The translations under genes were made by a program, and so were the position numbers. This document shows positions 1 to 64,000 of a stretch of DNA of 64,000 bases, in pieces. The DNA is from Taibaiella sp. (lineage in GTDB: Bacteria > Bacteroidota > Bacteroidia > Chitinophagales > Chitinophagaceae), in NCBI GenBank assembly GCA_013815385.1, contig JACDGL010000006.1, forward strand, positions 1-64,000, given 5' to 3'. Positions within the stretch are counted from its first letter, which is position 1. Each line of letters opens with the position of its first letter. The notes beneath the pieces are model-generated. The model did no database searches and was not told the DNA's origin. It saw only the letters and a list, made by a program, of their open reading frames with translations.

Positions 1-1
1 A

Positions 2-1906
2 TTTAAGTTAGGGGATCTGAACCCTGGCGAGTGCACGAGCCTACCGTATGCCTATATATTAAGGAAAGCGGATCTGGATGCGGCGTTTGCGTCTACGAAA
101 GCTAAATGGAACAGCTTTGGGGATACCAATACGTATGTAACGGGCGATACCTCGATCGTGTGTAAGAACAGCATCATTACGATGAACATTGTAAATGGTG
201 GCTGCCACGACTGGAGCTGGACATCCTCTACTGGCAACTATATTTTCCCGACCACAGGTACAACCGTTAACGTTCAGGTAGACAGCACCCCTGTCCACCT
301 TCAGGCAATAGGTAAGAACGGTTCCTGCCTTCAGGACACCATCAACATGACCATTATCCCCACGATCGTGATCACCCCCGTGGTGTCAGATATACATTAC
401 TGCATCGGCAACACAGCGGTACCGCTGAAGGCGATCGCGTCACCTTCCGTTACCCTTCGCTGGTATACGAGCGATCCTGCAGACACCGGCAGCACAGTAG
501 CCCCGACCCCCCCTACCACAGCTATAGGTACGTTTACCTACTATGTAGAGGGTCATTTTAAAGGCTGCACCAGTGCAAGGCTACCGATTGTAGTAACCGT
601 TTCCTTCCCGCCACCACCACTGGTAGTGAGCAGCAACGGTCCTTTGTGCCTTGGGGAACAAGTGAACCTGAGCGCCACCCCGATACCCGGCAGCAAATAC
701 TTCTGGAGCGGCCCTAATGGATATAAGAGCAACATACAGAACCCGGTGATACCAGTAGCCAAGGCAACAGACTCCGGCCTGTACACCCTGGTAGACAGCT
801 TCCAGGGCTGCCCAACACAGACAGCGACAGTGAACCTGCTGGTAGATAACGTATTTGCAAAAATAGTGACCAACCGGCCTGCGGCCTGTATCCAGGACAA
901 CCTGCTACTTAATTTTGCAGGCAACATACCGGATACGAACAGCACGATACAATGGAACTTTGCAGGCGGCCGCATAGTAAAAGGCGACAATACCGGCAGC
1001 AGCAAAGGCCCCTATACAGTAAGCTGGGACAGCCTGGGCAACAAGCTGGTAACGGTACGGGTACAGAACTGGCGATGCATATCGCAGGTAACCGATACGA
1101 TACCGGTAGTATTTGCCCCCACCGTATCCTTTGACCTGCCCAAGATCATCTGCGTAGGAGATACGATAGGAGTAAAAGTAGCCGACTACAGCCTGACCAA
1201 CGCCAACGCATTCATCTGGGACTTTAACGGAGCCACAGAGATCAGCGCAGGCAGCGGATCAGCCAGGGGCAACTACCAGATCGCCTACCATACCCCCGGG
1301 CAGAAGATACTGAGCCTGTCAATAGACTATGGCATCTGTATCCGTGACCCCTTCCTGGATACGGTAACGGTACGTCCATTGCCCGATGCAAGGATAACGG
1401 GCATCAGCAGAAATGACATCTGCGGCGGCGATACAGCTACCCTTACAGCGGTACTGTACCCTAACTATAAATACTCGTGGTCACCGGTACAGTTCTTCAG
1501 TGTAGCACAGCTGCACGAGGGAAGCAATGTAATAACCGGAGCCATAGCCTATAGCGGCAACGTGTACCTGACAGCAAGGGACCAGTATAACTGCGTGGCC
1601 ACCGACAGCTTTATGGTACAGACAGAGCCCTGCTGCGAAGTGACGTTCCCGAGTGCCTTCACCCCGAACGGGGATGGCCGTAACGACGTGTTCAAACCGA
1701 TCACTGCAGGCAACCACCATGTGCGCGTACTTCGGGTAGTGAACAGGTATGGCCAGACAGTGTTCGAGAGCAATGTGGAGAAAGATGGCTGGGATGGCAG
1801 GCACAACGGAGTGCCGCAGGATATGGGCACCTACTACTATTACTTCAGCTACGAATGCAATGGCAGGGTGATAGAAGAAAAGGGTGACCTGACCCTGATA
1901 AGATAA
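2..1906 (+). CDS. Gliding-motility-type surface protein with T9SS type B (CHU_C) sorting domain, 5' partial
   Basis: The reading frame is open from base 2, so the start codon lies before the window; the GTG at 158 is an internal valine. What remains is a large secreted protein of Ig/PKD-like modules, including segments such as FIWDFNG typical of PKD folds and a WYTSDP-type Ig-like repeat. The last 85 residues form a CHU_C domain (FPSAFTPNGDGRND, then GWDGRHNG and a final basic LIR). In Bacteroidota this tail directs export through the type IX secretion system and anchoring at the cell surface. The downstream gene at 2124 is a shorter paralogue with the same architecture. An intrinsic terminator follows at 1928. 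The ligand is unknown; an adhesin or gliding-associated role is inference from the family. Confidence 0.9.
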   Translation, partial: FKLGDLNPGECTSLPYAYILRKADLDAAFASTKAKWNSFGDTNTYVTGDTSIVCKNSIITMNIVNGGCHDWSWTSSTGNYIFPTTGTTVNVQVDSTPVHLQAIGKNGSCLQDTINMTIIPTIVITPVVSDIHYCIGNTAVPLKAIASPSVTLRWYTSDPADTGSTVAPTPPTTAIGTFTYYVEGHFKGCTSARLPIVVTVSFPPPPLVVSSNGPLCLGEQVNLSATPIPGSKYFWSGPNGYKSNIQNPVIPVAKATDSGLYTLVDSFQGCPTQTATVNLLVDNVFAKIVTNRPAACIQDNLLLNFAGNIPDTNSTIQWNFAGGRIVKGDNTGSSKGPYTVSWDSLGNKLVTVRVQNWRCISQVTDTIPVVFAPTVSFDLPKIICVGDTIGVKVADYSLTNANAFIWDFNGATEISAGSGSARGNYQIAYHTPGQKILSLSIDYGICIRDPFLDTVTVRPLPDARITGISRNDICGGDTATLTAVLYPNYKYSWSPVQFFSVAQLHEGSNVITGAIAYSGNVYLTARDQYNCVATDSFMVQTEPCCEVTFPSAFTPNGDGRNDVFKPITAGNHHVRVLRVVNRYGQTVFESNVEKDGWDGRHNGVPQDMGTYYYYFSYECNGRVIEEKGDLTLIR

Positions 1907-1927
1907 ATAAAGAGTCATTTTATATGT

Positions 1928-1959
1928 ACGGCCCCGGTAACGAAAGTTATCGGGGCCGT
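1928..1959 (+). terminator. Stem-loop after the CHU_C protein gene
   Basis: ACGGCCCCGGTAAC and GTTATCGGGGCCGT form a 14-bp stem (one G-T pair) with a GAAA tetraloop, 21 nt after the stop codon. The following T-run is weak (ATTGTAAT). Confidence 0.75.
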
Positions 1960-2123
1960 ATTGTAATGTGAAAGTCCTTTAACATACCAGCAACATAACT
2001 GCACCCAACCTATACGTAACTTAGAGTGTCTTAATACGAAGGAGTAAAAGCCTCTTATTAACAAAAAGTATTTACTATAGTCCTTATAGTTAACTTAATA
2101 GATAACCGCTCAATTACAACGCC

Positions 2124-3956
2124 ATGAAAAAACAAATTATATACATTATTAACATGCTGGTTCTTACGTGTATCTCTGCACATGCGTGGGCACAGCCTGC
2201 GGCGCCAACAGTTACAGGTAACAAAAGCTATTGCGCCGGAACTACAATATCATTAACCGCCAGCTCACCCGCTGCCGCCCCTACATATACCTGGACCGGG
2301 CCGGGTGTAAGTGGTACCTATACCGGTGCTACGTTAACAATAGCAGGCGCCAGCGCTGCAACTGCCGGTACTTATAATGTAACCGTAACATCGGGCGGGC
2401 AAACTTCAGCACCTACCAGTACTAAAATAATAGTTGTAGCTACACCCACCAATCCCTACGCCCCTACGCCTACATACAGTTATTGCCAGGGTGCTAACAG
2501 TACAGCGTTAAATGCTGTAGGCGTAAATATGCTGTGGTATACTACTGCAACCGGCGGTGTTGGTAATGCTGTGCCTCCTAGTCCATCTACAGCTATTGCG
2601 GGTACCTATTATTATTATGTGTCGCAGACCGTAAATGGCTGCGAAAGCGGAAGGACCACCATAACAGTGAATATAAAAGCAAAGCCAAGTGCGCCCCTAG
2701 TAAATAAAGTAGTTTATTGCCAGAACGATGTATCTACACCCCTCGCTGCTGCCGGCGCAAACCTGCTTTGGTACACTACCTCTTCTGGCGGTATTGGCAG
2801 CCCTATAGCGCCAACACCCATTACCTCTTATGCAAACACTGTATATTATTATGTGAGCCAGACGGCAAATGGTTGCGAAAGCGACAGGACACAAGTACCT
2901 TTAATAGTAAACTATAGGCCGAATGCACTCATAGTAGCCAGCAGGCCCTTTGTTTGCCAGCACGATACGATCAGTTTTATCTACTTCGGTAACGCTAAGG
3001 CAGATGCATCCTACAATTGGTCAGCGCCGAGTGGTAATACAATAGTAAGCGGTGCCGGACAGGGTGCCATTACCGTTAGATTTGACCAGTCGGGTAAGCA
3101 ACCGGTAACATTAATAGTTTCGAACAATGGCTGTAGTAGCGCAGTAGCTACCTACAATGTAGATGTGCGTCAGTCGCCTGTAGTGCCGGTAACAGCAACT
3201 GTGAATGTATGTATAGGACAAACAGCTGTAATAGGTATTGGCTATGCAAATGAACACATTGATAATTACGTATGGGATTTTGATAATGCACACGTAATTT
3301 ATGGCAGCACCGGCGGCGGCCCATATGGCCTGCAATGGGATGTGCCGGGTACTCATATAGTGCAACTGACTACTTATAGCAATAGCTGCCCATCTGTAAC
3401 TACCAGGGATACAATAAACGTACGTCCCCTTCCGGATGCACATATAGAAGGTGTTAGCAACAATAATATATGCGCAGGAGATAGTATTGCTTTTACTGCA
3501 GAATCTTACAATCCGGCTTATCATTATCAATGGCAGCCAACCGGCTATTTTGGCAACGTAACCAACCTGGGTACCGTATATGGTTTTATAGACCAGCCGG
3601 GTTATATTTCGTTGAAAGTAACATCACCTTTTGGTTGTGAGGCAACTGATAGTACACTGATTACTGCAAGACCCTGCTGCAGCGTTTACTTCCCTAATGC
3701 ATTTACACCTAATGGAGATGGCAGGAATGATATATTCCGCCCGTTGGGTAGCGGTGGGCATTACAATGTTAAGGTTTTTCGTGTAGCTGACCGCTGGGGC
3801 CAGTTGATGTACGAAACCACTGATTTTAAAACAGGATGGGATGGCAAACACAATGGGGCTGCACAGGATATGGGCAGCTACTATTACTTTATAGAATACA
3901 CCTGCCCTAACGGCAAGACCTTTAAAGAAAAAGGAGAAGTGCTGCTGGTGAGGTAA
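2124..3956 (+). CDS. Secreted Ig/PKD-repeat protein with T9SS type B (CHU_C) sorting domain
   Basis: A 610-residue surface protein. Residues 1-23 are a signal peptide (hydrophobic core, cleavage near AWAQ). There follow an Ig-like domain (about 25-105) and two tandem 80-residue Ig-like repeats carrying LWYTT...GG and YYYVSQT.NGCES (about 110-265). PKD-like segments come next (YVWDFDN, QWDVPGTH), and then the CHU_C sorting domain from about residue 520 (YFPNAFTPNGDGRND, GWDGKHNG). The tail predicts T9SS export and surface retention. It is paralogous to the gene ending at 1906 but uses less GC-rich codons. The start at 2124 is chosen because it begins the signal peptide. Terminator at 3984. The biological ligand is not apparent. 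Confidence 0.92.
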   Translation: MKKQIIYIINMLVLTCISAHAWAQPAAPTVTGNKSYCAGTTISLTASSPAAAPTYTWTGPGVSGTYTGATLTIAGASAATAGTYNVTVTSGGQTSAPTSTKIIVVATPTNPYAPTPTYSYCQGANSTALNAVGVNMLWYTTATGGVGNAVPPSPSTAIAGTYYYYVSQTVNGCESGRTTITVNIKAKPSAPLVNKVVYCQNDVSTPLAAAGANLLWYTTSSGGIGSPIAPTPITSYANTVYYYVSQTANGCESDRTQVPLIVNYRPNALIVASRPFVCQHDTISFIYFGNAKADASYNWSAPSGNTIVSGAGQGAITVRFDQSGKQPVTLIVSNNGCSSAVATYNVDVRQSPVVPVTATVNVCIGQTAVIGIGYANEHIDNYVWDFDNAHVIYGSTGGGPYGLQWDVPGTHIVQLTTYSNSCPSVTTRDTINVRPLPDAHIEGVSNNNICAGDSIAFTAESYNPAYHYQWQPTGYFGNVTNLGTVYGFIDQPGYISLKVTSPFGCEATDSTLITARPCCSVYFPNAFTPNGDGRNDIFRPLGSGGHYNVKVFRVADRWGQLMYETTDFKTGWDGKHNGAAQDMGSYYYFIEYTCPNGKTFKEKGEVLLVR

Positions 3957-3983
3957 TAGATTTTTCAAGATGGATAAGCAGTG

Positions 3984-4017
3984 AATGCCCCGTGTAATAG
4001 CGGGGCATTTTTTTATT
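3984..4017 (+). terminator. Rho-independent terminator
   Basis: Nine-bp stem AATGCCCCG / CGGGGCATT with an 8-nt loop, followed by a run of seven T; ends the CHU_C gene and separates it from the ars operon. Confidence 0.9.
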
Positions 4018-4057
4018 TGGTACTATTAAAAATCAATCGTAATATCGCAATAAATAG

Positions 4058-4396
4058 ATGAATATGGGGGCCAGCAAAACAGAGCTATTCACCAAAAAGC
4101 AAAATGAACTGGCAGCTATGGCCAAAGCCCTGGGGCACCCTGCGCGTATAGCCATATTGCAGCAACTGGTAAAAACGAATAGCTGCATATGCGGCGATCT
4201 GGTGGATGAGCTGGGACTGGCGCAACCCACAATATCGCAGCATCTGAAGGAACTAAAACAAGCGGGGCTGATACAGGGTACTGTAGAAGGCGTAAGCGTT
4301 TGCTATTGTATTAACCCTAAGGTATGGACGCAGTACCGTAACCTGCTTACGGATTTCTTCGGGGAAATAATTATCAGGGATAAAAAGTGTTGTTAG
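4058..4396 (+). CDS. arsR: ArsR/SmtB-family arsenic-responsive repressor
   Basis: A 112-residue winged-helix metalloregulator at the head of the arsenic operon. The sensor motif SCICGDL (Cys43, Cys45) sits at the start of the DNA-binding region, as ELCVCDL does in classical As(III)-sensing ArsR. The recognition helix is LAQPTISQHLKEL (about 54-66). Further cysteines at 82 and 84 and a terminal CC could add As(III) ligands. In the family, As(III) binding releases the repressor from its own promoter and derepresses the operon. It is 21 nt upstream of arsM. The 5' flank (about 4030-4052) has repeated ATCG/ATATCG blocks that could be the operator, but I cannot define the site. Confidence 0.93.
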   Translation: MNMGASKTELFTKKQNELAAMAKALGHPARIAILQQLVKTNSCICGDLVDELGLAQPTISQHLKELKQAGLIQGTVEGVSVCYCINPKVWTQYRNLLTDFFGEIIIRDKKCC

Positions 4397-4417
4397 CATC
4401 ATTAAAAACCAAAAAGG

Positions 4418-5254
4418 ATGAACACAAGCGAACAGGAACTAAAGAAGCTGGTACACCAGAAATACAGTGAGATAGCACTACAGGATAAGGATAGTAACAT
4501 GAGCTCCTGCTGTGGCGCCAGTTGCTGTAGCACAGAGGTGTATAATATAATGAGCGATGACTATACGCAAATGGAAGGGTACAATGCGGATGCAGACCTG
4601 GGACTTGGGTGCGGGCTGCCAACAGAGTTTGCAAAAATAAAGGAAGGGGATATAGTTATAGATCTTGGCAGCGGGGCAGGTAACGATTGTTTTGTAGCGC
4701 GTGCCCATACAGGGGAAAAGGGAAAGGTGATAGGCATAGACTTTACCGAAGCTATGATAGATAAGGCAAGAGCAAATGCTGACAAGCGCGGGTATAATAA
4801 TGTAGAGTTCAGGTTTGGAGATATAGAAACCATTCCGGTAACTGCCAATGCCGCAGATGTAGTGGTAAGCAACTGTGTGCTGAATCTTGTACCAAACAAA
4901 GAAAATGTTTTTAAAGAAATATTCAGAGTATTAAAAACAGGCGGACATTTCAGCATCTCGGATGTAGTGCTGACAGGAGCGCTTCCTGAAAAGTTAAGGT
5001 CGGCCGCCGAAATGTATGCAGGCTGTGTAGCGGGTGCTATACAGAAAGATGATTACCTGGCATTGATAGAAAAAAGCGGATTTAAAAATATAGCGCTACA
5101 AAAAGAAAAAGTAATAAATATACCTGATGATATCCTCCAGAATTATTTATCAACGGAAGAGATAACAGCATTGCGTAGTGCGGATAATGGTATCTACAGC
5201 ATTACGGTATATGCAGAAAAAACAGACGCCTGCTGCGCGCCGGGCTGTTGCTAA
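4418..5254 (+). CDS. arsM: Arsenite S-adenosylmethionine methyltransferase
   Basis: A 278-residue class I SAM methyltransferase. Motif I is DLGSGAGND (82-90). The three cysteines expected for As(III) binding in ArsM are all present: Cys65 (LGLGCGLP), Cys153 (SNCVLN) and Cys203 (YAGCVAG). An N-terminal cluster (Cys31, 32, 36, 37) and a terminal CCAPGCC add thiols. ArsM converts As(III) to methylated arsenicals, some of them volatile. It lies between arsR and the aquaporin gene in one operon; its stop falls 9 nt before the aquaporin ATG. Cytosolic. Confidence 0.95.
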   Translation: MNTSEQELKKLVHQKYSEIALQDKDSNMSSCCGASCCSTEVYNIMSDDYTQMEGYNADADLGLGCGLPTEFAKIKEGDIVIDLGSGAGNDCFVARAHTGEKGKVIGIDFTEAMIDKARANADKRGYNNVEFRFGDIETIPVTANAADVVVSNCVLNLVPNKENVFKEIFRVLKTGGHFSISDVVLTGALPEKLRSAAEMYAGCVAGAIQKDDYLALIEKSGFKNIALQKEKVINIPDDILQNYLSTEEITALRSADNGIYSITVYAEKTDACCAPGCC

Positions 5255-5262
5255 CCATTGCT

Positions 5263-5910
5263 ATGAAAAAATACATTTCAGAATTTCTGGGTACTTATTT
5301 TCTCGTATTTGCCGGCACGGGCGCTATCATTATTAATTCATTGCACCAGGGCGTAATAACACATGCAGGTATAGCCATTACATTTGGGCTGGTAGTAATG
5401 AGCATGATCTACGCATTCGGGGATATATCGGGTGCTCATTTAAATCCGGCAGTAAGTATTGCCTTCACGCTTGCGAAAAAATTTCCTGCTGCGCAGTTGC
5501 TGCCATACATACTATTTCAATTGGCGGGTGCAATAGCGGCGAGCGCTACATTAAGATTGCTCTTCCCTGCAAATGAATTACTTGGTGCTACCCTGCCATC
5601 CGGTACCGAAGCGCAATCTTTTACAATGGAATTGCTGCTTACTTTTTTTCTAATGCTGGTAATATTGAGCGTATCAAGTGACGGAAAAGAAAAAGGAATG
5701 TTTGCCGGGCTGGCAATAGGGGCGGTAGTGGCATTAGAAGCAATGTTTGCCGGGCCCGTATGCGGCGCGTCTATGAACCCCGCAAGGTCTATAGGCCCCG
5801 CAATTATAAGCGGCCACCTTTATTCATTATGGCTATACATTGCAGCCCCTGTACTGGGTGCAGCACTGGCTGTACCTTTGGTTAGGATCTTAAATAATTC
5901 TGAAAAATGA
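5263..5910 (+). CDS. MIP-family channel (aquaglyceroporin-like, probable arsenite channel)
   Basis: A 215-residue membrane channel with both signature half-helices: AHLNPAVS (NPA at 61-63) and ASMNPARS (NPA at 172-174, followed by the selectivity-filter Arg175). Six hydrophobic helices surround them. The ATG at 5263 is preferred to an in-frame TTG at 5248 that would overlap arsM. It sits between arsM and arsC, with an ATGA overlap into arsC. By analogy with AqpS of rhizobial ars operons, it would let As(III) made by ArsC leave down its gradient. No ArsB or Acr3 pump is present in this operon. Arsenic transport is inferred from context; ordinary glycerol/water flux is the alternative. Confidence 0.9.
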   Translation: MKKYISEFLGTYFLVFAGTGAIIINSLHQGVITHAGIAITFGLVVMSMIYAFGDISGAHLNPAVSIAFTLAKKFPAAQLLPYILFQLAGAIAASATLRLLFPANELLGATLPSGTEAQSFTMELLLTFFLMLVILSVSSDGKEKGMFAGLAIGAVVALEAMFAGPVCGASMNPARSIGPAIISGHLYSLWLYIAAPVLGAALAVPLVRILNNSEK

Positions 5911-6296
5911 AAAACATATTATTCGTGTGTGTAGAGAACAGCAACCGCAGCCAGATGGCACAAGCATTTGCTAAAATAATAGGAAGCGATAAAGTGAATG
6001 CTTACAGCGCAGGTAGCAGGCCCTCGGGGAAAATAAATCCTAAGGCCATAGCGGCTATGAAGGAGATAGGCTACGACCTGTCTGCACATGAATCAAAATC
6101 GCTGGATGAGATACCCGATGTGCCTTACGAATACGCCATAACTATGGGCTGCGGCGATGAATGCCCTTTAGTAAAGGCGGCACACCGCATAGACTGGAGT
6201 ATACCCGACCCCAGGAATATGGATGAAGCACAATTCAGGGAAGTAAGGGATACTATAAAGCAAAAGGTAAAAGAGTTGATAGAAAGCATATCATAG
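5907..6296 (+). CDS. arsC: Arsenate reductase, low-molecular-weight phosphatase type (thioredoxin-coupled)
   Basis: A 129-residue protein of the LMW tyrosine-phosphatase fold. The P-loop is C8-V-E-N-S-N-R14 (Cx5R), and the redox relay cysteines are Cys82 and Cys86 (MGCGDECP). The general-acid region is DPRN. This is the thiol-cascade signature of Staphylococcus-type ArsC, which reduces As(V) to As(III) using thioredoxin. Its start overlaps the aquaporin stop by 4 nt (ATGA), indicating translational coupling. It is the last gene of arsR-arsM-channel-arsC. A second, unrelated arsenate-reductase-family gene lies at 37250. Confidence 0.95.
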   Translation: MKNILFVCVENSNRSQMAQAFAKIIGSDKVNAYSAGSRPSGKINPKAIAAMKEIGYDLSAHESKSLDEIPDVPYEYAITMGCGDECPLVKAAHRIDWSIPDPRNMDEAQFREVRDTIKQKVKELIESIS

Positions 6297-6412
6297 GATG
6301 CCGATAACCCCGATGAAAAGAACGTCTTACCCTAGCTCATCCGCAAAATTCCTCAACACTATTTTCAAAAACACCAATAACCCGTACCTTCATACGCTCA
6401 AAATTCCGCAAC

Positions 6413-6601
6413 ATGGCAGCAAGAAAACGCATCGCAAAAAAACTCCCCGAATTCAGGTTAACGAAGGAACATAACGAGCCAGAAGAAACTGACCTGAAGA
6501 AGGTAAAGGCCGAGTTGCTCAAAGAAATAGAAGAAAACGAAAAGAACTCCCAGGACTGGTACGATAAGGAGCTCGACAAGAACCTGAAACAGCAGAAGTA
6601 A
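6413..6601 (+). CDS. Small Lys/Glu-rich protein, function unknown
   Basis: A 62-residue, highly charged, probably helical protein: a basic N-terminus (MAARKRIAKKLPEF) followed by a mixed Lys/Glu/Asp helix ending in LKQQK. It has no signal peptide or recognisable motif. It stands alone between the ars operon and a convergent gene. The opposite-strand reading frame over the same bases is Ser/Phe-rich and implausible, which favours this strand. It resembles small nucleoid- or ribosome-associated proteins in composition only. Confidence 0.6.
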   Translation: MAARKRIAKKLPEFRLTKEHNEPEETDLKKVKAELLKEIEENEKNSQDWYDKELDKNLKQQK

Positions 6602-6650
6602 GAAGCCATTTCTTATCAAGATATACGTTTCTATTTACTGAAATCAATGA

Positions 6651-8261
6651 TCAATGCTGCACAACAAATTTTTCCGCATGCCGCATAGTTGCGTTGCCCA
6701 CCTCGAGATAATAGATACCAGATGAATAACCCGAAACATTAATTGCTTCTGTTGCAGCAGGCTGTGATAGTTTCCGGGTAAAAATTATTTTTCCGGAGAC
6801 ATCCGTAATGCTTAATGAAACATTTGAAGTGTGTTCCAGTCCTTTTATATGTATGATGCCAGCGGCAGGATTTGGCGATAGCGAATAGGTAAAAGGATTA
6901 AGAGAACCTTGCACACCCGTAGTATGTGCCAGCCTGAACCTGGAAAGGTAAGGGGTGCTGCTATAAGAGAAAAACGTAGGTACGCTATGGGAACCAAAAT
7001 GTATAGCAGTGCTATCGTACCCGTTACCTGTTACCCATGTATTGTAGCCATTTGTAGCCATGTGCGTAGCACTGACAGATAAGCCAACAGAGGACATGGT
7101 CCAATTGACTGCACCCGCTGTATTGTAGTTGGCAACGGTAACGCCGCCACTAATAGAATTTGTACTGCTGACACCATTACCCCAGTTTATATTTCCCCTT
7201 GCCCTGGTAAGTACCGAAAGCGAGCTATCGGGATTGAGGGTGGTATGGGTGGCGCTGCTTACCATAGCATCGCCATGTAAAGAATCATTCAATTGCGTTA
7301 CCCAATGTACCTGGCCGTTGCTATCAAGCATAGCAACCAGAAAATCACTTACCCATTGGGCCCTGTGCAGATGGAACGTACCTAAGGTAAGTGTGTCATC
7401 AACAGAGCCGCTATAGTATATCTGGTTATTATTAAGCACGGTAACCTTGCGCTGCGCAAGCGTAACATCGTGCATAAATATAGACCAGTCGTACTGTCCA
7501 TTTGCATGGTAGCGTACTATATAATTAGGGTACGAAGAGGAGGATGGAATAGTAAGCGTGTGGCCATTAAAATTAGCAGTGTTGGATGCCAACCCAGTAA
7601 CATAAATATTGCCGTCGTTATCCACATCAACAGAGGATAAAAAAGCAGGTGAGCCCGATTGTTTAAGAACAGCGAGCCTGTTGCCGGTATTAAGATCATA
7701 ATTATAGAGAGTGGCAAAACCACCCGAATCTACCGGCATGTATAACGCTCCGTTCCTGATCGTAAAGAAAGAAGTAGTGGCAGTATAATCAGCCCCTATA
7801 AAGTGGAACCATTTAAGCGCAAGGGTATTTTTATCAAGCCTGAAGACAAAATAATTGGCAGACGTGCTGGTAAATGGATCACGCGAAAAGGAAGGGCCAC
7901 CCACAAAACGCAAAGAATCGAAATAAGTGCCCAAAAAATAATAATTGCCTGTTGCATCGCACTGCGCATCCAGTAAAGCTATCTTTCCACCAATAGTGAT
8001 AGAGGCGCCTGGTGTACCGGCCGTATCATATTGGGTAATGTTATAGTCGCCAATGCTTTGCTGCCCGTATATCATCTTGCTTTTTTTCAGTTCTCCCCAC
8101 ATAACGGATGCCCCGGAAGCAGCAACAACATGCTGCGGATAATTAACACCTGCATTATTAATAGTATCGGCAGAGGTCGCCCATACCCAAGTCGGCTGCT
8201 GCGCCTGCGTAAACTGTAGTGATATGAACAGCGTAATAATTGTAAAAATGAACGATCGCAT
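6651..8261 (-). CDS. Secreted protein with propeller-like repeats and T9SS type A sorting domain
   Basis: A 536-residue protein. Residues 1-20 form a signal peptide (cleavage near TQAQQ). The body has repeated segments of the type YDWSIFMHD / VHWVTQLND / GNIYVTG, like SBBP beta-propeller repeats. The C-terminal 75 residues are a type A T9SS sorting domain (SLSPNPAAG..IHI, GIYYLEV, ending EKFVVQH). The predicted fate is T9SS secretion with removal of the tail and surface or extracellular release. It is monocistronic and faces the metH-like gene divergently. No catalytic motif was recognised. Confidence 0.88.
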   Translation of the reverse strand: MRSFIFTIITLFISLQFTQAQQPTWVWATSADTINNAGVNYPQHVVAASGASVMWGELKKSKMIYGQQSIGDYNITQYDTAGTPGASITIGGKIALLDAQCDATGNYYFLGTYFDSLRFVGGPSFSRDPFTSTSANYFVFRLDKNTLALKWFHFIGADYTATTSFFTIRNGALYMPVDSGGFATLYNYDLNTGNRLAVLKQSGSPAFLSSVDVDNDGNIYVTGLASNTANFNGHTLTIPSSSSYPNYIVRYHANGQYDWSIFMHDVTLAQRKVTVLNNNQIYYSGSVDDTLTLGTFHLHRAQWVSDFLVAMLDSNGQVHWVTQLNDSLHGDAMVSSATHTTLNPDSSLSVLTRARGNINWGNGVSSTNSISGGVTVANYNTAGAVNWTMSSVGLSVSATHMATNGYNTWVTGNGYDSTAIHFGSHSVPTFFSYSSTPYLSRFRLAHTTGVQGSLNPFTYSLSPNPAAGIIHIKGLEHTSNVSLSITDVSGKIIFTRKLSQPAATEAINVSGYSSGIYYLEVGNATMRHAEKFVVQH

Positions 8262-8371
8262 AAACTTTCAATTAAAAATAGTTAGACGGATAAATACAGG
8301 TTAAAGTTGGGCAGGGTGATATAAAATCACCCTTTTTGCTAATTAGCACGAGGGGAGATGTAAAGATACGA

Positions 8372-8401
8372 TTGTTACGATATACAAATGATATACCTTT
8401 G
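8372..8401 (+). promoter_or_regulatory. Bacteroidota sigma-ABfr-type promoter, apparently leaderless
   Basis: ATTG at 8371-8374, then 19 nt, then TACCTTTG at 8394-8401, a perfect match to the TTTG/TAnnTTTG consensus in the -7 box. The ATG of the methyltransferase gene is at 8406, so transcription is predicted to begin at or within a few bases of the start codon. Confidence 0.75.
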
Positions 8402-8405
8402 CACT

Positions 8406-9428
8406 ATGAATGCCGAAAAACAAATAAAAGACCTGCTGGAAAAGCGTATACTAATAATAGATGGTGCTATGGGCACCATGATACAACGCCATAAACTGGA
8501 GGAGAAAGACTATCGTGGAGAACGATTTAAAGACTGGCATACCGATGTAAAGGGGAACAATGACCTGCTAAGCATTACACAGCCGGATATAATAAAAGAC
8601 ATACACAAACAATACCTGAAAGCAGGCGCTAATATCATTGAAACAAATACATTCAACTCGCAGCAGATATCGCTGGCAGACTATGATATGCAGGAGCTGG
8701 CCTATGAAATAAATGTGGCAGCTGCAAAAATTGCAAAGGAAGCAGTACAGGAGTATGCCGCCGAAAATAAGGTAAGCACTGACGACCTGTTTGTAGCGGG
8801 CGCTATAGGGCCTATGAATAAAACACTGTCTTTATCGCCCGATGTGAATGAGCCCGGCTACCGCGCAGTAACATTTGATGAAGTAGCAGAAAGATATTAC
8901 GAGCAGATAAAAGGACTGGCAGATGGCGGCGTGGATATACTGCTGGTAGAAACAATATTTGATACGCTGAATGCCAAGGCTGCTATCTATGCCATCAGCA
9001 AATATTTCCGCGATACCAAAACACAACTGCCGGTAATGATATCGGGAACGATTACCGATGCATCGGGGCGCACACTTAGCGGACAAACACTGGAAGCCTT
9101 TTATATATCAGTAATGCACGCAGACCCCATAAGTATAGGGCTGAACTGCGCATTGGGCGCACGCGAAATGAGGCCGCATGTAGAGGAGCTATCACGCATA
9201 GCATCGTGCTATGTAAGTGCCTATCCGAATGCAGGACTGCCGAATGCAATGGGTGAGTACGACGAAACACCTGAACAAACTGCAGCCATTATAGGCGAAT
9301 TTGCACAGGAAGGCTGGGTGAATATGGTAGGTGGCTGCTGCGGCACCACACCGGAGCATATAAAGGCTATAGCAGATGCCATGAAAAAATACGAGCCCAG
9401 GCCATTGCCAGATATGGTAGCAGCATAA
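8406..9428 (+). CDS. Homocysteine S-methyltransferase domain protein (N-terminal half of split MetH)
   Basis: A 340-residue TIM-barrel matching the first domain of cobalamin-dependent methionine synthase. It starts [18 protein letters not shown] and carries [10 protein letters not shown]. The zinc-binding cysteines are in GLNCALG and the terminal [11 protein letters not shown]. The enzyme module transfers a methyl group to homocysteine. Full MetH is about 1200 residues; the folate, cobalamin and activation domains are absent and not in the adjacent genes, so this is the split form in which they sit in a separate polypeptide. The ATG at 8406 is preferred to 8388 because the latter lies inside the promoter. 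Terminator at 9448. Confidence 0.9.
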
Positions 9429-9447
9429 AAAAAATAGAAGTTATATA

Positions 9448-9480
9448 AAGGATGCAGGTATTATCTGCATCCTTTTCTTA
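9448..9480 (+). terminator. Rho-independent terminator
   Basis: Ten-bp stem AAGGATGCAG / CTGCATCCTT with a 7-nt loop, followed by TTCTTATTTT; ends the homocysteine methyltransferase gene. Confidence 0.85.
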
Positions 9481-9532
9481 TTTTATACAATAAATAATAT
9501 CGTTATTCGGTTTTAGAAAAAAAACACGCAGC

Positions 9533-9826
9533 ATGAAAAAAACAGTCTTCTTTTTATTTATCAGCCTGCTTACCTGCGATGCATACGCCGGTGGTGTAGT
9601 AAAGCTGCATGGTGCGATAAAGAACAAGCTTTCTGATAGTGTACTTGTTTCCTATATGGTAGATGCACCCGGAGGCTGGCATGGCCCTGTTGCTTCACTA
9701 TATGGAGTGCAGGGTGTACCTTCTTATTTTATGGTAGGCAGGGAAGGAAAGTTTGCAGTATCAGAAGTATCGCGCCCAAGCGATTCGCTGGGGTTGATGA
9801 AGCAACTGGATAAGGCGCTGCAATAA
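9533..9826 (+). CDS. Small exported thioredoxin-fold relic lacking the catalytic segment
   Basis: A 97-residue protein with a signal peptide (1-19, cleavage near AYAG) and a short beta-rich piece (VKLHGAIKNKLSDSVLVSY), followed directly by what looks like the last third of a TlpA/AhpC-type thioredoxin: LYGVQGVPSYFMVGREGKF, with the cis-proline at Pro63. The CxxC active site and central helices are missing. Typical TlpA-like proteins are 150 residues or more after the signal peptide. The simplest reading is an in-frame internal deletion. It could be a non-functional relic or a small periplasmic protein with a new role. Confidence 0.6.
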   Translation: MKKTVFFLFISLLTCDAYAGGVVKLHGAIKNKLSDSVLVSYMVDAPGGWHGPVASLYGVQGVPSYFMVGREGKFAVSEVSRPSDSLGLMKQLDKALQ

Positions 9827-9834
9827 AGAAGCGT

Positions 9835-10434
9835 TCAGTTTGAGTTTCTTGAAGCAGGTTTTTCATTATCCTCCATCATAGGCTCTAAACGCTCCTGTTT
9901 TTGGTATTGCTTTTTCGTGTAGGGCTTTAAGCCGTAGGCTATGCGCGCATCGTTGACCAGTTTAAAATATTTTAAATCAGCAGCCATAAAGCTGATGTAA
10001 AAAAACTGGGCTAGGTCTATTTGCGATTTTGGCAAATGCCCTTTTTGTATTTCCCGTTTAAATTTGATCACTTGCGCAGGGTCATTAAACCATTCGGGGT
10101 ATTCTTTGCTCCAGTGTATCAATATTGCAAACGGATAGCAAGTTCCTTTTCCCAATAGTTGGGGGCACGGAAAACCTATGGTATCTATCAGGGTTTGTAA
10201 CCTTGAAAAATTTCTTTTGTCGGTTATGTATAATTCAGCTTGCCACCGTCTAATTGCTATAGAGTCTTTTTCTTTTTTAGCTACCTGCAATGAATCGCGT
10301 ACCGCCTGATCCTGGCGCTCCATTTCGCAAGCCAGTTTTCTTATTCTATCTGCTTCTATTGGTGTTAACCCTTGCGCGTAAGCAACCGAAAAGCTGATAA
10401 ACATCAGTGTAAGTATAGCAATACGATACAGCAT
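9835..10434 (-). CDS. Secreted protein of unknown function (DUF6624-like)
   Basis: A 199-residue protein with a signal peptide (1-20, cleavage near AYAQG). A helical region with ERQDQAVRD and TDKRNFSRLQTLIDTIGFP is followed by a block around ILIHWSKEYP. The spacing of QD..D, D..N..L..I...G.P and a later His resembles DUF6624 proteins of Bacteroidota; that assignment is tentative. The C-terminus is rich in charged residues. No catalytic residues can be named. It converges on the thioredoxin relic with 8 nt between the stops. Confidence 0.65.
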   Translation of the reverse strand: MLYRIAILTLMFISFSVAYAQGLTPIEADRIRKLACEMERQDQAVRDSLQVAKKEKDSIAIRRWQAELYITDKRNFSRLQTLIDTIGFPCPQLLGKGTCYPFAILIHWSKEYPEWFNDPAQVIKFKREIQKGHLPKSQIDLAQFFYISFMAADLKYFKLVNDARIAYGLKPYTKKQYQKQERLEPMMEDNEKPASRNSN

Positions 10435-10496
10435 AATTTATCTGAGCGAATCTATAAAGACAAAAGTATTTAATGTTTACTTAATCTCTTCATAAC

Positions 10497-10525
10497 ATTG
10501 CCGTTATACTAAAGTAGTCCCTTTG
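10497..10525 (+). promoter_or_regulatory. Probable promoter of the LpxH-like gene
   Basis: ATTG at 10497-10500, 17 nt, then TCCCTTTG at 10518-10525 (TAnnTTTG with one mismatch), 31 nt before the ATG at 10557. Confidence 0.5.
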
Positions 10526-10556
10526 TATAACCAAATGCTCTACCAGGGCACTTTAG

Positions 10557-11429
10557 ATGGCGAAAAGAGAAGTGGACATTGTAGTGCTGTCGGATATACA
10601 CCTCGGAACTTACGGCTGCCACGCCCGCGAACTACTCCAGTATCTAAAAAGTATAAAACCAAAAGCGGTAGTGCTGAATGGCGATATCATCGACATCTGG
10701 CAATTCAACAAGCGCTACTGGCCTGCCACACACATGATGGTAGTGCGCCACCTGGCAGGATATATGGCCAAGCAGATACCGGTGTACTACATTCCCGGCA
10801 ATCATGACGAGATGCTGCGCCGTTTCAAAAATTTCAGACTTGGGTCGCTGAAAATAACCAACAAGCTATCGCTGAAGATCAATAACGAAAAGATATGGAT
10901 CTTTCATGGGGATGTATTTGATGTGGTGATGCAGCACAGCCGCTGGCTGGCAAAGCTGGGTGCCATGGGGTATGATATCCTGATACTCATAAACCGGTTT
11001 GTGAATTTCATTTCAGAGAAGCTGGGGCACGGTAAAATATCGCTTTCTAAAAAGGTAAAGGACAGTGTAAAAGGTGCGGTAAAATTTATCAACAAATTTG
11101 AAGATACCGTCTGCGATATAGCCATAGAGAATAACTACGACTATGTGATATGCGGGCACATACACCACCCTGAAATAAAAAAAGTGACTACCAAAGAAGG
11201 TACCGTAACCTATATGAATTCGGGCGACTGGATAGAAAACCTGACGGCGCTGGAGTATAATGATAATGCCTGGAAGGTGTATAAGTATGCGGACGACCCG
11301 GTGGCACAGGCTATAGATGTAGAAAGGAAGCGGCATAAGAAAGATACCGCCAAAGCAATGATGGCGAGCCTGATGCAGGAATTCAATATCACGAATAACT
11401 TATCACACGAATCTCCCGAAGCAGCCTAA
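10557..11429 (+). CDS. LpxH-like calcineurin metallophosphoesterase
   Basis: A 290-residue cytosolic phosphoesterase with all five metal-site blocks: LSDIHLG (Asp13, His15), NGDIIDIW, GNHDE, FHGDVFD and GHIHHPE. It resembles the UDP-2,3-diacylglucosamine pyrophosphatase (LpxH) group, which cleaves the pyrophosphate of a lipid A precursor. It is somewhat longer than E. coli LpxH (240), with a basic insertion before the last block and an extra C-terminal tail. The stop is only 12 nt before a glycosyltransferase gene, so the two are probably co-transcribed and act on envelope lipids or glycans. The exact substrate is inferred. Confidence 0.85.
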   Translation: MAKREVDIVVLSDIHLGTYGCHARELLQYLKSIKPKAVVLNGDIIDIWQFNKRYWPATHMMVVRHLAGYMAKQIPVYYIPGNHDEMLRRFKNFRLGSLKITNKLSLKINNEKIWIFHGDVFDVVMQHSRWLAKLGAMGYDILILINRFVNFISEKLGHGKISLSKKVKDSVKGAVKFINKFEDTVCDIAIENNYDYVICGHIHHPEIKKVTTKEGTVTYMNSGDWIENLTALEYNDNAWKVYKYADDPVAQAIDVERKRHKKDTAKAMMASLMQEFNITNNLSHESPEAA

Positions 11430-11441
11430 AACACAACAACT

Positions 11442-12482
11442 TTGAAAATTTTATTTGCAATTCAGGGCACAGGTAACGGACACCTGAGCCGTGCACGAGA
11501 TGTATATCCCGAACTGTGCAAGTATGGGGAGGTAGATGTATTGATAAGCGGTATACAGGCCGATGTGAAAGTTCCCTTCCCGGTAAAATATACCTACTAC
11601 GGCATGAGCTTTATTTTTGGCAGTCATGGCGGTGTAGATATGCTGAAGACCGCTAAGACCCTGAAGCTGGGCCGGCTGATAAAAGATATAAAGCAATTAC
11701 CGGTAGCAGACTACGACCTGGTGATCAATGATTTTGAACCCGTATCGGCATGGGCATGCAGGCTGAAGAAGATACCATGCATATCGCTGAGCCACCAGAG
11801 CGCAGTGCTGGCACCGGAAGCTCCCAGGTCAGGACCTGATATAATGGGACTGCTGGTACTGAAATATTATGCGCCTGTTAGCGCCAGCTATGGCTTTCAT
11901 TTTAAAGCATACTCAAAGAATGTGTATACACCGGTGATCAGGAAACAGGTAAGGGAATTAATGCCTGCGGATGAAGGGCACTACACCGTGTACCTGCCTG
12001 CGTACGATGATGCAACATTGATAGCCAACTTATCGCAGTTTAAGGAAGTGCAATGGCACGTGTTCTCCAAGCACAATAAGCAACCAATAGTACAGGACAA
12101 TGTAAGTGTATGGCCCATAGAAAATGATGCCTTCCTTAAGAGCATGGCCAGCTGCACTGGCCTGCTATGCGGGGCGGGATTTGAAGGGCCGGCAGAGGCA
12201 ATGCACCTGGGCAAGAAGGTAATGGTGATACCCATGCATGCACAGTATGAGCAGCAATGTAATGCCGCAGCAATACAGCAACTGGGAGTACCGGTAATAA
12301 AATCGCTATCGAAGAAATACTATGCTACTATACGCGAGTGGATAAGCAGCGGTAAGCCCGTAGCGGTGAATTACCCTGATATAACCGAAACCATTATCAA
12401 AAACCTGGTATACGACCATGCACCGCAATATAGCAGCGATGTACAAAAAAAACTTGCCGCACCTGGCCTCACTAGTGTATGA
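11442..12482 (+). CDS. Glycosyltransferase of the MurG/GT28-like 'VC2487' type
   Basis: A 346-residue GT-B fold protein. It opens with the nucleotide-sugar glycosyltransferase motif KILFAIQGTGNGHLSRA and has a C-terminal donor-site block, CGAGFEGPAEAMHLGKK. Translation must begin at the TTG at 11442: there is no ATG between the previous stop (11429) and the conserved N-terminus. It is cytosolic or membrane-peripheral and lies directly behind the LpxH-like phosphatase, suggesting a shared envelope-lipid pathway. The acceptor is unknown. Confidence 0.8.
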   Translation: MKILFAIQGTGNGHLSRARDVYPELCKYGEVDVLISGIQADVKVPFPVKYTYYGMSFIFGSHGGVDMLKTAKTLKLGRLIKDIKQLPVADYDLVINDFEPVSAWACRLKKIPCISLSHQSAVLAPEAPRSGPDIMGLLVLKYYAPVSASYGFHFKAYSKNVYTPVIRKQVRELMPADEGHYTVYLPAYDDATLIANLSQFKEVQWHVFSKHNKQPIVQDNVSVWPIENDAFLKSMASCTGLLCGAGFEGPAEAMHLGKKVMVIPMHAQYEQQCNAAAIQQLGVPVIKSLSKKYYATIREWISSGKPVAVNYPDITETIIKNLVYDHAPQYSSDVQKKLAAPGLTSV

Positions 12483-12514
12483 TATGCTGCACAGGGTAAA
12501 TGAGTTGCTGATAG

Positions 12515-13291
12515 CTATTTACCTTTAAAAACAGGCTTACGCTTTTCGAGGAAGGCGGTAACCCCTTCCTTAAAATCTTCCGACTGGCCTGCTGCCACTT
12601 GCATTTCTTTCTCTTTCTGTAGCTGCTCCGATAAAGTATTGCTGTAAGATATATTCAGCAGGTGCTTGGTAAGCCCTATGCCTTTGGTGGGCATCTGTGC
12701 AAGGCTGGTAGCGACCTTTTTAGCGGCGCTTTCAAATTGATCCTCAGGAAAGGCTTTGTAGATCATACCCATCGCTACTGCTTCTGTTGCCGTTACTTTA
12801 TCACCCGTCATGGTAAGTGCCAATGCACGCTGCATACCTACGAGGCGCGGAAGGAAGAACGTTCCCCCGCTATCCGGTATCAATCCTATTTTGCTGAATG
12901 CCTGTATAAAGGTTGCACTCTCGCAGGCCAGCACTATATCGCAGGCCAGGGCAATGTTAGCTCCTGCGCCCGCGGCTACACCATTCACTGCGGCAATTAT
13001 TGGCTTCTCTATATCGCGCAGCAATTCTATTATAGGGTTGTAATGCTCTGCTACAATTCTTTCCAGCTCAGGCCCCTGTGGGTCGGTAGCTTCAGAAAGG
13101 TCCTGCCCCGCGCAAAATCCTTTTCCTGCGCCGGTTATATAGATGCAGCGGATCTCTGCATCTTCGGCACATTCTTTTAAATGCTGCTGCAGCCCCATAG
13201 CCATATCGCGGTTGAAGCTGTTGTATTTCTCAGGGCGGTTAAGGGTTATATAACCCACTCCATTTTCTTTGTGCAGTAGTACGGCGCTCAT
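12515..13291 (-). CDS. paaG: Enoyl-CoA hydratase/isomerase, PaaG-like
   Basis: A 258-residue crotonase-fold enzyme. The CoA/oxyanion blocks are GKGFCAGQDLSE (residues about 56-67) and NGVAAGAGANIALACDIV. GFCAGQDL is typical of PaaG, the 1,2-epoxyphenylacetyl-CoA isomerase of the aerobic phenylacetate pathway. Another paa gene, paaE, is at 29380, so the pathway genes are dispersed. Other crotonases share the fold, so a general enoyl-CoA hydratase remains possible. It follows the two lipoprotein genes on the same strand and ends convergently with the glycosyltransferase. Confidence 0.8.
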   Translation of the reverse strand: MSAVLLHKENGVGYITLNRPEKYNSFNRDMAMGLQQHLKECAEDAEIRCIYITGAGKGFCAGQDLSEATDPQGPELERIVAEHYNPIIELLRDIEKPIIAAVNGVAAGAGANIALACDIVLACESATFIQAFSKIGLIPDSGGTFFLPRLVGMQRALALTMTGDKVTATEAVAMGMIYKAFPEDQFESAAKKVATSLAQMPTKGIGLTKHLLNISYSNTLSEQLQKEKEMQVAAGQSEDFKEGVTAFLEKRKPVFKGK

Positions 13292-13297
13292 TGATTC

Positions 13298-13723
13298 TTA
13301 TTTACACAGCAAATGTAGCACACTGTCTATATTATTCACATCGAGGTACATTACATCGTATATCTTTTTGTTTGCTGTGCGTACAATACCTATGCCGCCG
13401 CCAACATATATATTTCGATCAGTATTTTCAGTTGTGTCCTTGAAAACGTGCATAGATTCACTCACAGCTTTTCTGTACATTACATTTTCTGAAATCAGAA
13501 ATACCCCGTTCCTTATTTGTCTACGTAACATAAGAGAGGTATTAATACACCCTTGACATCCATTTTTAGATATTAATATATAGTTACAACTATCCTGTTG
13601 CATTTCAAAGTGGAATGTTTCATTCAGATATTTATTGAAACCACTATCATTATACTTATTACCAGGTTTACTACAAGAAGCAATCATAGCTAACAACACT
13701 ATACTATATCTGATACGCATCAA
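13298..13723 (-). CDS. Lipoprotein with a thioredoxin-like CxxC motif
   Basis: A 141-residue lipoprotein: signal peptide with lipobox IASC (Cys17). A mature beta/alpha domain carries ILISKNGCQGCINTSL, a CxxC placed after a beta strand as in thioredoxin-fold proteins, and a glycine-rich turn VGGGIGIV. It overlaps the end of the upstream lipoprotein gene by 20 nt, so the two are co-translated. Small CxxC lipoproteins paired with propeller-like lipoproteins are common in Bacteroidota, with unknown role. AT-rich relative to flanks. Confidence 0.7.
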   Translation of the reverse strand: MMRIRYSIVLLAMIASCSKPGNKYNDSGFNKYLNETFHFEMQQDSCNYILISKNGCQGCINTSLMLRRQIRNGVFLISENVMYRKAVSESMHVFKDTTENTDRNIYVGGGIGIVRTANKKIYDVMYLDVNNIDSVLHLLCK

Positions 13724-14768
13724 TTATTATTTTTGCATTGTGCTTATACATTCTGTGCATATAAAGGACATTATTATAATAATAAAAGTTATAGTAAAAA
13801 TAGTCAATTAGGTTAGCTGCACGATATTGCCTTATTATTTTAAAACTCTTGTCAATTACACTAATTAATACTGACTTATCTTCTGGTAAAGGCTGATAGA
13901 TTTCATTTTTATCGTTGTTTTCTATTTTTAACGTCTGCATTAGCAAAAAGTTAGACGAAACAGGATCATACATCAATTTTAGATTCTTGTCTGTGCGTAT
14001 GTCATGTTGTTTGTTATAATATAGTGAATGCATGCTATCCATATCCACTGGGTACATATAATTTTTATGAATTCCATTTACTTCATAGTTACGGGTAGTG
14101 TGAGTATCCATATTCCTGATGTGAATTGTAGTTTCTGCCCCATATATATAAGCGCATACAGAATCAGACATCTGGCAGGTAGCAGGAAAGGTTTCGCCAT
14201 AAAGATTTTTAGTGTACTCGGGCGGAAAGTTGCCAAATGTATCTTGTACCGTCAGTATAGTGTCGTTAATTTTGTATTGTACAAAATGAACTAGCGCAAA
14301 AAAACTAATGTCATCTTTCTGAATCTTAGGATGAGGTGGTAGTGCGAAGAGAACAAGTGAGTTATTAATTAATTTTGGCTCAAGTGGAAATTGTATACAA
14401 ACTTGGTTTTTAGGCAAATCATATTGTCGTGTATCATTATGGTTATAGATTGTCAAGTTTTGCTGTGGTATATTTAATATACATAGGGCGCCGTGTGATA
14501 CTGAAAAACAGTATCGGTCTGTTATTGTATTACCAATATAGAAACTATCCAGTAATTGCCTGGCATTCCAAACCTCAACATACGAATGTCGGTTTATGAA
14601 AGCGAAATTTACTTCGTTGTTATTGATGGTATATGAAATGGCCTCTTCGGCCGATGAGCGGTCTATAACAATGCTGTCGATTTTTTTCAGTCCACTTACA
14701 TCAGGATTGTTAGAACTTTTGCACGATGCAACTAATAAAACAAAAAGAACAATCAGAGAATATTTCAT
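13704..14768 (-). CDS. Lipoprotein, probable beta-propeller (DUF4221-like)
   Basis: A 354-residue lipoprotein with lipobox VASC (Cys16). The mature part alternates short beta segments with Tyr, Asn and Asp turns, and contains FGNFPPEYTKNLYG and MYDPVSSNFLLMQ, consistent with a six-bladed propeller of the DUF4221/BF3164 kind. It overlaps the CxxC lipoprotein by 20 nt, implying a functional pair on the periplasmic side of a membrane. The region is AT-rich compared with the genes on either side, hinting at transfer. No ligand can be named. Confidence 0.65.
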   Translation of the reverse strand: MKYSLIVLFVLLVASCKSSNNPDVSGLKKIDSIVIDRSSAEEAISYTINNNEVNFAFINRHSYVEVWNARQLLDSFYIGNTITDRYCFSVSHGALCILNIPQQNLTIYNHNDTRQYDLPKNQVCIQFPLEPKLINNSLVLFALPPHPKIQKDDISFFALVHFVQYKINDTILTVQDTFGNFPPEYTKNLYGETFPATCQMSDSVCAYIYGAETTIHIRNMDTHTTRNYEVNGIHKNYMYPVDMDSMHSLYYNKQHDIRTDKNLKLMYDPVSSNFLLMQTLKIENNDKNEIYQPLPEDKSVLISVIDKSFKIIRQYRAANLIDYFYYNFYYYNNVLYMHRMYKHNAKIIIDAYQI

Positions 14769-14808
14769 GCTGAGGGGGTACGCAGTTTACGTATTACATG
14801 TATGCCGA

Positions 14809-15258
14809 TTAATGAGTTAATTCCAGCTTTTTACGCGTGTTCATTACACTCGCGTTTTTTAAATGCAGGTTTTCAATAACCTTTAGCTTGTATTCCCGGT
14901 TAAACGCCTCCTGTGAAACTTTAAAATAAGTTGCCAGTGTGCGTATTACCTCTCTCGATAGCCCCTTTTTATAATGCAGTATATCAGAAACCAGCCCTTT
15001 GCTTACACCTAAAATAGTTACAAGGTCTTTTGATCGGAGATGATGCTCTTCCATTAGATGCTTTAACAGTGAAATGGGATCTACGTCTGCAAAGCTATTA
15101 TGTTCTTTATCCCATTTTTCAATAAGAAAAGTCAGTAATTCTATTTCATCATCCACTTCTTTTGCGGCGCCTTCCTTTTCCAGCAGCGCTTCAAGCGTAT
15201 TACAGTATTTGCTGTACTGCCTCAACGTCTTAATGATCTTATATTTTAGTGTTTCCAT
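14809..15258 (-). CDS. higA: HigA-family antitoxin / HTH transcriptional regulator
   Basis: A 149-residue protein. The N-terminal half is an acidic helical region (EVDDEIELLTFLIEKW). The C-terminal half is a Cro/CI-type helix-turn-helix: DPISLLKHLMEEHHLRSKDL, then GVSKGLVSDILHYKKGLS, then VIRTLATYFKVSQEAF. This is the architecture of HigA antitoxins, which neutralise HigB RNases and repress their shared promoter. Upstream on the same strand only a C-terminal scrap of higB remains, so this antitoxin has no local toxin. A palindrome at 15396-15416 is the likely operator. Confidence 0.85.
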   Translation of the reverse strand: METLKYKIIKTLRQYSKYCNTLEALLEKEGAAKEVDDEIELLTFLIEKWDKEHNSFADVDPISLLKHLMEEHHLRSKDLVTILGVSKGLVSDILHYKKGLSREVIRTLATYFKVSQEAFNREYKLKVIENLHLKNASVMNTRKKLELTH

Positions 15259-15288
15259 GCGTGCTATTTTTTATAATGCGCTAATAAA

Positions 15289-15382
15289 TACTTATCACGT
15301 ATTGCTTACCCTTCCTGCATAGTTCTGTGTATTCCGCGTGTGTTCCTATCCAGCAAATAAAGAGATGCACTTGTTCTATATA
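15289..15382 (-). pseudogene. higB: higB toxin remnant (C-terminal fragment)
   Basis: In the minus-strand frame ending with TAG near 15290, the last residues read HLFICWIGTHAEYTELC followed by RKGKQYVISIY. This matches the C-terminal beta-strand and catalytic-end motif of HigB mRNA interferases (IGTHAEYD..). Upstream of it, the frame runs straight into the promoter and operator, so the first two-thirds of the toxin, including the fold core, is gone. A GTG could allow a 29-residue peptide, but no active RNase. It lies 31 nt before higA in the normal toxin-antitoxin order. Confidence 0.75.
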
Positions 15383-15416
15383 CAAAGATAAACAAAAGTT
15401 CACAAAAAGTGAACTT
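15383..15416 (-). promoter_or_regulatory. higBA promoter with palindromic operator
   Basis: On the minus strand, TATCTTTG (15390-15383) is a perfect Bacteroidota -7 box. Immediately upstream is a perfect inverted repeat, AAGTTCAC - 5 nt - GTGAACTT (15396-15416), covering the -33 to -15 region. This is where a HigA dimer would be expected to block transcription. Confidence 0.7.
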
Positions 15417-15579
15417 CTAAGTTCGACCCTCGCCAACCTATTATAGAGACACCGACAGTGAGTGCAAATTATAAGAATAGCATTCATCTGTCATTATAAA
15501 GTAATAGTATTATTAAGGCAGGCTAAGTATTGTGCAGCCCATTGTTGCGTTGTATATTAGAAAACTTTTTGGATAAGAC

Positions 15580-17122
15580 ATGCTGGTAAAGGTTTTCGGT
15601 AGCGCGGTATATGGCGTAGAGGCTATAACAATAACTATAGAGGTGGACCTGGTAATAGGTTCACAGCCCGGCTATTTTATAGTAGGCCTGCCCGATAATG
15701 CAGTGAAGGAAAGCGTGGAGCGGGTATTATCATCAATAAAAAATAACGGTTTTGAAAGGCCGCGCCATAAGGTAGTAGTGAATATGGCGCCGGCTGATAT
15801 AAAAAAGGCAGGCTCGGCCTACGACCTTCCCATAGCAATAGGCATGCTGGCAGCTACAGGCCAGTTACCTCCTGAGAACCTGCATGAGTATATAATAATG
15901 GGCGAGCTGTCGCTGGATGGGTCAGTGCAACCTGTAAAGGGCGCATTGCCGATTGCCATACAGGCGCGTGCGGAAAAGTTTAAAGGGTTGATAGTGCCAA
16001 AGGCTAATGCGCGCGAGGCTGGCATGGTGAATAACCTGGAAGTGTACGGAGTAGAGCATATCAATGAGGTGATCGGCTTTTTTAATAAAAGCAAAACACT
16101 GCAGCCCACCCAGGTAAATACAAGAGAAGAATTTTTTGATGCGCAGGCAATATTTGATGTAGACTTCAGTGAAGTAAAGGGGCAGGAAAATGTGAAGCGG
16201 GCGCTGGAGATAGCAGCAGCAGGGGGCCATAATGCTATACTGATAGGGCCGCCCGGCGCAGGAAAAACAATGCTTGCCAAGCGGCTGCCTACCATACTGC
16301 CGCCGCTATCGCTTCAGGAAGCGCTGGAGACCACCAAGATACATTCTGTGGCAGGCAAGCTGCCGGTAAATACATCGCTTATAGCGCGCAGGCCTTTCAG
16401 GTCACCGCATCATACCATCAGCGATGCAGCGCTGGTAGGCGGTGGCGGTATACCACAACCGGGCGAAATATCACTAGCGCATAACGGGGTGTTGTTCCTT
16501 GATGAGCTGCCTGAATTTAAACGTTCGGTGCTGGAGGTAATGCGGCAGCCAATGGAAGAGCGGAAGGTGTATATCGCGGGCAAAAGTAAGCATAGATTTT
16601 CCTGCCAGCTTTATGCTGATAGCGTCTATGAACCCCTGCCCTTGCGGTTATTTCAATCACCCCGAAAAGGAATGTACCTGCAACCCCATGATGGTGCAGA
16701 AGTACCTGAACAAGATATCTGGCCCGCTTCTTGACAGGATAGATTTGCATGTAGAAGTAACGCCAGTTTCCTTCAATGAATTGTCATCGCAGCGTACGGC
16801 AGAAGCCAGCATAGATGTACGGGCGAGAGTATTAAAAGCGCGCGCTATACAAGATAAGCGTTTCGAAGACCATCCGGGTATCTACAGCAATGCACAAATG
16901 GGCAGCAAGCTGCTGAAGGAAATATGTGTAATAAACAGTGTAGGGCAAAACCTGTTGAAGACGGCAATGGAGCGGCTTAATCTATCGGCCCGCGCATATG
17001 ACCGAATATTAAAAGTAGCAAGAACAATTGCCGACCTTGCAGATAGCGGGGATATAAGGCCGGAACACCTGGCTGAAGCAATACAATACCGTAGCCTTGA
17101 CCGTGAAGGATGGGCGGGATAA
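15580..17122 (+). pseudogene. comM: ComM/YifB-type Mg-chelatase-like AAA+ ATPase, frameshifted
   Basis: The gene spans 1543 nt, about the normal 512 codons, but is split by one frameshift at about 16570. Frame 1 (from ATG 15580) gives the N-terminal Lon-like domain, Walker A GPPGAGKTMLAKRL and Walker B LFLDELPEF, and stops at 16734 in a nonsense tail. Frame 2 contains the correct continuation: ISRAKVSIDFPAS, MLIASMNPCPCGYF with the zinc-finger-like cysteines, GPLLDRIDLHVEV, and the C-terminal AAA lid to 17122. Bases 16564-16573 read AAGGTGTATA where KVTIS is expected, so two bases are missing or one is extra. ComM is a branch-migration helicase for natural transformation. Both halves lack other damage, so the lesion is recent or a sequencing error. 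Confidence 0.85.
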
Positions 17123-17147
17123 GTACATAAAGTAATATGCAGGAAAA

Positions 17148-19034
17148 ATGACGAAGAACAGACAAATGTGGGAACAACATCTTGAAGCCTCTCAGCGTAT
17201 AGCGCGCTTAGGTAGTTGGGAAATAGACCTCACCTTGCCTGACGATACTCCCGGCGCGTGGTTTACATCAGATGAGACCTATAGGATATTACAAGTGGAT
17301 AAGGATGAATGTGAATTGAACAGCACATTATTTTACGCGCGGGTACACCCTGACGATGTGGGTTCGTTGAAAGAAAAACTATACTCCACACTTAAGGAAC
17401 GCAGCCAGTTCGAGGCGCAGCACCGCATAGTATGGCCTGACGGCACGGAGCGGGTAGTATATGAGCGCGCGGAAATTGAGTATGACGAGACCAGCGGCAG
17501 GGGAATAAAGATGATAGGCACGCTACAGGATATTACCGAACGGGTAATGGCAGAGAACAGGCTGAAGGAAGCGAATAAAGAGCTGAGCATGCTATTTGCC
17601 AATATGCAGGAGGTGTACTATTCTGTAGACCTTACGAAGCAGAGGCACATACAGGTATCTGATGCCTGCGAAAAAGTATACGGCTACACGGCAGAAGATT
17701 TTCTGAATAACAACAACCTTTGGATAGATGTAGTATTGCCCGAAGACAAGCATATATTGTATGATAATTTTCCGGCCATGGCTTTAGGTAAGCCTTTCTC
17801 ACAGGCATATCGTATACGCCACAAGAACGGAGAGATACGCTGGCTGGAATCCCGATTGAGCCCTACGCTTAACGCAGATGGCCTGCTGGTACGACTGGAT
17901 GGGGTAACAACAGATATAACGGAAAGCAAGAATGCGGAGCAGGTGCTAATGAAAAGCGAAAGTAAATTTCGCTCACTGATCCAGAACAGTTCAGATGCCA
18001 TAACGGTAATAGATGCAAATGAGAAGATGATATTTGCAAGCGATTCGCTTTACCGTATTACCGGCTTTACAGAAGAAGAAACAATGGGGACGGATAGTAT
18101 TATTTTTATGCATCCCGATGATAGGCCCGGAGCAGTTAAGATCAAGGAATATATATTAACCCATCCGGGAGTGACGAGGGAATACACCTACAGGCGATTA
18201 AAAAAAGACGGCACCTACCTTTGGGCAGAAATCCTGATAACAAATATGATCGATGACCCCGCTGTAGCCGGAATAGTTATTAACTTCCGCGACATCACTG
18301 AATGGAAAAACCAACAAGACGAACTGCGGGCATTGAACATAGAACTAAAAAAATCGAATAAGCAACTGGATAGTTTTGTATATAGTATATCTCACGATCT
18401 GCGTTCTCCAATTACCTCCATGCTGGGCATACTGAACCTGGCAGAAATGGATACAAATGATGCAGAATTACTTTGCAAGCTCTCTATGCTAAGGGATTGC
18501 AATACGCGTCTCGATCACTTTATACAGGATATATTTACTTTCTTCCGTAATGCACGCACAGAGGTAACATTAGAGCGTGTAGCGCTTGACGAAATGCTTA
18601 ATGAAGTAGTAGGTGATCTGCGTACGGTGTATGCTGCTGATCTCGAAAACAAAAAGCTGCGTATAGAGACCAATGTGCGTGGAGCGGACAAATTACATTC
18701 TGATAAAGGGAGAATAAGAGTAGTGCTTAATAAACTGATAGCAAAAGCAATACGATATGCCGACCATAAAAAAACCGATCCTTGTATTGAAGTAACGATA
18801 AGTGTAAATGAAAAAGGGGCAGAAATATTAATTAAGGATAACGGTATAGGAATAGCAGAAGAGCACCACCTGAAAGTGTTTGAAATGTTTAGCCGGGTAT
18901 CTAAAAAATCCATAGGCTCAGGCCTGGGGCTTTATATAGTGAAGGAGACAATAATGAAGCTGAAAGGAAGTATAGAGCTAAGATCGGGTTTAGGGAATGG
19001 CGCAGAATTTCATATCTTTCTCCCGCAGATGTAA
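17148..19034 (+). CDS. PAS-domain sensor histidine kinase (cytosolic), N-box abnormal
   Basis: A 628-residue soluble kinase with no membrane segments. Three PAS/PAC units lie at about 10-132, 145-260 and 270-388, followed by a HisKA domain with phospho-acceptor His416 (SISHDLRSP) and a HATPase domain with G1 DNGIGI (564-569) and G2 GSGLGL (590-595). The N-box reads VLNKLIAKAIRY, with Lys529 and Lys533 at the two conserved Asn positions; the second Asn normally binds Mg-ATP. Autokinase activity may therefore be weak or absent. It is followed, after 28 nt, by a single-domain response regulator that is its likely partner. The signal sensed is unknown. Confidence 0.9.
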   Translation: MTKNRQMWEQHLEASQRIARLGSWEIDLTLPDDTPGAWFTSDETYRILQVDKDECELNSTLFYARVHPDDVGSLKEKLYSTLKERSQFEAQHRIVWPDGTERVVYERAEIEYDETSGRGIKMIGTLQDITERVMAENRLKEANKELSMLFANMQEVYYSVDLTKQRHIQVSDACEKVYGYTAEDFLNNNNLWIDVVLPEDKHILYDNFPAMALGKPFSQAYRIRHKNGEIRWLESRLSPTLNADGLLVRLDGVTTDITESKNAEQVLMKSESKFRSLIQNSSDAITVIDANEKMIFASDSLYRITGFTEEETMGTDSIIFMHPDDRPGAVKIKEYILTHPGVTREYTYRRLKKDGTYLWAEILITNMIDDPAVAGIVINFRDITEWKNQQDELRALNIELKKSNKQLDSFVYSISHDLRSPITSMLGILNLAEMDTNDAELLCKLSMLRDCNTRLDHFIQDIFTFFRNARTEVTLERVALDEMLNEVVGDLRTVYAADLENKKLRIETNVRGADKLHSDKGRIRVVLNKLIAKAIRYADHKKTDPCIEVTISVNEKGAEILIKDNGIGIAEEHHLKVFEMFSRVSKKSIGSGLGLYIVKETIMKLKGSIELRSGLGNGAEFHIFLPQM

Positions 19035-19062
19035 AACATTTGCTTTAAAAACGAACGCTATT

Positions 19063-19464
19063 ATGCTGGCAGACCATGTGAAAAAAGTACTCGTAATAGA
19101 TGATTCGGAGGTAGACCGGTTTATTGCTGAGCGGGTAATGAAAAAAAGCGGCTTTGCAGATGAGATAGTTACCATCAACGGAGGCCAAGATTCATTGGCC
19201 TATCTATTATCGTTTGATGCAGACCCATCCGGCCTGCCCGAACTGATATTCCTGGATATAAGGATGCCGGAGATGGATGGGTTCGAATTTCTGGACCGAT
19301 TTATATCGTTGCCGGAAAACATTATAAAAAACATAACAGTGGTAATGCTTTCCTCATCCACTCATCCTGATGACCAAAGGAGAGCAAAAGAAATATCTTG
19401 TGTAAAAGGGTTCATAGATAAGCCCATCAGCCAGGATAAATTACAGCAGATGATGACGGGCTAA
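19063..19464 (+). CDS. Single-domain response regulator (Rcp/CheY-like)
   Basis: A 133-residue receiver domain without an output domain. Acidic pocket: VLVIDDSEVD. Phospho-acceptor: LIFLDIRMPEMDG. Switch Ser/Thr: VVMLSSSTHP. Conserved Lys: GFIDKPIS. The ATG at 19063 is chosen because 22 additional upstream codons (from 18997) overlap the kinase gene and are not receiver-like. It is co-oriented with, and 28 nt after, the PAS kinase, so it probably receives phosphate from that kinase or relays it to another protein. Long insertions between the acidic and Asp blocks resemble Rcp1-type regulators. Confidence 0.9.
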   Translation: MLADHVKKVLVIDDSEVDRFIAERVMKKSGFADEIVTINGGQDSLAYLLSFDADPSGLPELIFLDIRMPEMDGFEFLDRFISLPENIIKNITVVMLSSSTHPDDQRRAKEISCVKGFIDKPISQDKLQQMMTG

Positions 19465-19489
19465 TCTATTCGTTTCCCATTAGTAAGCA

Positions 19490-20080
19490 TTATTTATTCC
19501 ATACTATTCGGTCTGTAATGGGTGTAGCTCTTTTTCCTTCACGTGCCGGCTCATCGGTATAGCCCAGGTATAGCAGGCCCATTACCATATCATGCTCTGC
19601 GAGTTGCAGGTGTTGGTGCAGCGCTTTGTGATGTGTAAATCCGCCGCTGCTCCAGAAAGAGGCTATACCCATAGCCGTAGCACCAATTAAAATATTTTGT
19701 ACAGCAGCAGCGCACGCTGCTATTTCTTCCAGTAAAGGTATTTTAGGATTTTCGCCACGCTTCATTACCGCTATTACCATGTGCGATGCTTGCCCCATTG
19801 CTTGCTGTAGCTTTGCATATGTTTCAGGGTTATAAGTTTCAGCGGGTGTATGGGTCTTATGCAGTTCAGCATGTTCGGTGCCAAAATCGATGAGCGACTG
19901 ACCGGTGTAAATAATGAAATGCCACGGCTGGGTACGGCCATGTGTAGGCGCCCAGTTAGCCAACTCCAGCAGGGCATCCATATTTTCCTGCGAAATTTTG
20001 TTGCCATTCATAGAGGCAGCCTTTGTGCTGCGCCGTTCTTTTATAACCGCGCTTACTGTTTCAAATTTATTATGTGCCAT
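19490..20080 (-). CDS. Nitroreductase-family flavoprotein
   Basis: A 196-residue protein of the FMN-dependent nitroreductase fold: ERRSTK near the N-terminus (flavin-phosphate binding), ANWAPTHGRTQPWHF, and the C-terminal IGATAMGIASFWSSGG and LLYLGYTDEPAREGKR blocks. These enzymes use NAD(P)H to reduce nitro-aromatics, quinones or flavins; the substrate here is unknown. An ATG at 20110 would extend the frame by 10 codons, but a promoter (TTTG at 20118-20115, 20 nt, GATATTTG at 20094-20087) puts the transcript start almost on the ATG at 20080, so that start is preferred. Confidence 0.88.
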   Translation of the reverse strand: MAHNKFETVSAVIKERRSTKAASMNGNKISQENMDALLELANWAPTHGRTQPWHFIIYTGQSLIDFGTEHAELHKTHTPAETYNPETYAKLQQAMGQASHMVIAVMKRGENPKIPLLEEIAACAAAVQNILIGATAMGIASFWSSGGFTHHKALHQHLQLAEHDMVMGLLYLGYTDEPAREGKRATPITDRIVWNK

Positions 20081-20086
20081 AGCGCG

Positions 20087-20118
20087 CAAATATCGCTTAG
20101 TAATACCCAACCAGCAAA
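20087..20118 (-). promoter_or_regulatory. Promoter of the nitroreductase gene, near-leaderless
   Basis: Minus strand: TTTG (20118-20115), 20 nt, GATATTTG (20094-20087; one mismatch to TAnnTTTG), six bases before the ATG at 20080. Confidence 0.6.
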
Positions 20119-20130
20119 TGATAAAATGAA

Positions 20131-20159
20131 AAGAGCCGTTCCTGAGTGGAACGGCTCTT
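20131..20159 (-). terminator. Rho-independent terminator of the tyrosine-rich T9SS protein gene
   Basis: Perfect 12-bp stem AAGAGCCGTTCC / GGAACGGCTCTT with a 5-nt loop. Read on the minus strand it is followed by TTCATTTTAT and lies 23 nt after the stop at 20182. Confidence 0.85.
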
Positions 20160-20181
20160 AATAATATTTAATGAGTATTAA

Positions 20182-21615
20182 TTAATGTGCTACTGTAAAG
20201 AGCTTAGTAAGATCCCCATGCTCACCGGCTACACGTATCAGGTAGTTACCGGCAGGGTATTGTGATACAGAAAGACTGTTGTGCGATGCAGTGCCTGTAT
20301 TAGCCTTCCACTGGCTCCATACACGGCCGCTCATATCGTATATAGAAATAGTGGCAGATTCTGCATTGTCCCATGTCAGGTCTATATTCACCAGATTAGA
20401 GCCCGGGCAGGGATATACTTTGATCAATCCGGTTGTTTTGGCAACGTTAGGGGTGTTGACTGTGATAGTCTGGTAATAATACTTGTTTCGGCTATCATTA
20501 ATTGCCGATTCATAAAAGCCGCCGCTTCCAGAACCTGCGTTCCAGGTGCCTGTGGCATAATAAGAGATCGTACCGTCAGCATTGTAAGAAGCAGTATCTC
20601 TTCCTAAAGGACTCCAGGGTATAGTGCTACCGGATGTATACTTATTAATATCTGTACGTGTTTGCAACCCGGTGCTATTATAAGCGTAAGCATAAGCATA
20701 GTAATTAACCCAAGTGCTGGTCATGCCGCTCCATGATCTGCTACTATCGAGTAAAAGCACCGAACCTGCATATGTATAGGTGTGGTATGTATTATTAACC
20801 CATGCAGTGCCGGACATGTTCCTCCTTTTAAAGGTATCAGCTATCGTGTGATAGCTGCCATCGTATTTATACAGGTCTTCAGAAGAATAATACCAGGTAG
20901 TACCAAAATATCCGTAGGTAATCGTTGAATCTGGTTTAAAACCCGCATTCAGATAGTATTTAACCTGTGTATTGTTCTTATAGCTACTACTAGATGTACT
21001 GTAGGTTTGGTACACATACATGGTGATGTTGTTATGCGTATCGTATGTATAAGTATACAGATAACCCCTGTTGCCATTATTAAAGTTGGTAAATGTATCG
21101 GTAAGCACATTGCCTGAAGCATCATAGGTATAGCCGCTTCTGTTACTATCTATCCATGTAGAAGCAGCCCAGACTGAATAAACAGACTTAGTGATCCTGT
21201 TCCCGGCATCATATGCATAGGCATATCTGTACGCATTATTCCAGGTTTTTGCGCCGGTATCATAATTTTGAGTAATAGCTGCGGTAAGGTTAGTACTGCC
21301 ATCATAGGAAGCAGATGTACGGGTAATGTAGTTTGGTTTCAGAAGTGCAACACTAGTACCGAGCCATCTTATATAGGTAGCAGAGTCATATTTCCCCTGA
21401 TAAGTCCAGTTGTTATAGGAAAGTGTACCTGTATTTACTTCTAAACCTGTATGCGCGCCTGAGTATACGTATTGTAATGAGTCACAATGGACCCAGAAAG
21501 TGCCGGTTATGCCTCCTGTATCTCTTTCAGAAGCGATAAGCCTTGTAACTGTTTGTGCATTGCTAGCCAAAGTGCCAGCCAGAAGGGTTGCAGTGAGTAA
21601 AAATTTTAGTTTCAT
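20182..21615 (-). CDS. Tyrosine-rich secreted protein with T9SS type A sorting domain
   Basis: A 477-residue protein with a signal peptide (1-20, cleavage near SNAQT). The body is strikingly rich in Tyr, Thr, Ser and Asn, with repeated YAYAYDAGN / YTYDASGN / YTYTYDTHNN units reminiscent of YD or RHS-like beta-strand repeats. The last 75 residues are a T9SS type A sorting domain (VYPCPGSNLVNIDL, YDMSGRVW, GNYLIRV, ending LFTVAH); the usual YPNP is YPCP here. It is predicted to be exported to the cell surface. It is monocistronic with its own terminator at 20131. Function is unknown. Confidence 0.87.
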   Translation of the reverse strand: MKLKFLLTATLLAGTLASNAQTVTRLIASERDTGGITGTFWVHCDSLQYVYSGAHTGLEVNTGTLSYNNWTYQGKYDSATYIRWLGTSVALLKPNYITRTSASYDGSTNLTAAITQNYDTGAKTWNNAYRYAYAYDAGNRITKSVYSVWAASTWIDSNRSGYTYDASGNVLTDTFTNFNNGNRGYLYTYTYDTHNNITMYVYQTYSTSSSSYKNNTQVKYYLNAGFKPDSTITYGYFGTTWYYSSEDLYKYDGSYHTIADTFKRRNMSGTAWVNNTYHTYTYAGSVLLLDSSRSWSGMTSTWVNYYAYAYAYNSTGLQTRTDINKYTSGSTIPWSPLGRDTASYNADGTISYYATGTWNAGSGSGGFYESAINDSRNKYYYQTITVNTPNVAKTTGLIKVYPCPGSNLVNIDLTWDNAESATISIYDMSGRVWSQWKANTGTASHNSLSVSQYPAGNYLIRVAGEHGDLTKLFTVAH

Positions 21616-21827
21616 AAATTACTAAATTATAGGTTTGAATAGTATTTAATTATTAAGAACGTGTAAGTTATGGATATTTTTTTTGAAATTATTAACATTT
21701 AGATAAAATTGGCGTTCATTGTTATTTCATCTGTTAACGCATTTTTGCTGAAAATAGCCTTATAAGAGAAACTGATAATCGAATTGCATGTAGGTACATA
21801 CATTTGTATTATAAAACATAACAAAAA

Positions 21828-22427
21828 ATGAAAAAAGTATTTATTCTTTCGCTGCTTGTATTAGCACAAGTGGCAGCAATTGCCCAAACCAAAGGCACAC
21901 CTATAAAGTGGAGCGTGGATGTAGCACATAGTAATGTGAAATTCTCTGTTACCCATCTTACCGTATCTACCGTAGATGGAACCTTCAAAATATTCAATGG
22001 TGAGGTAACTACAGTAAACAACGACTTTAACAACGCAAGCATCAACTATACTGTAGATGTAAAGAGCATTAATACCGATAACGAAAAACGTGACGGGCAT
22101 TTAAAAAGCGATGATTTCTTTAATGCAGAGAAATATCCTAATATGACATTTAGCAGTACCTCTTTCAAAAAAGTAAAAGGCAACGTATATAGCCTGGAGG
22201 GTAACCTGACAATAAGGGATGTAACTAAAAAGGTAAAATTTGCTGTTGTATATGGCGGAAGCGTTAAAGATCCCTATGGTAATACTAAAGCAGGGTTTAA
22301 GGCATCGGGCAAAATAAGCCGCAAAGCCTATAACCTGAAATGGAGCGCGCTTACAGAAGCGGGTGGTGCAGTAGTAGGTGATGAGGTAACCATCAATCTG
22401 AATATAGAATTACAAAAAGCAAAATAA
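21828..22427 (+). CDS. YceI-family periplasmic lipocalin-like protein
   Basis: A 199-residue protein: signal peptide (1-19, cleavage near AIAQ), then a single YceI beta-barrel domain. Family features include WSVDVAHSNVKFSVTHL, DGHLKSDDFFNAEKYPNMTF, LTIRDVTKKV and the closing GDEVTINLNIE. YceI proteins bind polyisoprenoid-like lipids in the periplasm. A TACATTTG -7 box lies at 21799-21806, 21 nt upstream of the ATG. Monocistronic, with a palindromic terminator after it. Confidence 0.93.
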   Translation: MKKVFILSLLVLAQVAAIAQTKGTPIKWSVDVAHSNVKFSVTHLTVSTVDGTFKIFNGEVTTVNNDFNNASINYTVDVKSINTDNEKRDGHLKSDDFFNAEKYPNMTFSSTSFKKVKGNVYSLEGNLTIRDVTKKVKFAVVYGGSVKDPYGNTKAGFKASGKISRKAYNLKWSALTEAGGAVVGDEVTINLNIELQKAK

Positions 22428-22455
22428 GAGTTTTTCATAAGGTGGTTTTAATAGG

Positions 22456-22479
22456 AATGGCGCTCATATGAGCGCCATT
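22456..22479. terminator. Bidirectional palindromic terminator
   Basis: Perfect palindrome AATGGCGCTCAT / ATGAGCGCCATT with T-rich sequence on the right (TTATTTTTAT). It lies between the convergent YceI and DUF4406 genes. Confidence 0.75.
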
Positions 22480-22529
22480 TATTTTTATGGTGGTAGGTGA
22501 TAGCCTTAAAACAGCTATCGAGAGATCGG

Positions 22530-22820
22530 TTAATGATATACAACATTCATACCCAGGCGTATTGCTATATCGCGTTCCAGCTGTGCACCGCGGCTTTCCT
22601 GCCAACAGGGTAGCAGATGAACCTCTTCGCAATCGAGCATATGACGAATATTTTCACGGGTTATATCTTCCCAGTTTGAGTTTTCCTGTTCCAGGTAGTC
22701 GGGGCTCACAACTTTATAACCTTTACCTGAAAGATCATTGGCTGCGCGACTGAATTTTTCTTTAACCTGGTGTTGCGGTAGCCCAGTCACTTTTCCCGCT
22801 ATGAATATTTTCTTGCCCAT
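22530..22820 (-). CDS. DUF4406 protein (nucleoside 2-deoxyribosyltransferase-like), phage-associated
   Basis: A 96-residue protein beginning KKIFIAGKVTGLPQ, with PDYLEQENSNWED and a HLLPCWQESRGAQLERDIA block. This is the DUF4406 pattern (Rossmann-like fold related to nucleoside deoxyribosyltransferases, with SRGA.lE.diA near the putative active site). Such genes are frequent in early regions of phages. It is the last gene of the minus-strand Mu-like early operon. Enzymatic activity is untested; nucleotide metabolism is inference. Confidence 0.85.
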   Translation of the reverse strand: MGKKIFIAGKVTGLPQHQVKEKFSRAANDLSGKGYKVVSPDYLEQENSNWEDITRENIRHMLDCEEVHLLPCWQESRGAQLERDIAIRLGMNVVYH

Positions 22821-22901
22821 ATAATTACGTTTAAACGATAATAAATTTCAGTACACCGGTCTTTTAAACAGTAATAAAACCGTTCCACGCCAAATTAAAT
22901 G

Positions 22902-23045
22902 CTACTGATCAAGAGCAGAGCTCCGGGTTTGCCAAATGGTAAGGAGGTTTATAGGGGCTGGCCGTTTGCGCTTATGCATACTGTGGAGATTACTGTAGAA
23001 AGTAATAAGCATATCGTGTTTCTTTTGCCTTCTGCTCTTTTTCAT
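22902..23045 (-). CDS. Possible small basic phage protein
   Basis: A 47-codon frame beginning MKKSRRQKKHDMLIT and ending ALDQ, strongly basic, located 25 nt after the Gam stop and on the same strand as the early phage operon. It fills the otherwise unexplained 250-nt gap between Gam and the DUF4406 gene. No homology was recognised; support is position and orientation only. Confidence 0.4.
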   Translation of the reverse strand: MKKSRRQKKHDMLITFYSNLHSMHKRKRPAPINLLTIWQTRSSALDQ

Positions 23046-23070
23046 GTAGTATATTTTAATGGTTATGTGT

Positions 23071-23589
23071 TTAGTTATCACTTCCGGTTTTCAAGGATAT
23101 GAAGAATAGGTCGTCCTGTATTACCTGCAGGCCTATACCGGGTAGCCGCATGGCTATATCTTCCCGGCTGCGGTCGTTAATAAGCAGGTCTTTCGCAGGC
23201 TCTTCCGTATTCCTTATATATTGGGGCAATTGTTCTTTCAGTTTTTCAATGGCGTGCTGCCAACTGATGCCGGGTATGGTAGCCAGCTTGGGCGTACCCA
23301 GCCTAAAGCCAAGTGTGCCATAAGCAGTATGTATGCTGCGGCGTGTGCTGAAAAGGGATTGCTTTTGCTCGCGGCAGTAAGTTTCTACCACAGCCAGGGC
23401 ATCGGTCTTTTTGCGGGTGAGGAATGTAAGCTCGCCGGAGTACTTATTCTTTATTAACTCCATTTCAGATGCCAGCTTGTTATTGATCTCTTCTTCGCGC
23501 AGGTGGGCATTCGCATAGCGTGCCAGCGCTTCATCAAACTGGGCAGATGTGATGTATTCGGGAATTTTCTTACTGATTCTTTTAGACAT
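23071..23589 (-). CDS. gam: Host-nuclease inhibitor protein Gam (Mu-like)
   Basis: A 172-residue protein, close to the 174 of phage Mu Gam. It has an N-terminal helical pair (YANAHLREEEINNKLASEME), and the Gam core FRLGTPKLATIPGISW, PQYIRNTEEPAKDLL and a C-terminal beta hairpin (GIGLQVIQDDLFFIS). Mu Gam binds DNA ends as a Ku-like dimer and protects them from host exonucleases. It sits in the minus-strand early operon behind MuB, the DnaA-like protein and a 111-residue protein, matching the Mu early-gene layout. Confidence 0.92.
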   Translation of the reverse strand: MSKRISKKIPEYITSAQFDEALARYANAHLREEEINNKLASEMELIKNKYSGELTFLTRKKTDALAVVETYCREQKQSLFSTRRSIHTAYGTLGFRLGTPKLATIPGISWQHAIEKLKEQLPQYIRNTEEPAKDLLINDRSREDIAMRLPGIGLQVIQDDLFFISLKTGSDN

Positions 23590-23613
23590 TTCTTTCAGGT
23601 TTATAGGTATAGT

Positions 23614-23949
23614 TTAGCAGGGAAGTTTATTGCTGTACTGGTCTATCTGCCCCAGCATGGCCTTTACGATAATGCTTGCGTATTTATCATGTTTCAGGCT
23701 AAGCACATCCCAGAGCTGGCGAAAGGCAACCGCCTCGGTGCCGCTCATATTCAGCGTATACAGGTCTTGCGAGCGCTGCATTTTTTTGGTTAGCTGCTGT
23801 TGCAGGTCGGCCAGGTAAGCACGCATCAGCTGCTCATGCTCGGTTTCGGGCTTCAGTTGCTGCAGCATATCGGTGCATACCGAGTGCAATGCCTCCAGCC
23901 GGTCGTGGTTGATGCGAATCTTAACAGCGCTGTTTAGTCTTTTAGCCAT
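23614..23949 (-). CDS. Hypothetical phage early protein
   Basis: A 111-residue, all-helical, soluble protein (LNSAVKIRINHDRLEAL, YLADLQQQLTKKMQ, LWDVLSLKHDKYASI). No motif was recognised. Its start overlaps the end of the DnaA-domain gene by 16 nt, and the Gam gene starts 24 nt after its stop, so it is an integral member of the early operon. Helical composition suggests a DNA- or protein-binding accessory role, which is inference. Confidence 0.75.
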   Translation of the reverse strand: MAKRLNSAVKIRINHDRLEALHSVCTDMLQQLKPETEHEQLMRAYLADLQQQLTKKMQRSQDLYTLNMSGTEAVAFRQLWDVLSLKHDKYASIIVKAMLGQIDQYSNKLPC

Positions 23950-24356
23950 TTGGTAACAGTATTTAGTGCTTTGTAGTATTTGCCGGTAAAGGTGGGCTCA
24001 TTGGTATCCAGCAGGTTGCTGGCACGGGTTACGCCATTGATGATAGACGTGTGGTCTTGTCCCCCGTACATTGCTGCTATCTGCATCAGCGTAACGCGTG
24101 GGTAGAACTTGCGAAGAAGCAGTGAGCTGAGAAAACGCAGCTCTACCACCTCGCGTTTTCGTGTTTTTTCTGTAAAGCAGTCGGCGCACATGCCCAGTGC
24201 GTTGGCTATTGTTTGCAGCATCTGCTGCGGGCCTTTACGGTCTTCTGTAGTGCACAGCATCACCTTTATGCGCATGCCTGTAGTTGTCTTTATTTGCTTT
24301 TCGGCTGCACGGGCTATATGCCTCGCTGCATTGATCTGTGTGGTTGCATAGTTCAT
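23934..24356 (-). CDS. Phage protein with stand-alone DnaA domain IV (DNA-binding)
   Basis: A 140-residue protein. Residues about 1-58 are a helical extension. Residues 64-110 match DnaA domain IV, the DnaA-box-binding helix-turn-helix: TRKREVVELRFLSSLLLRKF, then the signature block YGGQDHTSIINGV (98-110; DnaA GGRDHTTVxHA). The AAA+ module is absent. The protein could bind DnaA-box-like sites to regulate phage or host replication. It lies between MuB and a small hypothetical gene in the early operon, an unusual addition to the classical Mu set. Confidence 0.85.
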   Translation of the reverse strand: MNYATTQINAARHIARAAEKQIKTTTGMRIKVMLCTTEDRKGPQQMLQTIANALGMCADCFTEKTRKREVVELRFLSSLLLRKFYPRVTLMQIAAMYGGQDHTSIINGVTRASNLLDTNEPTFTGKYYKALNTVTKWLKD

Positions 24357-24394
24357 AATTTACCTCCCGGTTATTTTTTGATAGGACTTATTAT

Positions 24395-25246
24395 TTAGCT
24401 ACCTGATTGGAGGCGTGCGGCATGTATCAGCGATGTAGCGTGATGCAAGCTGCCACGGCAGGTATCCTTTATTTCAGTTATTGTTGCTTCGTTGGTAACT
24501 CCATTGGCGCGGCATACTACTTCCACATCGCGCGGGCCCAGCTGCCCCAGTGTTATAAAGCGGCGGCCTATCGCATTGTATAGTTCCTGGTGCAGTTCCT
24601 TGTTCAGCCTTGCGCCTTCTACCACGCGGCTGCGTAGTTCATCGCTGCCCAGTATTATGATGCCGCATTTATTAATCAGCGTTTTGTAAAGCAGTGCGGC
24701 AAAATGCAGCGCCCTGTCCTTCAGCTTATGGGCATCATCTATTATTATCAATGGTTCTTCCTGTGCGCCAAGCAGCGCTGTTACCTGGGCCAGGCTGGCT
24801 TCTGCCGATCTGCTGGTATTACCTCCGGCTATTTTTATGAGTGCATCCAGCAGGCCCTTTCGGTTCATCTGTTCATTGCAGGCTATGTAGTGTGCATTGG
24901 CATGTTCCTTTGCGTAATACTTTGCTGTGTAGGTTTTGCCCAGCCCGCTGCCTATAGCTACGCCATAAGCCATGGCATAGCGTTGTGCATCGCCAAACAG
25001 GATGCGCAGCAATAAGTAAGGCCCGGTATCAGCCTGTTTCCACTCTTCTGCACAATAGAAACCTACCTGCCGGGCTATATGCTGCCAGGTGCGCTCCGTT
25101 ATCTTTTCCCACCGATCGTTCTTCAGCAGCGATAAGGTAGTGGCGCTTACATCGTCCAGGCTCTCTGCGGCTTCTTTTTGGGTTGCAAAGCCTGCCGTAT
25201 AGCGCAGCAGCGCATCCCTGATTTGTTCTTTCTGTTCATTAGTCAT
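24395..25246 (-). CDS. MuB-like AAA+ ATPase (transposition target-DNA activator)
   Basis: A 283-residue protein. The N-terminal ~60 residues are a helix-turn-helix region (TQKEAAESLDDVSATTLSLL). The ATPase core has Walker A GSGLGKTYTAKYYA (Lys104, Thr105), Walker B PLIIIDDAHKL (Asp170) and a sensor-1 block IIILGSDELRSR. This is the organisation of phage Mu B and IS21 IstB relatives, which bind target DNA and activate the transposase. It is the first gene of the minus-strand early operon. No MuA transposase is found before it or anywhere else in the window. Confidence 0.88.
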   Translation of the reverse strand: MTNEQKEQIRDALLRYTAGFATQKEAAESLDDVSATTLSLLKNDRWEKITERTWQHIARQVGFYCAEEWKQADTGPYLLLRILFGDAQRYAMAYGVAIGSGLGKTYTAKYYAKEHANAHYIACNEQMNRKGLLDALIKIAGGNTSRSAEASLAQVTALLGAQEEPLIIIDDAHKLKDRALHFAALLYKTLINKCGIIILGSDELRSRVVEGARLNKELHQELYNAIGRRFITLGQLGPRDVEVVCRANGVTNEATITEIKDTCRGSLHHATSLIHAARLQSGS

Positions 25247-25276
25247 AAATTTGCTCCAGTTTTAAGGTTACAATTG

Positions 25277-25320
25277 AGCCACATACTTCCCCACGAAGTG
25301 TGTGGCTTTTTCTTTTTTTA
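25277..25320 (+). terminator. Strong hairpin with T-run in the MuB 5' leader (plus orientation)
   Basis: AGCCACATACTTC / GAAGTGTGTGGCT: a 13-bp stem (one G-T pair), CCCAC loop, followed on the plus strand by TTTTCTTTTTTTA. Read this way it terminates rightward transcription; read on the minus strand it is a leader hairpin 31 nt before the MuB ATG. Confidence 0.7.
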
Positions 25321-25356
25321 TTTAGTACAGATAATAGGGTCGTAAAATAATTTTGT

Positions 25357-25462
25357 CCAAAAATTTGGCATAAATGTTTTTATTTTTAACTTTGATGTCG
25401 TAAAGCTAAGAATTCGACACAAAAATATTCCAAAATATCTGTCAATTCCAATTTTTGTGGAA
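25357..25462 (+). promoter_or_regulatory. Phage repressor promoter and candidate operators
   Basis: TTTG at 25364-25367, exactly 19 nt, then TAACTTTG at 25387-25394: a perfect Bacteroidota promoter for the S24 repressor. The -33 box is embedded in the inverted repeat CCAAA-AA-TTTGG (25357-25368). A second inverted repeat, TTCCA-7-TGGAA (25446-25462), lies in the leader, and TTCCAAAATAT lies between. These are the obvious candidates for repressor binding. Confidence 0.65.
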
Positions 25463-25481
25463 AAATAAATAGGGAAATTTT

Positions 25482-26270
25482 ATGGGACATTTAGCCGTTA
25501 ATCTGAAACAATTAAGGAAGCGTTCGGGCAAAACGCAGGATGCGCTTAGCACAGAGCTAAATATAGGCAGAACGACCATTGCCAATTATGAGGCAGGGGT
25601 CAGCGAACCAAATGTGGATACGCTACTCACATTTGCCAAGTATTTTGGAGTTTCGGTAGATGAGCTTTTAGGCAGTGCGTTGCCGACTAATGCAAAAGTG
25701 GTGGCGATAGCCCATAAAGCGATCTATGAAGGAGCGCCAAAGGTAATAACGGTAGACAGGGAAGGCAATGATAATATCTTATATGTGCCTGTGAAAGCAC
25801 GCGCGGGGTACCTGCTTGGCTATGGCGATCCGGAATTTATAGAAACACTGCCTACCTTTCGACTGCCGGGATTAAATAACAGCACCTTCCGCATGTTTGA
25901 GGTGAAAGGCCCATCTATGGCGCCCAATGTGCTGCATGGCGACCGCATAATAGGGGAATGGATAGAGGGCTTTGATAAGATACGCGACAACCGCGTGCAT
26001 GTGATAGTGCATAATGGTGGTGTGATGGTAAAGCGATTGCTGAATAGAATAAAAGAGCGCGGCAAGATATACCTGAAATCGGACACGATAGCGCACCGTC
26101 ACGAATTTCCTACAATAGAGATAGACCCCGATGATGTAAAGGAGATATGGTATGGCCGCCTGAAGATCAGCGGCGACTTCAGTGAACCGGCAGAAGTGTA
26201 CCACCGCCTCGCCGACCTGGAACTGGACATGATGGATATGAAGAAGATGCTAAAGGACGGGAAGGAGTGA
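25482..26270 (+). CDS. XRE-HTH / S24-peptidase phage repressor (CI/LexA-like)
   Basis: A 262-residue repressor. Residues 5-62 are a Cro/CI helix-turn-helix (LRKRSGKTQDALSTELNIG, then RTTIANYEAG). The C-terminal S24 autoprotease has an Ala108-Gly109 cleavage site (KARAGYLLGYGDPEF), nucleophile Ser145 (GPSMAPNVLHGD) and general-base Lys184 (VMVKRLL). It would hold the divergent MuB operon silent and be inactivated by RecA-stimulated self-cleavage. It is transcribed divergently from that operon across a 235-nt control region. All key residues are intact. Confidence 0.92.
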   Translation: MGHLAVNLKQLRKRSGKTQDALSTELNIGRTTIANYEAGVSEPNVDTLLTFAKYFGVSVDELLGSALPTNAKVVAIAHKAIYEGAPKVITVDREGNDNILYVPVKARAGYLLGYGDPEFIETLPTFRLPGLNNSTFRMFEVKGPSMAPNVLHGDRIIGEWIEGFDKIRDNRVHVIVHNGGVMVKRLLNRIKERGKIYLKSDTIAHRHEFPTIEIDPDDVKEIWYGRLKISGDFSEPAEVYHRLADLELDMMDMKKMLKDGKE

Positions 26271-26370
26271 GGTAGGTGATAGTGGCAACAAGGATGCACT
26301 CTTGTACCGGAGCAAATGGAAAGCAACCGCAAATATTCAGCCCTGTTAAGCCCCTTTAGGGGTTTGGGGT

Positions 26371-26378
26371 TATCTTTG
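26371..26378 (+). promoter_or_regulatory. -7 box of the mutL promoter
   Basis: Perfect TATCTTTG, 17 nt before the GTG start. Just upstream is a CCCC-TTTA-GGGG hairpin (26351-26362). No good -33 TTTG was found at 19-21 nt. Confidence 0.55.
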
Positions 26379-26395
26379 CGCAAACCTTATTAGCG

Positions 26396-28222
26396 GTGCC
26401 GGATATAATCCATTTATTATCAGACCATATAGCCAACCAGATAGCGGCGGGCGAGGTAATACAGCGCCCGGCATCGGCGGTGAAGGAACTGATGGAGAAC
26501 GCAATAGATGCTGGCGCCACGGAGATACAACTGGTAATAAAGGATGCCGGTAAAGAGCTGATACAGGTAATAGATAACGGCAAGGGCATGAGCACTACTG
26601 ATGCCCGTATGAGCTTTGAGCGCCACGCTACCTCCAAGATACGCGACATCAACGACCTCTTTAAGATACGCACTATGGGTTTCCGCGGCGAGGCGCTGGC
26701 AAGCGTAGCCGCTGTAGCGCAGGTGGAAATGAAGACCTGCCTGCACGATAGTGAAATAGGCACCCACATAATAATAGAAGGTACAGAAGTGAAGCTGCAG
26801 GAGGCGTGCGCCACGCCGGCCGGTACCAATATAATGTTGAAGAACCTGTTCTTCAACGTACCGGCGCGCAGGCACTTTCTTAAAAGCAACACTACAGAGT
26901 TCAGGCATATAGTAGATGAGTTTACCCGCATAGCGCTTGCCCACCCGCACATTACCTTTCGCCTGTGGCACAATGGCGCGGAGCAATACAACCTTGCGGC
27001 AGGTAACCTGAAGACGCGCATTGTAAACCTGCTGGGCACATCGTACGAAAAGAACCTGGTACCTGCCAAGGAGCAGACCGACCTGTTAAATATATACGGC
27101 TTCATAGGCAAGCCTACCGCAGCTACCCGCACCCGCGGCATGCAGTTCTTCTTTATCAATAATCGGTTTATCCGCAACGCATACCTGCACCATGCGGTTA
27201 CTGCCGCATACGAAGGGCTGATAGAAAAAGAAGCATTCCCTTTTTATGTGCTCTTCCTGGAGGTGGATCCGGCGCGTGTAGATGTGAATGTGCACCCCAC
27301 CAAGCAGGAGGTGAAATTTGAAGACGACCGGTTGATGTATGCGTACCTGAATGCTGCCGTAAAGCATGCACTGGCAAGGTTCAATATAGCCCCGTCGCTC
27401 GACTTTACGCTAAACCCCGAAGTGCAGCACCTATCATCTATACAGGTACCTGCCGATGATGCGCAACGCACCCAGACACAGAATAGCTATCTCTTTAATG
27501 CCTTTTCGCAAAAAGGGCAGGCACACCTGATAGAGCCTACTGATAGCCTGAAACACTGGAAGGAATTATACGCCATAGCCCAACTACCGGCAACCGATGC
27601 AACATTGCAGACAGAACAACAACCACTGCATGCCGAGCAGCCAATGGCGGCTGCCAATGCCGGCAATAACGTGCTGCTGGTGCAGGGCACTATGCTGCTC
27701 ACTACCATAAAATCGGGCATCATGCTGATACACATACGCCGCGCGCAGGAACGCATATGGTATGAGCGCCTGCTGGAAGAATGGAATAACGGCACTACTG
27801 CATCGCAGCAACTGCTCTTCCCGGTATCTTATGAATTGCCGCCGCAGGATGCCCCGCTGCTGACTAATGTATTGCCCGAACTGGCAAGGATAGGATTTGA
27901 TATAGCGCCCTTCGGGCAGCATACATTTGCAGTGCAGGGTGTACCTGCTGCGCTGCCCGCGGGTGAAGAAAAGAATGTCCTGGATGAAGTAGTGGAGCAA
28001 TTGAAAAATGAATCGAACGATGCGGTTGGCAACCGTGCAGATAAGCTGCTGATACATATGGCCCGCCGCCTAAGCCGCAATCGCCACGCCATACAGCAAC
28101 CCGAAGGCCAGCAAGCCCTGATAGACGAATTATTCGCCTGTACCCAACCCGAATACACACCGGATGGTAAAAAGGTTTTTACGCTACTGCGGAAAGAGGA
28201 GTTGGATGGGATGCTGGGGTAG
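26396..28222 (+). CDS. mutL: DNA mismatch repair protein MutL
   Basis: A 608-residue GHL ATPase. The N-terminal motifs are all present: ELMENAIDAG (about 31-40), DNGKGM (60-65) and GFRGEALASV (95-104), plus VDVNVHPTKQEVKF in the transducer domain. Translation starts at GTG 26396; an in-frame TAG lies just upstream. In the C-terminal dimerisation domain the endonuclease metal motif DQHA(X)2E(X)4E reads HIRRAQERIWYE (446-457): the Asp, Gln and His are replaced although both Glu remain. Nicking activity may therefore be reduced or differently configured. It is independent of the phage repressor gene that ends 125 nt upstream. Confidence 0.95.
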   Translation: MPDIIHLLSDHIANQIAAGEVIQRPASAVKELMENAIDAGATEIQLVIKDAGKELIQVIDNGKGMSTTDARMSFERHATSKIRDINDLFKIRTMGFRGEALASVAAVAQVEMKTCLHDSEIGTHIIIEGTEVKLQEACATPAGTNIMLKNLFFNVPARRHFLKSNTTEFRHIVDEFTRIALAHPHITFRLWHNGAEQYNLAAGNLKTRIVNLLGTSYEKNLVPAKEQTDLLNIYGFIGKPTAATRTRGMQFFFINNRFIRNAYLHHAVTAAYEGLIEKEAFPFYVLFLEVDPARVDVNVHPTKQEVKFEDDRLMYAYLNAAVKHALARFNIAPSLDFTLNPEVQHLSSIQVPADDAQRTQTQNSYLFNAFSQKGQAHLIEPTDSLKHWKELYAIAQLPATDATLQTEQQPLHAEQPMAAANAGNNVLLVQGTMLLTTIKSGIMLIHIRRAQERIWYERLLEEWNNGTTASQQLLFPVSYELPPQDAPLLTNVLPELARIGFDIAPFGQHTFAVQGVPAALPAGEEKNVLDEVVEQLKNESNDAVGNRADKLLIHMARRLSRNRHAIQQPEGQQALIDELFACTQPEYTPDGKKVFTLLRKEELDGMLG

Positions 28223-28250
28223 AATAAGTATATTTATCTAAAGGTCTATT

Positions 28251-28880
28251 ATGAAATACGCTTTGTATTTGTTGCTTGCCTTTCATTCATTAAGTGTAAC
28301 AGGGCAGGTTGCGATACAAAATGATAAGGAGAATGGATATTATCTTGGAATACCCACCCATGTAACAATAGCAGCTAAAAATTATTCATGTGAAGATTTA
28401 ATTATTTTAATAGATAGCGGAATAATCACAAAAGATGTAAATACCTGCGAGTATTACATTACAGCTTATAAACCAGGAGAATTACGAATAAAAATAGAAG
28501 AAAGAAAAACGCATAAAGTGCTCTGTGAGAAGCGATTCAGGGCTAAGTACATGCCGTTGCCTACTCCAATGGTGGGAGGGAGAAATAGAGGTAAAATATC
28601 TAAAAAATATTTAGAAAACCTACCAGGTTTATTTGCTGTGTATCCGAATATTGAAATTGATTCTCGGTTTATTATAACTGCTTTCACTGTTATTATTTTA
28701 AGAGACAATCGAGTATTATTTATTAAAGATTACTCTGGTGCAAAGTTTGAAGAAAGCGTATTTAGTGCCTTTCGGACAATGAAAAAAGACGATAAATTAT
28801 TTTTTGTAAGTATTCAATGCAAAGGGCCTGCTAGTGAATTAAGCGATATGCCATCGATGGAGTTTATAATTACTGATTGA
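28251..28880 (+). CDS. Secreted protein resembling a stand-alone GldM C-terminal domain
   Basis: A 209-residue protein with a signal peptide (1-18, cleavage near VTGQV). The mature part follows the GldM C-terminal pattern: NDKENGYYLGIPTHVTIAA, a Gly-rich Ig-like strand set, KRFRAKYMPLPTPMVGG..RGKIS, then FIITAFTVI and a final FFVSIQCKGP segment. In GldM this region forms the periplasmic shaft of the T9SS motor, which contacts GldK/N. Here it lacks the inner-membrane helix and the D1/D2 domains. It follows mutL by 28 nt but is more AT-rich. A role as a T9SS accessory is inference. Confidence 0.7.
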   Translation: MKYALYLLLAFHSLSVTGQVAIQNDKENGYYLGIPTHVTIAAKNYSCEDLIILIDSGIITKDVNTCEYYITAYKPGELRIKIEERKTHKVLCEKRFRAKYMPLPTPMVGGRNRGKISKKYLENLPGLFAVYPNIEIDSRFIITAFTVIILRDNRVLFIKDYSGAKFEESVFSAFRTMKKDDKLFFVSIQCKGPASELSDMPSMEFIITD

Positions 28881-29031
28881 TATATTCATCCGCTCTCCAT
28901 TGTCCGCCGCTCCCATTCCGTTATAACTTTTCCAATGTGGATATCTTCTTTTGGAAATAGCCTGCCAGGCATAGTACATTGCATGTGGTAGTTCTTTCTC
29001 TTATTGTTTTAATAATGTTATTGAACATTTA

Positions 29032-29289
29032 GCCATTGCGCTTTGGTCTTCAAACTTCCATTTTCACTTCAAAGTTCCGGTGGAAGTTTCAGCAGTAAAC
29101 CCGCCACAGGCAATCGTATAACCTTTTACCTTAACGGAAATTAGCGGAAGTTTGAGCCATTGAGCCATTGCGCTTTTGGTTTTCCATACTTCCATTTTCA
29201 CTTCAAAGTTCCGGTGGAAGTTTCAGCAGTAAATCCGCCACAGGCAATCATATAAACTTTTACCATAACGGAAATTACCGGAAGTTTGA
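29032..29289. repeat. Tandem direct repeat, two copies of about 125 bp
   Basis: Copy 1 (29032-29155) and copy 2 (29164-29289) are nearly identical, both starting GCCATTGCGCTTT and ending CGGAAGTTTGA. Each contains a small inverted repeat, ACTTCCA...TGGAAGT. Together with 28881-29031 this makes up the 500-nt intergenic region between the GldM-like gene and paaE. Reading frames here are short and overlap the repeats, so I regard it as non-coding. Confidence 0.85.
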
Positions 29290-29352
29290 ACAATTATGTA
29301 CTCCTTTAAGGGCGGGAGGTTTGACAGCGCTATTAACCCATTCCAAATTTGT

Positions 29353-29360
29353 TACCTTTG
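29353..29360 (+). promoter_or_regulatory. -7 box of the paaE promoter
   Basis: Perfect TACCTTTG, 19 nt before the ATG at 29380, predicting a 5' leader of about 15 nt. Its position rules out the longer frame that would start at 29296. Confidence 0.6.
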
Positions 29361-29379
29361 CACCCGCATTTATTATCAT

Positions 29380-30465
29380 ATGTCTGTACCCAGGTTCTAT
29401 TCATTAACGGTAAAAGAGGTTCGTCCGGAAACGGCTGATTGTGTATCTGTGGCGCTGGAAGTGCCTGAAGAACTGGTAGAAGCATTCCGGTATGCGCCCG
29501 GGCAATACCTGACCTTTAAAAAGCATGTGGCTGATGCAGAGATACGCCGCAGCTATTCTATATGCAGCAGCCCTAATGACAAAGAGCTGCGCGTAGCTAT
29601 AAAAAAAGTACGCGAAGGTAAGTTCTCCACCTTTGCCAACGGCGACCTGAAAAAAGGCGATGTACTGGATGTGATGACACCTATGGGGAAATTTACACCT
29701 AAGGAAGGCGTAGCGCATAAGCAATACCTGGGCATAGCGGCGGGCAGTGGCATAACGCCTATCATGAGTATTATGAAGGCGCTGCTGGAGAAAGATAACG
29801 AAAGCAGCTTTACCCTGATATTTGGCAACCGCAGCCGCAATACGGTCATCTTCCGCGAAGCGATAGAAGCGCTGAAGAACCGGTATATGAACAGGCTACG
29901 CCTCTTTCATATACTGAGCAGGGAGTTTATGGACGTGCCATTGTTCAATGGCAGGATAGATGCCGCCAAGATCGAAGAATTTGCAAAGAAACTAATAGAT
30001 ATACCCGCTATAGATGAAGCATTTATCTGCGGCCCGGAAGAAATGACCATTGCCACCAAAAAACAGCTGGTGGACCTTGGAATGACACCAGGGCATGTAC
30101 ACATAGAAATATTCACATCGCCCGACCAGCCGAAGGCAACACATGAAAAATGGGTGGCCGAACATGCAGCAGATAACGGCCCCGTGAGCAAGGTAAGCGT
30201 GACGCTGGATGGCACTACGTTTGATATGGACCTGGCCTATAACGGTGAAAGCATTCTGGATGCAGCCCTGAGAAACGGCGCCGACCTGCCCTATGCTTGC
30301 AAGGGCGGTGTATGCAGCACCTGCCGTGCTAAAATAACCAAGGGAGCAGTAGATATGGAAGTGAACTATGCCCTTGAGGAAGATGACGTAGCTAAGGGTT
30401 TTGTACTTACCTGCCAGAGCCACCCTACGACAGAAAGGGTAGTAGTAGATTTTGATGCCCGATAG
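29380..30465 (+). CDS. paaE: Phenylacetyl-CoA epoxidase reductase subunit, ferredoxin-NADP reductase type
   Basis: A 361-residue three-domain electron-transfer protein. The FAD domain has RRSYSICSSP, the NAD(P)H domain has GIAAGSGITPIMSI and FICGPEEM, and the C-terminal plant-type [2Fe-2S] ferredoxin domain has ACKGGVCSTCRAKI plus LTCQS (four cluster cysteines). This order matches PaaE (PaaK), which feeds electrons to the PaaABC oxygenase. The start at 29380 (MSVPRFYSL) is set by a TACCTTTG box at 29353. PaaABC is not in the window; a paaG-like gene is at 12515. Other class IA-like reductases are the alternative. Confidence 0.88.
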   Translation: MSVPRFYSLTVKEVRPETADCVSVALEVPEELVEAFRYAPGQYLTFKKHVADAEIRRSYSICSSPNDKELRVAIKKVREGKFSTFANGDLKKGDVLDVMTPMGKFTPKEGVAHKQYLGIAAGSGITPIMSIMKALLEKDNESSFTLIFGNRSRNTVIFREAIEALKNRYMNRLRLFHILSREFMDVPLFNGRIDAAKIEEFAKKLIDIPAIDEAFICGPEEMTIATKKQLVDLGMTPGHVHIEIFTSPDQPKATHEKWVAEHAADNGPVSKVSVTLDGTTFDMDLAYNGESILDAALRNGADLPYACKGGVCSTCRAKITKGAVDMEVNYALEEDDVAKGFVLTCQSHPTTERVVVDFDAR

Positions 30466-30473
30466 CTTTCAGT

Positions 30474-30869
30474 TTATTCAATATCCTTACGGCGCATTTG
30501 CTTTTTGTAGGAGTCTATTTGCTTGCTCTCCAGCCTCCGTTCGCGCGCAGCCTTTGATGGCTTGGTAGCTATACGCTTCTTTGGTTTTATAAGACTTTGC
30601 GCTACCAGTTCATTCATACGCTCCTGCGCTATCTGTTTATTCTCCAGCTGAGAGCGAGTATAGCTGCTCTTTACCAACAGGTAGCCGTCTTTATTTATAC
30701 GGCTGGCCAGTTTGTTTTGGATCAGTTCTTTTTGCTCCGGAGTAAAGAATATAGACTCAGCAGGCAGCCACCACGCCTCAGCGCGCGTTTCTACCTTGTT
30801 CACGTTCTGGCCGCCTTTGCCACCGCTCCGGGTGGTCCTAAAAAATATTTCTGAAGAAAAATCCTTCAT
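30474..30869 (-). CDS. arfB: Alternative ribosome-rescue factor / peptidyl-tRNA hydrolase ArfB
   Basis: A 131-residue protein with the class I release-factor motif GGQ at residues 19-21 (RSGGKGGQNVNKVETR). The C-terminal tail is highly basic and Gln/Lys-rich (KPSKAARERRLESKQIDSYK), which in ArfB/YaeJ inserts into the empty mRNA channel of stalled ribosomes. It hydrolyses peptidyl-tRNA on non-stop complexes. Length matches the family (about 140). It converges on paaE with 8 nt between the stops. Confidence 0.93.
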   Translation of the reverse strand: MKDFSSEIFFRTTRSGGKGGQNVNKVETRAEAWWLPAESIFFTPEQKELIQNKLASRINKDGYLLVKSSYTRSQLENKQIAQERMNELVAQSLIKPKKRIATKPSKAARERRLESKQIDSYKKQMRRKDIE

Positions 30870-30931
30870 AGCAGATGCAAAAGTAATAAAGGTATTTTGA
30901 AGCTGTTTCTTTCCTTATTTTTATAATAGCA

Positions 30932-31789
30932 ATGAACAGGATAAAGGGTATAGCCATATTGGTAAGCATAGGTTTCTGCGCAATAATGCAGGGCGGCAAC
31001 TGGAGTATGTCGTTATGTTTAGTTGCTGTATTGCTCGGTATTTACGGGCTTGTGTTATTGATAAACGGTGGTACACAAAAAGTAAGAACCTTCATTAACA
31101 GCAACTATGCCTGTCTGGCAGATGCAGCATTGATGGCATTATGGATATGGGCAACAGGCGGCTATGTATCACCATACTATATCCTCTTTTACATCTTTAT
31201 AGGGGTGGTTGCCTACCGGCTGGAGGCATGGATGGTAATAGGTATTTCACTGCTCTATGTTTTATCTTATGTAGGGTTATTGTTTTCGCTGCATACACCA
31301 CAAATACACCTGCCGGAAATACTGTTGCGGTGCAGCTATATATTCATTAGCGGAGTGATGGTGTGGATGGTAAAGAAAGAGATTTTCCGCCAACCGCTGC
31401 TACAGGATCAGATAGACGCGCTACAGCAACAGATACATGAGTGCAATGTAACAATAGAGCAACGGCACCAGACCATAGAAGAGCTGGACGAAACCATAAA
31501 GAATACCGTACAGCAGCGCCTGCAGGAAATGGAGGACCGTGTAAAGGAAATAACTACCAACCTGGAGCAAAAGCACTACACAGTATATACCAATGTGCGC
31601 GCCCTGAAATTGCTACTAAAGGATATAAAAGAACATACTGCACTGGTAAGCCAATCGCTACGCTCGGACGAGTATGAAGGGGCAGCGATATTTGCCCGTA
31701 AGGCACAAGAGCAGCTTAACACACTCGAGGAAATGATGCGGGTGCTTACTGATAAGCTGAAGGCAGCAGGTGTAAACAGTATTGATTGA
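30932..31789 (+). CDS. Polytopic membrane protein with C-terminal coiled coil, function unknown
   Basis: A 285-residue protein. Residues 1-150 hold five or six hydrophobic helices, including SMSLCLVAVLLGIYGLVLLI and WMVIGISLLYVLSYVGLL. Residues about 155-225 form a long coiled coil (QIDALQQQIHECNVTIEQR and following), and the remainder is helical. The layout resembles the membrane and dimerisation part of a sensor kinase, but there is no His-box or ATPase domain. The stop codon lies inside a 16-bp perfect hairpin (31781-31825). A structural or signalling role is speculation. Confidence 0.75.
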   Translation: MNRIKGIAILVSIGFCAIMQGGNWSMSLCLVAVLLGIYGLVLLINGGTQKVRTFINSNYACLADAALMALWIWATGGYVSPYYILFYIFIGVVAYRLEAWMVIGISLLYVLSYVGLLFSLHTPQIHLPEILLRCSYIFISGVMVWMVKKEIFRQPLLQDQIDALQQQIHECNVTIEQRHQTIEELDETIKNTVQQRLQEMEDRVKEITTNLEQKHYTVYTNVRALKLLLKDIKEHTALVSQSLRSDEYEGAAIFARKAQEQLNTLEEMMRVLTDKLKAAGVNSID

Positions 31790-31825
31790 TGTCGAAGATT
31801 TATTGTTTTTTCGACATCAATCAAT
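31781..31825 (+). terminator. Long AT-rich hairpin overlapping a stop codon
   Basis: Perfect 16-bp arms 31781-31796 and 31810-31825 (each containing GATGTCGAA or its complement TTCGACATC), with a 13-nt loop, followed by TTTCATG. It overlaps the last codons of the membrane protein gene. A third GTCGAA copy lies at 31832. It may act as a terminator or be a small repeat element. Confidence 0.6.
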
Positions 31826-31918
31826 TTTCATGTCGAACGGCTCGAAATAGGTAAATAAAAATCCTTTTTACTATATCAATTACCGGCTGATAGAAATATT
31901 GACTGCGTAAAGGTTAGA

Positions 31919-33442
31919 TCAGTTAAATTCTTCCTCGTCATCCTCCGCATTCATATTAATATTGAGCATGCTGCCCAGCATATCGCCAAAAGCATAGCCT
32001 CCTTTTTCCACTCCTTTTTTGCTGATCAGAGAGAACTCTGATAGGCCATGCAAGAGGAACTCCATAAGCAATGCACTCTGTGCTTCATCAGCATTGGGAT
32101 AGAATTGCTTTACCGCACTATACAATCCATCTACATGATACAGCCTTTCCCTGTATGCAATATCTGAATCGTCCTGAAGCAGCAGCAGGTCGTTGCCCTT
32201 ACCAAACCAATCTATAACAGGCTGGTAGGGATTGTTCTTTGATTTTTTATTCTGCGGTTCACGGCTCTTTGATTTGAAAGATTGCGGGTCAGGGAAGTAC
32301 TGGGTAAATAATGACCGGATACCCTGCCCTATAAGGCGATAGGCAACATTGAGCGGGCCTTCCTGCTCCCCTTCGTACACCAGTTCTATCTTGCCGGTTA
32401 TAGCCGGTATTACACCAATGAAATCGGAGATGCGTACTATAGTGCCATTCTTTCCTTCTCTTAAGGCACGGCGCTCTGCGGTGCTTACCAGATTCTCAAA
32501 AGCGGCAATGGTAAGGCGGGCAGACACACCACTCTTCTGGTCTACATACTCGCTTTTACGCGCCTCCATAGCTATCTGCTCTATAAGCATACTGCACATA
32601 TCCGGTACTTCTACCAGTTTCATCTGCTCCTCCAATACCCTTGCTTCCTGAGCGGTAATGGATCTGGATATTTCTACTGTTTTAGGATAGTGCGTTACTA
32701 TCTGGCTTTCTATACGGTCCTTAAGCGGGGTAACGATACTGCCACGATTTGTATAATCTTCCGGGTTGGCGGTAAAGACAAACATGATGTCCAGTGCCAT
32801 GCGCAGCTTAAAGCCACGTATCTGTATATCCCCTTCCTGCAGTATATTAAATAACGAAACCTGTATCCTTGCCTGCAAATCGGGCAGCTCATTGATAACA
32901 AATATGCCCCTGTGCGAACGAGGGATAATACCATAATGAATCACCTCCTCATCAGCAAAACTAAGGCGCATATTTGCTGCTTTAATAGGATCTACATCGC
33001 CTATAAGATCAGCAACAGACACATCGGGTGTAGCCAGCTTTTCACCGTAGCGATCGCTGCGGTGCTGCCATGATACAGGAGTGCTATCGCCAAGTTCATT
33101 TACCAGTTTTCTGGCAAATGAAGAGATAGGCGCCATTGGGTCATCATTTATTTCGCTGCCGCTAACTACCGGTATCCACTCATCCAGCAGGTTTACCATC
33201 TCGCGCGCCATGCGTGTTTTGGCCTGTCCGCGCAGCCCCAGGAATAATATATTGTGCCTGGATAGCAACGCCCGTTCTACGTCGGGTATCACTGAATCTT
33301 CATATCCAAGTATATCGTGGAAAGGATTTTCTTTCTTTTTTATGTAGGTGATCAGGTTGCGCCTAATTTCTTCTTTTACAGAAGCAGGTTGATAACCACT
33401 TTTTTTTAGCTCCCCTAATGTTTTAATATCCGGTTGGTTCAT
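31919..33442 (-). CDS. Mg-chelatase subunit I / MoxR-like AAA+ ATPase
   Basis: A 507-residue AAA+ protein. Walker A is degenerate (LFLGLRGQAKTRMAREM, with Gln-Ala before Lys-Thr). Walker B is GIFVINELPDL, in which Asn replaces the usual Asp before Glu; the sensor region is MFVFTANPEDYTNRG and the arginine-containing lid is TPLKDRIESQIVTHYP. The family acts with VWA-domain partners as metal chelatases or chaperones, but no VWA gene is adjacent. The C-terminal 150 residues are specific (helical, acidic end DDEEEF). The start at 33442 (MNQPDIKTLGEL) is preferred to 33529, which would overlap the upstream gene. Confidence 0.82.
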   Translation of the reverse strand: MNQPDIKTLGELKKSGYQPASVKEEIRRNLITYIKKKENPFHDILGYEDSVIPDVERALLSRHNILFLGLRGQAKTRMAREMVNLLDEWIPVVSGSEINDDPMAPISSFARKLVNELGDSTPVSWQHRSDRYGEKLATPDVSVADLIGDVDPIKAANMRLSFADEEVIHYGIIPRSHRGIFVINELPDLQARIQVSLFNILQEGDIQIRGFKLRMALDIMFVFTANPEDYTNRGSIVTPLKDRIESQIVTHYPKTVEISRSITAQEARVLEEQMKLVEVPDMCSMLIEQIAMEARKSEYVDQKSGVSARLTIAAFENLVSTAERRALREGKNGTIVRISDFIGVIPAITGKIELVYEGEQEGPLNVAYRLIGQGIRSLFTQYFPDPQSFKSKSREPQNKKSKNNPYQPVIDWFGKGNDLLLLQDDSDIAYRERLYHVDGLYSAVKQFYPNADEAQSALLMEFLLHGLSEFSLISKKGVEKGGYAFGDMLGSMLNINMNAEDDEEEFN

Positions 33443-33525
33443 ACAGCTCACAGTTTCCCCTAACGGGGATTTGTATAAAGTTAAGGGAGGAATACATTGT
33501 GTAGCAGATATGGCTATAAAGAGTT

Positions 33526-34686
33526 TCAATACCCATCATCCTTGCCCCGCTCTTCTTCTTTTGCTTTTTCCTTATCCGGGGCATCTTTCGCCCATAAATG
33601 GTTCTCAATTATATTATCAAGAGCCTTAACCTTTGCCGGAGAGGCATCAGACTCGGTAAGGCGCACATCGTACCCTGTTTCATTATCAGCGCCCATCCAG
33701 TTACCGGTATATATTTTCCCCTTCAGCTTCAAGTCCATGCCGCCTATAGGCGGGTCTTCTGTAAATTCCCATGTACTATCGGCCTTTTTCTCTACATCCA
33801 GCTTTATATAGTCGTCCTGGTCGCCAAACTTATAAATGGCCTGCCAGGAGCATACGCCACCCGGGCAGTTCCCTTTCAGGTAACGTATATATAGCTTTAC
33901 CGGAATTTCATTATCAAATTTTCCTACATAATATTTCCGGTCAGCAACTTCTTTTTGGGGCTTCTTGCTTTCATCTTCGTCCTCATCTTCATTCTGTTTT
34001 ACTTTGTTGCCTAAGCTATCGGTTGCAGCTATTTCATCAGTAATGCCCAGCTCCTGCATTCTTTTCCTAAGGCGCATCTCTGCAAAATCCTTAGCCAGGT
34101 ATTCATCAACAGATCTGGCCTCGAATATATTGATGACCTGCCCACCATACCAGAAATTATTCATCATCTGTACCTCGTTCATAGCAAACACATAGTCCTT
34201 TCGGCTGATCATATCTTTGATGAACACAAAGCCTTTGTAGCGTATAGGTACTACCAGCTCATAGCCGACCATATCCCGCGTCAGCTTTATCTTCTGTAAC
34301 TCGTACCGCATCAGCAGGATATCATGCCAGTGGATGCCGGAATCGCTCCCCTTCTTCTCTACATAAGCAAAGCTTTTGTTGATCAGCGGATTGTAAAACG
34401 GGTCGAATTGCCGCACCTTCTCGGGGTGCATACGTATGTAGCCTATTTTTTCAGATTGTTGCTGGTCTGTTGCCCTATATTCCACTATCTGTTTCCATAC
34501 TGTATCTGTGGTGGGGAAGAGCGCATCGTAAGTAAAGGTATCTGCATACTGCAGGCAATTGAGCGTGCGTGCTATCAGCTCTGCCTCACTGCGTGGCGGG
34601 CCATCATACTTTTTCTTCTTGCCTATAGCTAAGCAGGTGATACTACAGAATAGCAGGCAAATGATATATAGGGCTACGCTCCTCAT
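33526..34686 (-). CDS. Secreted or periplasmic protein of unknown function
   Basis: A 386-residue protein with a signal peptide (1-21). It has a helical N-terminal half (SEAELIARTLNCLQYADTF, FYNPLINKSFAYVEKKG), an acidic linker (EDEDEDESKKPQKE), and a C-terminal beta-rich domain (KYYVGKFDNEIPVKLYIRYL, then GIG-like glycine turns, YTGNWMGADNETGYDVRL), ending in a charged tail. The C-terminal part suggests a lipocalin-like or avidin-like strand domain, unproven. It lies 83 nt upstream of the AAA+ gene on the same strand and may be co-transcribed with it. Confidence 0.75.
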   Translation of the reverse strand: MRSVALYIICLLFCSITCLAIGKKKKYDGPPRSEAELIARTLNCLQYADTFTYDALFPTTDTVWKQIVEYRATDQQQSEKIGYIRMHPEKVRQFDPFYNPLINKSFAYVEKKGSDSGIHWHDILLMRYELQKIKLTRDMVGYELVVPIRYKGFVFIKDMISRKDYVFAMNEVQMMNNFWYGGQVINIFEARSVDEYLAKDFAEMRLRKRMQELGITDEIAATDSLGNKVKQNEDEDEDESKKPQKEVADRKYYVGKFDNEIPVKLYIRYLKGNCPGGVCSWQAIYKFGDQDDYIKLDVEKKADSTWEFTEDPPIGGMDLKLKGKIYTGNWMGADNETGYDVRLTESDASPAKVKALDNIIENHLWAKDAPDKEKAKEEERGKDDGY

Positions 34687-34751
34687 AATCTTTGTGAAAG
34701 ACTATAAATATACATCTTGTGACTATAGATGGAGAAGGAAAGCTGTTAAAA

Positions 34752-35741
34752 TTACCGCTGGTATGGGCGTAACTGGTTGGCTAACCAGGCAGAAAGCATG
34801 AGGCCGCCGGAATTATTGAAATGGCCGGCATCTCGATAGTTTGCGATATTCGTCAATAGTGTATCCGGTGGTATCCATACAGGACCATAATTTTTACAGT
34901 AATCAAAAGCATTTTTCGCAATAGGCGTGGCGCCAAATTCGGGCAGGTAGAGAAAGAATAATTTACAGTGATGGCTGCGCGCCAGGTCGGCTATTTTTTT
35001 CAGGTATATTAGTGGGTAACGATTGTTGATCCAGTTTTCAAATGGACCCGATACATACCCGCCAGCTTCCTTTTTCTTTTTGAGCGCATTAAGCTCATCA
35101 ACACTCGCTCTTTGCTCTGAGGAACCGAATACTGGAAAACTATGGTCGTCGTTATTTACTTTAAATGTATCTGCGGGATACAGCCAACGATGCTTTAAGA
35201 TATCAAACCGGATAAGCAAAGCATGGTAATAATCCTGAAAGATATTCTGGTTGAAGAAAGGCACGGGCATTACGACATCTTCTGCATCGGCCATGTACGC
35301 AAAGTCGATATGACTAAGCCGCTCTTCTTCCTCATGCAGTTCTACGATTATATATCCCGGATGCTTGCGTTTAAAAATATCTTTGATAATTGCATAATCC
35401 ATGTTCCTGCCCCAGCGGCAATAACCAAAGTTGCCAACAAAGACAGAGCGGGTAGAATCATGGGCTAGCATATTGCTATACAAATGGGGTAGACTATCTT
35501 CTAATACTTCTTCGATAATTGATGCCTTAATACGCGAGGAGCCAATAAAAGCAATATCTACAGGATCAGGATTAATAAATATACGGTCGTGTATCCAGGC
35601 ACCCTTTTCATTGCATTCGTTTTTCAGGAAATGATAAGCGTATTGCTTATTAAACGGCAGGCAAAATAACACCACAATAAATAGGATAAGAGGAAACAGG
35701 AACAGCCCCAGGGTCTTCAATATCTTCTTTTTTGTTTCCAT
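34752..35741 (-). CDS. SGNH/AlgX-like protein paired with an MBOAT acyltransferase
   Basis: A 329-residue protein with one N-terminal membrane anchor (residues about 8-28), then a periplasmic SGNH-hydrolase-like domain: VDIAFIGSSRIKASII (Gly-Ser-Ser nucleophile block), VGNFGYCRWGRNMD, VELHEEEE, and a C-terminal DAGHFNNSGGLMLSAW (Asp-x-x-His pair). It begins 1 nt after the MBOAT stop, so the two are a translation-coupled pair. By analogy with AlgI-AlgX/J, the MBOAT passes acyl groups across the membrane and this protein transfers them to a glycan. The acceptor is unknown. Confidence 0.78.
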   Translation of the reverse strand: METKKKILKTLGLFLFPLILFIVVLFCLPFNKQYAYHFLKNECNEKGAWIHDRIFINPDPVDIAFIGSSRIKASIIEEVLEDSLPHLYSNMLAHDSTRSVFVGNFGYCRWGRNMDYAIIKDIFKRKHPGYIIVELHEEEERLSHIDFAYMADAEDVVMPVPFFNQNIFQDYYHALLIRFDILKHRWLYPADTFKVNNDDHSFPVFGSSEQRASVDELNALKKKKEAGGYVSGPFENWINNRYPLIYLKKIADLARSHHCKLFFLYLPEFGATPIAKNAFDYCKNYGPVWIPPDTLLTNIANYRDAGHFNNSGGLMLSAWLANQLRPYQR

Positions 35742-35742
35742 C

Positions 35743-37197
35743 TCAGAATTGGAAATAAATGAAGTTAGGAGTAACATCGTAAACACCCAGGAAGAAAATA
35801 CACACTATAGCGGTATAATAAACAGCCCAGCGTATGGGGCGATATGCTAATGTTCTTATTACGAAAGAAGGTTTTTTATAAAGGTACACTTCAGATATAG
35901 TGAAGAAGAACAACGAAACTAAAACATATAATAAGGGCACACGTTCTGCATCAGCCATGTGCACCTTATTTGCAAGTAGTAATGAATCAGTTATAAAAGT
36001 AGCGGGATGAAAGGAAAGCTGATGAATTACCGCCAATGCATTAGGAACACTTGCGGCCCTGAAAAAAATCCATGCAAACGAGGTAAGTGTAAATGTGACT
36101 AATATACTGAGCCAATTATATAATCGCGATGCACCTAAAGTGGGAAATCTGGAAGAAGGCGATACTACATCTGATAGGATAAGATATACTGCATGTAGTA
36201 AGCCCCATATTACAAACGTCCAGCCTGCACCGTGCCACAATGCGGATAGCAGGAATACTAAGAAAAGATTATACCAGGTCCTTAGTTTGCTAACCCTGCT
36301 GCCACCCAGGGGAATAAATACATAATCGCGAAACCATGTAGATAACGATATATGCCAGCGGCGCCAGAATACAGCTATCGAGTGGGAAAAATACGGAAAG
36401 CTGAAATTGGTCATTAGCCGGAAACCCATGATGCGCGCAGCGCCAAGGGCTATATCAGAGTAACCGGAAAAATCGCAGTAGATCTGTATAGCAAAAAAGA
36501 TAACCGCAACAATTGTCATGTTGCCGGTAGTGCCAGCAGGGTGTCGATATACAATATCTACGTACGGTGCCAGGTTATCTGCAATCACCATCTTCTTAAA
36601 ATAGCCATAGAGCATTTGGCGCAGGCCTGTTGATATATCGTCATAGTTAAGATTATGTGGTTCCCGAAACTGGTGCAGCAGGTTCTGTGGCCGCTCTATG
36701 GGGCCAGCTACTAACTGGGGGAAGAACATAACGTATAACGTATAGATGCCTAAATGTTTTTCCGCTTTCTGCTTACCATGATATACTTCCACAACATAGC
36801 TAAGACTTTGAAACGTATGGAAAGAAAGGCCTATAGGCAGTAGTATCTTTAATAATGGCGGTGCATACTGCCAGTGAAGTAATGTAGCTATACGACCGGC
36901 ATTGAACGAAAAGAAATTGAAATACTTGAAGACGAAAAGAATAGTGCAGGTAGATATGATACTTATCAATAACCAACGCTTACGATATTTACCGCTGCTC
37001 TTTTCGATAAATATAGCGCTGGTATAATCGACGAGGATAAGACTAAACAGTATAAGGAGATAGGATGGGATAAAGGCCGCGTAGAATACGCAGCTTGCCA
37101 GCAATAACAACAACCAGCGATACCTGTGCCGAAGCGCAAAGTAAAGCAGCACCACGACAGAAAAGAATAGCAGGAATGCTATGGAATTAAAAAGCAT
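35743..37197 (-). CDS. MBOAT-family O-acyltransferase (AlgI-like)
   Basis: A 484-residue polytopic membrane protein with about ten helices. Family blocks include LPIGLSFHTFQSLSYVVEVY, FFPQLVAGPIERP, FWRRWHISLSTWFRDYVFIPLGG and the catalytic-His block LSALWHGAGWTFVIWG. AlgI-like MBOATs move acyl groups from cytosolic donors to extracytoplasmic polysaccharide. The downstream SGNH-like protein, 1 nt away, is its expected transferase partner. A polysaccharide gene cassette is present 11 kb away, but a direct link is not shown. Confidence 0.92.
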   Translation of the reverse strand: MLFNSIAFLLFFSVVVLLYFALRHRYRWLLLLLASCVFYAAFIPSYLLILFSLILVDYTSAIFIEKSSGKYRKRWLLISIISTCTILFVFKYFNFFSFNAGRIATLLHWQYAPPLLKILLPIGLSFHTFQSLSYVVEVYHGKQKAEKHLGIYTLYVMFFPQLVAGPIERPQNLLHQFREPHNLNYDDISTGLRQMLYGYFKKMVIADNLAPYVDIVYRHPAGTTGNMTIVAVIFFAIQIYCDFSGYSDIALGAARIMGFRLMTNFSFPYFSHSIAVFWRRWHISLSTWFRDYVFIPLGGSRVSKLRTWYNLFLVFLLSALWHGAGWTFVIWGLLHAVYLILSDVVSPSSRFPTLGASRLYNWLSILVTFTLTSFAWIFFRAASVPNALAVIHQLSFHPATFITDSLLLANKVHMADAERVPLLYVLVSLFFFTISEVYLYKKPSFVIRTLAYRPIRWAVYYTAIVCIFFLGVYDVTPNFIYFQF

Positions 37198-37249
37198 GGT
37201 ATACCACTACAATTTATTGCTCACCAATATACCAATAGATGGCTATAGA

Positions 37250-37591
37250 CTACAGTATCTCCAAAACTTTTTCAGGTGGCCGCGCCACGACTCCCTTATT
37301 GCCATTAATAACAATAGGCCGTTCAAGAAGTGTAGGATTTTCAGCAAGTATTTTTATCCACTCTGCTTCGGTATGCACTTCACTTTTATAATGTTCTTTG
37401 TAGAGCGGTTCATTCTTACGTATCACATCCTGCGCTGAAAGATGTAGTTTCCTGAGCAGCACTTTTAATTCAGCTATTGACAAGGGATCAGTGAGGTACC
37501 AGCGTATCTCGTGTGGTATATTCTGCTCCTGCAGTATCTCCAGTGCGCCACGGCTTTTACTGCAGCGCCCGTTATGATAAATAGTGATCAT
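37250..37591 (-). CDS. arsC: ArsC-family reductase, glutaredoxin-dependent type
   Basis: A 113-residue thioredoxin-fold protein with YHNGRCSKSRGAL (catalytic Cys10 in RCSKSR) and the C-terminal ENPTLLERPIVINGN block with the conserved Arg. This is the glutathione/glutaredoxin-coupled ArsC family (R773 type), evolutionarily unrelated to the phosphatase-type ArsC at 5907. The family also contains Spx/YffB-like proteins whose substrate is not arsenate. It lies just upstream of scoAB on the same strand with a 20-nt gap to the scoB stop, but belongs functionally elsewhere. Confidence 0.85.
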   Translation of the reverse strand: MITIYHNGRCSKSRGALEILQEQNIPHEIRWYLTDPLSIAELKVLLRKLHLSAQDVIRKNEPLYKEHYKSEVHTEAEWIKILAENPTLLERPIVINGNKGVVARPPEKVLEIL

Positions 37592-37611
37592 TGGTATGCT
37601 TAAAAGGCTGT

Positions 37612-38268
37612 TTAAAAGATCATCTCCGGCACATCATCCGCTATTAATAACTTGCCTGCTGTCTTGGATCTTATTTCTTCAACGGATACCCCGGGAGCAC
37701 GCTCAATACATTCAAATCCATCTGCCGTAATGTTGAATACACCAAGGTCGCTGACTATTTTCTTTACGCAGCCTACACCGGTAAGCGGCAAAGTGCATGC
37801 GGGCAGCAGCTTGCTTTCCCCTTTGGGGTTAGTATGCTGCATGGCTACGATAATGTTTTTTGCAGCAGCCACAAGATCCATAGCTCCGCCCATACCTTTT
37901 ACCATCTTGCCAGGTATCTTCCAATTGGCGATATCTCCTGTTTCAGATACTTCCATAGCTCCTAGTACAGTAAGGTCTACTTTGCCAGCACGTATCATCC
38001 CGAAACTCATAGCGCTGTCAAAAAAAGCAGAGCCGGGTATGGTGGTAATGGTTTGCTTGCCTGCGTTTATCAGGTCAGGGTCTTCCTGACCTTCAAAAGG
38101 AAAAGGCCCCATGCCCAGCAATCCGTTCTCGCTTTGCAGCACTACATTCATACCTTCAGGTATATAGTTTGCAACCAGCGTAGGAATACCTATACCTAGG
38201 TTTACATAGTAACCATCCTGTAGTTCTCTGGCTATGCGTTGAGCAATTTGTATTTTATCAAGAGCCAT
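37612..38268 (-). CDS. scoB: 3-oxoacid (succinyl-) CoA-transferase subunit B
   Basis: A 218-residue family I CoA-transferase subunit. It has [13 protein letters not shown] and the catalytic Glu47 in [11 protein letters not shown], which forms the glutamyl-CoA thioester, and a Gly-rich KGMGGAMDL block. With ScoA it moves CoA from succinyl-CoA to acetoacetate (ketone-body and branched-chain catabolism). It starts 2 nt after the scoA stop, so the subunits are translationally coupled. Confidence 0.95.
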
Positions 38269-38270
38269 AG

Positions 38271-38972
38271 TTATTTTTTTCTGGTGGTGCGTTGTTCAAT
38301 TCGTTTTTCGTAGTTACTGCCCTGAAAGAGGTGGCGCACATAGATACCAGGAACATGAATATTGTTCGGGTCCAGTTCGCCGGGCCGTACCAGCTCTTCT
38401 ACTTCTGCAATAGTTATCTTGCCTGCCATTGCCATCATTGGGTTAAAGTTGCGGGCGGTTTCTTTAAACATCAGGTTGCCCAGGGTATCACCCTTCCATG
38501 CTTTTACAATGGCAAAGTCTGCATCAAAGGCATGTTCCAATAAATATTTCTTACCATTAAATTCCCGTACTTCTTTACCCTCCGCTACTTCGGTGCCATA
38601 GCCTGCCAGCACATATACTGCGGGCATACCATAGCCCGAGGCCATACAGCGTGTAGCCAACGTGCCCTGTGGTATTAGTTCTACTTCCAGTTCGCCGCTT
38701 AATAGCTGCCGCTCAAATTCTGCATTCTCACCAACATAGGAAGAGATCATTTTCTTAACCTGCTTCTTTTGCAGCATCAGCCCTATGCCAAAGTCATCTA
38801 CACCCGCGTTGTTTGATATGCAGGTAAGGCCATTAATACCCTTGCGTACTATTGCCGCTATGCAATTCTCCGGTATGCCGCAAAGCCCGAAGCCGCCGAG
38901 CATAATAGTGGCGCCCGATGATATATCGTTTATTGCCTCGTCTGCCCCGGCCACAGCTTTATTCAATCCCAT
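38271..38972 (-). CDS. scoA: 3-oxoacid (succinyl-) CoA-transferase subunit A
   Basis: A 233-residue family I CoA-transferase subunit. It starts [14 protein letters not shown] and contains the nucleotide-like [13 protein letters not shown] loop, [16 protein letters not shown] and [17 protein letters not shown]. The start at 38972 is used; a longer frame to 39125 would overlap the neighbouring hydrolase gene and has no family resemblance. Forms the AB unit with ScoB. Confidence 0.94.
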
Positions 38973-39024
38973 TTGATATGAAAATTTGCTGCTAAAGTAA
39001 GAAAGGTTTAGGGATGTGTGGTAC

Positions 39025-40020
39025 TTATCGTTTCTTCCACCATTCAGAATTATAGGTAGCTGTCGGTACTTCTGTAGGTATGCCGGGCACTGGCAGCATA
39101 AGCGTAATATTTTTCTCAGCTGCATATTGCAGCAGCCTTTCTACAGGTTCTGTCCATGCATGCAGTGCCAGGTTGAAGGTACCCCAGTGTATGGGCATCA
39201 TTACTTTGCCCATTAGTGCAATATGTGCATTAGCCGCATTCTCGGGACCCATGTGTATATCTGCCCAGTTCTCATTATATGCGCCGATCTCTAATAACGT
39301 AAGGTCGAAAGGGCCGTATTTATCTCCTATCTCTTTAAAGCCTTCATGAAAACCTGAATCGGCGCCAAAGTATATATTGTGCTTATCTCCTTTTATAACA
39401 AATGAAGACCATAGTGTTTCATTACGATGGGTCATACCCCTGCCTGAAAAATGGCGGGCGGGTAATGCGGTGAGCGTCAGGTTGCTGATAGTAGTACTAT
39501 CCATCCAGTCCATCTCTGTAATACGTGCGGCAGGCATGCCCCACTTAACAAGGTGCATAGCTACACCCAAAGAGCAATAGGCCGGTGCATCAGTGAAATG
39601 CACCAGTTTAATGATAGCATCACGGTCCAGGTGGTCGTAGTGATCGTGGGATAAGATAATGGCATCGAGCGCAGGCAGGTTTTCTAATTCTATAGGAGCA
39701 TCAAAGAAACGCCTGGGACCTGCAAATGAAACAGGAGATGCCCTTTGTGCCCATACAGGATCGGTCAGCAACCGCCTGCCATCTATTTCTATCAGCAGTG
39801 AAGAATGCCCGATCCAGGTAATGCGTAAGCCGGAAGCGGGTGCAGTATTGTATATAGCAGCATCTGTATGAAATGGTCCGGGCTTTATTTTAGGGATCAC
39901 TTCAGCCTTTACCGTCATGTATTTGCGAAGTGTATTCCAGAAGCTGCCGGTCATCATTTCAGTGGGTACCGGGTTCATAAACTTTTTGCCTTCTTTCCGC
40001 GATGGTTTTAATAAACTCAT
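39025..40020 (-). CDS. MBL-fold metallohydrolase (UlaG/NAPE-PLD-like)
   Basis: A 331-residue beta-lactamase-fold hydrolase. Metal site: SHDHYDHLD (His125, His127, Asp129, His130), [20 protein letters not shown] and a C-terminal PIHWGTF histidine. An N-terminal [17 protein letters not shown] strand pair and a [10 protein letters not shown] loop are typical of the N-acyl-phosphatidylethanolamine phospholipase D-like group. The substrate is unknown; phospholipid or a cyclic phosphodiester are possibilities. The start at 40020 ([11 protein letters not shown]) is used; 40110 lies within the gyrB terminator. Confidence 0.88.
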
Positions 40021-40085
40021 ATCTGAATATTGTATGCTACTGATAACACAGTTGCATAACGAAGGTTTGAAATTACATAAAAGAA

Positions 40086-40106
40086 AAAGGGAGCATTGCT
40101 CCCTTT
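40086..40106 (-). terminator. Rho-independent terminator of gyrB
   Basis: Nine-bp stem AAAGGGAGC / GCTCCCTTT with a 3-nt loop. On the minus strand it is followed by TTTCTTTTAT, 23 nt after the gyrB stop. Confidence 0.85.
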
Positions 40107-40129
40107 TCATAAAGATTATCTATCTGCAC

Positions 40130-42139
<2,010 letters not shown>

Positions 42140-42211
42140 CTAAAGAATGGTAAAAATGCCACCTCCGGAAGTATGGCAATATTCCATAACATGTACAGAA
42201 TAATTACCTAA

Positions 42212-42243
42212 CAAAGATAATGAATATAAGGGGCTTAAGCAAG
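42212..42243 (-). promoter_or_regulatory. Promoter of gyrB
   Basis: Minus strand: TTG (42243-42241), 21 nt, TATCTTTG (42219-42212), a perfect -7 box. It predicts a leader of about 100 nt before the gyrB ATG at 42106. Confidence 0.6.
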
Positions 42244-42406
42244 GAATATAAGAGGTGAAAATGAGGTAATTTTATGAGATTTACCGACGAAATTGGTTGG
42301 GTTTTAAGATCTGCCCGGTTCATGATTATTTATTGCGTTTTAGATCAGAAAAACAGATTAATACTCATCTTCAAATTATTATTTGCTGTAATAATATTTT
42401 TTATAA

Positions 42407-42414
42407 AACCTTTG
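42407..42414 (+). promoter_or_regulatory. Probable -7 box upstream of msrB
   Basis: AACCTTTG (one mismatch to TAnnTTTG). It makes any start before about 42420 unlikely and points to the ATG at 42440 as the ancestral signal-peptide start. Confidence 0.45.
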
Positions 42415-42522
42415 CTATTAGAAATTCGTTTATACCAATATGCGTACAATCTTAATAAAGCGGGTATCGCGGTCTTGGTTATTTTTATTTATTCATGCAT
42501 TAGTTCGCAAAACAAAAAAAAT

Positions 42523-42966
42523 ATGGATCCGGAACATAAGAATAACCCCCACTATTCCCGCACAGATACTACGCACCTGAAGGTCAGCGACGAGGAATGG
42601 AAGAAGATACTGCCTAAGGATGTGTATAATATAGCCCGCGATAAAGGCACTGAGTGGGCTTTCAGCGGCAAGTACTGGAATACTACCGGTATAGGCACTT
42701 ACTACTGTGCTGTATGCGGCAATCCCTTGTTTAAATCGGACGCGAAGTTTGCCAGCACCTGCGGCTGGCCCAGCTTCTTTGAATCGATACAGCCTGGTAG
42801 CGTCACCTATCATGTAGATAACACACATGGTATGCAGCGCACTGAGGTGCTATGCGGCCGCTGCGATAGCCACCTGGGGCATATATTTGACGATGGCCCC
42901 CCACCCAACTACAAGCGTTTCTGCATGAACTCCCTGGTATTGGAGTTTGAGCCGGACACTAAATAA
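42523..42966 (+). CDS. msrB: Peptide-methionine (R)-S-oxide reductase
   Basis: A 147-residue MsrB domain. Zinc is held by two CxxC pairs (CAVCGNPLF and CGRCDSHLGH). Active-site blocks are ASTCGWPSFFES and RFCMNSLVLEF, with the catalytic Cys in the last. It reduces the R-epimer of methionine sulfoxide in proteins. The ATG at 42523 gives a leaderless cytosolic form. The frame is open upstream to 42274 and just before this ATG encodes a hydrophobic stretch ending IYSCISSQN, a lipoprotein-signal look-alike without its own start codon. A one-base deletion in the signal peptide is suspected. Confidence 0.9.
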   Translation: MDPEHKNNPHYSRTDTTHLKVSDEEWKKILPKDVYNIARDKGTEWAFSGKYWNTTGIGTYYCAVCGNPLFKSDAKFASTCGWPSFFESIQPGSVTYHVDNTHGMQRTEVLCGRCDSHLGHIFDDGPPPNYKRFCMNSLVLEFEPDTK

Positions 42967-43109
42967 CGGTTGCTGCTTTCATAATTCCTTTTCGGTGATT
43001 GTATGTATTATCATCTGATAATCAATGTACTATCATCATGTTTGTCGGTATCATACCCTTATAGCTGCTGTAGCATACTACTGCTAATGCTACACCATGT
43101 GTAGCTGAT

Positions 43110-43140
43110 TTTGCCAGGGTGGCAAGGGGGTGCATCTTTG
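43110..43140 (+). promoter_or_regulatory. Promoter in front of the phage late remnant
   Basis: TTTG at 43110-43113, exactly 19 nt, CATCTTTG at 43133-43140 (one mismatch), 23 nt before the ATG at 43164. Confidence 0.6.
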
Positions 43141-43163
43141 TGTCCGAAATAACGGTTTTACCT

Positions 43164-44167
43164 ATGACCCCACCCGAAAAATTCAAAAAGATAGATAAGT
43201 CGTATGTCTTATCTGATAGCACTGTAAATGAATACGGCTTTCGCCTGCTTACCGATGGCTACCAGCTGGAAGCATTTAAAAAGAACCCTATTGGCTACTA
43301 CATGCACCGCCGCGAAGATGGCGTAGTGCTGAAATGGGACGACCTGTATATAGAAGACGATAAGGTAATGGGCACACCGGTTGTAAACCTTGCCAACGGG
43401 CGGGGTGAGCAAACCTGTGCAGAGGCGGAGAATGGTTTCTGAATGCTGCATCGGTAGGGCATATAGTAGTACTGGAATACAGTACCGAGCCTGAAATGAT
43501 GCTGCCCGGCCAGACTGGCCCCACTATAACCAAGTGGTACAATAAGGAATGCAGCCTGGTAGATATACCCGGTAACTGCAACGCCATTACCCGGCTTTAT
43601 GATGAGCAGGAGAACGAAATAAACCTTGCAGACCTTACCACCGGCAGCAGCATTATCCATTCTTACAAAACCAATATACTGCCACTGCTGCGTGCGGAAT
43701 TGAAAATGGATGGCGCCGATGATACAGCGCTGGTAGCTGCAATAAAAGAGCTGGTACTAAAGGCAGAACAGTCGGATATGCTGAGCGCAGGCAACCTGAA
43801 GCTGCATAGTGAAAAACAGGAATTGCAGCAGCAACTGGAAGAACTGCACACTGCACACACGCACTATGAAGTAACCGCCCTGCTGGAAGAAGCCCTTGAA
43901 AACAGAAAGATAACAAATGAGCTAAGACAGCAGCTTGCTGCCGACTATGCGCAAAATGTACCGGCACTTAAAACGCTGCTTGCGGCAATGCCAGCCTACC
44001 GGTCTATAGCAGAGCACATAAAAAATACCACGCGCGATAAAGTCGAGCTGCAATGGAAATGGGAAGATTACGAGACCCACGACCCTGCCGGCAAAAAACT
44101 GAAAGAACTAAAAGCCACAGACCCTGAAAAATACCGCCAGCTATTTACAGAACGCTTTGGAGAGTAA
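43164..44167 (+). pseudogene. Phage prohead protease-scaffold protein, frameshifted
   Basis: Frame 1 (ATG 43164) encodes the front of an HK97/Mu-type prohead protease, with the likely catalytic His in NPIGYYMHRRE, then VMGTPVVNLANGRGEQTCAE.ENGF, and ends at a TGA at 43440. Frame 2 resumes at 43439 with LNAASVGHIVVLEYS, where Ser is the expected nucleophile, and continues through a Gln/Glu-rich coiled-coil scaffold to 44167. One missing base at about 43439 explains everything. With repair the product is about 334 residues. As it stands, protease His and Ser are on different polypeptides. It directly precedes the major capsid gene. Confidence 0.82.
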
Positions 44168-44304
44168 GATCTCTTAAAACATTACCGGGCTAAGGGTGGA
44201 GGTTTTTCTTCTGGTAAATGCATTTTCATGCATCTTTTTTTCCTCACCCTTTTGCTCCGGTTATATCTACCAACCTTAATAAACACTATCAACCAATAGA
44301 TCCT

Positions 44305-45219
44305 ATGGCAATTCAAAAAGAAATATGGGAAGACCATATAGAGGGGAACCTCTTTAAAAACAATGAATTTTTACTTGCTTCAGCAGATGCCAGTCAGTAT
44401 GTGCTGCAAGGCAAGGTGGTGCACATACCCCAGGCCGGCGCAATCCCCGGCGTATCTGTAAACAGGAGCAGCCTGCCCGCTACAGTAGGCCAGCGTACCG
44501 ATACAGATGTAACCTATGAACTGGATGAGTACACTACAGACCCGATACTGATACCTAATGCAGATACTATAGAGCTAAGCTATAACAACCGCGAAAATGT
44601 GCTTGCTGAAAGCCAGGCGATCATCAGGCAGACGACCGCTGAGAACCTGCTGGTAACATGGGCGCCTTCCGCCTCTACCCATCTGATGCTGACAACTGGG
44701 GCATCAGTAACTGCGCACCTGGCAGGCACTACAGGCAACAGAAAGAAATTTGTAGTAAACGACCTGAAGTACGCACAACTGTTGCTCAACAAGCAGAACA
44801 TACCACTAGAGGACCGCTATGCACTCATAAGCGCCGATATGTTTCAGCAACTTACCGATGACATGTCACAAACACAATACCGTGATTTCAGTGTGGCATT
44901 TGATGCAAAGAACGGTATTGTAGGCAAGCTGTTTGGCTTCAATATTATCATGCGCAGCAGCGTATTGGTTTACTCTGATGATTCTACTCCAATAGTACGT
45001 GCAGCAGGTGCGGCAACAGCTGTTACTGATAACGATGCAGTGCTGTGCTGGCATACCCACGCGGTAGAGCGCGCTGTGGGTGATGTACTGTTCTTTGAAA
45101 AAACGGGCGATCCTCTTTACTATGGCGATGTGTACAGTGTATGCGTACGCATGGGTGGCCGTAAGCGCCGCAATGACGAGAAAGGGATCATTGCTATTGT
45201 ACAAAACCAGGCATCCTAA
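44305..45219 (+). CDS. Phage major capsid protein (Mu-like / HK97 fold)
   Basis: A 304-residue structural protein, apparently intact. It starts AIQKEIWEDHIEGNLF, with YVLQGKVVHIPQAGAIPGV, LDEYTTDPILIPNADTIELSY and the C-terminal FFEKTGDPLYYGDVYSVCVR followed by GGRKRRNDEKGI. This matches capsid proteins of Mu-like phages in Bacteroidota. The ATG at 44305 is preferred to 44218; the extra 29 residues are not capsid-like. It follows the broken protease-scaffold gene, the standard head-module order. No terminase or portal gene is present. Confidence 0.82.
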   Translation: MAIQKEIWEDHIEGNLFKNNEFLLASADASQYVLQGKVVHIPQAGAIPGVSVNRSSLPATVGQRTDTDVTYELDEYTTDPILIPNADTIELSYNNRENVLAESQAIIRQTTAENLLVTWAPSASTHLMLTTGASVTAHLAGTTGNRKKFVVNDLKYAQLLLNKQNIPLEDRYALISADMFQQLTDDMSQTQYRDFSVAFDAKNGIVGKLFGFNIIMRSSVLVYSDDSTPIVRAAGAATAVTDNDAVLCWHTHAVERAVGDVLFFEKTGDPLYYGDVYSVCVRMGGRKRRNDEKGIIAIVQNQAS

Positions 45220-45262
45220 TATTATTTATTCCTCCCCGGGTGGTTAGTTCAATAGCCGCATT

Positions 45263-45526
45263 ATGTTATCAGAAGTGAAGATATGGATACTGCTTGCCGC
45301 AGTGAGCGCAATGGCTGCCATAATAGGTTTTACCATTAAAGTGCTCACGAGCCAGGTAATCAACAGGCTGGACGAAATAGTCAATGAATTGAAACAGCTC
45401 ACCCGCAACAGCGCCATACAGGAGCAGCAGATAAAAGACATGCAGGAACAGAACAGGATGATACACCAGCGGCTCAATGACCACTCGGGCAGGATACGTA
45501 CTGTAGAAATGAAGTATGACCGCTGA
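45263..45526 (+). CDS. Small membrane-anchored coiled-coil phage protein (holin/spanin-like)
   Basis: An 87-residue protein: one N-terminal membrane helix (VKIWILLAAVSAMAAIIGF, about 5-25) followed by a helical coiled coil (LDEIVNELKQLTRN, QQIKDMQEQNRMIHQRL). Similar one-helix proteins (XhlA-like or accessory lysis proteins) sit near endolysin genes in phages. Its stop overlaps a possible ATG (45516) of the next frame. Confidence 0.7.
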   Translation: MLSEVKIWILLAAVSAMAAIIGFTIKVLTSQVINRLDEIVNELKQLTRNSAIQEQQIKDMQEQNRMIHQRLNDHSGRIRTVEMKYDR

Positions 45527-45581
45527 CATTAGCTACTACCTTATTAACTTTTTATCCAATTACCAATTACCTCCCCCAACC

Positions 45582-46010
45582 ATGATCTGTACAAAACTAA
45601 GAGCGCCCATAAAGGCTGCCCTCAGCCAGTTTGACCAGTATGTAGATGCGCATATAGATACGGCGTTGCATGTTACCACTGCTATAAAGAATATACTGGC
45701 ATCGCCGGTAGCAGATATACTAACTGCTATCATACCCGGCACCCTCGATGACACGATACGCACTAAGCTGGTTGCCGCGCTTGACAAAGCAATAGAAGCG
45801 CTGACCATTGCGGACAACTGTAAGCAATGCACAACAATAGAGGACAAGCTGCAATGCTTTATACAACAAATAAGGCAGCGGGATCCGCAACTACAGGATG
45901 CGCTATTGCAAAAGCTCGCCAGTCTGCTTGCCGGCCAGTTAGATGGCGGCCGTCTGAAGCAGGCGATCTACGATCTATATACCCAGGCCAAATACATTAC
46001 TACCAAGTAA
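45582..46010 (+). CDS. Hypothetical phage protein
   Basis: A 142-residue, mostly helical, soluble protein starting MICTKLRAPIKAALSQF and including the Cys-containing TIADNCKQCTTIEDKLQCF. No known motif was recognised. An upstream in-frame ATG at 45516 overlaps the preceding gene and would add 22 residues; the start at 45582 is a judgement. Position between the coiled-coil protein and the endolysin argues for a phage-late function. Confidence 0.65.
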   Translation: MICTKLRAPIKAALSQFDQYVDAHIDTALHVTTAIKNILASPVADILTAIIPGTLDDTIRTKLVAALDKAIEALTIADNCKQCTTIEDKLQCFIQQIRQRDPQLQDALLQKLASLLAGQLDGGRLKQAIYDLYTQAKYITTK

Positions 46011-46073
46011 GTTACTATAAGCGCGTGTACCGCTATCTCCATCTCCCTCTTTTCATTTTTCAATAATATAATA

Positions 46074-46613
46074 ATGATAAATACCCCACCTGTAAACCTT
46101 CGGGATGAGATAGCCGGTACCGCGCCTATTGCTATGCATGCTTTAAACATAGCGCAAGGCCAACTGGGGCAATCAGAGCAACCAATAGGCAGCAATAGCG
46201 GCCCTATGGTAGATGCTTATCTGGCGGCAACCGGGCTTAGGCCGGGCTATGCATGGTGCCAGTCATTTGTGTACTGGTGCTACCAGCAGGCTGCAATGCA
46301 ATTGCACCAGACCAATCCCGTAAGAAAAACGGCAGGCGCTATGGCTTGCTGGTATAAAGCGCTGCCAGCTATGCGGATAACAAAACCGGAAGCATTGCAG
46401 CATCCCTTGCTGATAGGCCCCGGTACTCAATTCATATTGGACTATGGGCATGGAGAAGGGCACACCGGGATCGTAGAAAGAACAGAAGGCCTGGTGATAC
46501 ATACCATAGAAGGCAATAGCAATACCGATGGCAGCCGCGAAGGATACGAAGTAGTGCGCCACAAACGCAGTATAGACGATAAGTTGCTGATCGGCTTTAT
46601 AAAATATTCCTAA
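46074..46613 (+). CDS. CHAP/NlpC-like endolysin (cell-wall amidase)
   Basis: A 179-residue protein with a cysteine-peptidase core: catalytic Cys in YAWCQSFVYWCYQQA, His in EGHTGIVERTEG, and a following polar block HTIEGNSNTDGSREGYEV. An N-terminal helix (MHALNIAQGQLGQSEQP) resembles TIGR02594-type proteins. It cleaves peptidoglycan, consistent with a phage lysis enzyme. No signal peptide, so release would need a holin. Appears intact. Confidence 0.82.
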   Translation: MINTPPVNLRDEIAGTAPIAMHALNIAQGQLGQSEQPIGSNSGPMVDAYLAATGLRPGYAWCQSFVYWCYQQAAMQLHQTNPVRKTAGAMACWYKALPAMRITKPEALQHPLLIGPGTQFILDYGHGEGHTGIVERTEGLVIHTIEGNSNTDGSREGYEVVRHKRSIDDKLLIGFIKYS

Positions 46614-46632
46614 CGCAATAATATTTAACACA

Positions 46633-46803
46633 ATGGACGAAGATATCCAATCCTATTTTGAAAATCATCCGGACACAGATGTATTTCATTTTACCGCCGA
46701 TGGCTTTGCATTCTTTAAAAAGGATGATGCGCATAACCATGCCAATAGCCTTGACGATAATGAAGTGCGCACTATAAGCCGCGATGAAATAGAAACCGAA
46801 TAA
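46633..46803 (+). CDS. Small acidic phage protein
   Basis: A 56-residue frame from the ATG at 46633 to TAA at 46803: MDEDIQSYFENHPDTDVFHF, then TADGFAFFKKDDAHNHAN and an acidic end. It lies 23 nt before the tail-sheath gene on the same strand and is fully open. Short proteins with a DGxxFFxxxDAxNHAxSL pattern commonly precede sheath genes in Bacteroidota Mu-like phages (from memory, not checked). Confidence 0.65.
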   Translation: MDEDIQSYFENHPDTDVFHFTADGFAFFKKDDAHNHANSLDDNEVRTISRDEIETE

Positions 46804-46826
46804 TTAAAAGCTAAACAAAAAACTAA

Positions 46827-48015
46827 ATGGCATTACCTAATGTAAATATAACCCTGGCCAATGGCACACTGGGGCAAACACTGCAGACCGCAGATGGGGT
46901 GGCAGGCATAGTGCTTACTGGCGCCACAGAAGGCACGGTAACAGCAGGCACACCGTTCACAATACAGAGCCTGGCCAATGCGCAGGCCTTAGGCCTTACG
47001 CAAACCAACAATGCCTATGCGCTGAAGCACATACAGGAATACTTTAATGAGGCTGGCAATGGGGCTACACTCTATGTGCTCATAGTACCCAACACACTAA
47101 AGGTGACCAATGTTTGTGACCAGACGAATGTTAATGGTGCAGTAAAGCTGCTCAATTATGCCGGCGGGGTTATACGCCTGCTGGGCATAGCGATAGATGA
47201 TACCCAGGTGGGCACTATTACGGTAACAAACGGACTGAATGCAGATGTGTACACTGCGCTGGCCAGCATGCAGGCGATGGCTACAACCTACTTCGGGCAG
47301 CAAACACCTTTTCGTGCGGTGATAGGTGGTACCAGTTTCAGCGGCACTGCTACTGCGCTTACCAACCAGACCACTAATGCCAGCAACCGGGTTTCTATAG
47401 TGATCGGAGATACGATAAGTACAGGCCCTAATGCCGCAGTAGGTTTGTTACTCGGCCGCTTGTCTGCAATACCCGTACAGCGAAAAGTATCGCGGGTAAA
47501 GACCGGGCAGTTGACTACGCTTGCTGCATATATAAATGGTACAGATGCTGCAAAGTACACATCAACCGCTACAGTACATGACAGGGGCTATATTACCTTC
47601 CGCACTTTTTCGGGCAAGAGCGGTTATTTCTTTACTGGCGATGATACCTGCAAAGCTGCCACAGATGATTATAATGTGCTGGCAAGGGGCAGGGTCATAG
47701 ACAAAGCAGATACTGGCTTATGCCACTTATGTAAATGAGATAGATAACGAAGTACTGGTAAACCCCGATGGCACACTAAACGCCGGGTACTGTAAATACA
47801 TGGAACAGCAGATCATTAACCAGGTAAACCTGGCAATGACGGCACACAATGAAATAAGCAGTGTGAAATGCTATGTAGACCCTGCCCAGAATGTACTGGC
47901 TACAAACAAAGTAGTAATAGTGCTGAAAATAATACCCGTTGGCTACAGCAGCACTAATGACTGCCTTTGGAAGGAATTAATTATTCTGGAATACACACGA
48001 ATATTTAAAAGTTGA
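46827..48015 (+). pseudogene. Phage tail sheath protein (DUF2586-like), frameshifted and 3'-truncated
   Basis: Frame 0 (ATG 46827) encodes most of a contractile tail sheath: MALPNVNITLANGTLGQT, QTADGVAGIVLTGA, FNEAGNGATLYVL, AYINGTDAAKYTSTATVHD and GYFFTGDDTCKAATDDY, ending wrongly at TGA 47736-47738. The correct C-terminal part continues in frame 1 from 47710: ILAYATYVNEIDNEVLVNPD, GYCKYMEQQIINQVN, VVIVLKIIPVGYSST. One extra or two missing bases at about 47709 cause the shift. At about 47957 the phage sequence ends abruptly, before the expected final dozen residues, and the frame runs into the convergent aminotransferase gene. Non-functional as a sheath. Confidence 0.85.
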
Positions 48016-49147
48016 TTTTATTAACACAGTCCTTAACTAGAGCAATTATATAGTCTATATTAATATCAGTAAGTTCATAAAACATAGGTAACCTTACCAG
48101 GCATGCACTATAATGATCACTATATTCTAAAATACGTTTATCATGTTTATCATGGTAGTAATCAGAAGAGTGTAGCGATAGATAATGGAATACAGCGTTA
48201 ATATTATGTTCTTTTAATGTTTCAATAATGGTAGCGCGTTGCGCAGCATTATGGCACACTACATAAAACATATGCGCATTGTTGGTAGCATTGTCGGCTA
48301 TATAGGGTAGCTGTAGTAAGCCCTTTTGCTCCAGTGGTGCTAATGCCTTATAATATTTTTGCCATATTTGCTTCCGCTTTTTCTGTATGTCATCCATATT
48401 TTCTAATTGCGCATACAGAAATGCAGCAATAATATCAGATGGCAGGTAAGAACTGCCTACATCCACCCAACCATATTTGTCTATTTCACCCCTAAAGAAT
48501 GCAGATCTGTTGGTACCCTTTTCACGTATTATTTCGGCGCGTGCTATAAACCGGTCATCATTTATTACCAGCATACCCCCTTCTCCCGACATTATGTTTT
48601 TCGTTTCATGAAAAGAGAATGCAGCCAGATGTCCTATACTGCCAAGCGGCCTGCCTTTATAATAGCTATCTACTGCCTGTGCAGCATCTTCTATTACATA
48701 CAAGCCATGCTTATCTGCTATAGCCATAATCTTATCCATATCGCAGGCTATACCGGCATAGTGTACGGGAACAATGGCTTTAGTTCTTGGCGTAATCAGA
48801 GCATCTATTTTATCTGCATCTATGTTGGGGTTTTCAGCGCTGCTATCGGCAAATACAATTTTGGCCCCACGCAATACAAAAGCATTGGCGGTAGATACAA
48901 ATGTGTAGGAAGGCATTATTACCTCATCACCTGCTTGTATATTTATCAGCAGTGCCGCCATTTCCAGCGCATCTGTACAGGAGGTTGTGAGCAGGCATTT
49001 TTTGAAGTGAAATCTGTTTTCAAAAAAGGCATGGCATTTTTTCGTAAATATGCCATCACCCGATATTTTACCCGACAATACTGCCTGGTATATATAGTGC
49101 CCTTCTTTTCCGGTTAAGTAAGGCTTGTTGAAGCCAATATGTTCCAT
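48005..49147 (-). CDS. DegT/DnrJ/EryC1/StrS sugar aminotransferase (WecE/RffA-like)
   Basis: A 380-residue PLP enzyme, fold type I. The PLP-lysine is Lys183 in AFSFHETKNIMSGEGG; also TSCTDALEMAALLI, MPSYTFVSTANAFVLRGA and VIEDAAQAVDSYYKGRPLG. The HETKN variant is typical of WecE/RffA, which makes dTDP-4-amino-4,6-dideoxygalactose. It is the last gene of the minus-strand glycan cassette. Its last codons overlap by 11 nt the out-of-place end of the phage sheath frame, marking the prophage-host junction. Confidence 0.9.
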   Translation of the reverse strand: MEHIGFNKPYLTGKEGHYIYQAVLSGKISGDGIFTKKCHAFFENRFHFKKCLLTTSCTDALEMAALLINIQAGDEVIMPSYTFVSTANAFVLRGAKIVFADSSAENPNIDADKIDALITPRTKAIVPVHYAGIACDMDKIMAIADKHGLYVIEDAAQAVDSYYKGRPLGSIGHLAAFSFHETKNIMSGEGGMLVINDDRFIARAEIIREKGTNRSAFFRGEIDKYGWVDVGSSYLPSDIIAAFLYAQLENMDDIQKKRKQIWQKYYKALAPLEQKGLLQLPYIADNATNNAHMFYVVCHNAAQRATIIETLKEHNINAVFHYLSLHSSDYYHDKHDKRILEYSDHYSACLVRLPMFYELTDINIDYIIALVKDCVNKINF

Positions 49148-49148
49148 A

Positions 49149-50063
49149 CTATTTTATTAATTGCGCAATACCAAATCCTGTTTTACCATAGCCATTCCCA
49201 TTATACAACATATATCGTTCACCTTCATGGTCAAAAATAAAGGGATAACAGATCATTTCGCTATCCCATCCATCTTGTGATACATCTATTCCGGCTTCAG
49301 TATCTTTTCGTGTCCATGTAAAGCCATCAGGAGAATCTGCATATCCGATTCTATATGTCGAAATATCGCCATTGCCCCTATAGGAGTACCACATTTGGTA
49401 AATCTCATCACTTTTTATCACAAAAGGCTTAGATAAGGCATATTCATTCTTGTGTTCTAAATTAATATGTATATGCTTTGTTCTGTTCCAGTGAATAGCA
49501 TCTTTACTTTCAGCATATTTTATTACATGCGCCATCTCATTTTGAACACTTCCCCATTTTAAATTCGAGCCATACCACATTCTGTATATGCCATTCTCAC
49601 ATAATATTGATGGGTATGAAATGGAAAAAGGATCTTCATCACTCCGGTCCATTACTGGGGCTTGGCTATGTTTTTCATAAATCTGTTTTTGTTGGTTCCA
49701 AACTGCAAGGCCAATGGTATTGAGCCAAGGGACAGTTACTTTTAAATTCCAACCTAAGTAGTATAAGTATTTTTTGTAATCTACATTAATTAAATAACTC
49801 ATTGCAACGCCGCTATCATCAAATAATCCTGGATCTCCAGGGCATAAGACAGGCTTATCCGACACATTTATTACATTGAATTCACTTGTAAAATCCACAT
49901 CAGCATACCCTATATAGGATTTGCTCTTATTATTTCTACATGTAAAGTATATTCTAAATATATTTTTGGAAATATATTCAGCAAATGGATTTGCTGCATG
50001 AGAAACCATCCATTCGAAATAGTTATTAGGGGTAAATATATTTTTTAGTTTAATCCACTTCAT
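49149..50063 (-). CDS. Glycoside hydrolase family 43-like beta-propeller protein
   Basis: A 304-residue soluble protein without signal peptide. Repeated strand motifs IYRMWYGSNLKWG, IYQMWYSYRGNG and YRIGYADSPDGFTWTRKD are typical of five-bladed GH43/GH32-like propellers. Such proteins occur inside surface-glycan biosynthesis loci, often without demonstrated hydrolase activity. Its start overlaps the upstream methyltransferase stop by 4 nt. AT-rich codon use shared with the cassette. Confidence 0.72.
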   Translation of the reverse strand: MKWIKLKNIFTPNNYFEWMVSHAANPFAEYISKNIFRIYFTCRNNKSKSYIGYADVDFTSEFNVINVSDKPVLCPGDPGLFDDSGVAMSYLINVDYKKYLYYLGWNLKVTVPWLNTIGLAVWNQQKQIYEKHSQAPVMDRSDEDPFSISYPSILCENGIYRMWYGSNLKWGSVQNEMAHVIKYAESKDAIHWNRTKHIHINLEHKNEYALSKPFVIKSDEIYQMWYSYRGNGDISTYRIGYADSPDGFTWTRKDTEAGIDVSQDGWDSEMICYPFIFDHEGERYMLYNGNGYGKTGFGIAQLIK

Positions 50064-50788
50064 TTTTTCAACTCACAATAAATGACCATAGAGTTATTAT
50101 TTTTTTTATTAATTTTTTGGATAATGTGAAACGGAAACATAGTGAAATTGTTAAGGAAGAATTTAAAATACCATGGAAATGTAGTTTTAAATTTTATATT
50201 TCTGTTTCCAGACAGTACAGTTTGTTCTTGTTTTGAAAGATTTTGTTTATAACCTTCATTATTTTTAACGATACGATTACTTAGGCTTAATAATAAGTTG
50301 GATATAGGATAATTTAAGCCCGCAATATCAGATATTTTTAAATCAAAATTTTTCGCTAATATTTTAAAATCGTTGAAAGTATATCTTTTAAAGTGGCCTG
50401 CAATTTCATCTTCTATTCCCCAATACTTCATATTAGAAGGTACAAAGACAGCAATTGAGCCATTATGATTTAATGCGCTTTTGCAAACTTCAAAATATTT
50501 ATTAACTGTAAAAGCATCTAAATGCTCAATAACCATGCAAGAAATTATATAATCATATTTTTCGTTATTATTTTGTATTAGGAAATTATCATTAATGATT
50601 TGATAATCTTGTTTTAGCACATATTTCTTATTAAGTTCCAAATTATTTTTACATGCACTTTCATTTAAATCATAACCTTTACCTTTCATTCCTTTGCCTA
50701 ACAAGAGATTTGAAATATAGCCATTGCCACTTCCTATTTCGCAAAATGTTTTAGGTTTTAATTTTTCAATTCTTTCTTTCAAATACAT
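50060..50788 (-). CDS. Class I SAM methyltransferase of the glycan cassette, N-terminus disturbed
   Basis: A 242-residue methyltransferase with motif I TFCEIGSGNGYISNLLL, IISCMVIEHL, FVPSNMKYWGIEDEIAGHF and a C-terminal FKTTFPWYFKFFLNNF. The first ATG is at 50788 (a TTG at 50797 is possible). In the same frame, sequence upstream reads LAPGNILQ, which fits the usual beginning of this methyltransferase group but is now fused to the truncated PhyH gene. So the native N-terminus seems to have been lost by deletion. All catalytic motifs are present. Confidence 0.78.
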   Translation of the reverse strand: MYLKERIEKLKPKTFCEIGSGNGYISNLLLGKGMKGKGYDLNESACKNNLELNKKYVLKQDYQIINDNFLIQNNNEKYDYIISCMVIEHLDAFTVNKYFEVCKSALNHNGSIAVFVPSNMKYWGIEDEIAGHFKRYTFNDFKILAKNFDLKISDIAGLNYPISNLLLSLSNRIVKNNEGYKQNLSKQEQTVLSGNRNIKFKTTFPWYFKFFLNNFTMFPFHIIQKINKKNNNSMVIYCELKK

Positions 50789-51224
50789 TTTTTGCAAAAT
50801 GTTTCCAGGAGCTAATAAAATCTTGATATGGCAAATCTCTATGCCAAGAATTTTGATGGTGAGTTTGTTGGGGCATATTAATTATGCCATTTTGAAGATG
50901 GAGAATAAAATAACTTCCGAGTACTTTTTTAACTACATCTAATAAAACGTCATTCGTAATTAAATTTAGAAAGTATGCATCATAAACAAAAGGTAACCGA
51001 GCTAGATACAACTCATTTATAGACTCCAACTCATTAATAGAACACTCATTTGTTTGAACCGTATAAACGTCATCCAGTTTTACTTTTGCAATATTTAGTT
51101 CATCTTGGGATAAAACATTTTCGATTATACAATATCCAAGTATTGATAGTTCTTCAACATATTTATCTACGTTATTATCCCTTATTGTAATTTGGTTTGT
51201 AATTCCAAAGGTTTTGGCTTTCAT
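50766..51224 (-). pseudogene. Phytanoyl-CoA dioxygenase-like (PhyH) protein, truncated
   Basis: A 152-residue frame. The front is PhyH-like: LGYCIIENVLSQDEL and, near the end, SWHRDLPYQDFISS containing the iron-binding His128 and Asp130. PhyH proteins are about 250-290 residues and need a distal His and an Arg for iron and 2-oxoglutarate; these are absent. After ISS the frame continues as a short unrelated tail that overlaps the methyltransferase start by 23 nt. This is the pattern of a deletion that removed the PhyH C-terminus and the methyltransferase N-terminus. Confidence 0.7.
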
Positions 51225-51254
51225 TCACTTCATATTTATTCAATTATTAAATAT

Positions 51255-52190
51255 TCAATTTAATCTCTTATCAATAAGAAACTTTGGCCTGTTTTTAGTT
51301 TGTTCAAATGTTTTCCCGATATATATACCAGATATTCCAACACTAGTTAAAAGAATTCCAGTTGAAAATAAAAGTACTACTATCAAACTTGCCCAACCAG
51401 ACATAAATCCAACAACAAAATACAAAAAAATAATTATAATAATTGAAATAAAAGAAAGAATTGAAAGGAATATTCCAATCGTCACATTTATTCTTAAGAG
51501 TTTGTCAGATTGGGAAGTTACCCCATTTAGTGCGTGTAAAAGAAGTTTTGAAAAGTTGTAACTGCTCTTACCCTCATATCTTTTTTTATGTTCTATTTCT
51601 ACATATGTGTTATTAAAACCTATCCAACGTAATACCATTAAATAATGGCGTTGGTAATCATTATAAGAACAAAATGCATCTACGGCCTTCCGGGTTAATA
51701 AGCTGAATGACCCAACATTACTATGAGATTTCCAATCTTTATTATCAATTAGAGAATTAAATATTGTATTAAAGAAATTAGCGGTAATGTTTTTCCAAAA
51801 GCCGTGTACTCGATCGTTCTTGTAAGTATAAACAATATCAAACCCTTCACAAGATTTTTTATATAATACTGGTATGTATACTGGGTCATCTTGCAAGTCA
51901 CAATCCATTACAACTACGTAGTTACCTAAAGCATTCTCAATCCCAGCAGTTATTGCAAAGTGTTGCCCAAAATTCCTACTTAGTTTGATACCTTTTACTC
52001 TTTTATCCTTTGTGCATACTTCCTCAATTCTGCCCCAGGAATCATCAGGGCTTCCGTCTTCAACAAGAATGATCTCGAAATCGTCAGTAATTTTTGTAAC
52101 CTCCTCTGTGATCCTCTTTACCAGTTCATGAACTATTTTTTCAGCCTTATATACAGGGCTTACAATAGATAGGAGAGGTGTATTATCCAT
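51255..52190 (-). CDS. Family 2 glycosyltransferase with C-terminal membrane helices (GtrB/DPM1-like)
   Basis: A 311-residue protein. GT-A domain: LSIVSPVYKAEK, IILVEDGSPDDSW, YVVVMDCDLQDDP (DxD-like) and a KKRYEGKSSYNFSKLL block. Two C-terminal membrane helices follow (about 235-260 and 270-290). This is the polyprenyl-phosphate glycosyltransferase (GtrB, DPM1) layout, which attaches a sugar to undecaprenyl phosphate. AT-rich cassette member. Confidence 0.9.
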   Translation of the reverse strand: MDNTPLLSIVSPVYKAEKIVHELVKRITEEVTKITDDFEIILVEDGSPDDSWGRIEEVCTKDKRVKGIKLSRNFGQHFAITAGIENALGNYVVVMDCDLQDDPVYIPVLYKKSCEGFDIVYTYKNDRVHGFWKNITANFFNTIFNSLIDNKDWKSHSNVGSFSLLTRKAVDAFCSYNDYQRHYLMVLRWIGFNNTYVEIEHKKRYEGKSSYNFSKLLLHALNGVTSQSDKLLRINVTIGIFLSILSFISIIIIIFLYFVVGFMSGWASLIVVLLFSTGILLTSVGISGIYIGKTFEQTKNRPKFLIDKRLN

Positions 52191-52202
52191 TTAGCAATAA
52201 AT

Positions 52203-52868
52203 TTATAATGTTACCTCGTCACTTTTCTTTTCTAATAGGGTAGGCCTGGGTGGTACATAAATACCCTTCTCTTCAGTGTTTTTTGAAATAACCACCCCTG
52301 CACCTAATAGCGTTTCTTTTGCAATGGTTATTTTATGGGCAAGGGTGCTGTTGACACCAAGAAAACAGTTGCTCTCAATAGTACAATGCCCAGAAATAAC
52401 GACATGCGAACTAATGAAATTATGATCTTTTATTACAGAATGATGCCCTATGTGATTGCCGCTCCATAGCGTCACATTATTTCCGATCCTTACAAATGGC
52501 TGAATAGTGTTATCCTCAAAAATAAAGCAATTATCGCCACAGGGGTATTGAGATAGGTAACTACACCTGCTGCTTATATAATTTACCAGCTCATACCCTT
52601 TAGCCTTTGCCTCATTGTATTTTGCTTCCCTTAGCTTATTCATTTTTGCATAGCTCAGCGCTATAAACATTTTGTATTGGGAGGGAGGAAATAATTCTAC
52701 CATCTCCTCAAAAGCCACCAGGGCTTTTCCTTCATATTCTGTCCCCTTTATATATTCTTTATCAATAGTAAAGGCCACTACATCATACTCACTATCGATC
52801 TGGAAATAATAATTAGCTATTTGTGCGATATCGCCTGTGCCAAAAATAATGATTTTCTCCTTACTCAT
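52203..52868 (-). CDS. PglD/NeuD-like sugar O- or N-acyltransferase
   Basis: A 221-residue protein with an N-terminal Rossmann-like domain (KIIIFGTGDIAQIANYYF) and a C-terminal left-handed beta-helix of hexapeptide repeats (CFIFEDNTIQPFVRIGNNV, IGHHSVIKDHNFISSHVVIS, LGAGVVISKNTEEKG). The His in GHHSVI may be catalytic. It would acylate the amino sugar produced by the cassette's aminotransferase, as PglD and FdtC do. It abuts the methyltransferase gene with 2 nt between. Confidence 0.86.
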   Translation of the reverse strand: MSKEKIIIFGTGDIAQIANYYFQIDSEYDVVAFTIDKEYIKGTEYEGKALVAFEEMVELFPPSQYKMFIALSYAKMNKLREAKYNEAKAKGYELVNYISSRCSYLSQYPCGDNCFIFEDNTIQPFVRIGNNVTLWSGNHIGHHSVIKDHNFISSHVVISGHCTIESNCFLGVNSTLAHKITIAKETLLGAGVVISKNTEEKGIYVPPRPTLLEKKSDEVTL

Positions 52869-52870
52869 AT

Positions 52871-53497
52871 CTATTTCTTTACTATTATCGTAAACTCATA
52901 TAATGGATAGTCATGCATTAAGGCTATATATTTTGAGAAATTTCTTTTACAAAAATCAAAAAAATAGGCAGGATCAGCATAATATAGATAATCGCGCATG
53001 TATTCTTTATCTGAATAAGAGGTAAGCATATTGAAAGAAAACCCTTTTGTGCTATGCTTGTTAATCCTTACCAAGGTATTTTCAATATACTTTTTCCATT
53101 CATTGTCACCAACCTCCAGCCGTACATTAAATATACCACTGGCCACAGAATAGTCGAATTGTTCTATATCAGAAAGTTGTGTGGTCCATGCGGCATTCTT
53201 GTTCTGGGTATTATTTGCCCTGGCCTCCCGGATCATTTCTTCTGATATATCAAACCCTGTGTAGCTGAAATTGCCGGTAAGCCCATTTATATAAGGTAGC
53301 AAAGCGCCATAACCACAGCCAAAATCAAGAATAGAGAATTGATTGCCAAAATTAATAAATGAGCTGAGTTCTTTAAATCTCAATTCCTGCGATTCAACAG
53401 AATTCCAGTCCACTCCCTTCGGGCTTATACCATGTTCTTTTATTTTATCGCTGTAATATTTATTTACAGAATCCAATATTTTATCTTCCATCTGCAA
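52871..53497 (-). CDS. Class I SAM-dependent methyltransferase
   Basis: A 208-residue soluble methyltransferase with motif I ILDFGCGYGALLPY, motif II YTGFDISEEMIREAR, and a later GIFNVRLEVGDNEW. It overlaps the upstream WbqC gene by 17 nt and is followed within 2 nt by the PglD-like gene, indicating a tight operon. It probably methylates a glycan or its nucleotide-sugar precursor; the acceptor cannot be told. Confidence 0.82.
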   Translation of the reverse strand: MQMEDKILDSVNKYYSDKIKEHGISPKGVDWNSVESQELRFKELSSFINFGNQFSILDFGCGYGALLPYINGLTGNFSYTGFDISEEMIREARANNTQNKNAAWTTQLSDIEQFDYSVASGIFNVRLEVGDNEWKKYIENTLVRINKHSTKGFSFNMLTSYSDKEYMRDYLYYADPAYFFDFCKRNFSKYIALMHDYPLYEFTIIVKK

Positions 53498-54182
53498 AAC
53501 TTTTTAAGAAGGTAGTAGCCTTTTCTCCTTCATTAAATATAAGGTCTAAAATAGTAACACCATGATCAAATGGAGGATACAACTGCGTATACTCATTATA
53601 TCCTGAATAATCCATCCACGATAGTTTTACATCAGCAGCTTTAAAAATGTCTTCTACAATATAATCTTTAGCTGCCGGGCCCGAAATATACTCGCTGCCC
53701 CCGGCTTGCTGCACCAGGCTCAGTAAGCGCTCCGTTTTCCCATCGAAGATAGTGTAGTCGCTCGACCAGGATATTTTGGTTTTTATTCCCAGTATGCTGT
53801 TTATAAGCGTGATCAATTTATGGTTGATGATACTAAGATGCTGATCATTGACATTTAAATAAAAATCCTCAAACTGGTCTTTGTAGTCTTTAAAATATTT
53901 TGCTTTACTGTAAAACTGCTTGATAGTAGCCCAATGATCTTTTGCCCAGTTTGGCTCTGAAATAAGGGTTTCATTTATTTTCTGATCATATTTACCTTTT
54001 ACTTCTACAGATATCGTTAGCCAGCTAAGTCCGTTAGGAGTTTTGATCTTATTGCGGTTGCGCCAATCCCTGCGTGTGTATTGCATATCATCATACAATA
54101 TAAATTCATCAACCATATTTATCAGGTCAAAATATCCTTTCCATGGTATATAGTTCGACTGTAATATGGCTACTTTTTTCAT
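53481..54182 (-). CDS. WbqC-family protein
   Basis: A 233-residue protein with the family start VAILQSNYIPWKGYFDLINM, followed by DEFILYDDMQYTRRDWRNRN and ending with SWMDYSGYNEYTQLYPPFDHGVTILDLIFNEG. WbqC-like proteins are found in O-antigen loci and are of unresolved biochemistry. It is the first gene of the minus-strand cassette and overlaps the next methyltransferase by 17 nt. The promoter is presumably within 54183-54219 or upstream in the mre operon. Confidence 0.88.
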   Translation of the reverse strand: MKKVAILQSNYIPWKGYFDLINMVDEFILYDDMQYTRRDWRNRNKIKTPNGLSWLTISVEVKGKYDQKINETLISEPNWAKDHWATIKQFYSKAKYFKDYKDQFEDFYLNVNDQHLSIINHKLITLINSILGIKTKISWSSDYTIFDGKTERLLSLVQQAGGSEYISGPAAKDYIVEDIFKAADVKLSWMDYSGYNEYTQLYPPFDHGVTILDLIFNEGEKATTFLKSFADGR

Positions 54183-54219
54183 CTATAAAATATGCAAGAG
54201 TATGCAAATGTAATAGATT

Positions 54220-54765
54220 TTATCCCCTGCTACCACTTTGCCTGGTGAATAATAATAAATATACAATGATAAACAGCATGGAGGTAACTGAAGATGCGAG
54301 GATCTTAAGCATTAGATAGCCGACATTAGAAAGGTTCCAAAGTTCAATGGTAAAGAATACAATATGGTGCAGCAATATCAGGAATCCGCCATATACGAGA
54401 AAAGGCACCCAGCCCATATTCTTTATAGAGGGCGATTGGTTGGCGTATTCTGAGAGGTTTTTGGGGAGCAGGGCATTGAGCACGTTAGTGCGCAGGTAAG
54501 CAATCAAAACTGTAGCACATGCATGCAGGCCTGCGGTATTCATAAAAGTATCCATAGTGATGCCGGTAATGAAGCCTAGCACCAGTAGTAATGGTACTGT
54601 GATCTCGAAAGGCAGCAAAAGGATAAATAAAGGATATACATAAGGGATAAATATAGGGAAGCCTGATGGCTGCAACCACCAGCGCAGTGTTATCTTGTTG
54701 AGTATAAGCAGCTGTAGCAACATGATAATGCAGAACCGTAAAAAATTCCTTACATATATACTCAT
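54220..54765 (-). CDS. mreD: Rod shape-determining protein MreD
   Basis: A 181-residue membrane protein with about five helices. Family features include an N-terminal FLRFCIIMLLQLLILNKI, central FITGITMDTFMNTAGLHA and a C-terminal YLLLFTRQ. It belongs to the elongasome scaffold with MreB and MreC. It overlaps mreC by 4 nt (ATGA). Confidence 0.9.
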   Translation of the reverse strand: MSIYVRNFLRFCIIMLLQLLILNKITLRWWLQPSGFPIFIPYVYPLFILLLPFEITVPLLLVLGFITGITMDTFMNTAGLHACATVLIAYLRTNVLNALLPKNLSEYANQSPSIKNMGWVPFLVYGGFLILLHHIVFFTIELWNLSNVGYLMLKILASSVTSMLFIIVYLLLFTRQSGSRG

Positions 54766-55619
54766 TGCTTGCTTTTTAATGAGGAATCTTCTAAATGTTG
54801 TTTCTCCATAGCCAGCTTATTATCTACCACATATACATATTGCAGGTTGCGAAAATTAACAGTAGGGCGCAGATAGAGCAGCTGCATGTTATTTTTCTTC
54901 AGCGCATCTTTCCGGTATACAGTGCCTATTAATATATCCGAAGGGAAAAATGAATAGTCTGTAGTGAAGACCGTATCACCCAGTTTTACCCTTACTTGCT
55001 GGGCCACATCTTTCATCATCAGCACATCGGGCCGGTCGCCTTCCCACTCTATATAGCCGTAGGTGCCATCCTTTAGGCGCGCACTTACCTTTTGCTTCAT
55101 GCTGAGTATAGATAAGATACTGGCATAGTGTGCTGATGCATTCACTACTTTGCCAACTGCGCCTGTGCCAGTTATTACGCCCATCCCTTTATACACACCT
55201 GTGGCGGTGCCGCGATTGATAGTAATATAATTATTGGATGAGCTGACTGAGTTATTAATGACGTGTGCAGTAAGATAGTGGTAATCTGCATAGTGGATGA
55301 TATGCGATGAATCAGGATTGCCAAGTACTTTCCTTACCGTTGTGTCTCTTAATGTATCAACAGAATTGCGAAATGATAATTGTGTGCGCAGGCGTGCATT
55401 TTCATTAAGCAGGCTATCGTTCATACGGCGCAGTGCAAAGTAATAGACCACATCATTCTGTTTTTTATACATCAGCCCCGATACTGCATTGGCCGAACTG
55501 ACGATATCATTCCCCTGCAGCGAATTAGTGCGCGATATAAGTACGATGCACACTATCTCCAGCGCCAGAAATAATATCAGGTTGAAAAAGCGGCTTATGA
55601 AGAGGATGAAATTGCGCAC
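54762..55619 (-). CDS. mreC: Cell shape-determining protein MreC
   Basis: A 285-residue protein: one N-terminal membrane helix (ILFLALEIVCIVLI), a short coiled coil (NDSLLNENARLRTQLS), and the MreC beta-barrel domain (YITINRGTATGVYKGMGVI, VGKVVNASAHYASILSI, RPDVLMMKDV, LGDTVFTTDYSFFPSDILIG). It links MreB to the periplasmic peptidoglycan machinery. It is 71 nt downstream of mreB. Confidence 0.94.
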   Translation of the reverse strand: MRNFILFISRFFNLILFLALEIVCIVLISRTNSLQGNDIVSSANAVSGLMYKKQNDVVYYFALRRMNDSLLNENARLRTQLSFRNSVDTLRDTTVRKVLGNPDSSHIIHYADYHYLTAHVINNSVSSSNNYITINRGTATGVYKGMGVITGTGAVGKVVNASAHYASILSILSMKQKVSARLKDGTYGYIEWEGDRPDVLMMKDVAQQVRVKLGDTVFTTDYSFFPSDILIGTVYRKDALKKNNMQLLYLRPTVNFRNLQYVYVVDNKLAMEKQHLEDSSLKSKQ

Positions 55620-55690
55620 CTATGCTGAGTAAATTAAAAAATCAAAATGCAAAATTCAAAAAAATCAGAATTTTGGTTGCGCCATTATAA

Positions 55691-56722
55691 TTATTTCATA
55701 AGGTAGGGCATCTTTTGTATATTCTTCAGGGCCATGCCGGTGCCGCGTACCACTGCCCTCAGCGGATCGTCTGCTACATGCACAGGCAGTTTTATTTTAT
55801 GCGCTATACGCTTATCAAGGCCACGCAGCAATGCGCCACCACCTGTAAGGTACAGGCCGCGGCGAAAGATATCGGACGCCAGTTCAGGCGGTGTGCTTTC
55901 CAGCGCTTTAAGTATAGCTTCTTCTATTTTGAAGATGGACTTATCCAGCGCCTCTGCTACTTCCTGATAAGAAACCATTATCTGCTTAGGGATACCTGTT
56001 ACCAGGTCGCGACCATTAACAGCTATATCATCGGGTGGATTATCCAACTCTTTAAGGGCAGAGCCTACATGTATCTTTATCTGCTCTGCTGTACGCTCGC
56101 CTATCATAAGGCTATGATAGCGGCGCATGGCTTCCATTATATCTGCTGTAAACTCATCGCCCGCTATGCGTATGCTCTGATCGCATACGATGCCTGCCAG
56201 CGCTATAACTGATATACCTGTAGTACCACCACCTATATCAATGATCATATTACCGGTAGGCTCTTCCACATCTATGCCTATACCCAGGGCAGCAGCCATA
56301 GGTTCGTGTATCATATATACTTCCTTAGCACCTGCCTGCTCAGCAGAATCGCGCACAGCGCGCTTTTCAACTTCAGTAATGCTGGAAGGGATACATATAA
56401 CCATGCGCCAGCTGGGCGGGAACATTGGTTTTTTAGGATAAACAAGTTTTATCATTTCGCGCAGCATACCTTCTGCTGCGTTAAAGTCAGCTATTACACC
56501 ATCTTTAAGAGGCCGTATGGTCTTGAGATTCTCATGGGTCTTTTCATGCATCATCATCGCCTTCTTACCTACAGCTACTATTTTACCCGACAGGCGGTCT
56601 ATAGCTACAATAGACGGTTCATCTACTACTACCTGGTCATTATGTATAATGAGGGTATTTGCAGTACCTAAGTCTATCGCTATCTCCTGTGTCAAAAATT
56701 TAAATAATCCCAGAAAACTCAT
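55691..56722 (-). CDS. mreB: Rod shape-determining protein MreB (actin homologue)
   Basis: A 343-residue actin-fold ATPase. Phosphate-1: EIAIDLGTANTLI. Connect-1: RMVICIPSSITEVEKRAV. Phosphate-2: MIDIGGGTTGISVIAL. Adenosine motif: YLTGGGALLRGLDKRI. It forms the membrane-associated filaments that guide lateral cell-wall synthesis. It heads the mreBCD operon. On the minus strand about 30 nt upstream there is a CATTTTTG box that could be its -7 element. Confidence 0.96.
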   Translation of the reverse strand: MSFLGLFKFLTQEIAIDLGTANTLIIHNDQVVVDEPSIVAIDRLSGKIVAVGKKAMMMHEKTHENLKTIRPLKDGVIADFNAAEGMLREMIKLVYPKKPMFPPSWRMVICIPSSITEVEKRAVRDSAEQAGAKEVYMIHEPMAAALGIGIDVEEPTGNMIIDIGGGTTGISVIALAGIVCDQSIRIAGDEFTADIMEAMRRYHSLMIGERTAEQIKIHVGSALKELDNPPDDIAVNGRDLVTGIPKQIMVSYQEVAEALDKSIFKIEEAILKALESTPPELASDIFRRGLYLTGGGALLRGLDKRIAHKIKLPVHVADDPLRAVVRGTGMALKNIQKMPYLMK

Positions 56723-57044
56723 TACCGAGCAGATTTTTAGAAAATAATGGCAAAAATGCGAAAAATTAAGTCAGTATAAGAGATTTTTAGCGCATTTTTT
56801 AAGAAATGGCTGAAAATAAAGAGTCGCTAAACATAAATGAGAATAATAATATATAGCTAAATCAAACACATTTTAAAAATCAAGCTACTTCGATATAGAA
56901 TTGCCGGGAATAATTATAGGATGTAGATACTAATACCTTTACCGACTTTTTTCCACCATTTACCGATATACGGAAATAACTGGCCGAAATGATTTTTTAT
57001 GTGCAAAGGGGTAATATACTTTTGCGCTATCAATTTTTGAGATA
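56723..57044. other. Divergent intergenic region between mreB and the TonB-dependent receptor gene
   Basis: This 322-nt AT-rich region holds the outward promoters. On the plus strand TACTTTTG (57017-57024) is a perfect -7 box 21 nt before the receptor ATG. On the minus strand a CATTTTTG element lies about 30 nt upstream of mreB. No gene, hairpin or repeat was seen between them. Confidence 0.6.
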
Positions 57045-59288
57045 ATGAAACAAACGATACCTACCCATAAGAAACGAAACAGTATAAGAATACTATTACT
57101 GATGCCCTTGCTGCTATTATTATCTGCGGCTACATGGGCGCAGTCTACACTTACAGGCACCCTGGTAGATGAAAAAGGAAAACCTGTAAGGGGCGCCAGC
57201 ATATCGCTGGATAACACACTGGATGGTACCACTACAGATAGTTCCGGCAAATTTTCATTAACCACTAATGAGAAGGGAATGCAGACGCTCGTAGCAAGTG
57301 CGGTAGGCCATGATAATACCGGCATACCTATAGACATAACCGGAAGTGTAACAGGTATATACCTAAAGATGAAGGGCGACCCGCACCGGCTGAATGAAGT
57401 AACGATAACAGCAGGGTCATTCGATGCATCGAATGATAAAGACAAGACCGTACTGAAACCACTGGATATAGTAACTACCGCAGGCGCGCAGGCCGATGTA
57501 GTGAAAGCAATAGAAACACTGCCGGGCACACAGCAAACGGGTACAGAGAATGGATTGTTCGTAAGGGGCGGTGATGCCAGTGAAGCGCAGATACTCGTAG
57601 ATGAGATGGTGGTACAGAATGCATTTTTCGGTGGCCCTCCGGGAGTGGCTACCCGCAGCAGGTTTGGTGCATTCCAGTACCAGGGCGTATCATTCAGCAG
57701 TGGCGGATATAGTGCACGTTACGGGCAGGCACTATCGAGCGTGCTGGAACTGAATACGCTTGACCTGCCTAGTACCAGCACTGTAAACCTGGGAATAAAT
57801 ATGGCAGGTGTATATGCACAGGGTACCAAGCTATGGAAGAACAGCAGCCTGGATATAGGTGGCAACTATAATAACCTATCGCCATTCTATGGTATTGCTA
57901 CATCTAACTTTAAGTTTTATGATGTACCTACAGGTGGCGGCGCTAATGCGCGTTATGTATGGAAACCTAATAAAAGCGGTATACTAAAAGTAGCAATGAG
58001 CGGTACATTTACTACAAGCGGCATAGCTATACCTAATCCTTACGCATACGATACAGCCGCAAATGATGCAGCATTCCGCAACATGGGCGATACAGTTAAC
58101 TACCATACCGGTGAGCAGAATGTATATACCAGCATCTCTTACAAGCAGATGTTCAAAGGCAAGTACAGCCTTTACGCTGCGGGCTCTTTCAGCTATGATA
58201 ACACAAAGGCAAGCCTGGGCATCATACCGATCAATGAGATAGACCAGCGCGCACAGGGAAGAGTAGAAGTGAAAGATTTTATCAGCAACCGTTTTAGCCT
58301 GATGGTGGGCAGTGATGTACAGAGTTTTTCTATCAGCAAAACCTTTTATAACTACAAACCTTCCTTTACAGAAACGCAGATAGCCGGCTATGCGGAAGCC
58401 GAATGGACCCCGATCTCCTGGTTTGCCATACGCCCGGGCGCGCGTTATGAGCATAGTGTGCTGCTAAATGATAACACGATAGCGCCACGAATATCGCTGG
58501 CTATAAAAACAGGAGACTATAGCCAGGTATCTGTAGCCGGTGGTATCTTTTACCAGGATGCAGAAAATAGTTACCTGCTGGCGGGCTTCAGGCCTAAACT
58601 GCAGGAGGCCATACACTATATTGCCAACTGGCAATGGAACCGCGATGACCGCACCCTGCGCCTGGAAGGATACTATAAGAACTATGCAGCCCTGATAAGA
58701 GAGCATGTGAATGGCGCTTATAACCCCAACCCATACCGCTTCATATCGCCAGACAGTGAAACGGTGGATAATAGCGGAAACGGGTATGCACAGGGGCTGG
58801 AACTATTCTGGCGCGATAAGAAAAGTGTGAAGAATCTGGACTACTGGATCTCTTATAGTTATATAGATACCCGCAGGCTGTATAAGAATTTCCCTGTTTC
58901 TGCACAGCCGGATTTTATAGCTACGCACAACCTGAATCTGGTGAGTAAATATTTTATAGATAAGTGGCAGACCAACATCAGCGCTACCTATACTTTTGCA
59001 AGTGGCCGCCCGTATTATAACAGCGACCCTTCCGTTGCCTTCCTCAGCGACCGCACACCTGCATTTAATAACCTTGCGGTAACATTTGCCTACCTGCATA
59101 CATTTGGCAGATGGTTCTCTGTATTCTACCTTAGCCTGGATAACATTACTAACCAGCACAATATTTTTGGTTACCGGTATGGCAATGATGCAGCGCATAC
59201 CCGCTACCCTATAGTGCCTGCTATATACAGGTCGGTATTCTTTGGTGTTAATTTCTCGCTAACTAAATTCAATAAAGACGAACTATAA
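57045..59288 (+). CDS. TonB-dependent outer-membrane receptor with carboxypeptidase-like regulatory domain
   Basis: A 747-residue outer-membrane protein. A signal peptide (about 1-33, ending TWAQS) is followed by a carboxypeptidase-regulatory-like domain (TLTGTLVDEKGKPVRGASIS, about 34-110), a plug domain (ADVVKAIETLPGTQQTGTEN, GLFVRGGDASEAQILVDEM) and a beta-barrel. The end reads FFGVNFSLTKF. It is shorter than SusC-type receptors and has no SusD partner. The second gene of the unit encodes a small periplasmic helical protein. The transported substrate cannot be told. Confidence 0.92.
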   Translation: MKQTIPTHKKRNSIRILLLMPLLLLLSAATWAQSTLTGTLVDEKGKPVRGASISLDNTLDGTTTDSSGKFSLTTNEKGMQTLVASAVGHDNTGIPIDITGSVTGIYLKMKGDPHRLNEVTITAGSFDASNDKDKTVLKPLDIVTTAGAQADVVKAIETLPGTQQTGTENGLFVRGGDASEAQILVDEMVVQNAFFGGPPGVATRSRFGAFQYQGVSFSSGGYSARYGQALSSVLELNTLDLPSTSTVNLGINMAGVYAQGTKLWKNSSLDIGGNYNNLSPFYGIATSNFKFYDVPTGGGANARYVWKPNKSGILKVAMSGTFTTSGIAIPNPYAYDTAANDAAFRNMGDTVNYHTGEQNVYTSISYKQMFKGKYSLYAAGSFSYDNTKASLGIIPINEIDQRAQGRVEVKDFISNRFSLMVGSDVQSFSISKTFYNYKPSFTETQIAGYAEAEWTPISWFAIRPGARYEHSVLLNDNTIAPRISLAIKTGDYSQVSVAGGIFYQDAENSYLLAGFRPKLQEAIHYIANWQWNRDDRTLRLEGYYKNYAALIREHVNGAYNPNPYRFISPDSETVDNSGNGYAQGLELFWRDKKSVKNLDYWISYSYIDTRRLYKNFPVSAQPDFIATHNLNLVSKYFIDKWQTNISATYTFASGRPYYNSDPSVAFLSDRTPAFNNLAVTFAYLHTFGRWFSVFYLSLDNITNQHNIFGYRYGNDAAHTRYPIVPAIYRSVFFGVNFSLTKFNKDEL

Positions 59289-59331
59289 TTATAAACATTC
59301 CTATTTTTAATAACATAGAAAATCCAAAACA

Positions 59332-59985
59332 ATGAAAAGAGTTATTTTACTGATAGCCGCTGCGGCATTTGCGATCGTACACTGCCAGGCGCAGGATTTT
59401 AAAACGGTGCTGAAGAAGACAGTAGACGACTTTAGCGCCACACGCGACCAGCAGCAGCAAACAGAGCTAAGCAACAAGCTGGGGCTGATAGCCAAGAAAT
59501 GGCCTAATGAATGGGCGGGCCATTACTACAATGCCTATGGCAAGGCACAGCTATCGTACATGGAAAAAGATGAGGCCAAGCGCGATGCTTACCTTGATGA
59601 AGCAGAAACAGAACTTAGCGAAGCAGTAAAGGAACTGGGTAAAGACAATGACGAGACCTACGTGATGGCTGCAATGATAGCCAATGCGCGCCTGGCTGTA
59701 AAGCCACAAAGCCGCTGGCAGAAATACGGGCCTATATTTAAAGAAGACCTGGAGAAAGCCCGTGCTATGAACCCGGACAACCCACGCATCTACTACCTGG
59801 AGGCACAAAGTAAATTCCACACGCCAAAAATGTTTGGCGGGGGTAAGAAGGCTGCGCTTCCTTATTTTGAGAAAGCAGATGGATTATTTGCCAAGCAAAG
59901 CGAAACAGATATAACAAAGCCTTATTGGGGCAAACCAGCTAACACTTATTTTATGGGTTTAAGCAAGGGAGAAGATAAAGAGTAG
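59332..59985 (+). CDS. Periplasmic TPR-like helical protein
   Basis: A 217-residue protein: signal peptide (1-20, cleavage near CQAQD) and a helical, TPR-like domain (NEWAGHYYNAYGKAQLSYME, YLDEAETELSEAVKELG, DNPRIYYLEAQSKFHTPKMF). Proteins of this type are found directly after TonB-dependent receptor genes in Bacteroidota; here the gap is 43 nt. Function is unknown. Terminator at 60009. Confidence 0.8.
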   Translation: MKRVILLIAAAAFAIVHCQAQDFKTVLKKTVDDFSATRDQQQQTELSNKLGLIAKKWPNEWAGHYYNAYGKAQLSYMEKDEAKRDAYLDEAETELSEAVKELGKDNDETYVMAAMIANARLAVKPQSRWQKYGPIFKEDLEKARAMNPDNPRIYYLEAQSKFHTPKMFGGGKKAALPYFEKADGLFAKQSETDITKPYWGKPANTYFMGLSKGEDKE

Positions 59986-60008
59986 TGTTTGATTTTTTAT
60001 TTATTTGC

Positions 60009-60042
60009 TGCATCCCGGGCCATTCAGGTCCGGGATGTTTTT
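60009..60042 (+). terminator. Rho-independent terminator
   Basis: Eight-bp stem CATCCCGG / CCGGGATG followed by TTTTTTTA; ends the receptor-TPR unit. Confidence 0.9.
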
Positions 60043-60147
60043 TTATTGTAATGAGCGGAATTTGGTAACATTCACTTTATGAAATGGTAACTGCCCCGTA
60101 ATGATTGCATAACACGCGCTAAGTTCCTTTGCATCAAAATAAAACAG

Positions 60148-61704
60148 ATGAAAAAGTATTTACACATTATTATGATGCTGGCTATACTTGCGGGGACCAC
60201 GCAGGCAAATGCACAGTCAAAATTGATCCATTACTGGAACTTTAATAACCTTGCATCAGCGTACCACAATCCGGGTATACCTGCTTTCAAGGCTAACTAT
60301 TCGTCAATAGATACGAATCTTACCAGCATACGGTACATGCTTGTTACCGGTACTTCCAGCACCTACGCCGGCTACATAGATAACTATCCTGTACTGCCTA
60401 CAGACCATGATACCAACGCAAGGGCAATAGGTGGTGTTATATCGCGCGATAGCAACTCCTACAGGATGCGCAATCCTACAGATAGCGCGTACCTGGTATT
60501 TGCTATCCCATCTACTCACTATAAGAACCTGTTATTCTCGTATGCCGTTATGGCATCGAGCTTTACGAGTGGTATGCTGAAGAACTACTACTACTACAGT
60601 ACCGATAGCGGTGCTACATGGAAAACAAGTGGTCTGAGCGAAACGTTTGATACGACTACTCTTACGTTCTCCCTGAAGAGTATACGCATCACTGATACAA
60701 ATGCTCTTAATAATCCCCGCCTTATGTTCAAAATAGTACCACAGGGTAATACATCGGGTGCATCTGGTAACAACAGGTTTGATAACGTAACGCTGGATGG
60801 TGATACAATGACAACTAGTACACCAGCACTGATACACTACTGGAACTTTAACGGATTGGCTACAGCCTATCACAATCCGGGTATACCAGCACTGAAAGCA
60901 GATTATTCTGTATTGGATACCAACATTACCAGCCTGCGCTACATGCTGCTGCCAGGTACATCAAGCACCTATGCCGGATATATAGATAACTATCCTGTAT
61001 TAACTACAGACCATGATACCAATGCAAGAACTATAGGTGGTGTAATATCACGCGACAGCAACTCCTACAGGATGCGCAATCCTACAGATAGCGCCTACCT
61101 GGTATTTGCTATACCATCTATCAACTACAAGAACCTTGTATTTTCTTATGCGGTAATGGCATCAAGCTTTACAAGCGGTATGCTGAAAAATTATTACTAC
61201 TACAGCACAGATAGCGGTGCAACATGGAAGACAAGCGGCCTGAGCGAAACTTATGATACCACTACCCTTACTTTCTCATTGAAGACAATTGCCATCAATG
61301 ACACAGCCGCCTATAACAATCCAAAGCTGATGTTCAAGATAGTGCCAGTGGGTAATACATCGGGCTCATCCGGTAACAATAGGTTTGATAACGTAACGCT
61401 GGATGGCATTGCCATAGATCCCAACTTCCATTACCACCACGTTGCAGTACCTACGGTAGTAAACCACAACAGCACATTTGTTATATATCCTAACCCTGGT
61501 ACCAGCAATGTAACTATAAGCTCATCAGAAGAAGGTAACTACCTTGTTAGCATGTACAATGTTACCGGCCAGCGCGTGATGACAGTAGAAAGCAACCAGA
61601 AGATGACCAACATTAATATAGCCCAGCTGAAAGCAGGTATCTATTTTGTGAACATTCGTACACAGGATGGCCAGCAGCAGACAGTGAGGTTTGTGAAGAA
61701 TTAG
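60148..61704 (+). CDS. Secreted protein of duplicated 202-residue modules with T9SS type A sorting domain
   Basis: A 518-residue protein. Signal peptide 1-23 (cleavage near ANAQS). Two tandem copies of a ~200-residue module begin at residues 26 (LIHYWNFNNLASAYHNPGIP) and 228 (LIHYWNFNGLATAYHNPGIP); both contain GGVISRDSNSYRMRNPTDSA and SSFTSGMLKNYYYYSTDSG, and end at FDNVTLDG. The copies are about 90 percent identical. A T9SS type A tail follows (FVIYPNPGTSNVTIS, YNVTGQRVM, GIYFVNI). The module resembles a jelly-roll or LamG-like fold in composition only. Possible -7 element TTCCTTTG at 60124. Confidence 0.9.
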   Translation: MKKYLHIIMMLAILAGTTQANAQSKLIHYWNFNNLASAYHNPGIPAFKANYSSIDTNLTSIRYMLVTGTSSTYAGYIDNYPVLPTDHDTNARAIGGVISRDSNSYRMRNPTDSAYLVFAIPSTHYKNLLFSYAVMASSFTSGMLKNYYYYSTDSGATWKTSGLSETFDTTTLTFSLKSIRITDTNALNNPRLMFKIVPQGNTSGASGNNRFDNVTLDGDTMTTSTPALIHYWNFNGLATAYHNPGIPALKADYSVLDTNITSLRYMLLPGTSSTYAGYIDNYPVLTTDHDTNARTIGGVISRDSNSYRMRNPTDSAYLVFAIPSINYKNLVFSYAVMASSFTSGMLKNYYYYSTDSGATWKTSGLSETYDTTTLTFSLKTIAINDTAAYNNPKLMFKIVPVGNTSGSSGNNRFDNVTLDGIAIDPNFHYHHVAVPTVVNHNSTFVIYPNPGTSNVTISSSEEGNYLVSMYNVTGQRVMTVESNQKMTNINIAQLKAGIYFVNIRTQDGQQQTVRFVKN

Positions 61705-61733
61705 GAATTCGTAAAGCCTAATACAGAAATGAG

Positions 61734-61767
61734 ATCAGGGCAGCTATTAGCTGCCCTGATCCGTTTT
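61734..61767 (+). terminator. Rho-independent terminator of the duplicated-module gene
   Basis: Perfect 12-bp stem ATCAGGGCAGCT / AGCTGCCCTGAT with a 3-nt loop, followed by CCGTTTT. Confidence 0.85.
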
Positions 61768-61919
61768 ACATAACTGTGGCGAAATCTTCCACACCTCAAT
61801 TCCACACATTGTGGTGGTACGATGTTTTAATACTATGTATTAGCTTATGATCATGGAAACAAGGCGAATGCCTTTTGATTGTAACATTACTTCTCTCATT
61901 TCTCATACAATCTTCTCTC

Positions 61920-61957
61920 AGGGGAAGAGGCTCAGCCTCTTCCCCTTTCTTCTTTTT
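61920..61957 (+). terminator. Orphan terminator upstream of the large membrane protein gene
   Basis: Perfect 12-bp stem AGGGGAAGAGGC / GCCTCTTCCCCT, TCA loop, followed by TTCTTCTTTTT. The preceding gene already has its own terminator at 61734, so this one ends something that starts within 61768-61919 or insulates the next gene. Apart from the two terminators, the 301-nt gap holds no frame I can support. Confidence 0.75.
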
Positions 61958-62005
61958 ATTACTGTTGGGAAATTAAATTATTTTTAGTTTGATTTTTTAC
62001 CACCC

Positions 62006-63892
62006 ATGCGCCAATCTTTTTCCCGCTTACCTGTTATCATTACCTGCCTGGCAGCCTTTGCAGTGGGCATGAAGCAGCTGCGCGAGCCGGATATCTGGTG
62101 GCAACTGCTGAGCGGCAGGTGGATGCTGGAACATAGCGCCATTACCCGCACAGATGACTTCTCCTATACGATGATGGGGCATAAGTGGGTAAATGTAAAG
62201 TGGCTGTACGAGGTGTGTATAGCAGGGCTGGAAAAGGCGCTCAGCCCACTGGCAGTGCTACTGCTACAGAGTGCAGTGTGTGTCGCCATTATACTGTTGC
62301 TGCTAAAGATTATAAAAAGTGTGGCAACCACTGCGGGGGTATATGTGTATAGATCAGTAGCTCCAATAGCCCTGCTGTTATTCCTGGCTATAGTAGAGTA
62401 CCGTATGTGTGGAAGGCCGGAGATGATCAGCCACCTGCTATGTACTGTATTCCTTTATATGCTGATGCGCTATACCGGAGATATAAAGAAGCTGGGTTTG
62501 CTGGTGTTATTGCAATGCCTGTGGGCCAATATGCACGAGGGATACCCTATAGGCCTGGTAATGATAGGCGCAGCGGTGCCCGGCAGCTATATAGCTTACC
62601 TGCTGACGAAAGAAATAAAATACCTTCAACAAACCGGGCAGATGCTATTGGTGCTTATAGCGGCAGTGCTGATAATACTCCTCAATCCCAATGGGGTACA
62701 GCTGTGGAAACAGCCTTTTGAGATATACCACCAGGTATGGGCAAATAAGTACACAACCGAACTGTATTCCTTCACCCAGCCACAGTACTGGACCATACAA
62801 GCTGTTTGTCATGTTATCGTATTATTTAGCGTGCTGGTATACTGGTGGCGGGCAATATTGAATGCCCGAAAAGACAGAACGGAAATATTATATACCCCGG
62901 CCACACTTACTTACCTCTTTCTTATTATAGCATTTGGATACCTGGCCCTGACTGCTAACCGCAACATCATTTTTTCAGAGATAATATTAGTGCCATCCGT
63001 GGCTATGATGCTAAGTGCTCTAGCACGGCGGATGAAAGCAGATAAATGGAAAGCAGCAAAAAATGCTACCATGTATGCGGCCGTAATAGCGGCTGTTTTT
63101 TATATCACTATTGTCAGCAATGTATTTTATAAAGCTACCGCATCATCAAACCGCTATGGGCTGCACATCAGTATGCTGCACAACCCCACAGGTGCGGCAG
63201 ATTTTATAGAAGCGCACAACATACAAGGCCGTGCATTCAGCGATTATTTTATATCGTCGTATTTGCTGTGGCGGTTCTATCCCCGATTCAGATCTTACAT
63301 AGACCTGCGCGACCTGGATGTTTTTCCGGCGCCTTTCTTTGATGAATATTTCTCCTTGTATAATCACCCTAACACATTTCACCAGCTCGATAGCCAGTAT
63401 CATTTTAACTATGTAGTATTAAGCACGTCACAACTGCTGCCGCTACAGGAAAAGCTCTATTGGGAGAAGGGGTACAACATAGTGTATGCCGACCCGGTAG
63501 CTGTTATCTATCTGAAGGAGAATGATGCAAACAGGAATATAAACAGTAACATGGCGATACAAAAACCGTTTACGTGGCCTGAGCCGCCAACTGACCCCGC
63601 ATGGGCAAGCGCACTGACGCACATTTTTAATCCGCTAACAGCGTATAAAGAGGAAGAGGAGATTTATTCACCAATATATGGGGCAACATTTTTCAATGCG
63701 ATGCATAATTACCCCGAAGCGATACAGCTATTATTGCCTAAGCTTGATGCGCTGCAGGATGATGCAAGGGCATACCGGACATTGGCCAATAGCTATAATG
63801 GATACAGCAAGGTAACAACAGATGCTGCACGCAAAAAAGCACTTGCTGATACCGCCGCTTATTACACAGACAAGGCAAAGAGCCTGAAATGA
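62006..63892 (+). CDS. Large polytopic membrane protein, GT-C-like, with helical C-terminal tail
   Basis: A 628-residue protein with about ten membrane helices in the first 390 residues. A conserved extracytoplasmic first loop reads EPDIWWQLLSGRWMLEHSAI, then GHKWVNVKWLYEV, like the first loop of GT-C glycosyltransferase-related membrane proteins. A soluble part (RSYIDLRDLDVFPAPFFDEY) and a TPR-like helical end (NYPEAIQLLLPKLDALQDDA, SYNGYSKVTTDAARKKAL) follow. It may transfer sugars from polyprenyl donors, but no acceptor can be proposed. Monocistronic in the window. Confidence 0.75.
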   Translation: MRQSFSRLPVIITCLAAFAVGMKQLREPDIWWQLLSGRWMLEHSAITRTDDFSYTMMGHKWVNVKWLYEVCIAGLEKALSPLAVLLLQSAVCVAIILLLLKIIKSVATTAGVYVYRSVAPIALLLFLAIVEYRMCGRPEMISHLLCTVFLYMLMRYTGDIKKLGLLVLLQCLWANMHEGYPIGLVMIGAAVPGSYIAYLLTKEIKYLQQTGQMLLVLIAAVLIILLNPNGVQLWKQPFEIYHQVWANKYTTELYSFTQPQYWTIQAVCHVIVLFSVLVYWWRAILNARKDRTEILYTPATLTYLFLIIAFGYLALTANRNIIFSEIILVPSVAMMLSALARRMKADKWKAAKNATMYAAVIAAVFYITIVSNVFYKATASSNRYGLHISMLHNPTGAADFIEAHNIQGRAFSDYFISSYLLWRFYPRFRSYIDLRDLDVFPAPFFDEYFSLYNHPNTFHQLDSQYHFNYVVLSTSQLLPLQEKLYWEKGYNIVYADPVAVIYLKENDANRNINSNMAIQKPFTWPEPPTDPAWASALTHIFNPLTAYKEEEEIYSPIYGATFFNAMHNYPEAIQLLLPKLDALQDDARAYRTLANSYNGYSKVTTDAARKKALADTAAYYTDKAKSLK

Positions 63893-64000
63893 TATTCTTG
63901 TTCAGTCATTTCTTGTTGCTCATGGAGCAACCATACACTATTAATGATACCTGGTTTGGAGGTATGATGTTTTAACCATCGCGAATAAATAAACAGATCT

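Follow-up and report, generated by a model that had tools for sequence, protein, structure and literature searches.

The question raised by this locus, at positions 22530-26270 of the 64-kb window (the whole stretch of DNA analyzed here), is why a chromosome would keep the early-control genes of a Mu-like phage with no MuA transposase beside them. The explanation that we favor, at odds of roughly three in four on the strength of sequence comparison, is that a Mu-like phage repressor became the LexA-like SOS repressor of its clade, and that MuB and Gam were kept as damage-induced genes.

Genes of the locus and the missing transposase

The ORF list, Pfam and PHROG confirmed the gene set described in the original prediction, with all reading frames open. 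On the forward strand lies a repressor (25482..26270, +) that combines a CI-type HTH (PF01381, HTH_3) with an S24 autoprotease (PF00717, Peptidase_S24). This protein carries an Ala-Gly site, within KARAGYL, and a Ser/Lys dyad, and the same Ala-Gly and Ser-Lys patterns are found in the S24 proteins of 36/36 module loci. Across a gap of 235 nt, a divergent operon opens with a MuB-like AAA+ ATPase bearing an N-terminal HTH (24395..25246, -; PHROG 296 'DNA transposition protein', E 2.1e-30), whose Walker A (GSGLGKT) and Walker B (LIIIDDAH) motifs are both intact. The AlphaFold2 model of this protein (pLDDT 89.7) has the ATP-DNA-MuB filament 8xvb as its top PDB match (E 9.4e-10), followed by TnsC, and its predicted AAA+ fold thus resembles the MuB/TnsC target-selection ATPases.

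The operon continues with a DnaA domain IV-like protein with the signature GGQDHTS (23934..24356, -; PF08299, E 8.2e-10), which is present at 34/36 loci and truncated by contig ends at the remaining two. Next comes orf111, an ORF call encoding a conserved 111-aa protein (23614..23949, -) that recurs at 31/36 module loci and also within a MuA-bearing early region (L034). The orf111 model is mostly helical (mean pLDDT 76.9) and gave no Foldseek match at E <=0.001 and no trusted fold match; a likeness to BIRC6, the top VIA-align match (Z 9.5), was set aside. The Mu Gam-like protein (23071..23589, -; PF07352, E 9.5e-24; PHROG 491) occurs at 30/36 loci, two of which hold weak fragments only, and is missing from three loci with space for it (L017, L087 and L092). 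The nucleoside 2-deoxyribosyltransferase-like DUF4406 protein (22530..22820, -; PF14359, E 8.3e-22; PHROG 355) is missing more often than Gam, being present at 20/36 loci. Between these two genes the ORF list contains a tentative small basic ORF with RRQKKHDMLITF (22902..23045, -), the start codon of which is our choice; a similar ORF lies in 10/12 of the relatives' loci examined, and the window's version has a different C-terminus. Searches with PADLOC and NCBIfam returned nothing specific to the module, the PADLOC match being to the HTH of the S24 protein only.

A MuA profile found no match in the 64-kb window, nor in the available DNA of the 36 module loci. Pfam DDE_2 gave zero matches in the window's genome and in every control genome; since the controls were also silent, this search is uninformative as a test for MuA, and a five-row MuA profile was therefore used instead. 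With that profile MuA was undetected in 19/23 whole module genomes, which sets the module's MuB apart from the MuB/TnsC ATPases and their transposase partners, and was present elsewhere in the other four, namely the window's genome and 3/22 others. The genome-wide search proposed in the original prediction thus recovered one MuA in the window's genome, on another contig (G000:C28:123609-125687) and in a separate Mu-like early region that extends to near the contig end, and none beside the module. With MuB, Gam and a divergent repressor present, MuA not adjoining MuB and the MuA profile blank in the window, the description of the locus as a Mu-like early-control module without MuA was borne out. 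Among the window's ten nearest genes (17148-31789, module excluded) no structural or packaging PHROG indicative of head, tail or packaging functions was found, and these neighbors include YceI, MutL, a ferredoxin-type reductase and an RF-1 domain protein.

Inheritance of the module

The MuA-less block, in which the S24 repressor faces MuB–DnaA-domain–orf111–Gam(–DUF4406), was found in 26/394 genomes of the window's family and in several genera. The module also occurs in a named strain, Flavipsychrobacter stenotrophus RB1R16 (L022). Within one genus the module MuB is present in 30/35 genomes and in 23/25 of those of good quality, one of the 30 matches (G465) having an in-frame stop. In the tree the 35 MuBs without MuA group together as a single clade (support 100), and MuB descent is congruent with that of MutL (Mantel r 0.81, p 0.001, 22 genomes). 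The block is under purifying selection, with dN/dS <=0.23 for MuB and in every computed case (13 pairs), and the near-neutral decay in relatives that the original prediction had named as grounds for doubt was not seen. Surroundings are shared in part: phosphate-transport, PhoU and GNAT genes stand on the S24 side in 7/36 loci, and a photolyase stands on the side away from S24 in 11/36.

As for the source of these genes, the module S24 branches within the MuA-linked repressors of the tree, and of 17 viral contigs that encode a related S24, 13 have an adjacent MuA; no relative of the module MuB was confirmed in viral contigs. The MuB of Bacteroides phage p00 (BK010646), a Mu-like phage of the Bacteroidota, is 31.5% identical to the module's. 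In related Mu-like early regions the repressor is likewise divergent, from MuA-MuB, and some of them hold the DnaA-domain protein, orf111 or Gam. The module differs from such regions in that it has no MuA, is chromosomal and vertically inherited, and has operators that do not recur in the four regions examined.

Three other explanations can be weighed on these data. A recent deletion of MuA, which the original prediction allowed for, is rejected because the 35 MuA-less MuBs form one clade, the block is spread over several genera and selection is purifying. The same prediction considered a satellite, or defective phage, moved by a helper's MuA, and the MuA copies elsewhere in the window's genome and in 3/22 other module genomes could be read this way; however, most module genomes lack a MuA that the profile can detect, MuB follows MutL in its descent and the flanks are partly common chromosomal ones, so that this proposal is unsupported and in our view highly improbable. 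Even less credible is a functionless remnant prophage in slow decay. The loss of DUF4406, Gam or orf111 at some loci and the stop in the MuB of G465 are what such decay might look like, but the selection data contradict it, the palindromes described below are conserved together with their spacing, and MuB is retained in nearly all good-quality genomes of one genus. The results instead support the remaining suggestion of the original prediction, a domesticated regulatory or DNA-protection island. The locus would then be the early region of a transposable, Mu-like phage, domesticated by its host: MuA would have been lost, most simply once, in the ancestor of a Chitinophagaceae-like clade, and the remainder passed on vertically.

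Predicted operators at the module and at SOS genes

The S24-MuB gap contains conserved 17-bp palindromes of about TTCCA-N7-TGGAA. A motif model that was seeded by eye and constrained to palindromic symmetry, and whose training set was the very 36 gaps that it describes, including the window's, finds 109 windows of >=7 bits in these gaps compared to 2.5 in shuffles. Three operators are predicted in the window's gap: O1 (TTCCAATTTTTGTGGAA, 25446..25462, 19.3 bits), O2 (TTCCAAAATATCTGTCA, 25428..25444, 15.7 bits) and O3 (TGTCCAAAAATTTGGCA, 25354..25370, 15.4 bits). O2 is directly upstream of TAnnTTTG (TATTTTTG, 25420..25427, -), the proposed -7 element of the MuB operon promoter, which we take to be such an element from the Bacteroidota promoter consensus and which has a counterpart in 36/36 regions. 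An operator-like site, O4 (TGCCAAGTATTTTGGAG, 25634..25650, 14.9 bits), lies inside the S24 coding region. By itself the window's O4 is matched by 8% of synonymous shuffles, whereas 34/36 S24 genes have a site of >=11 bits, a threshold picked after viewing the scores of the S24-MuB gaps, between nt 60 and 320, compared to 8.0 expected from synonymous shuffling.

The same motif is found at SOS genes, which are independent of its training; these sites elsewhere in the genome did not figure in the original prediction. It stands upstream of UmuC-type polymerases at 14/17 module loci and 0/10 outside loci, a contrast that is weaker than it appears because 7/10 of these outside loci are distant paralogues (44-71 bits), and upstream of imuB, in imuA-imuB, at 7/10 module loci and 0/6 outside; the background rate is 4 sites per 140 kb. 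The first SOS-gene sites came from 20 regions hand-picked among the loose-pattern matches listed; with the first-noticed loci excluded, the counts are 12/15 for umuC-type genes (p 0.0001) and 6/9 for imuB (p 0.028). The loose operator pattern is unenriched genome-wide (140 matches compared to 133 for the reversed pattern in 8 genomes). Scoring covered 68/75 IMS matches, with four outside DinB-like genes (G009, G018, G031 and G035) and three fragments or second pieces excluded, and the 12 outside genomes were chosen by hand from relatives with no MuB match. The site is missing at three of the 17 umuC-type module loci (G302, G224 and G254) and at three of the ten imuB loci (G452, G280 and G341); in G280 and G452 another S24 repressor adjoins imuAB. 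The motif is also present upstream of recA in the window's genome, and recA sites of >=9 bits, the threshold used for this gene, occur in 9/16 module genomes and 1/12 others, although several overlap a conserved AAAATGTGGATATC element that is possibly something else; because of this overlap recA was dropped as main proof of a regulon.

An older SOS motif is absent from some of the same promoters. Exact CTAA-N5-TTAG is upstream of recA in 0/16 module genomes compared to 8/12 other genomes, and upstream of imuB in 0/10 compared to 4/6 outside, with no clear contrast at umuC-type genes (1/17 compared to 2/10). The LexA_DNA_bind winged-HTH (PF01726) was over cut-off in 0/26 module genomes and 9/14 control genomes, but canonical LexA is rare across the family anyway, with 2/28 other genomes over cut-off. 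The CTAA-motif repressor of the relatives was not found; a search of 1.2 of the 3.3 Mb of G022 gave no S24 match.

How might these parts work together? We propose that S24 binds the palindromes O1-O3, and perhaps the one inside its own gene, and would thereby repress its own gene along with the MuB operon. Matching operators may have arisen or been selected at the host's umuC-type genes, at imuA-imuB and, in the window's genome, at recA, and through them S24 would now act as the LexA of the clade. When DNA is damaged, S24 would be induced by RecA filaments to cleave itself at Ala-Gly, which would release the polymerases and the former phage operon alike. The products of that operon, namely the MuB filament, the end-binding Gam and the DnaA-domain protein, would then cover or shield the damaged DNA or assist in its replication.

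Other assignments of the operators have to be considered. S24 could control only itself and the vertically inherited Mu early operon, with the polymerase sites bound by another S24 protein of similar motif. One Bacteroidetes genome often has several S24 paralogues with different palindromes, according to PMC8565304, and the second S24 next to imuAB in G280 and G452 could be of this kind. Against this, the model was built from the S24-MuB gap alone, yet it picks polymerase promoters where the module is present and none in the remaining genomes that were scored. A search with the module S24 found only two such proteins in the window's genome; the other one serves as repressor in the MuA-bearing region, and the S24-MuA gap there reaches <=2.0 bits. 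We therefore consider this division of labor unlikely. A host defence, in which MuB and the repressor are retained against incoming Mu-like phages, would fit with the related Mu-like early regions known from the family and from viral contigs. However, in four early regions that do carry MuA the S24-MuA gap gives <=5.4 bits when scored for the module operator, so repression of these regions is not expected, and PADLOC recognized nothing beyond the HTH of S24; defence is very unlikely to be the explanation.

Relation to known SOS repressors

Phage-like SOS repressors are already known from Bacteroidetes (Sanchez-Osuna et al. 2021, PMC8565304). As characterized in that paper, the non-canonical LexA proteins of this group join a CI-type HTH_3 domain to an S24 protease with Ala-Gly and Ser-Lys, bind palindromes at their own gene, SOS polymerases and recA, often with >=2 per promoter, have the motif CTAA-N5-TTAG or GGA-N5-TCC and fall into two phylogenetic clusters; a phage origin is suspected. 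The module S24 is like them in its domains and catalytic features and in having palindromes, here predicted from sequence alone, at its own gene and at SOS genes. It differs in its motif, which is neither of the two, and in that its gene still lies back to back with an early operon of Mu-like type; in our tree its nearest neighbors among the repressors compared are MuA-linked ones. A literature search of titles and abstracts found no account of MuB linked to an SOS repressor of the S24 type, and the word 'MuB' is absent from the main text of PMC8565304.

The chances seem to us evenly balanced that in one clade the older CTAA-N5-TTAG repressor gave way to that of a transposable phage, which brought the MuB-Gam operon along, such that the MuB filament and the Gam end-binder are now SOS effectors. 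PMC8565304 proposes that the repressor of a disrupted prophage takes over host SOS genes gradually, and that canonical LexA perhaps has the same origin. The present locus would be a surviving example of that intermediate, in which the repressor still sits with its operators and the phage operon, host polymerase genes already have sites, and recA and imuB lack the older motif; if this is true, it is a direct snapshot of a phage repressor turning into LexA. The locus also suggests MuB, Gam and the DnaA-domain protein as candidate new SOS effectors.

Co-option of this kind has been described elsewhere. FddR of Francisella (PMC13148647) is a phage repressor that has been recruited to the response to DNA damage and has a divergent target gene, as proposed here, but it has another phage source and a small core network, and the gene divergent from it has no assigned function, whereas the module's repressor faces a Mu early operon. 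HdiR of Lactococcus, which is treated in PMC8565304, is likewise a phage repressor co-opted into the DNA-damage response, from a different phage source.

The MuA-less block in the window and its relatives

All six genes of the module are open and carry the correct names, as confirmed by ORF and domain or profile checks. The S24 repressor (25482-26270, + strand) is divergent from MuB, DnaA domain IV, orf111, Gam and DUF4406, all on the - strand; a MutL gene at 26396 comes next after the repressor, and a YceI gene (21828-22427) lies near the module. Among the ten genes nearest the module in the window, none matched a structural or packaging PHROG. The predicted MuB structure (pLDDT 89.7) has as its best PDB match the solved MuB filament 8xvb (TM 0.68/0.77, E 9.4e-10), followed by TnsC. 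A small basic ORF (22902-23045, - strand) was absent from the first reading, and relatives carry a small basic ORF between Gam and DUF4406 with a motif like RRQ-KHEMLLTFMAN. Elsewhere in the window, a low-G+C stretch (48005-54182, down to 28%) holds aminotransferase-, methyltransferase- and glycosyltransferase-like genes, recognised by eye, and is perhaps a surface-sugar cluster.

That MuA is missing from the module, as originally claimed, holds for 22 of 22 genome_contigs loci (record titles Flavipsychrobacter, Taibaiella, Chitinophagaceae or (uncultured) Bacteroidetes), in which S24 and MuB are transcribed divergently and no MuA separates them. Within the window's family, MuB matches at E <= 1e-30 occur in 38 of 394 genomes, and their flanks, read as far as the contigs reach and tallied by hand, show the MuA-less block in 26, MuB beside MuA only in 11 and an unclear arrangement in one (G323). 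The 26 share some species with the 22 loci, and include two genomes with weaker MuB scores (G286, G320) and two cut by contig ends (G429, G033). At loci L103 (G320) and L097 (G286) MuB is unusually diverged, at 179 and 277 bits, with S24 still at 509 and 479 bits. Counted by MuB match, with newly found genomes taken without flank reading, the module's MuB is present in 30 of 35 genomes of the genus of module genome G324 (best match at least 379 bits), and in 23 of the 25 of good quality; one of the 30 matches, in G465, has an in-frame stop. A MuA profile search found MuA in four of 23 module genomes, including the window's own, and none in the other 19, completeness being known for three of the 23.

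Predicted operators and SOS genes

The S24-MuB gaps of 36 loci contain a 17-bp palindrome, consensus TTCCAAATAATTTGGAA, which we regard as the predicted operator. Sites of at least 7 bits number three in 28 gaps, four in four, two in three and one in one; real gaps gave 109 such windows compared to a mean of 2.5 in 50 shuffles, in a model trained on the same gaps that it scored, some of them shortened by upstream start codons. O1 and O2 are usually spaced by 18 bp, with O3 about 75 bp beyond. A TAnnTTTG element, which we take to be the Bacteroidota -7 element, points toward MuB just after the O2 position in 36/36 gaps, O2 itself scoring below 7 bits in locus L011 and falling outside the region taken from L082. 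The S24 gene itself has an extra site between nt 60 and 320 in 34 of 36 loci, compared to 8.0 from synonymous shuffling.

A loose form of the motif was scanned in eight module genomes, and 20 regions were picked by eye among the matches listed. The window's genome has two site pairs, one preceding recA by 39 and 91 bp and the other preceding a Y-family polymerase, G276 has a pair upstream of imuA-imuB, and G121 has one site upstream of a Y-family polymerase. The loose pattern shows no genome enrichment, with 140 matches versus 133 for its reverse, summed over the eight. We then scored upstream regions for 68 of 75 IMS-family matches in 30 genomes, with a site threshold of 11 bits. Sites of at least 11 bits precede 14/17 umuC-type genes in module genomes versus 0/10 outside, 7/10 versus 0/6 imuB genes, and 2/13 versus 0/12 DinB-type genes. 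With the discovery loci removed, the counts in module genomes are 12/15 for umuC-type genes (Fisher p 0.0001) and 6/9 for imuB (p 0.028). The fairer contrast is given by imuB (439-538 bits for the copies outside the clade), because among the ten outside loci of the umuC type seven are distant paralogues. Upstream of recA, sites of at least 9 bits, partly overlapping another conserved element, occur in 9/16 module genomes versus 1/12 others.

Operator binding, S24 cleavage and induction by damage are thus far predictions from sequence, and the roles that MuB, Gam and the DnaA-domain protein may have after damage are suggested by their families; Mu Gam reportedly promotes end joining, to go by the title of a study. 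In several module genomes (e.g. loci L175, L177, L182), recA is preceded at about 90 bp by a conserved element, AAAATGTGGATATC; we take it to resemble a DnaA box, an intriguing likeness given that the operon encodes a DnaA-domain protein.

Descent of the module and probable phage source of its repressor

The module behaves as one clade, with signs of vertical descent and of selection. In a MuB tree of 56 rows, one branch (support 100) separates 35 MuA-less MuBs from 18 MuA-linked rows and three unclassified ones. Across 22 genomes, distances track those of MutL (Mantel r 0.81 for MuB, 0.73 for the DnaA domain, 0.60 for S24; p 0.001 each), as they do for Gam in 18 genomes (r 0.49, p 0.001); the comparison drops four of the 26 module genomes, namely G320 (diverged MuB), G429 (cut MuB), G382 (no MutL match) and G033 (MutL in two pieces). 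Among 13 pairs, every dN/dS value obtained is 0.23 or lower, and three values were lost to saturation of synonymous sites. On the S24 side, 7/36 module loci are flanked by PhoU, a GNAT-type gene and phosphate-transport genes, and on the opposite side 11/36 have a DNA photolyase; the window's own locus has neither.

In the S24 tree, which comes from a quick search, has long branches and is rooted on three imuAB-linked S24 proteins, all 36 module repressors group in a single clade (support 98). Its sister group (97) consists of three repressors that belong to early regions with MuA, one of these in the window's own genome. Further MuA-linked repressors fall outside this group, and therefore the module clade nests among MuA-linked repressors. 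Among 17 viral contigs that encode related S24 proteins, the repressor gene is next to MuA in 13. In four early regions with MuA, the gap between S24 and MuA was scored for the module operator, which was not found (best 5.4 bits), and for this reason the host module repressor would not be expected to hold down those phages. A separate Mu-like early region of the window's genome (L034 13709-20000; G000:C28:122236-128527) reaches the contig end and encodes MuA (692 aa), MuB, a DnaA-domain protein, orf111 and a repressor that shares about 50% identity with S24 of the window.

Probable change of the SOS motif

For Chitinophagaceae, CTAA-N5-TTAG has been published as the SOS motif (PMC8565304). An exact match to it lies upstream of recA in 8/12 genomes outside the clade versus 0/16 inside (module genomes G033 and G224, without upstream DNA, were dropped), and upstream of imuB in 4/6 outside versus 0/10 module genomes; the counts are 2/10 versus 1/17 for umuC-type genes and 1/12 versus 0/13 for DinB-type genes. 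Either an older repressor was replaced or the same lineage of repressor changed its motif, and the evidence bearing on this choice is indirect, because the relatives' CTAA-type repressor was looked for and not found (the search covered 1.2 of the 3.3 Mb of the genome G022 and gave no S24 match there). LexA_DNA_bind exceeds its cut-off in 0/26 module genomes versus 2/28 others. In G280 and G452, module genomes without the module operator at imuA-imuB, a second S24 repressor is divergent from imuA-imuB (L270 2273-3061 and L265 2261-3073, respectively).
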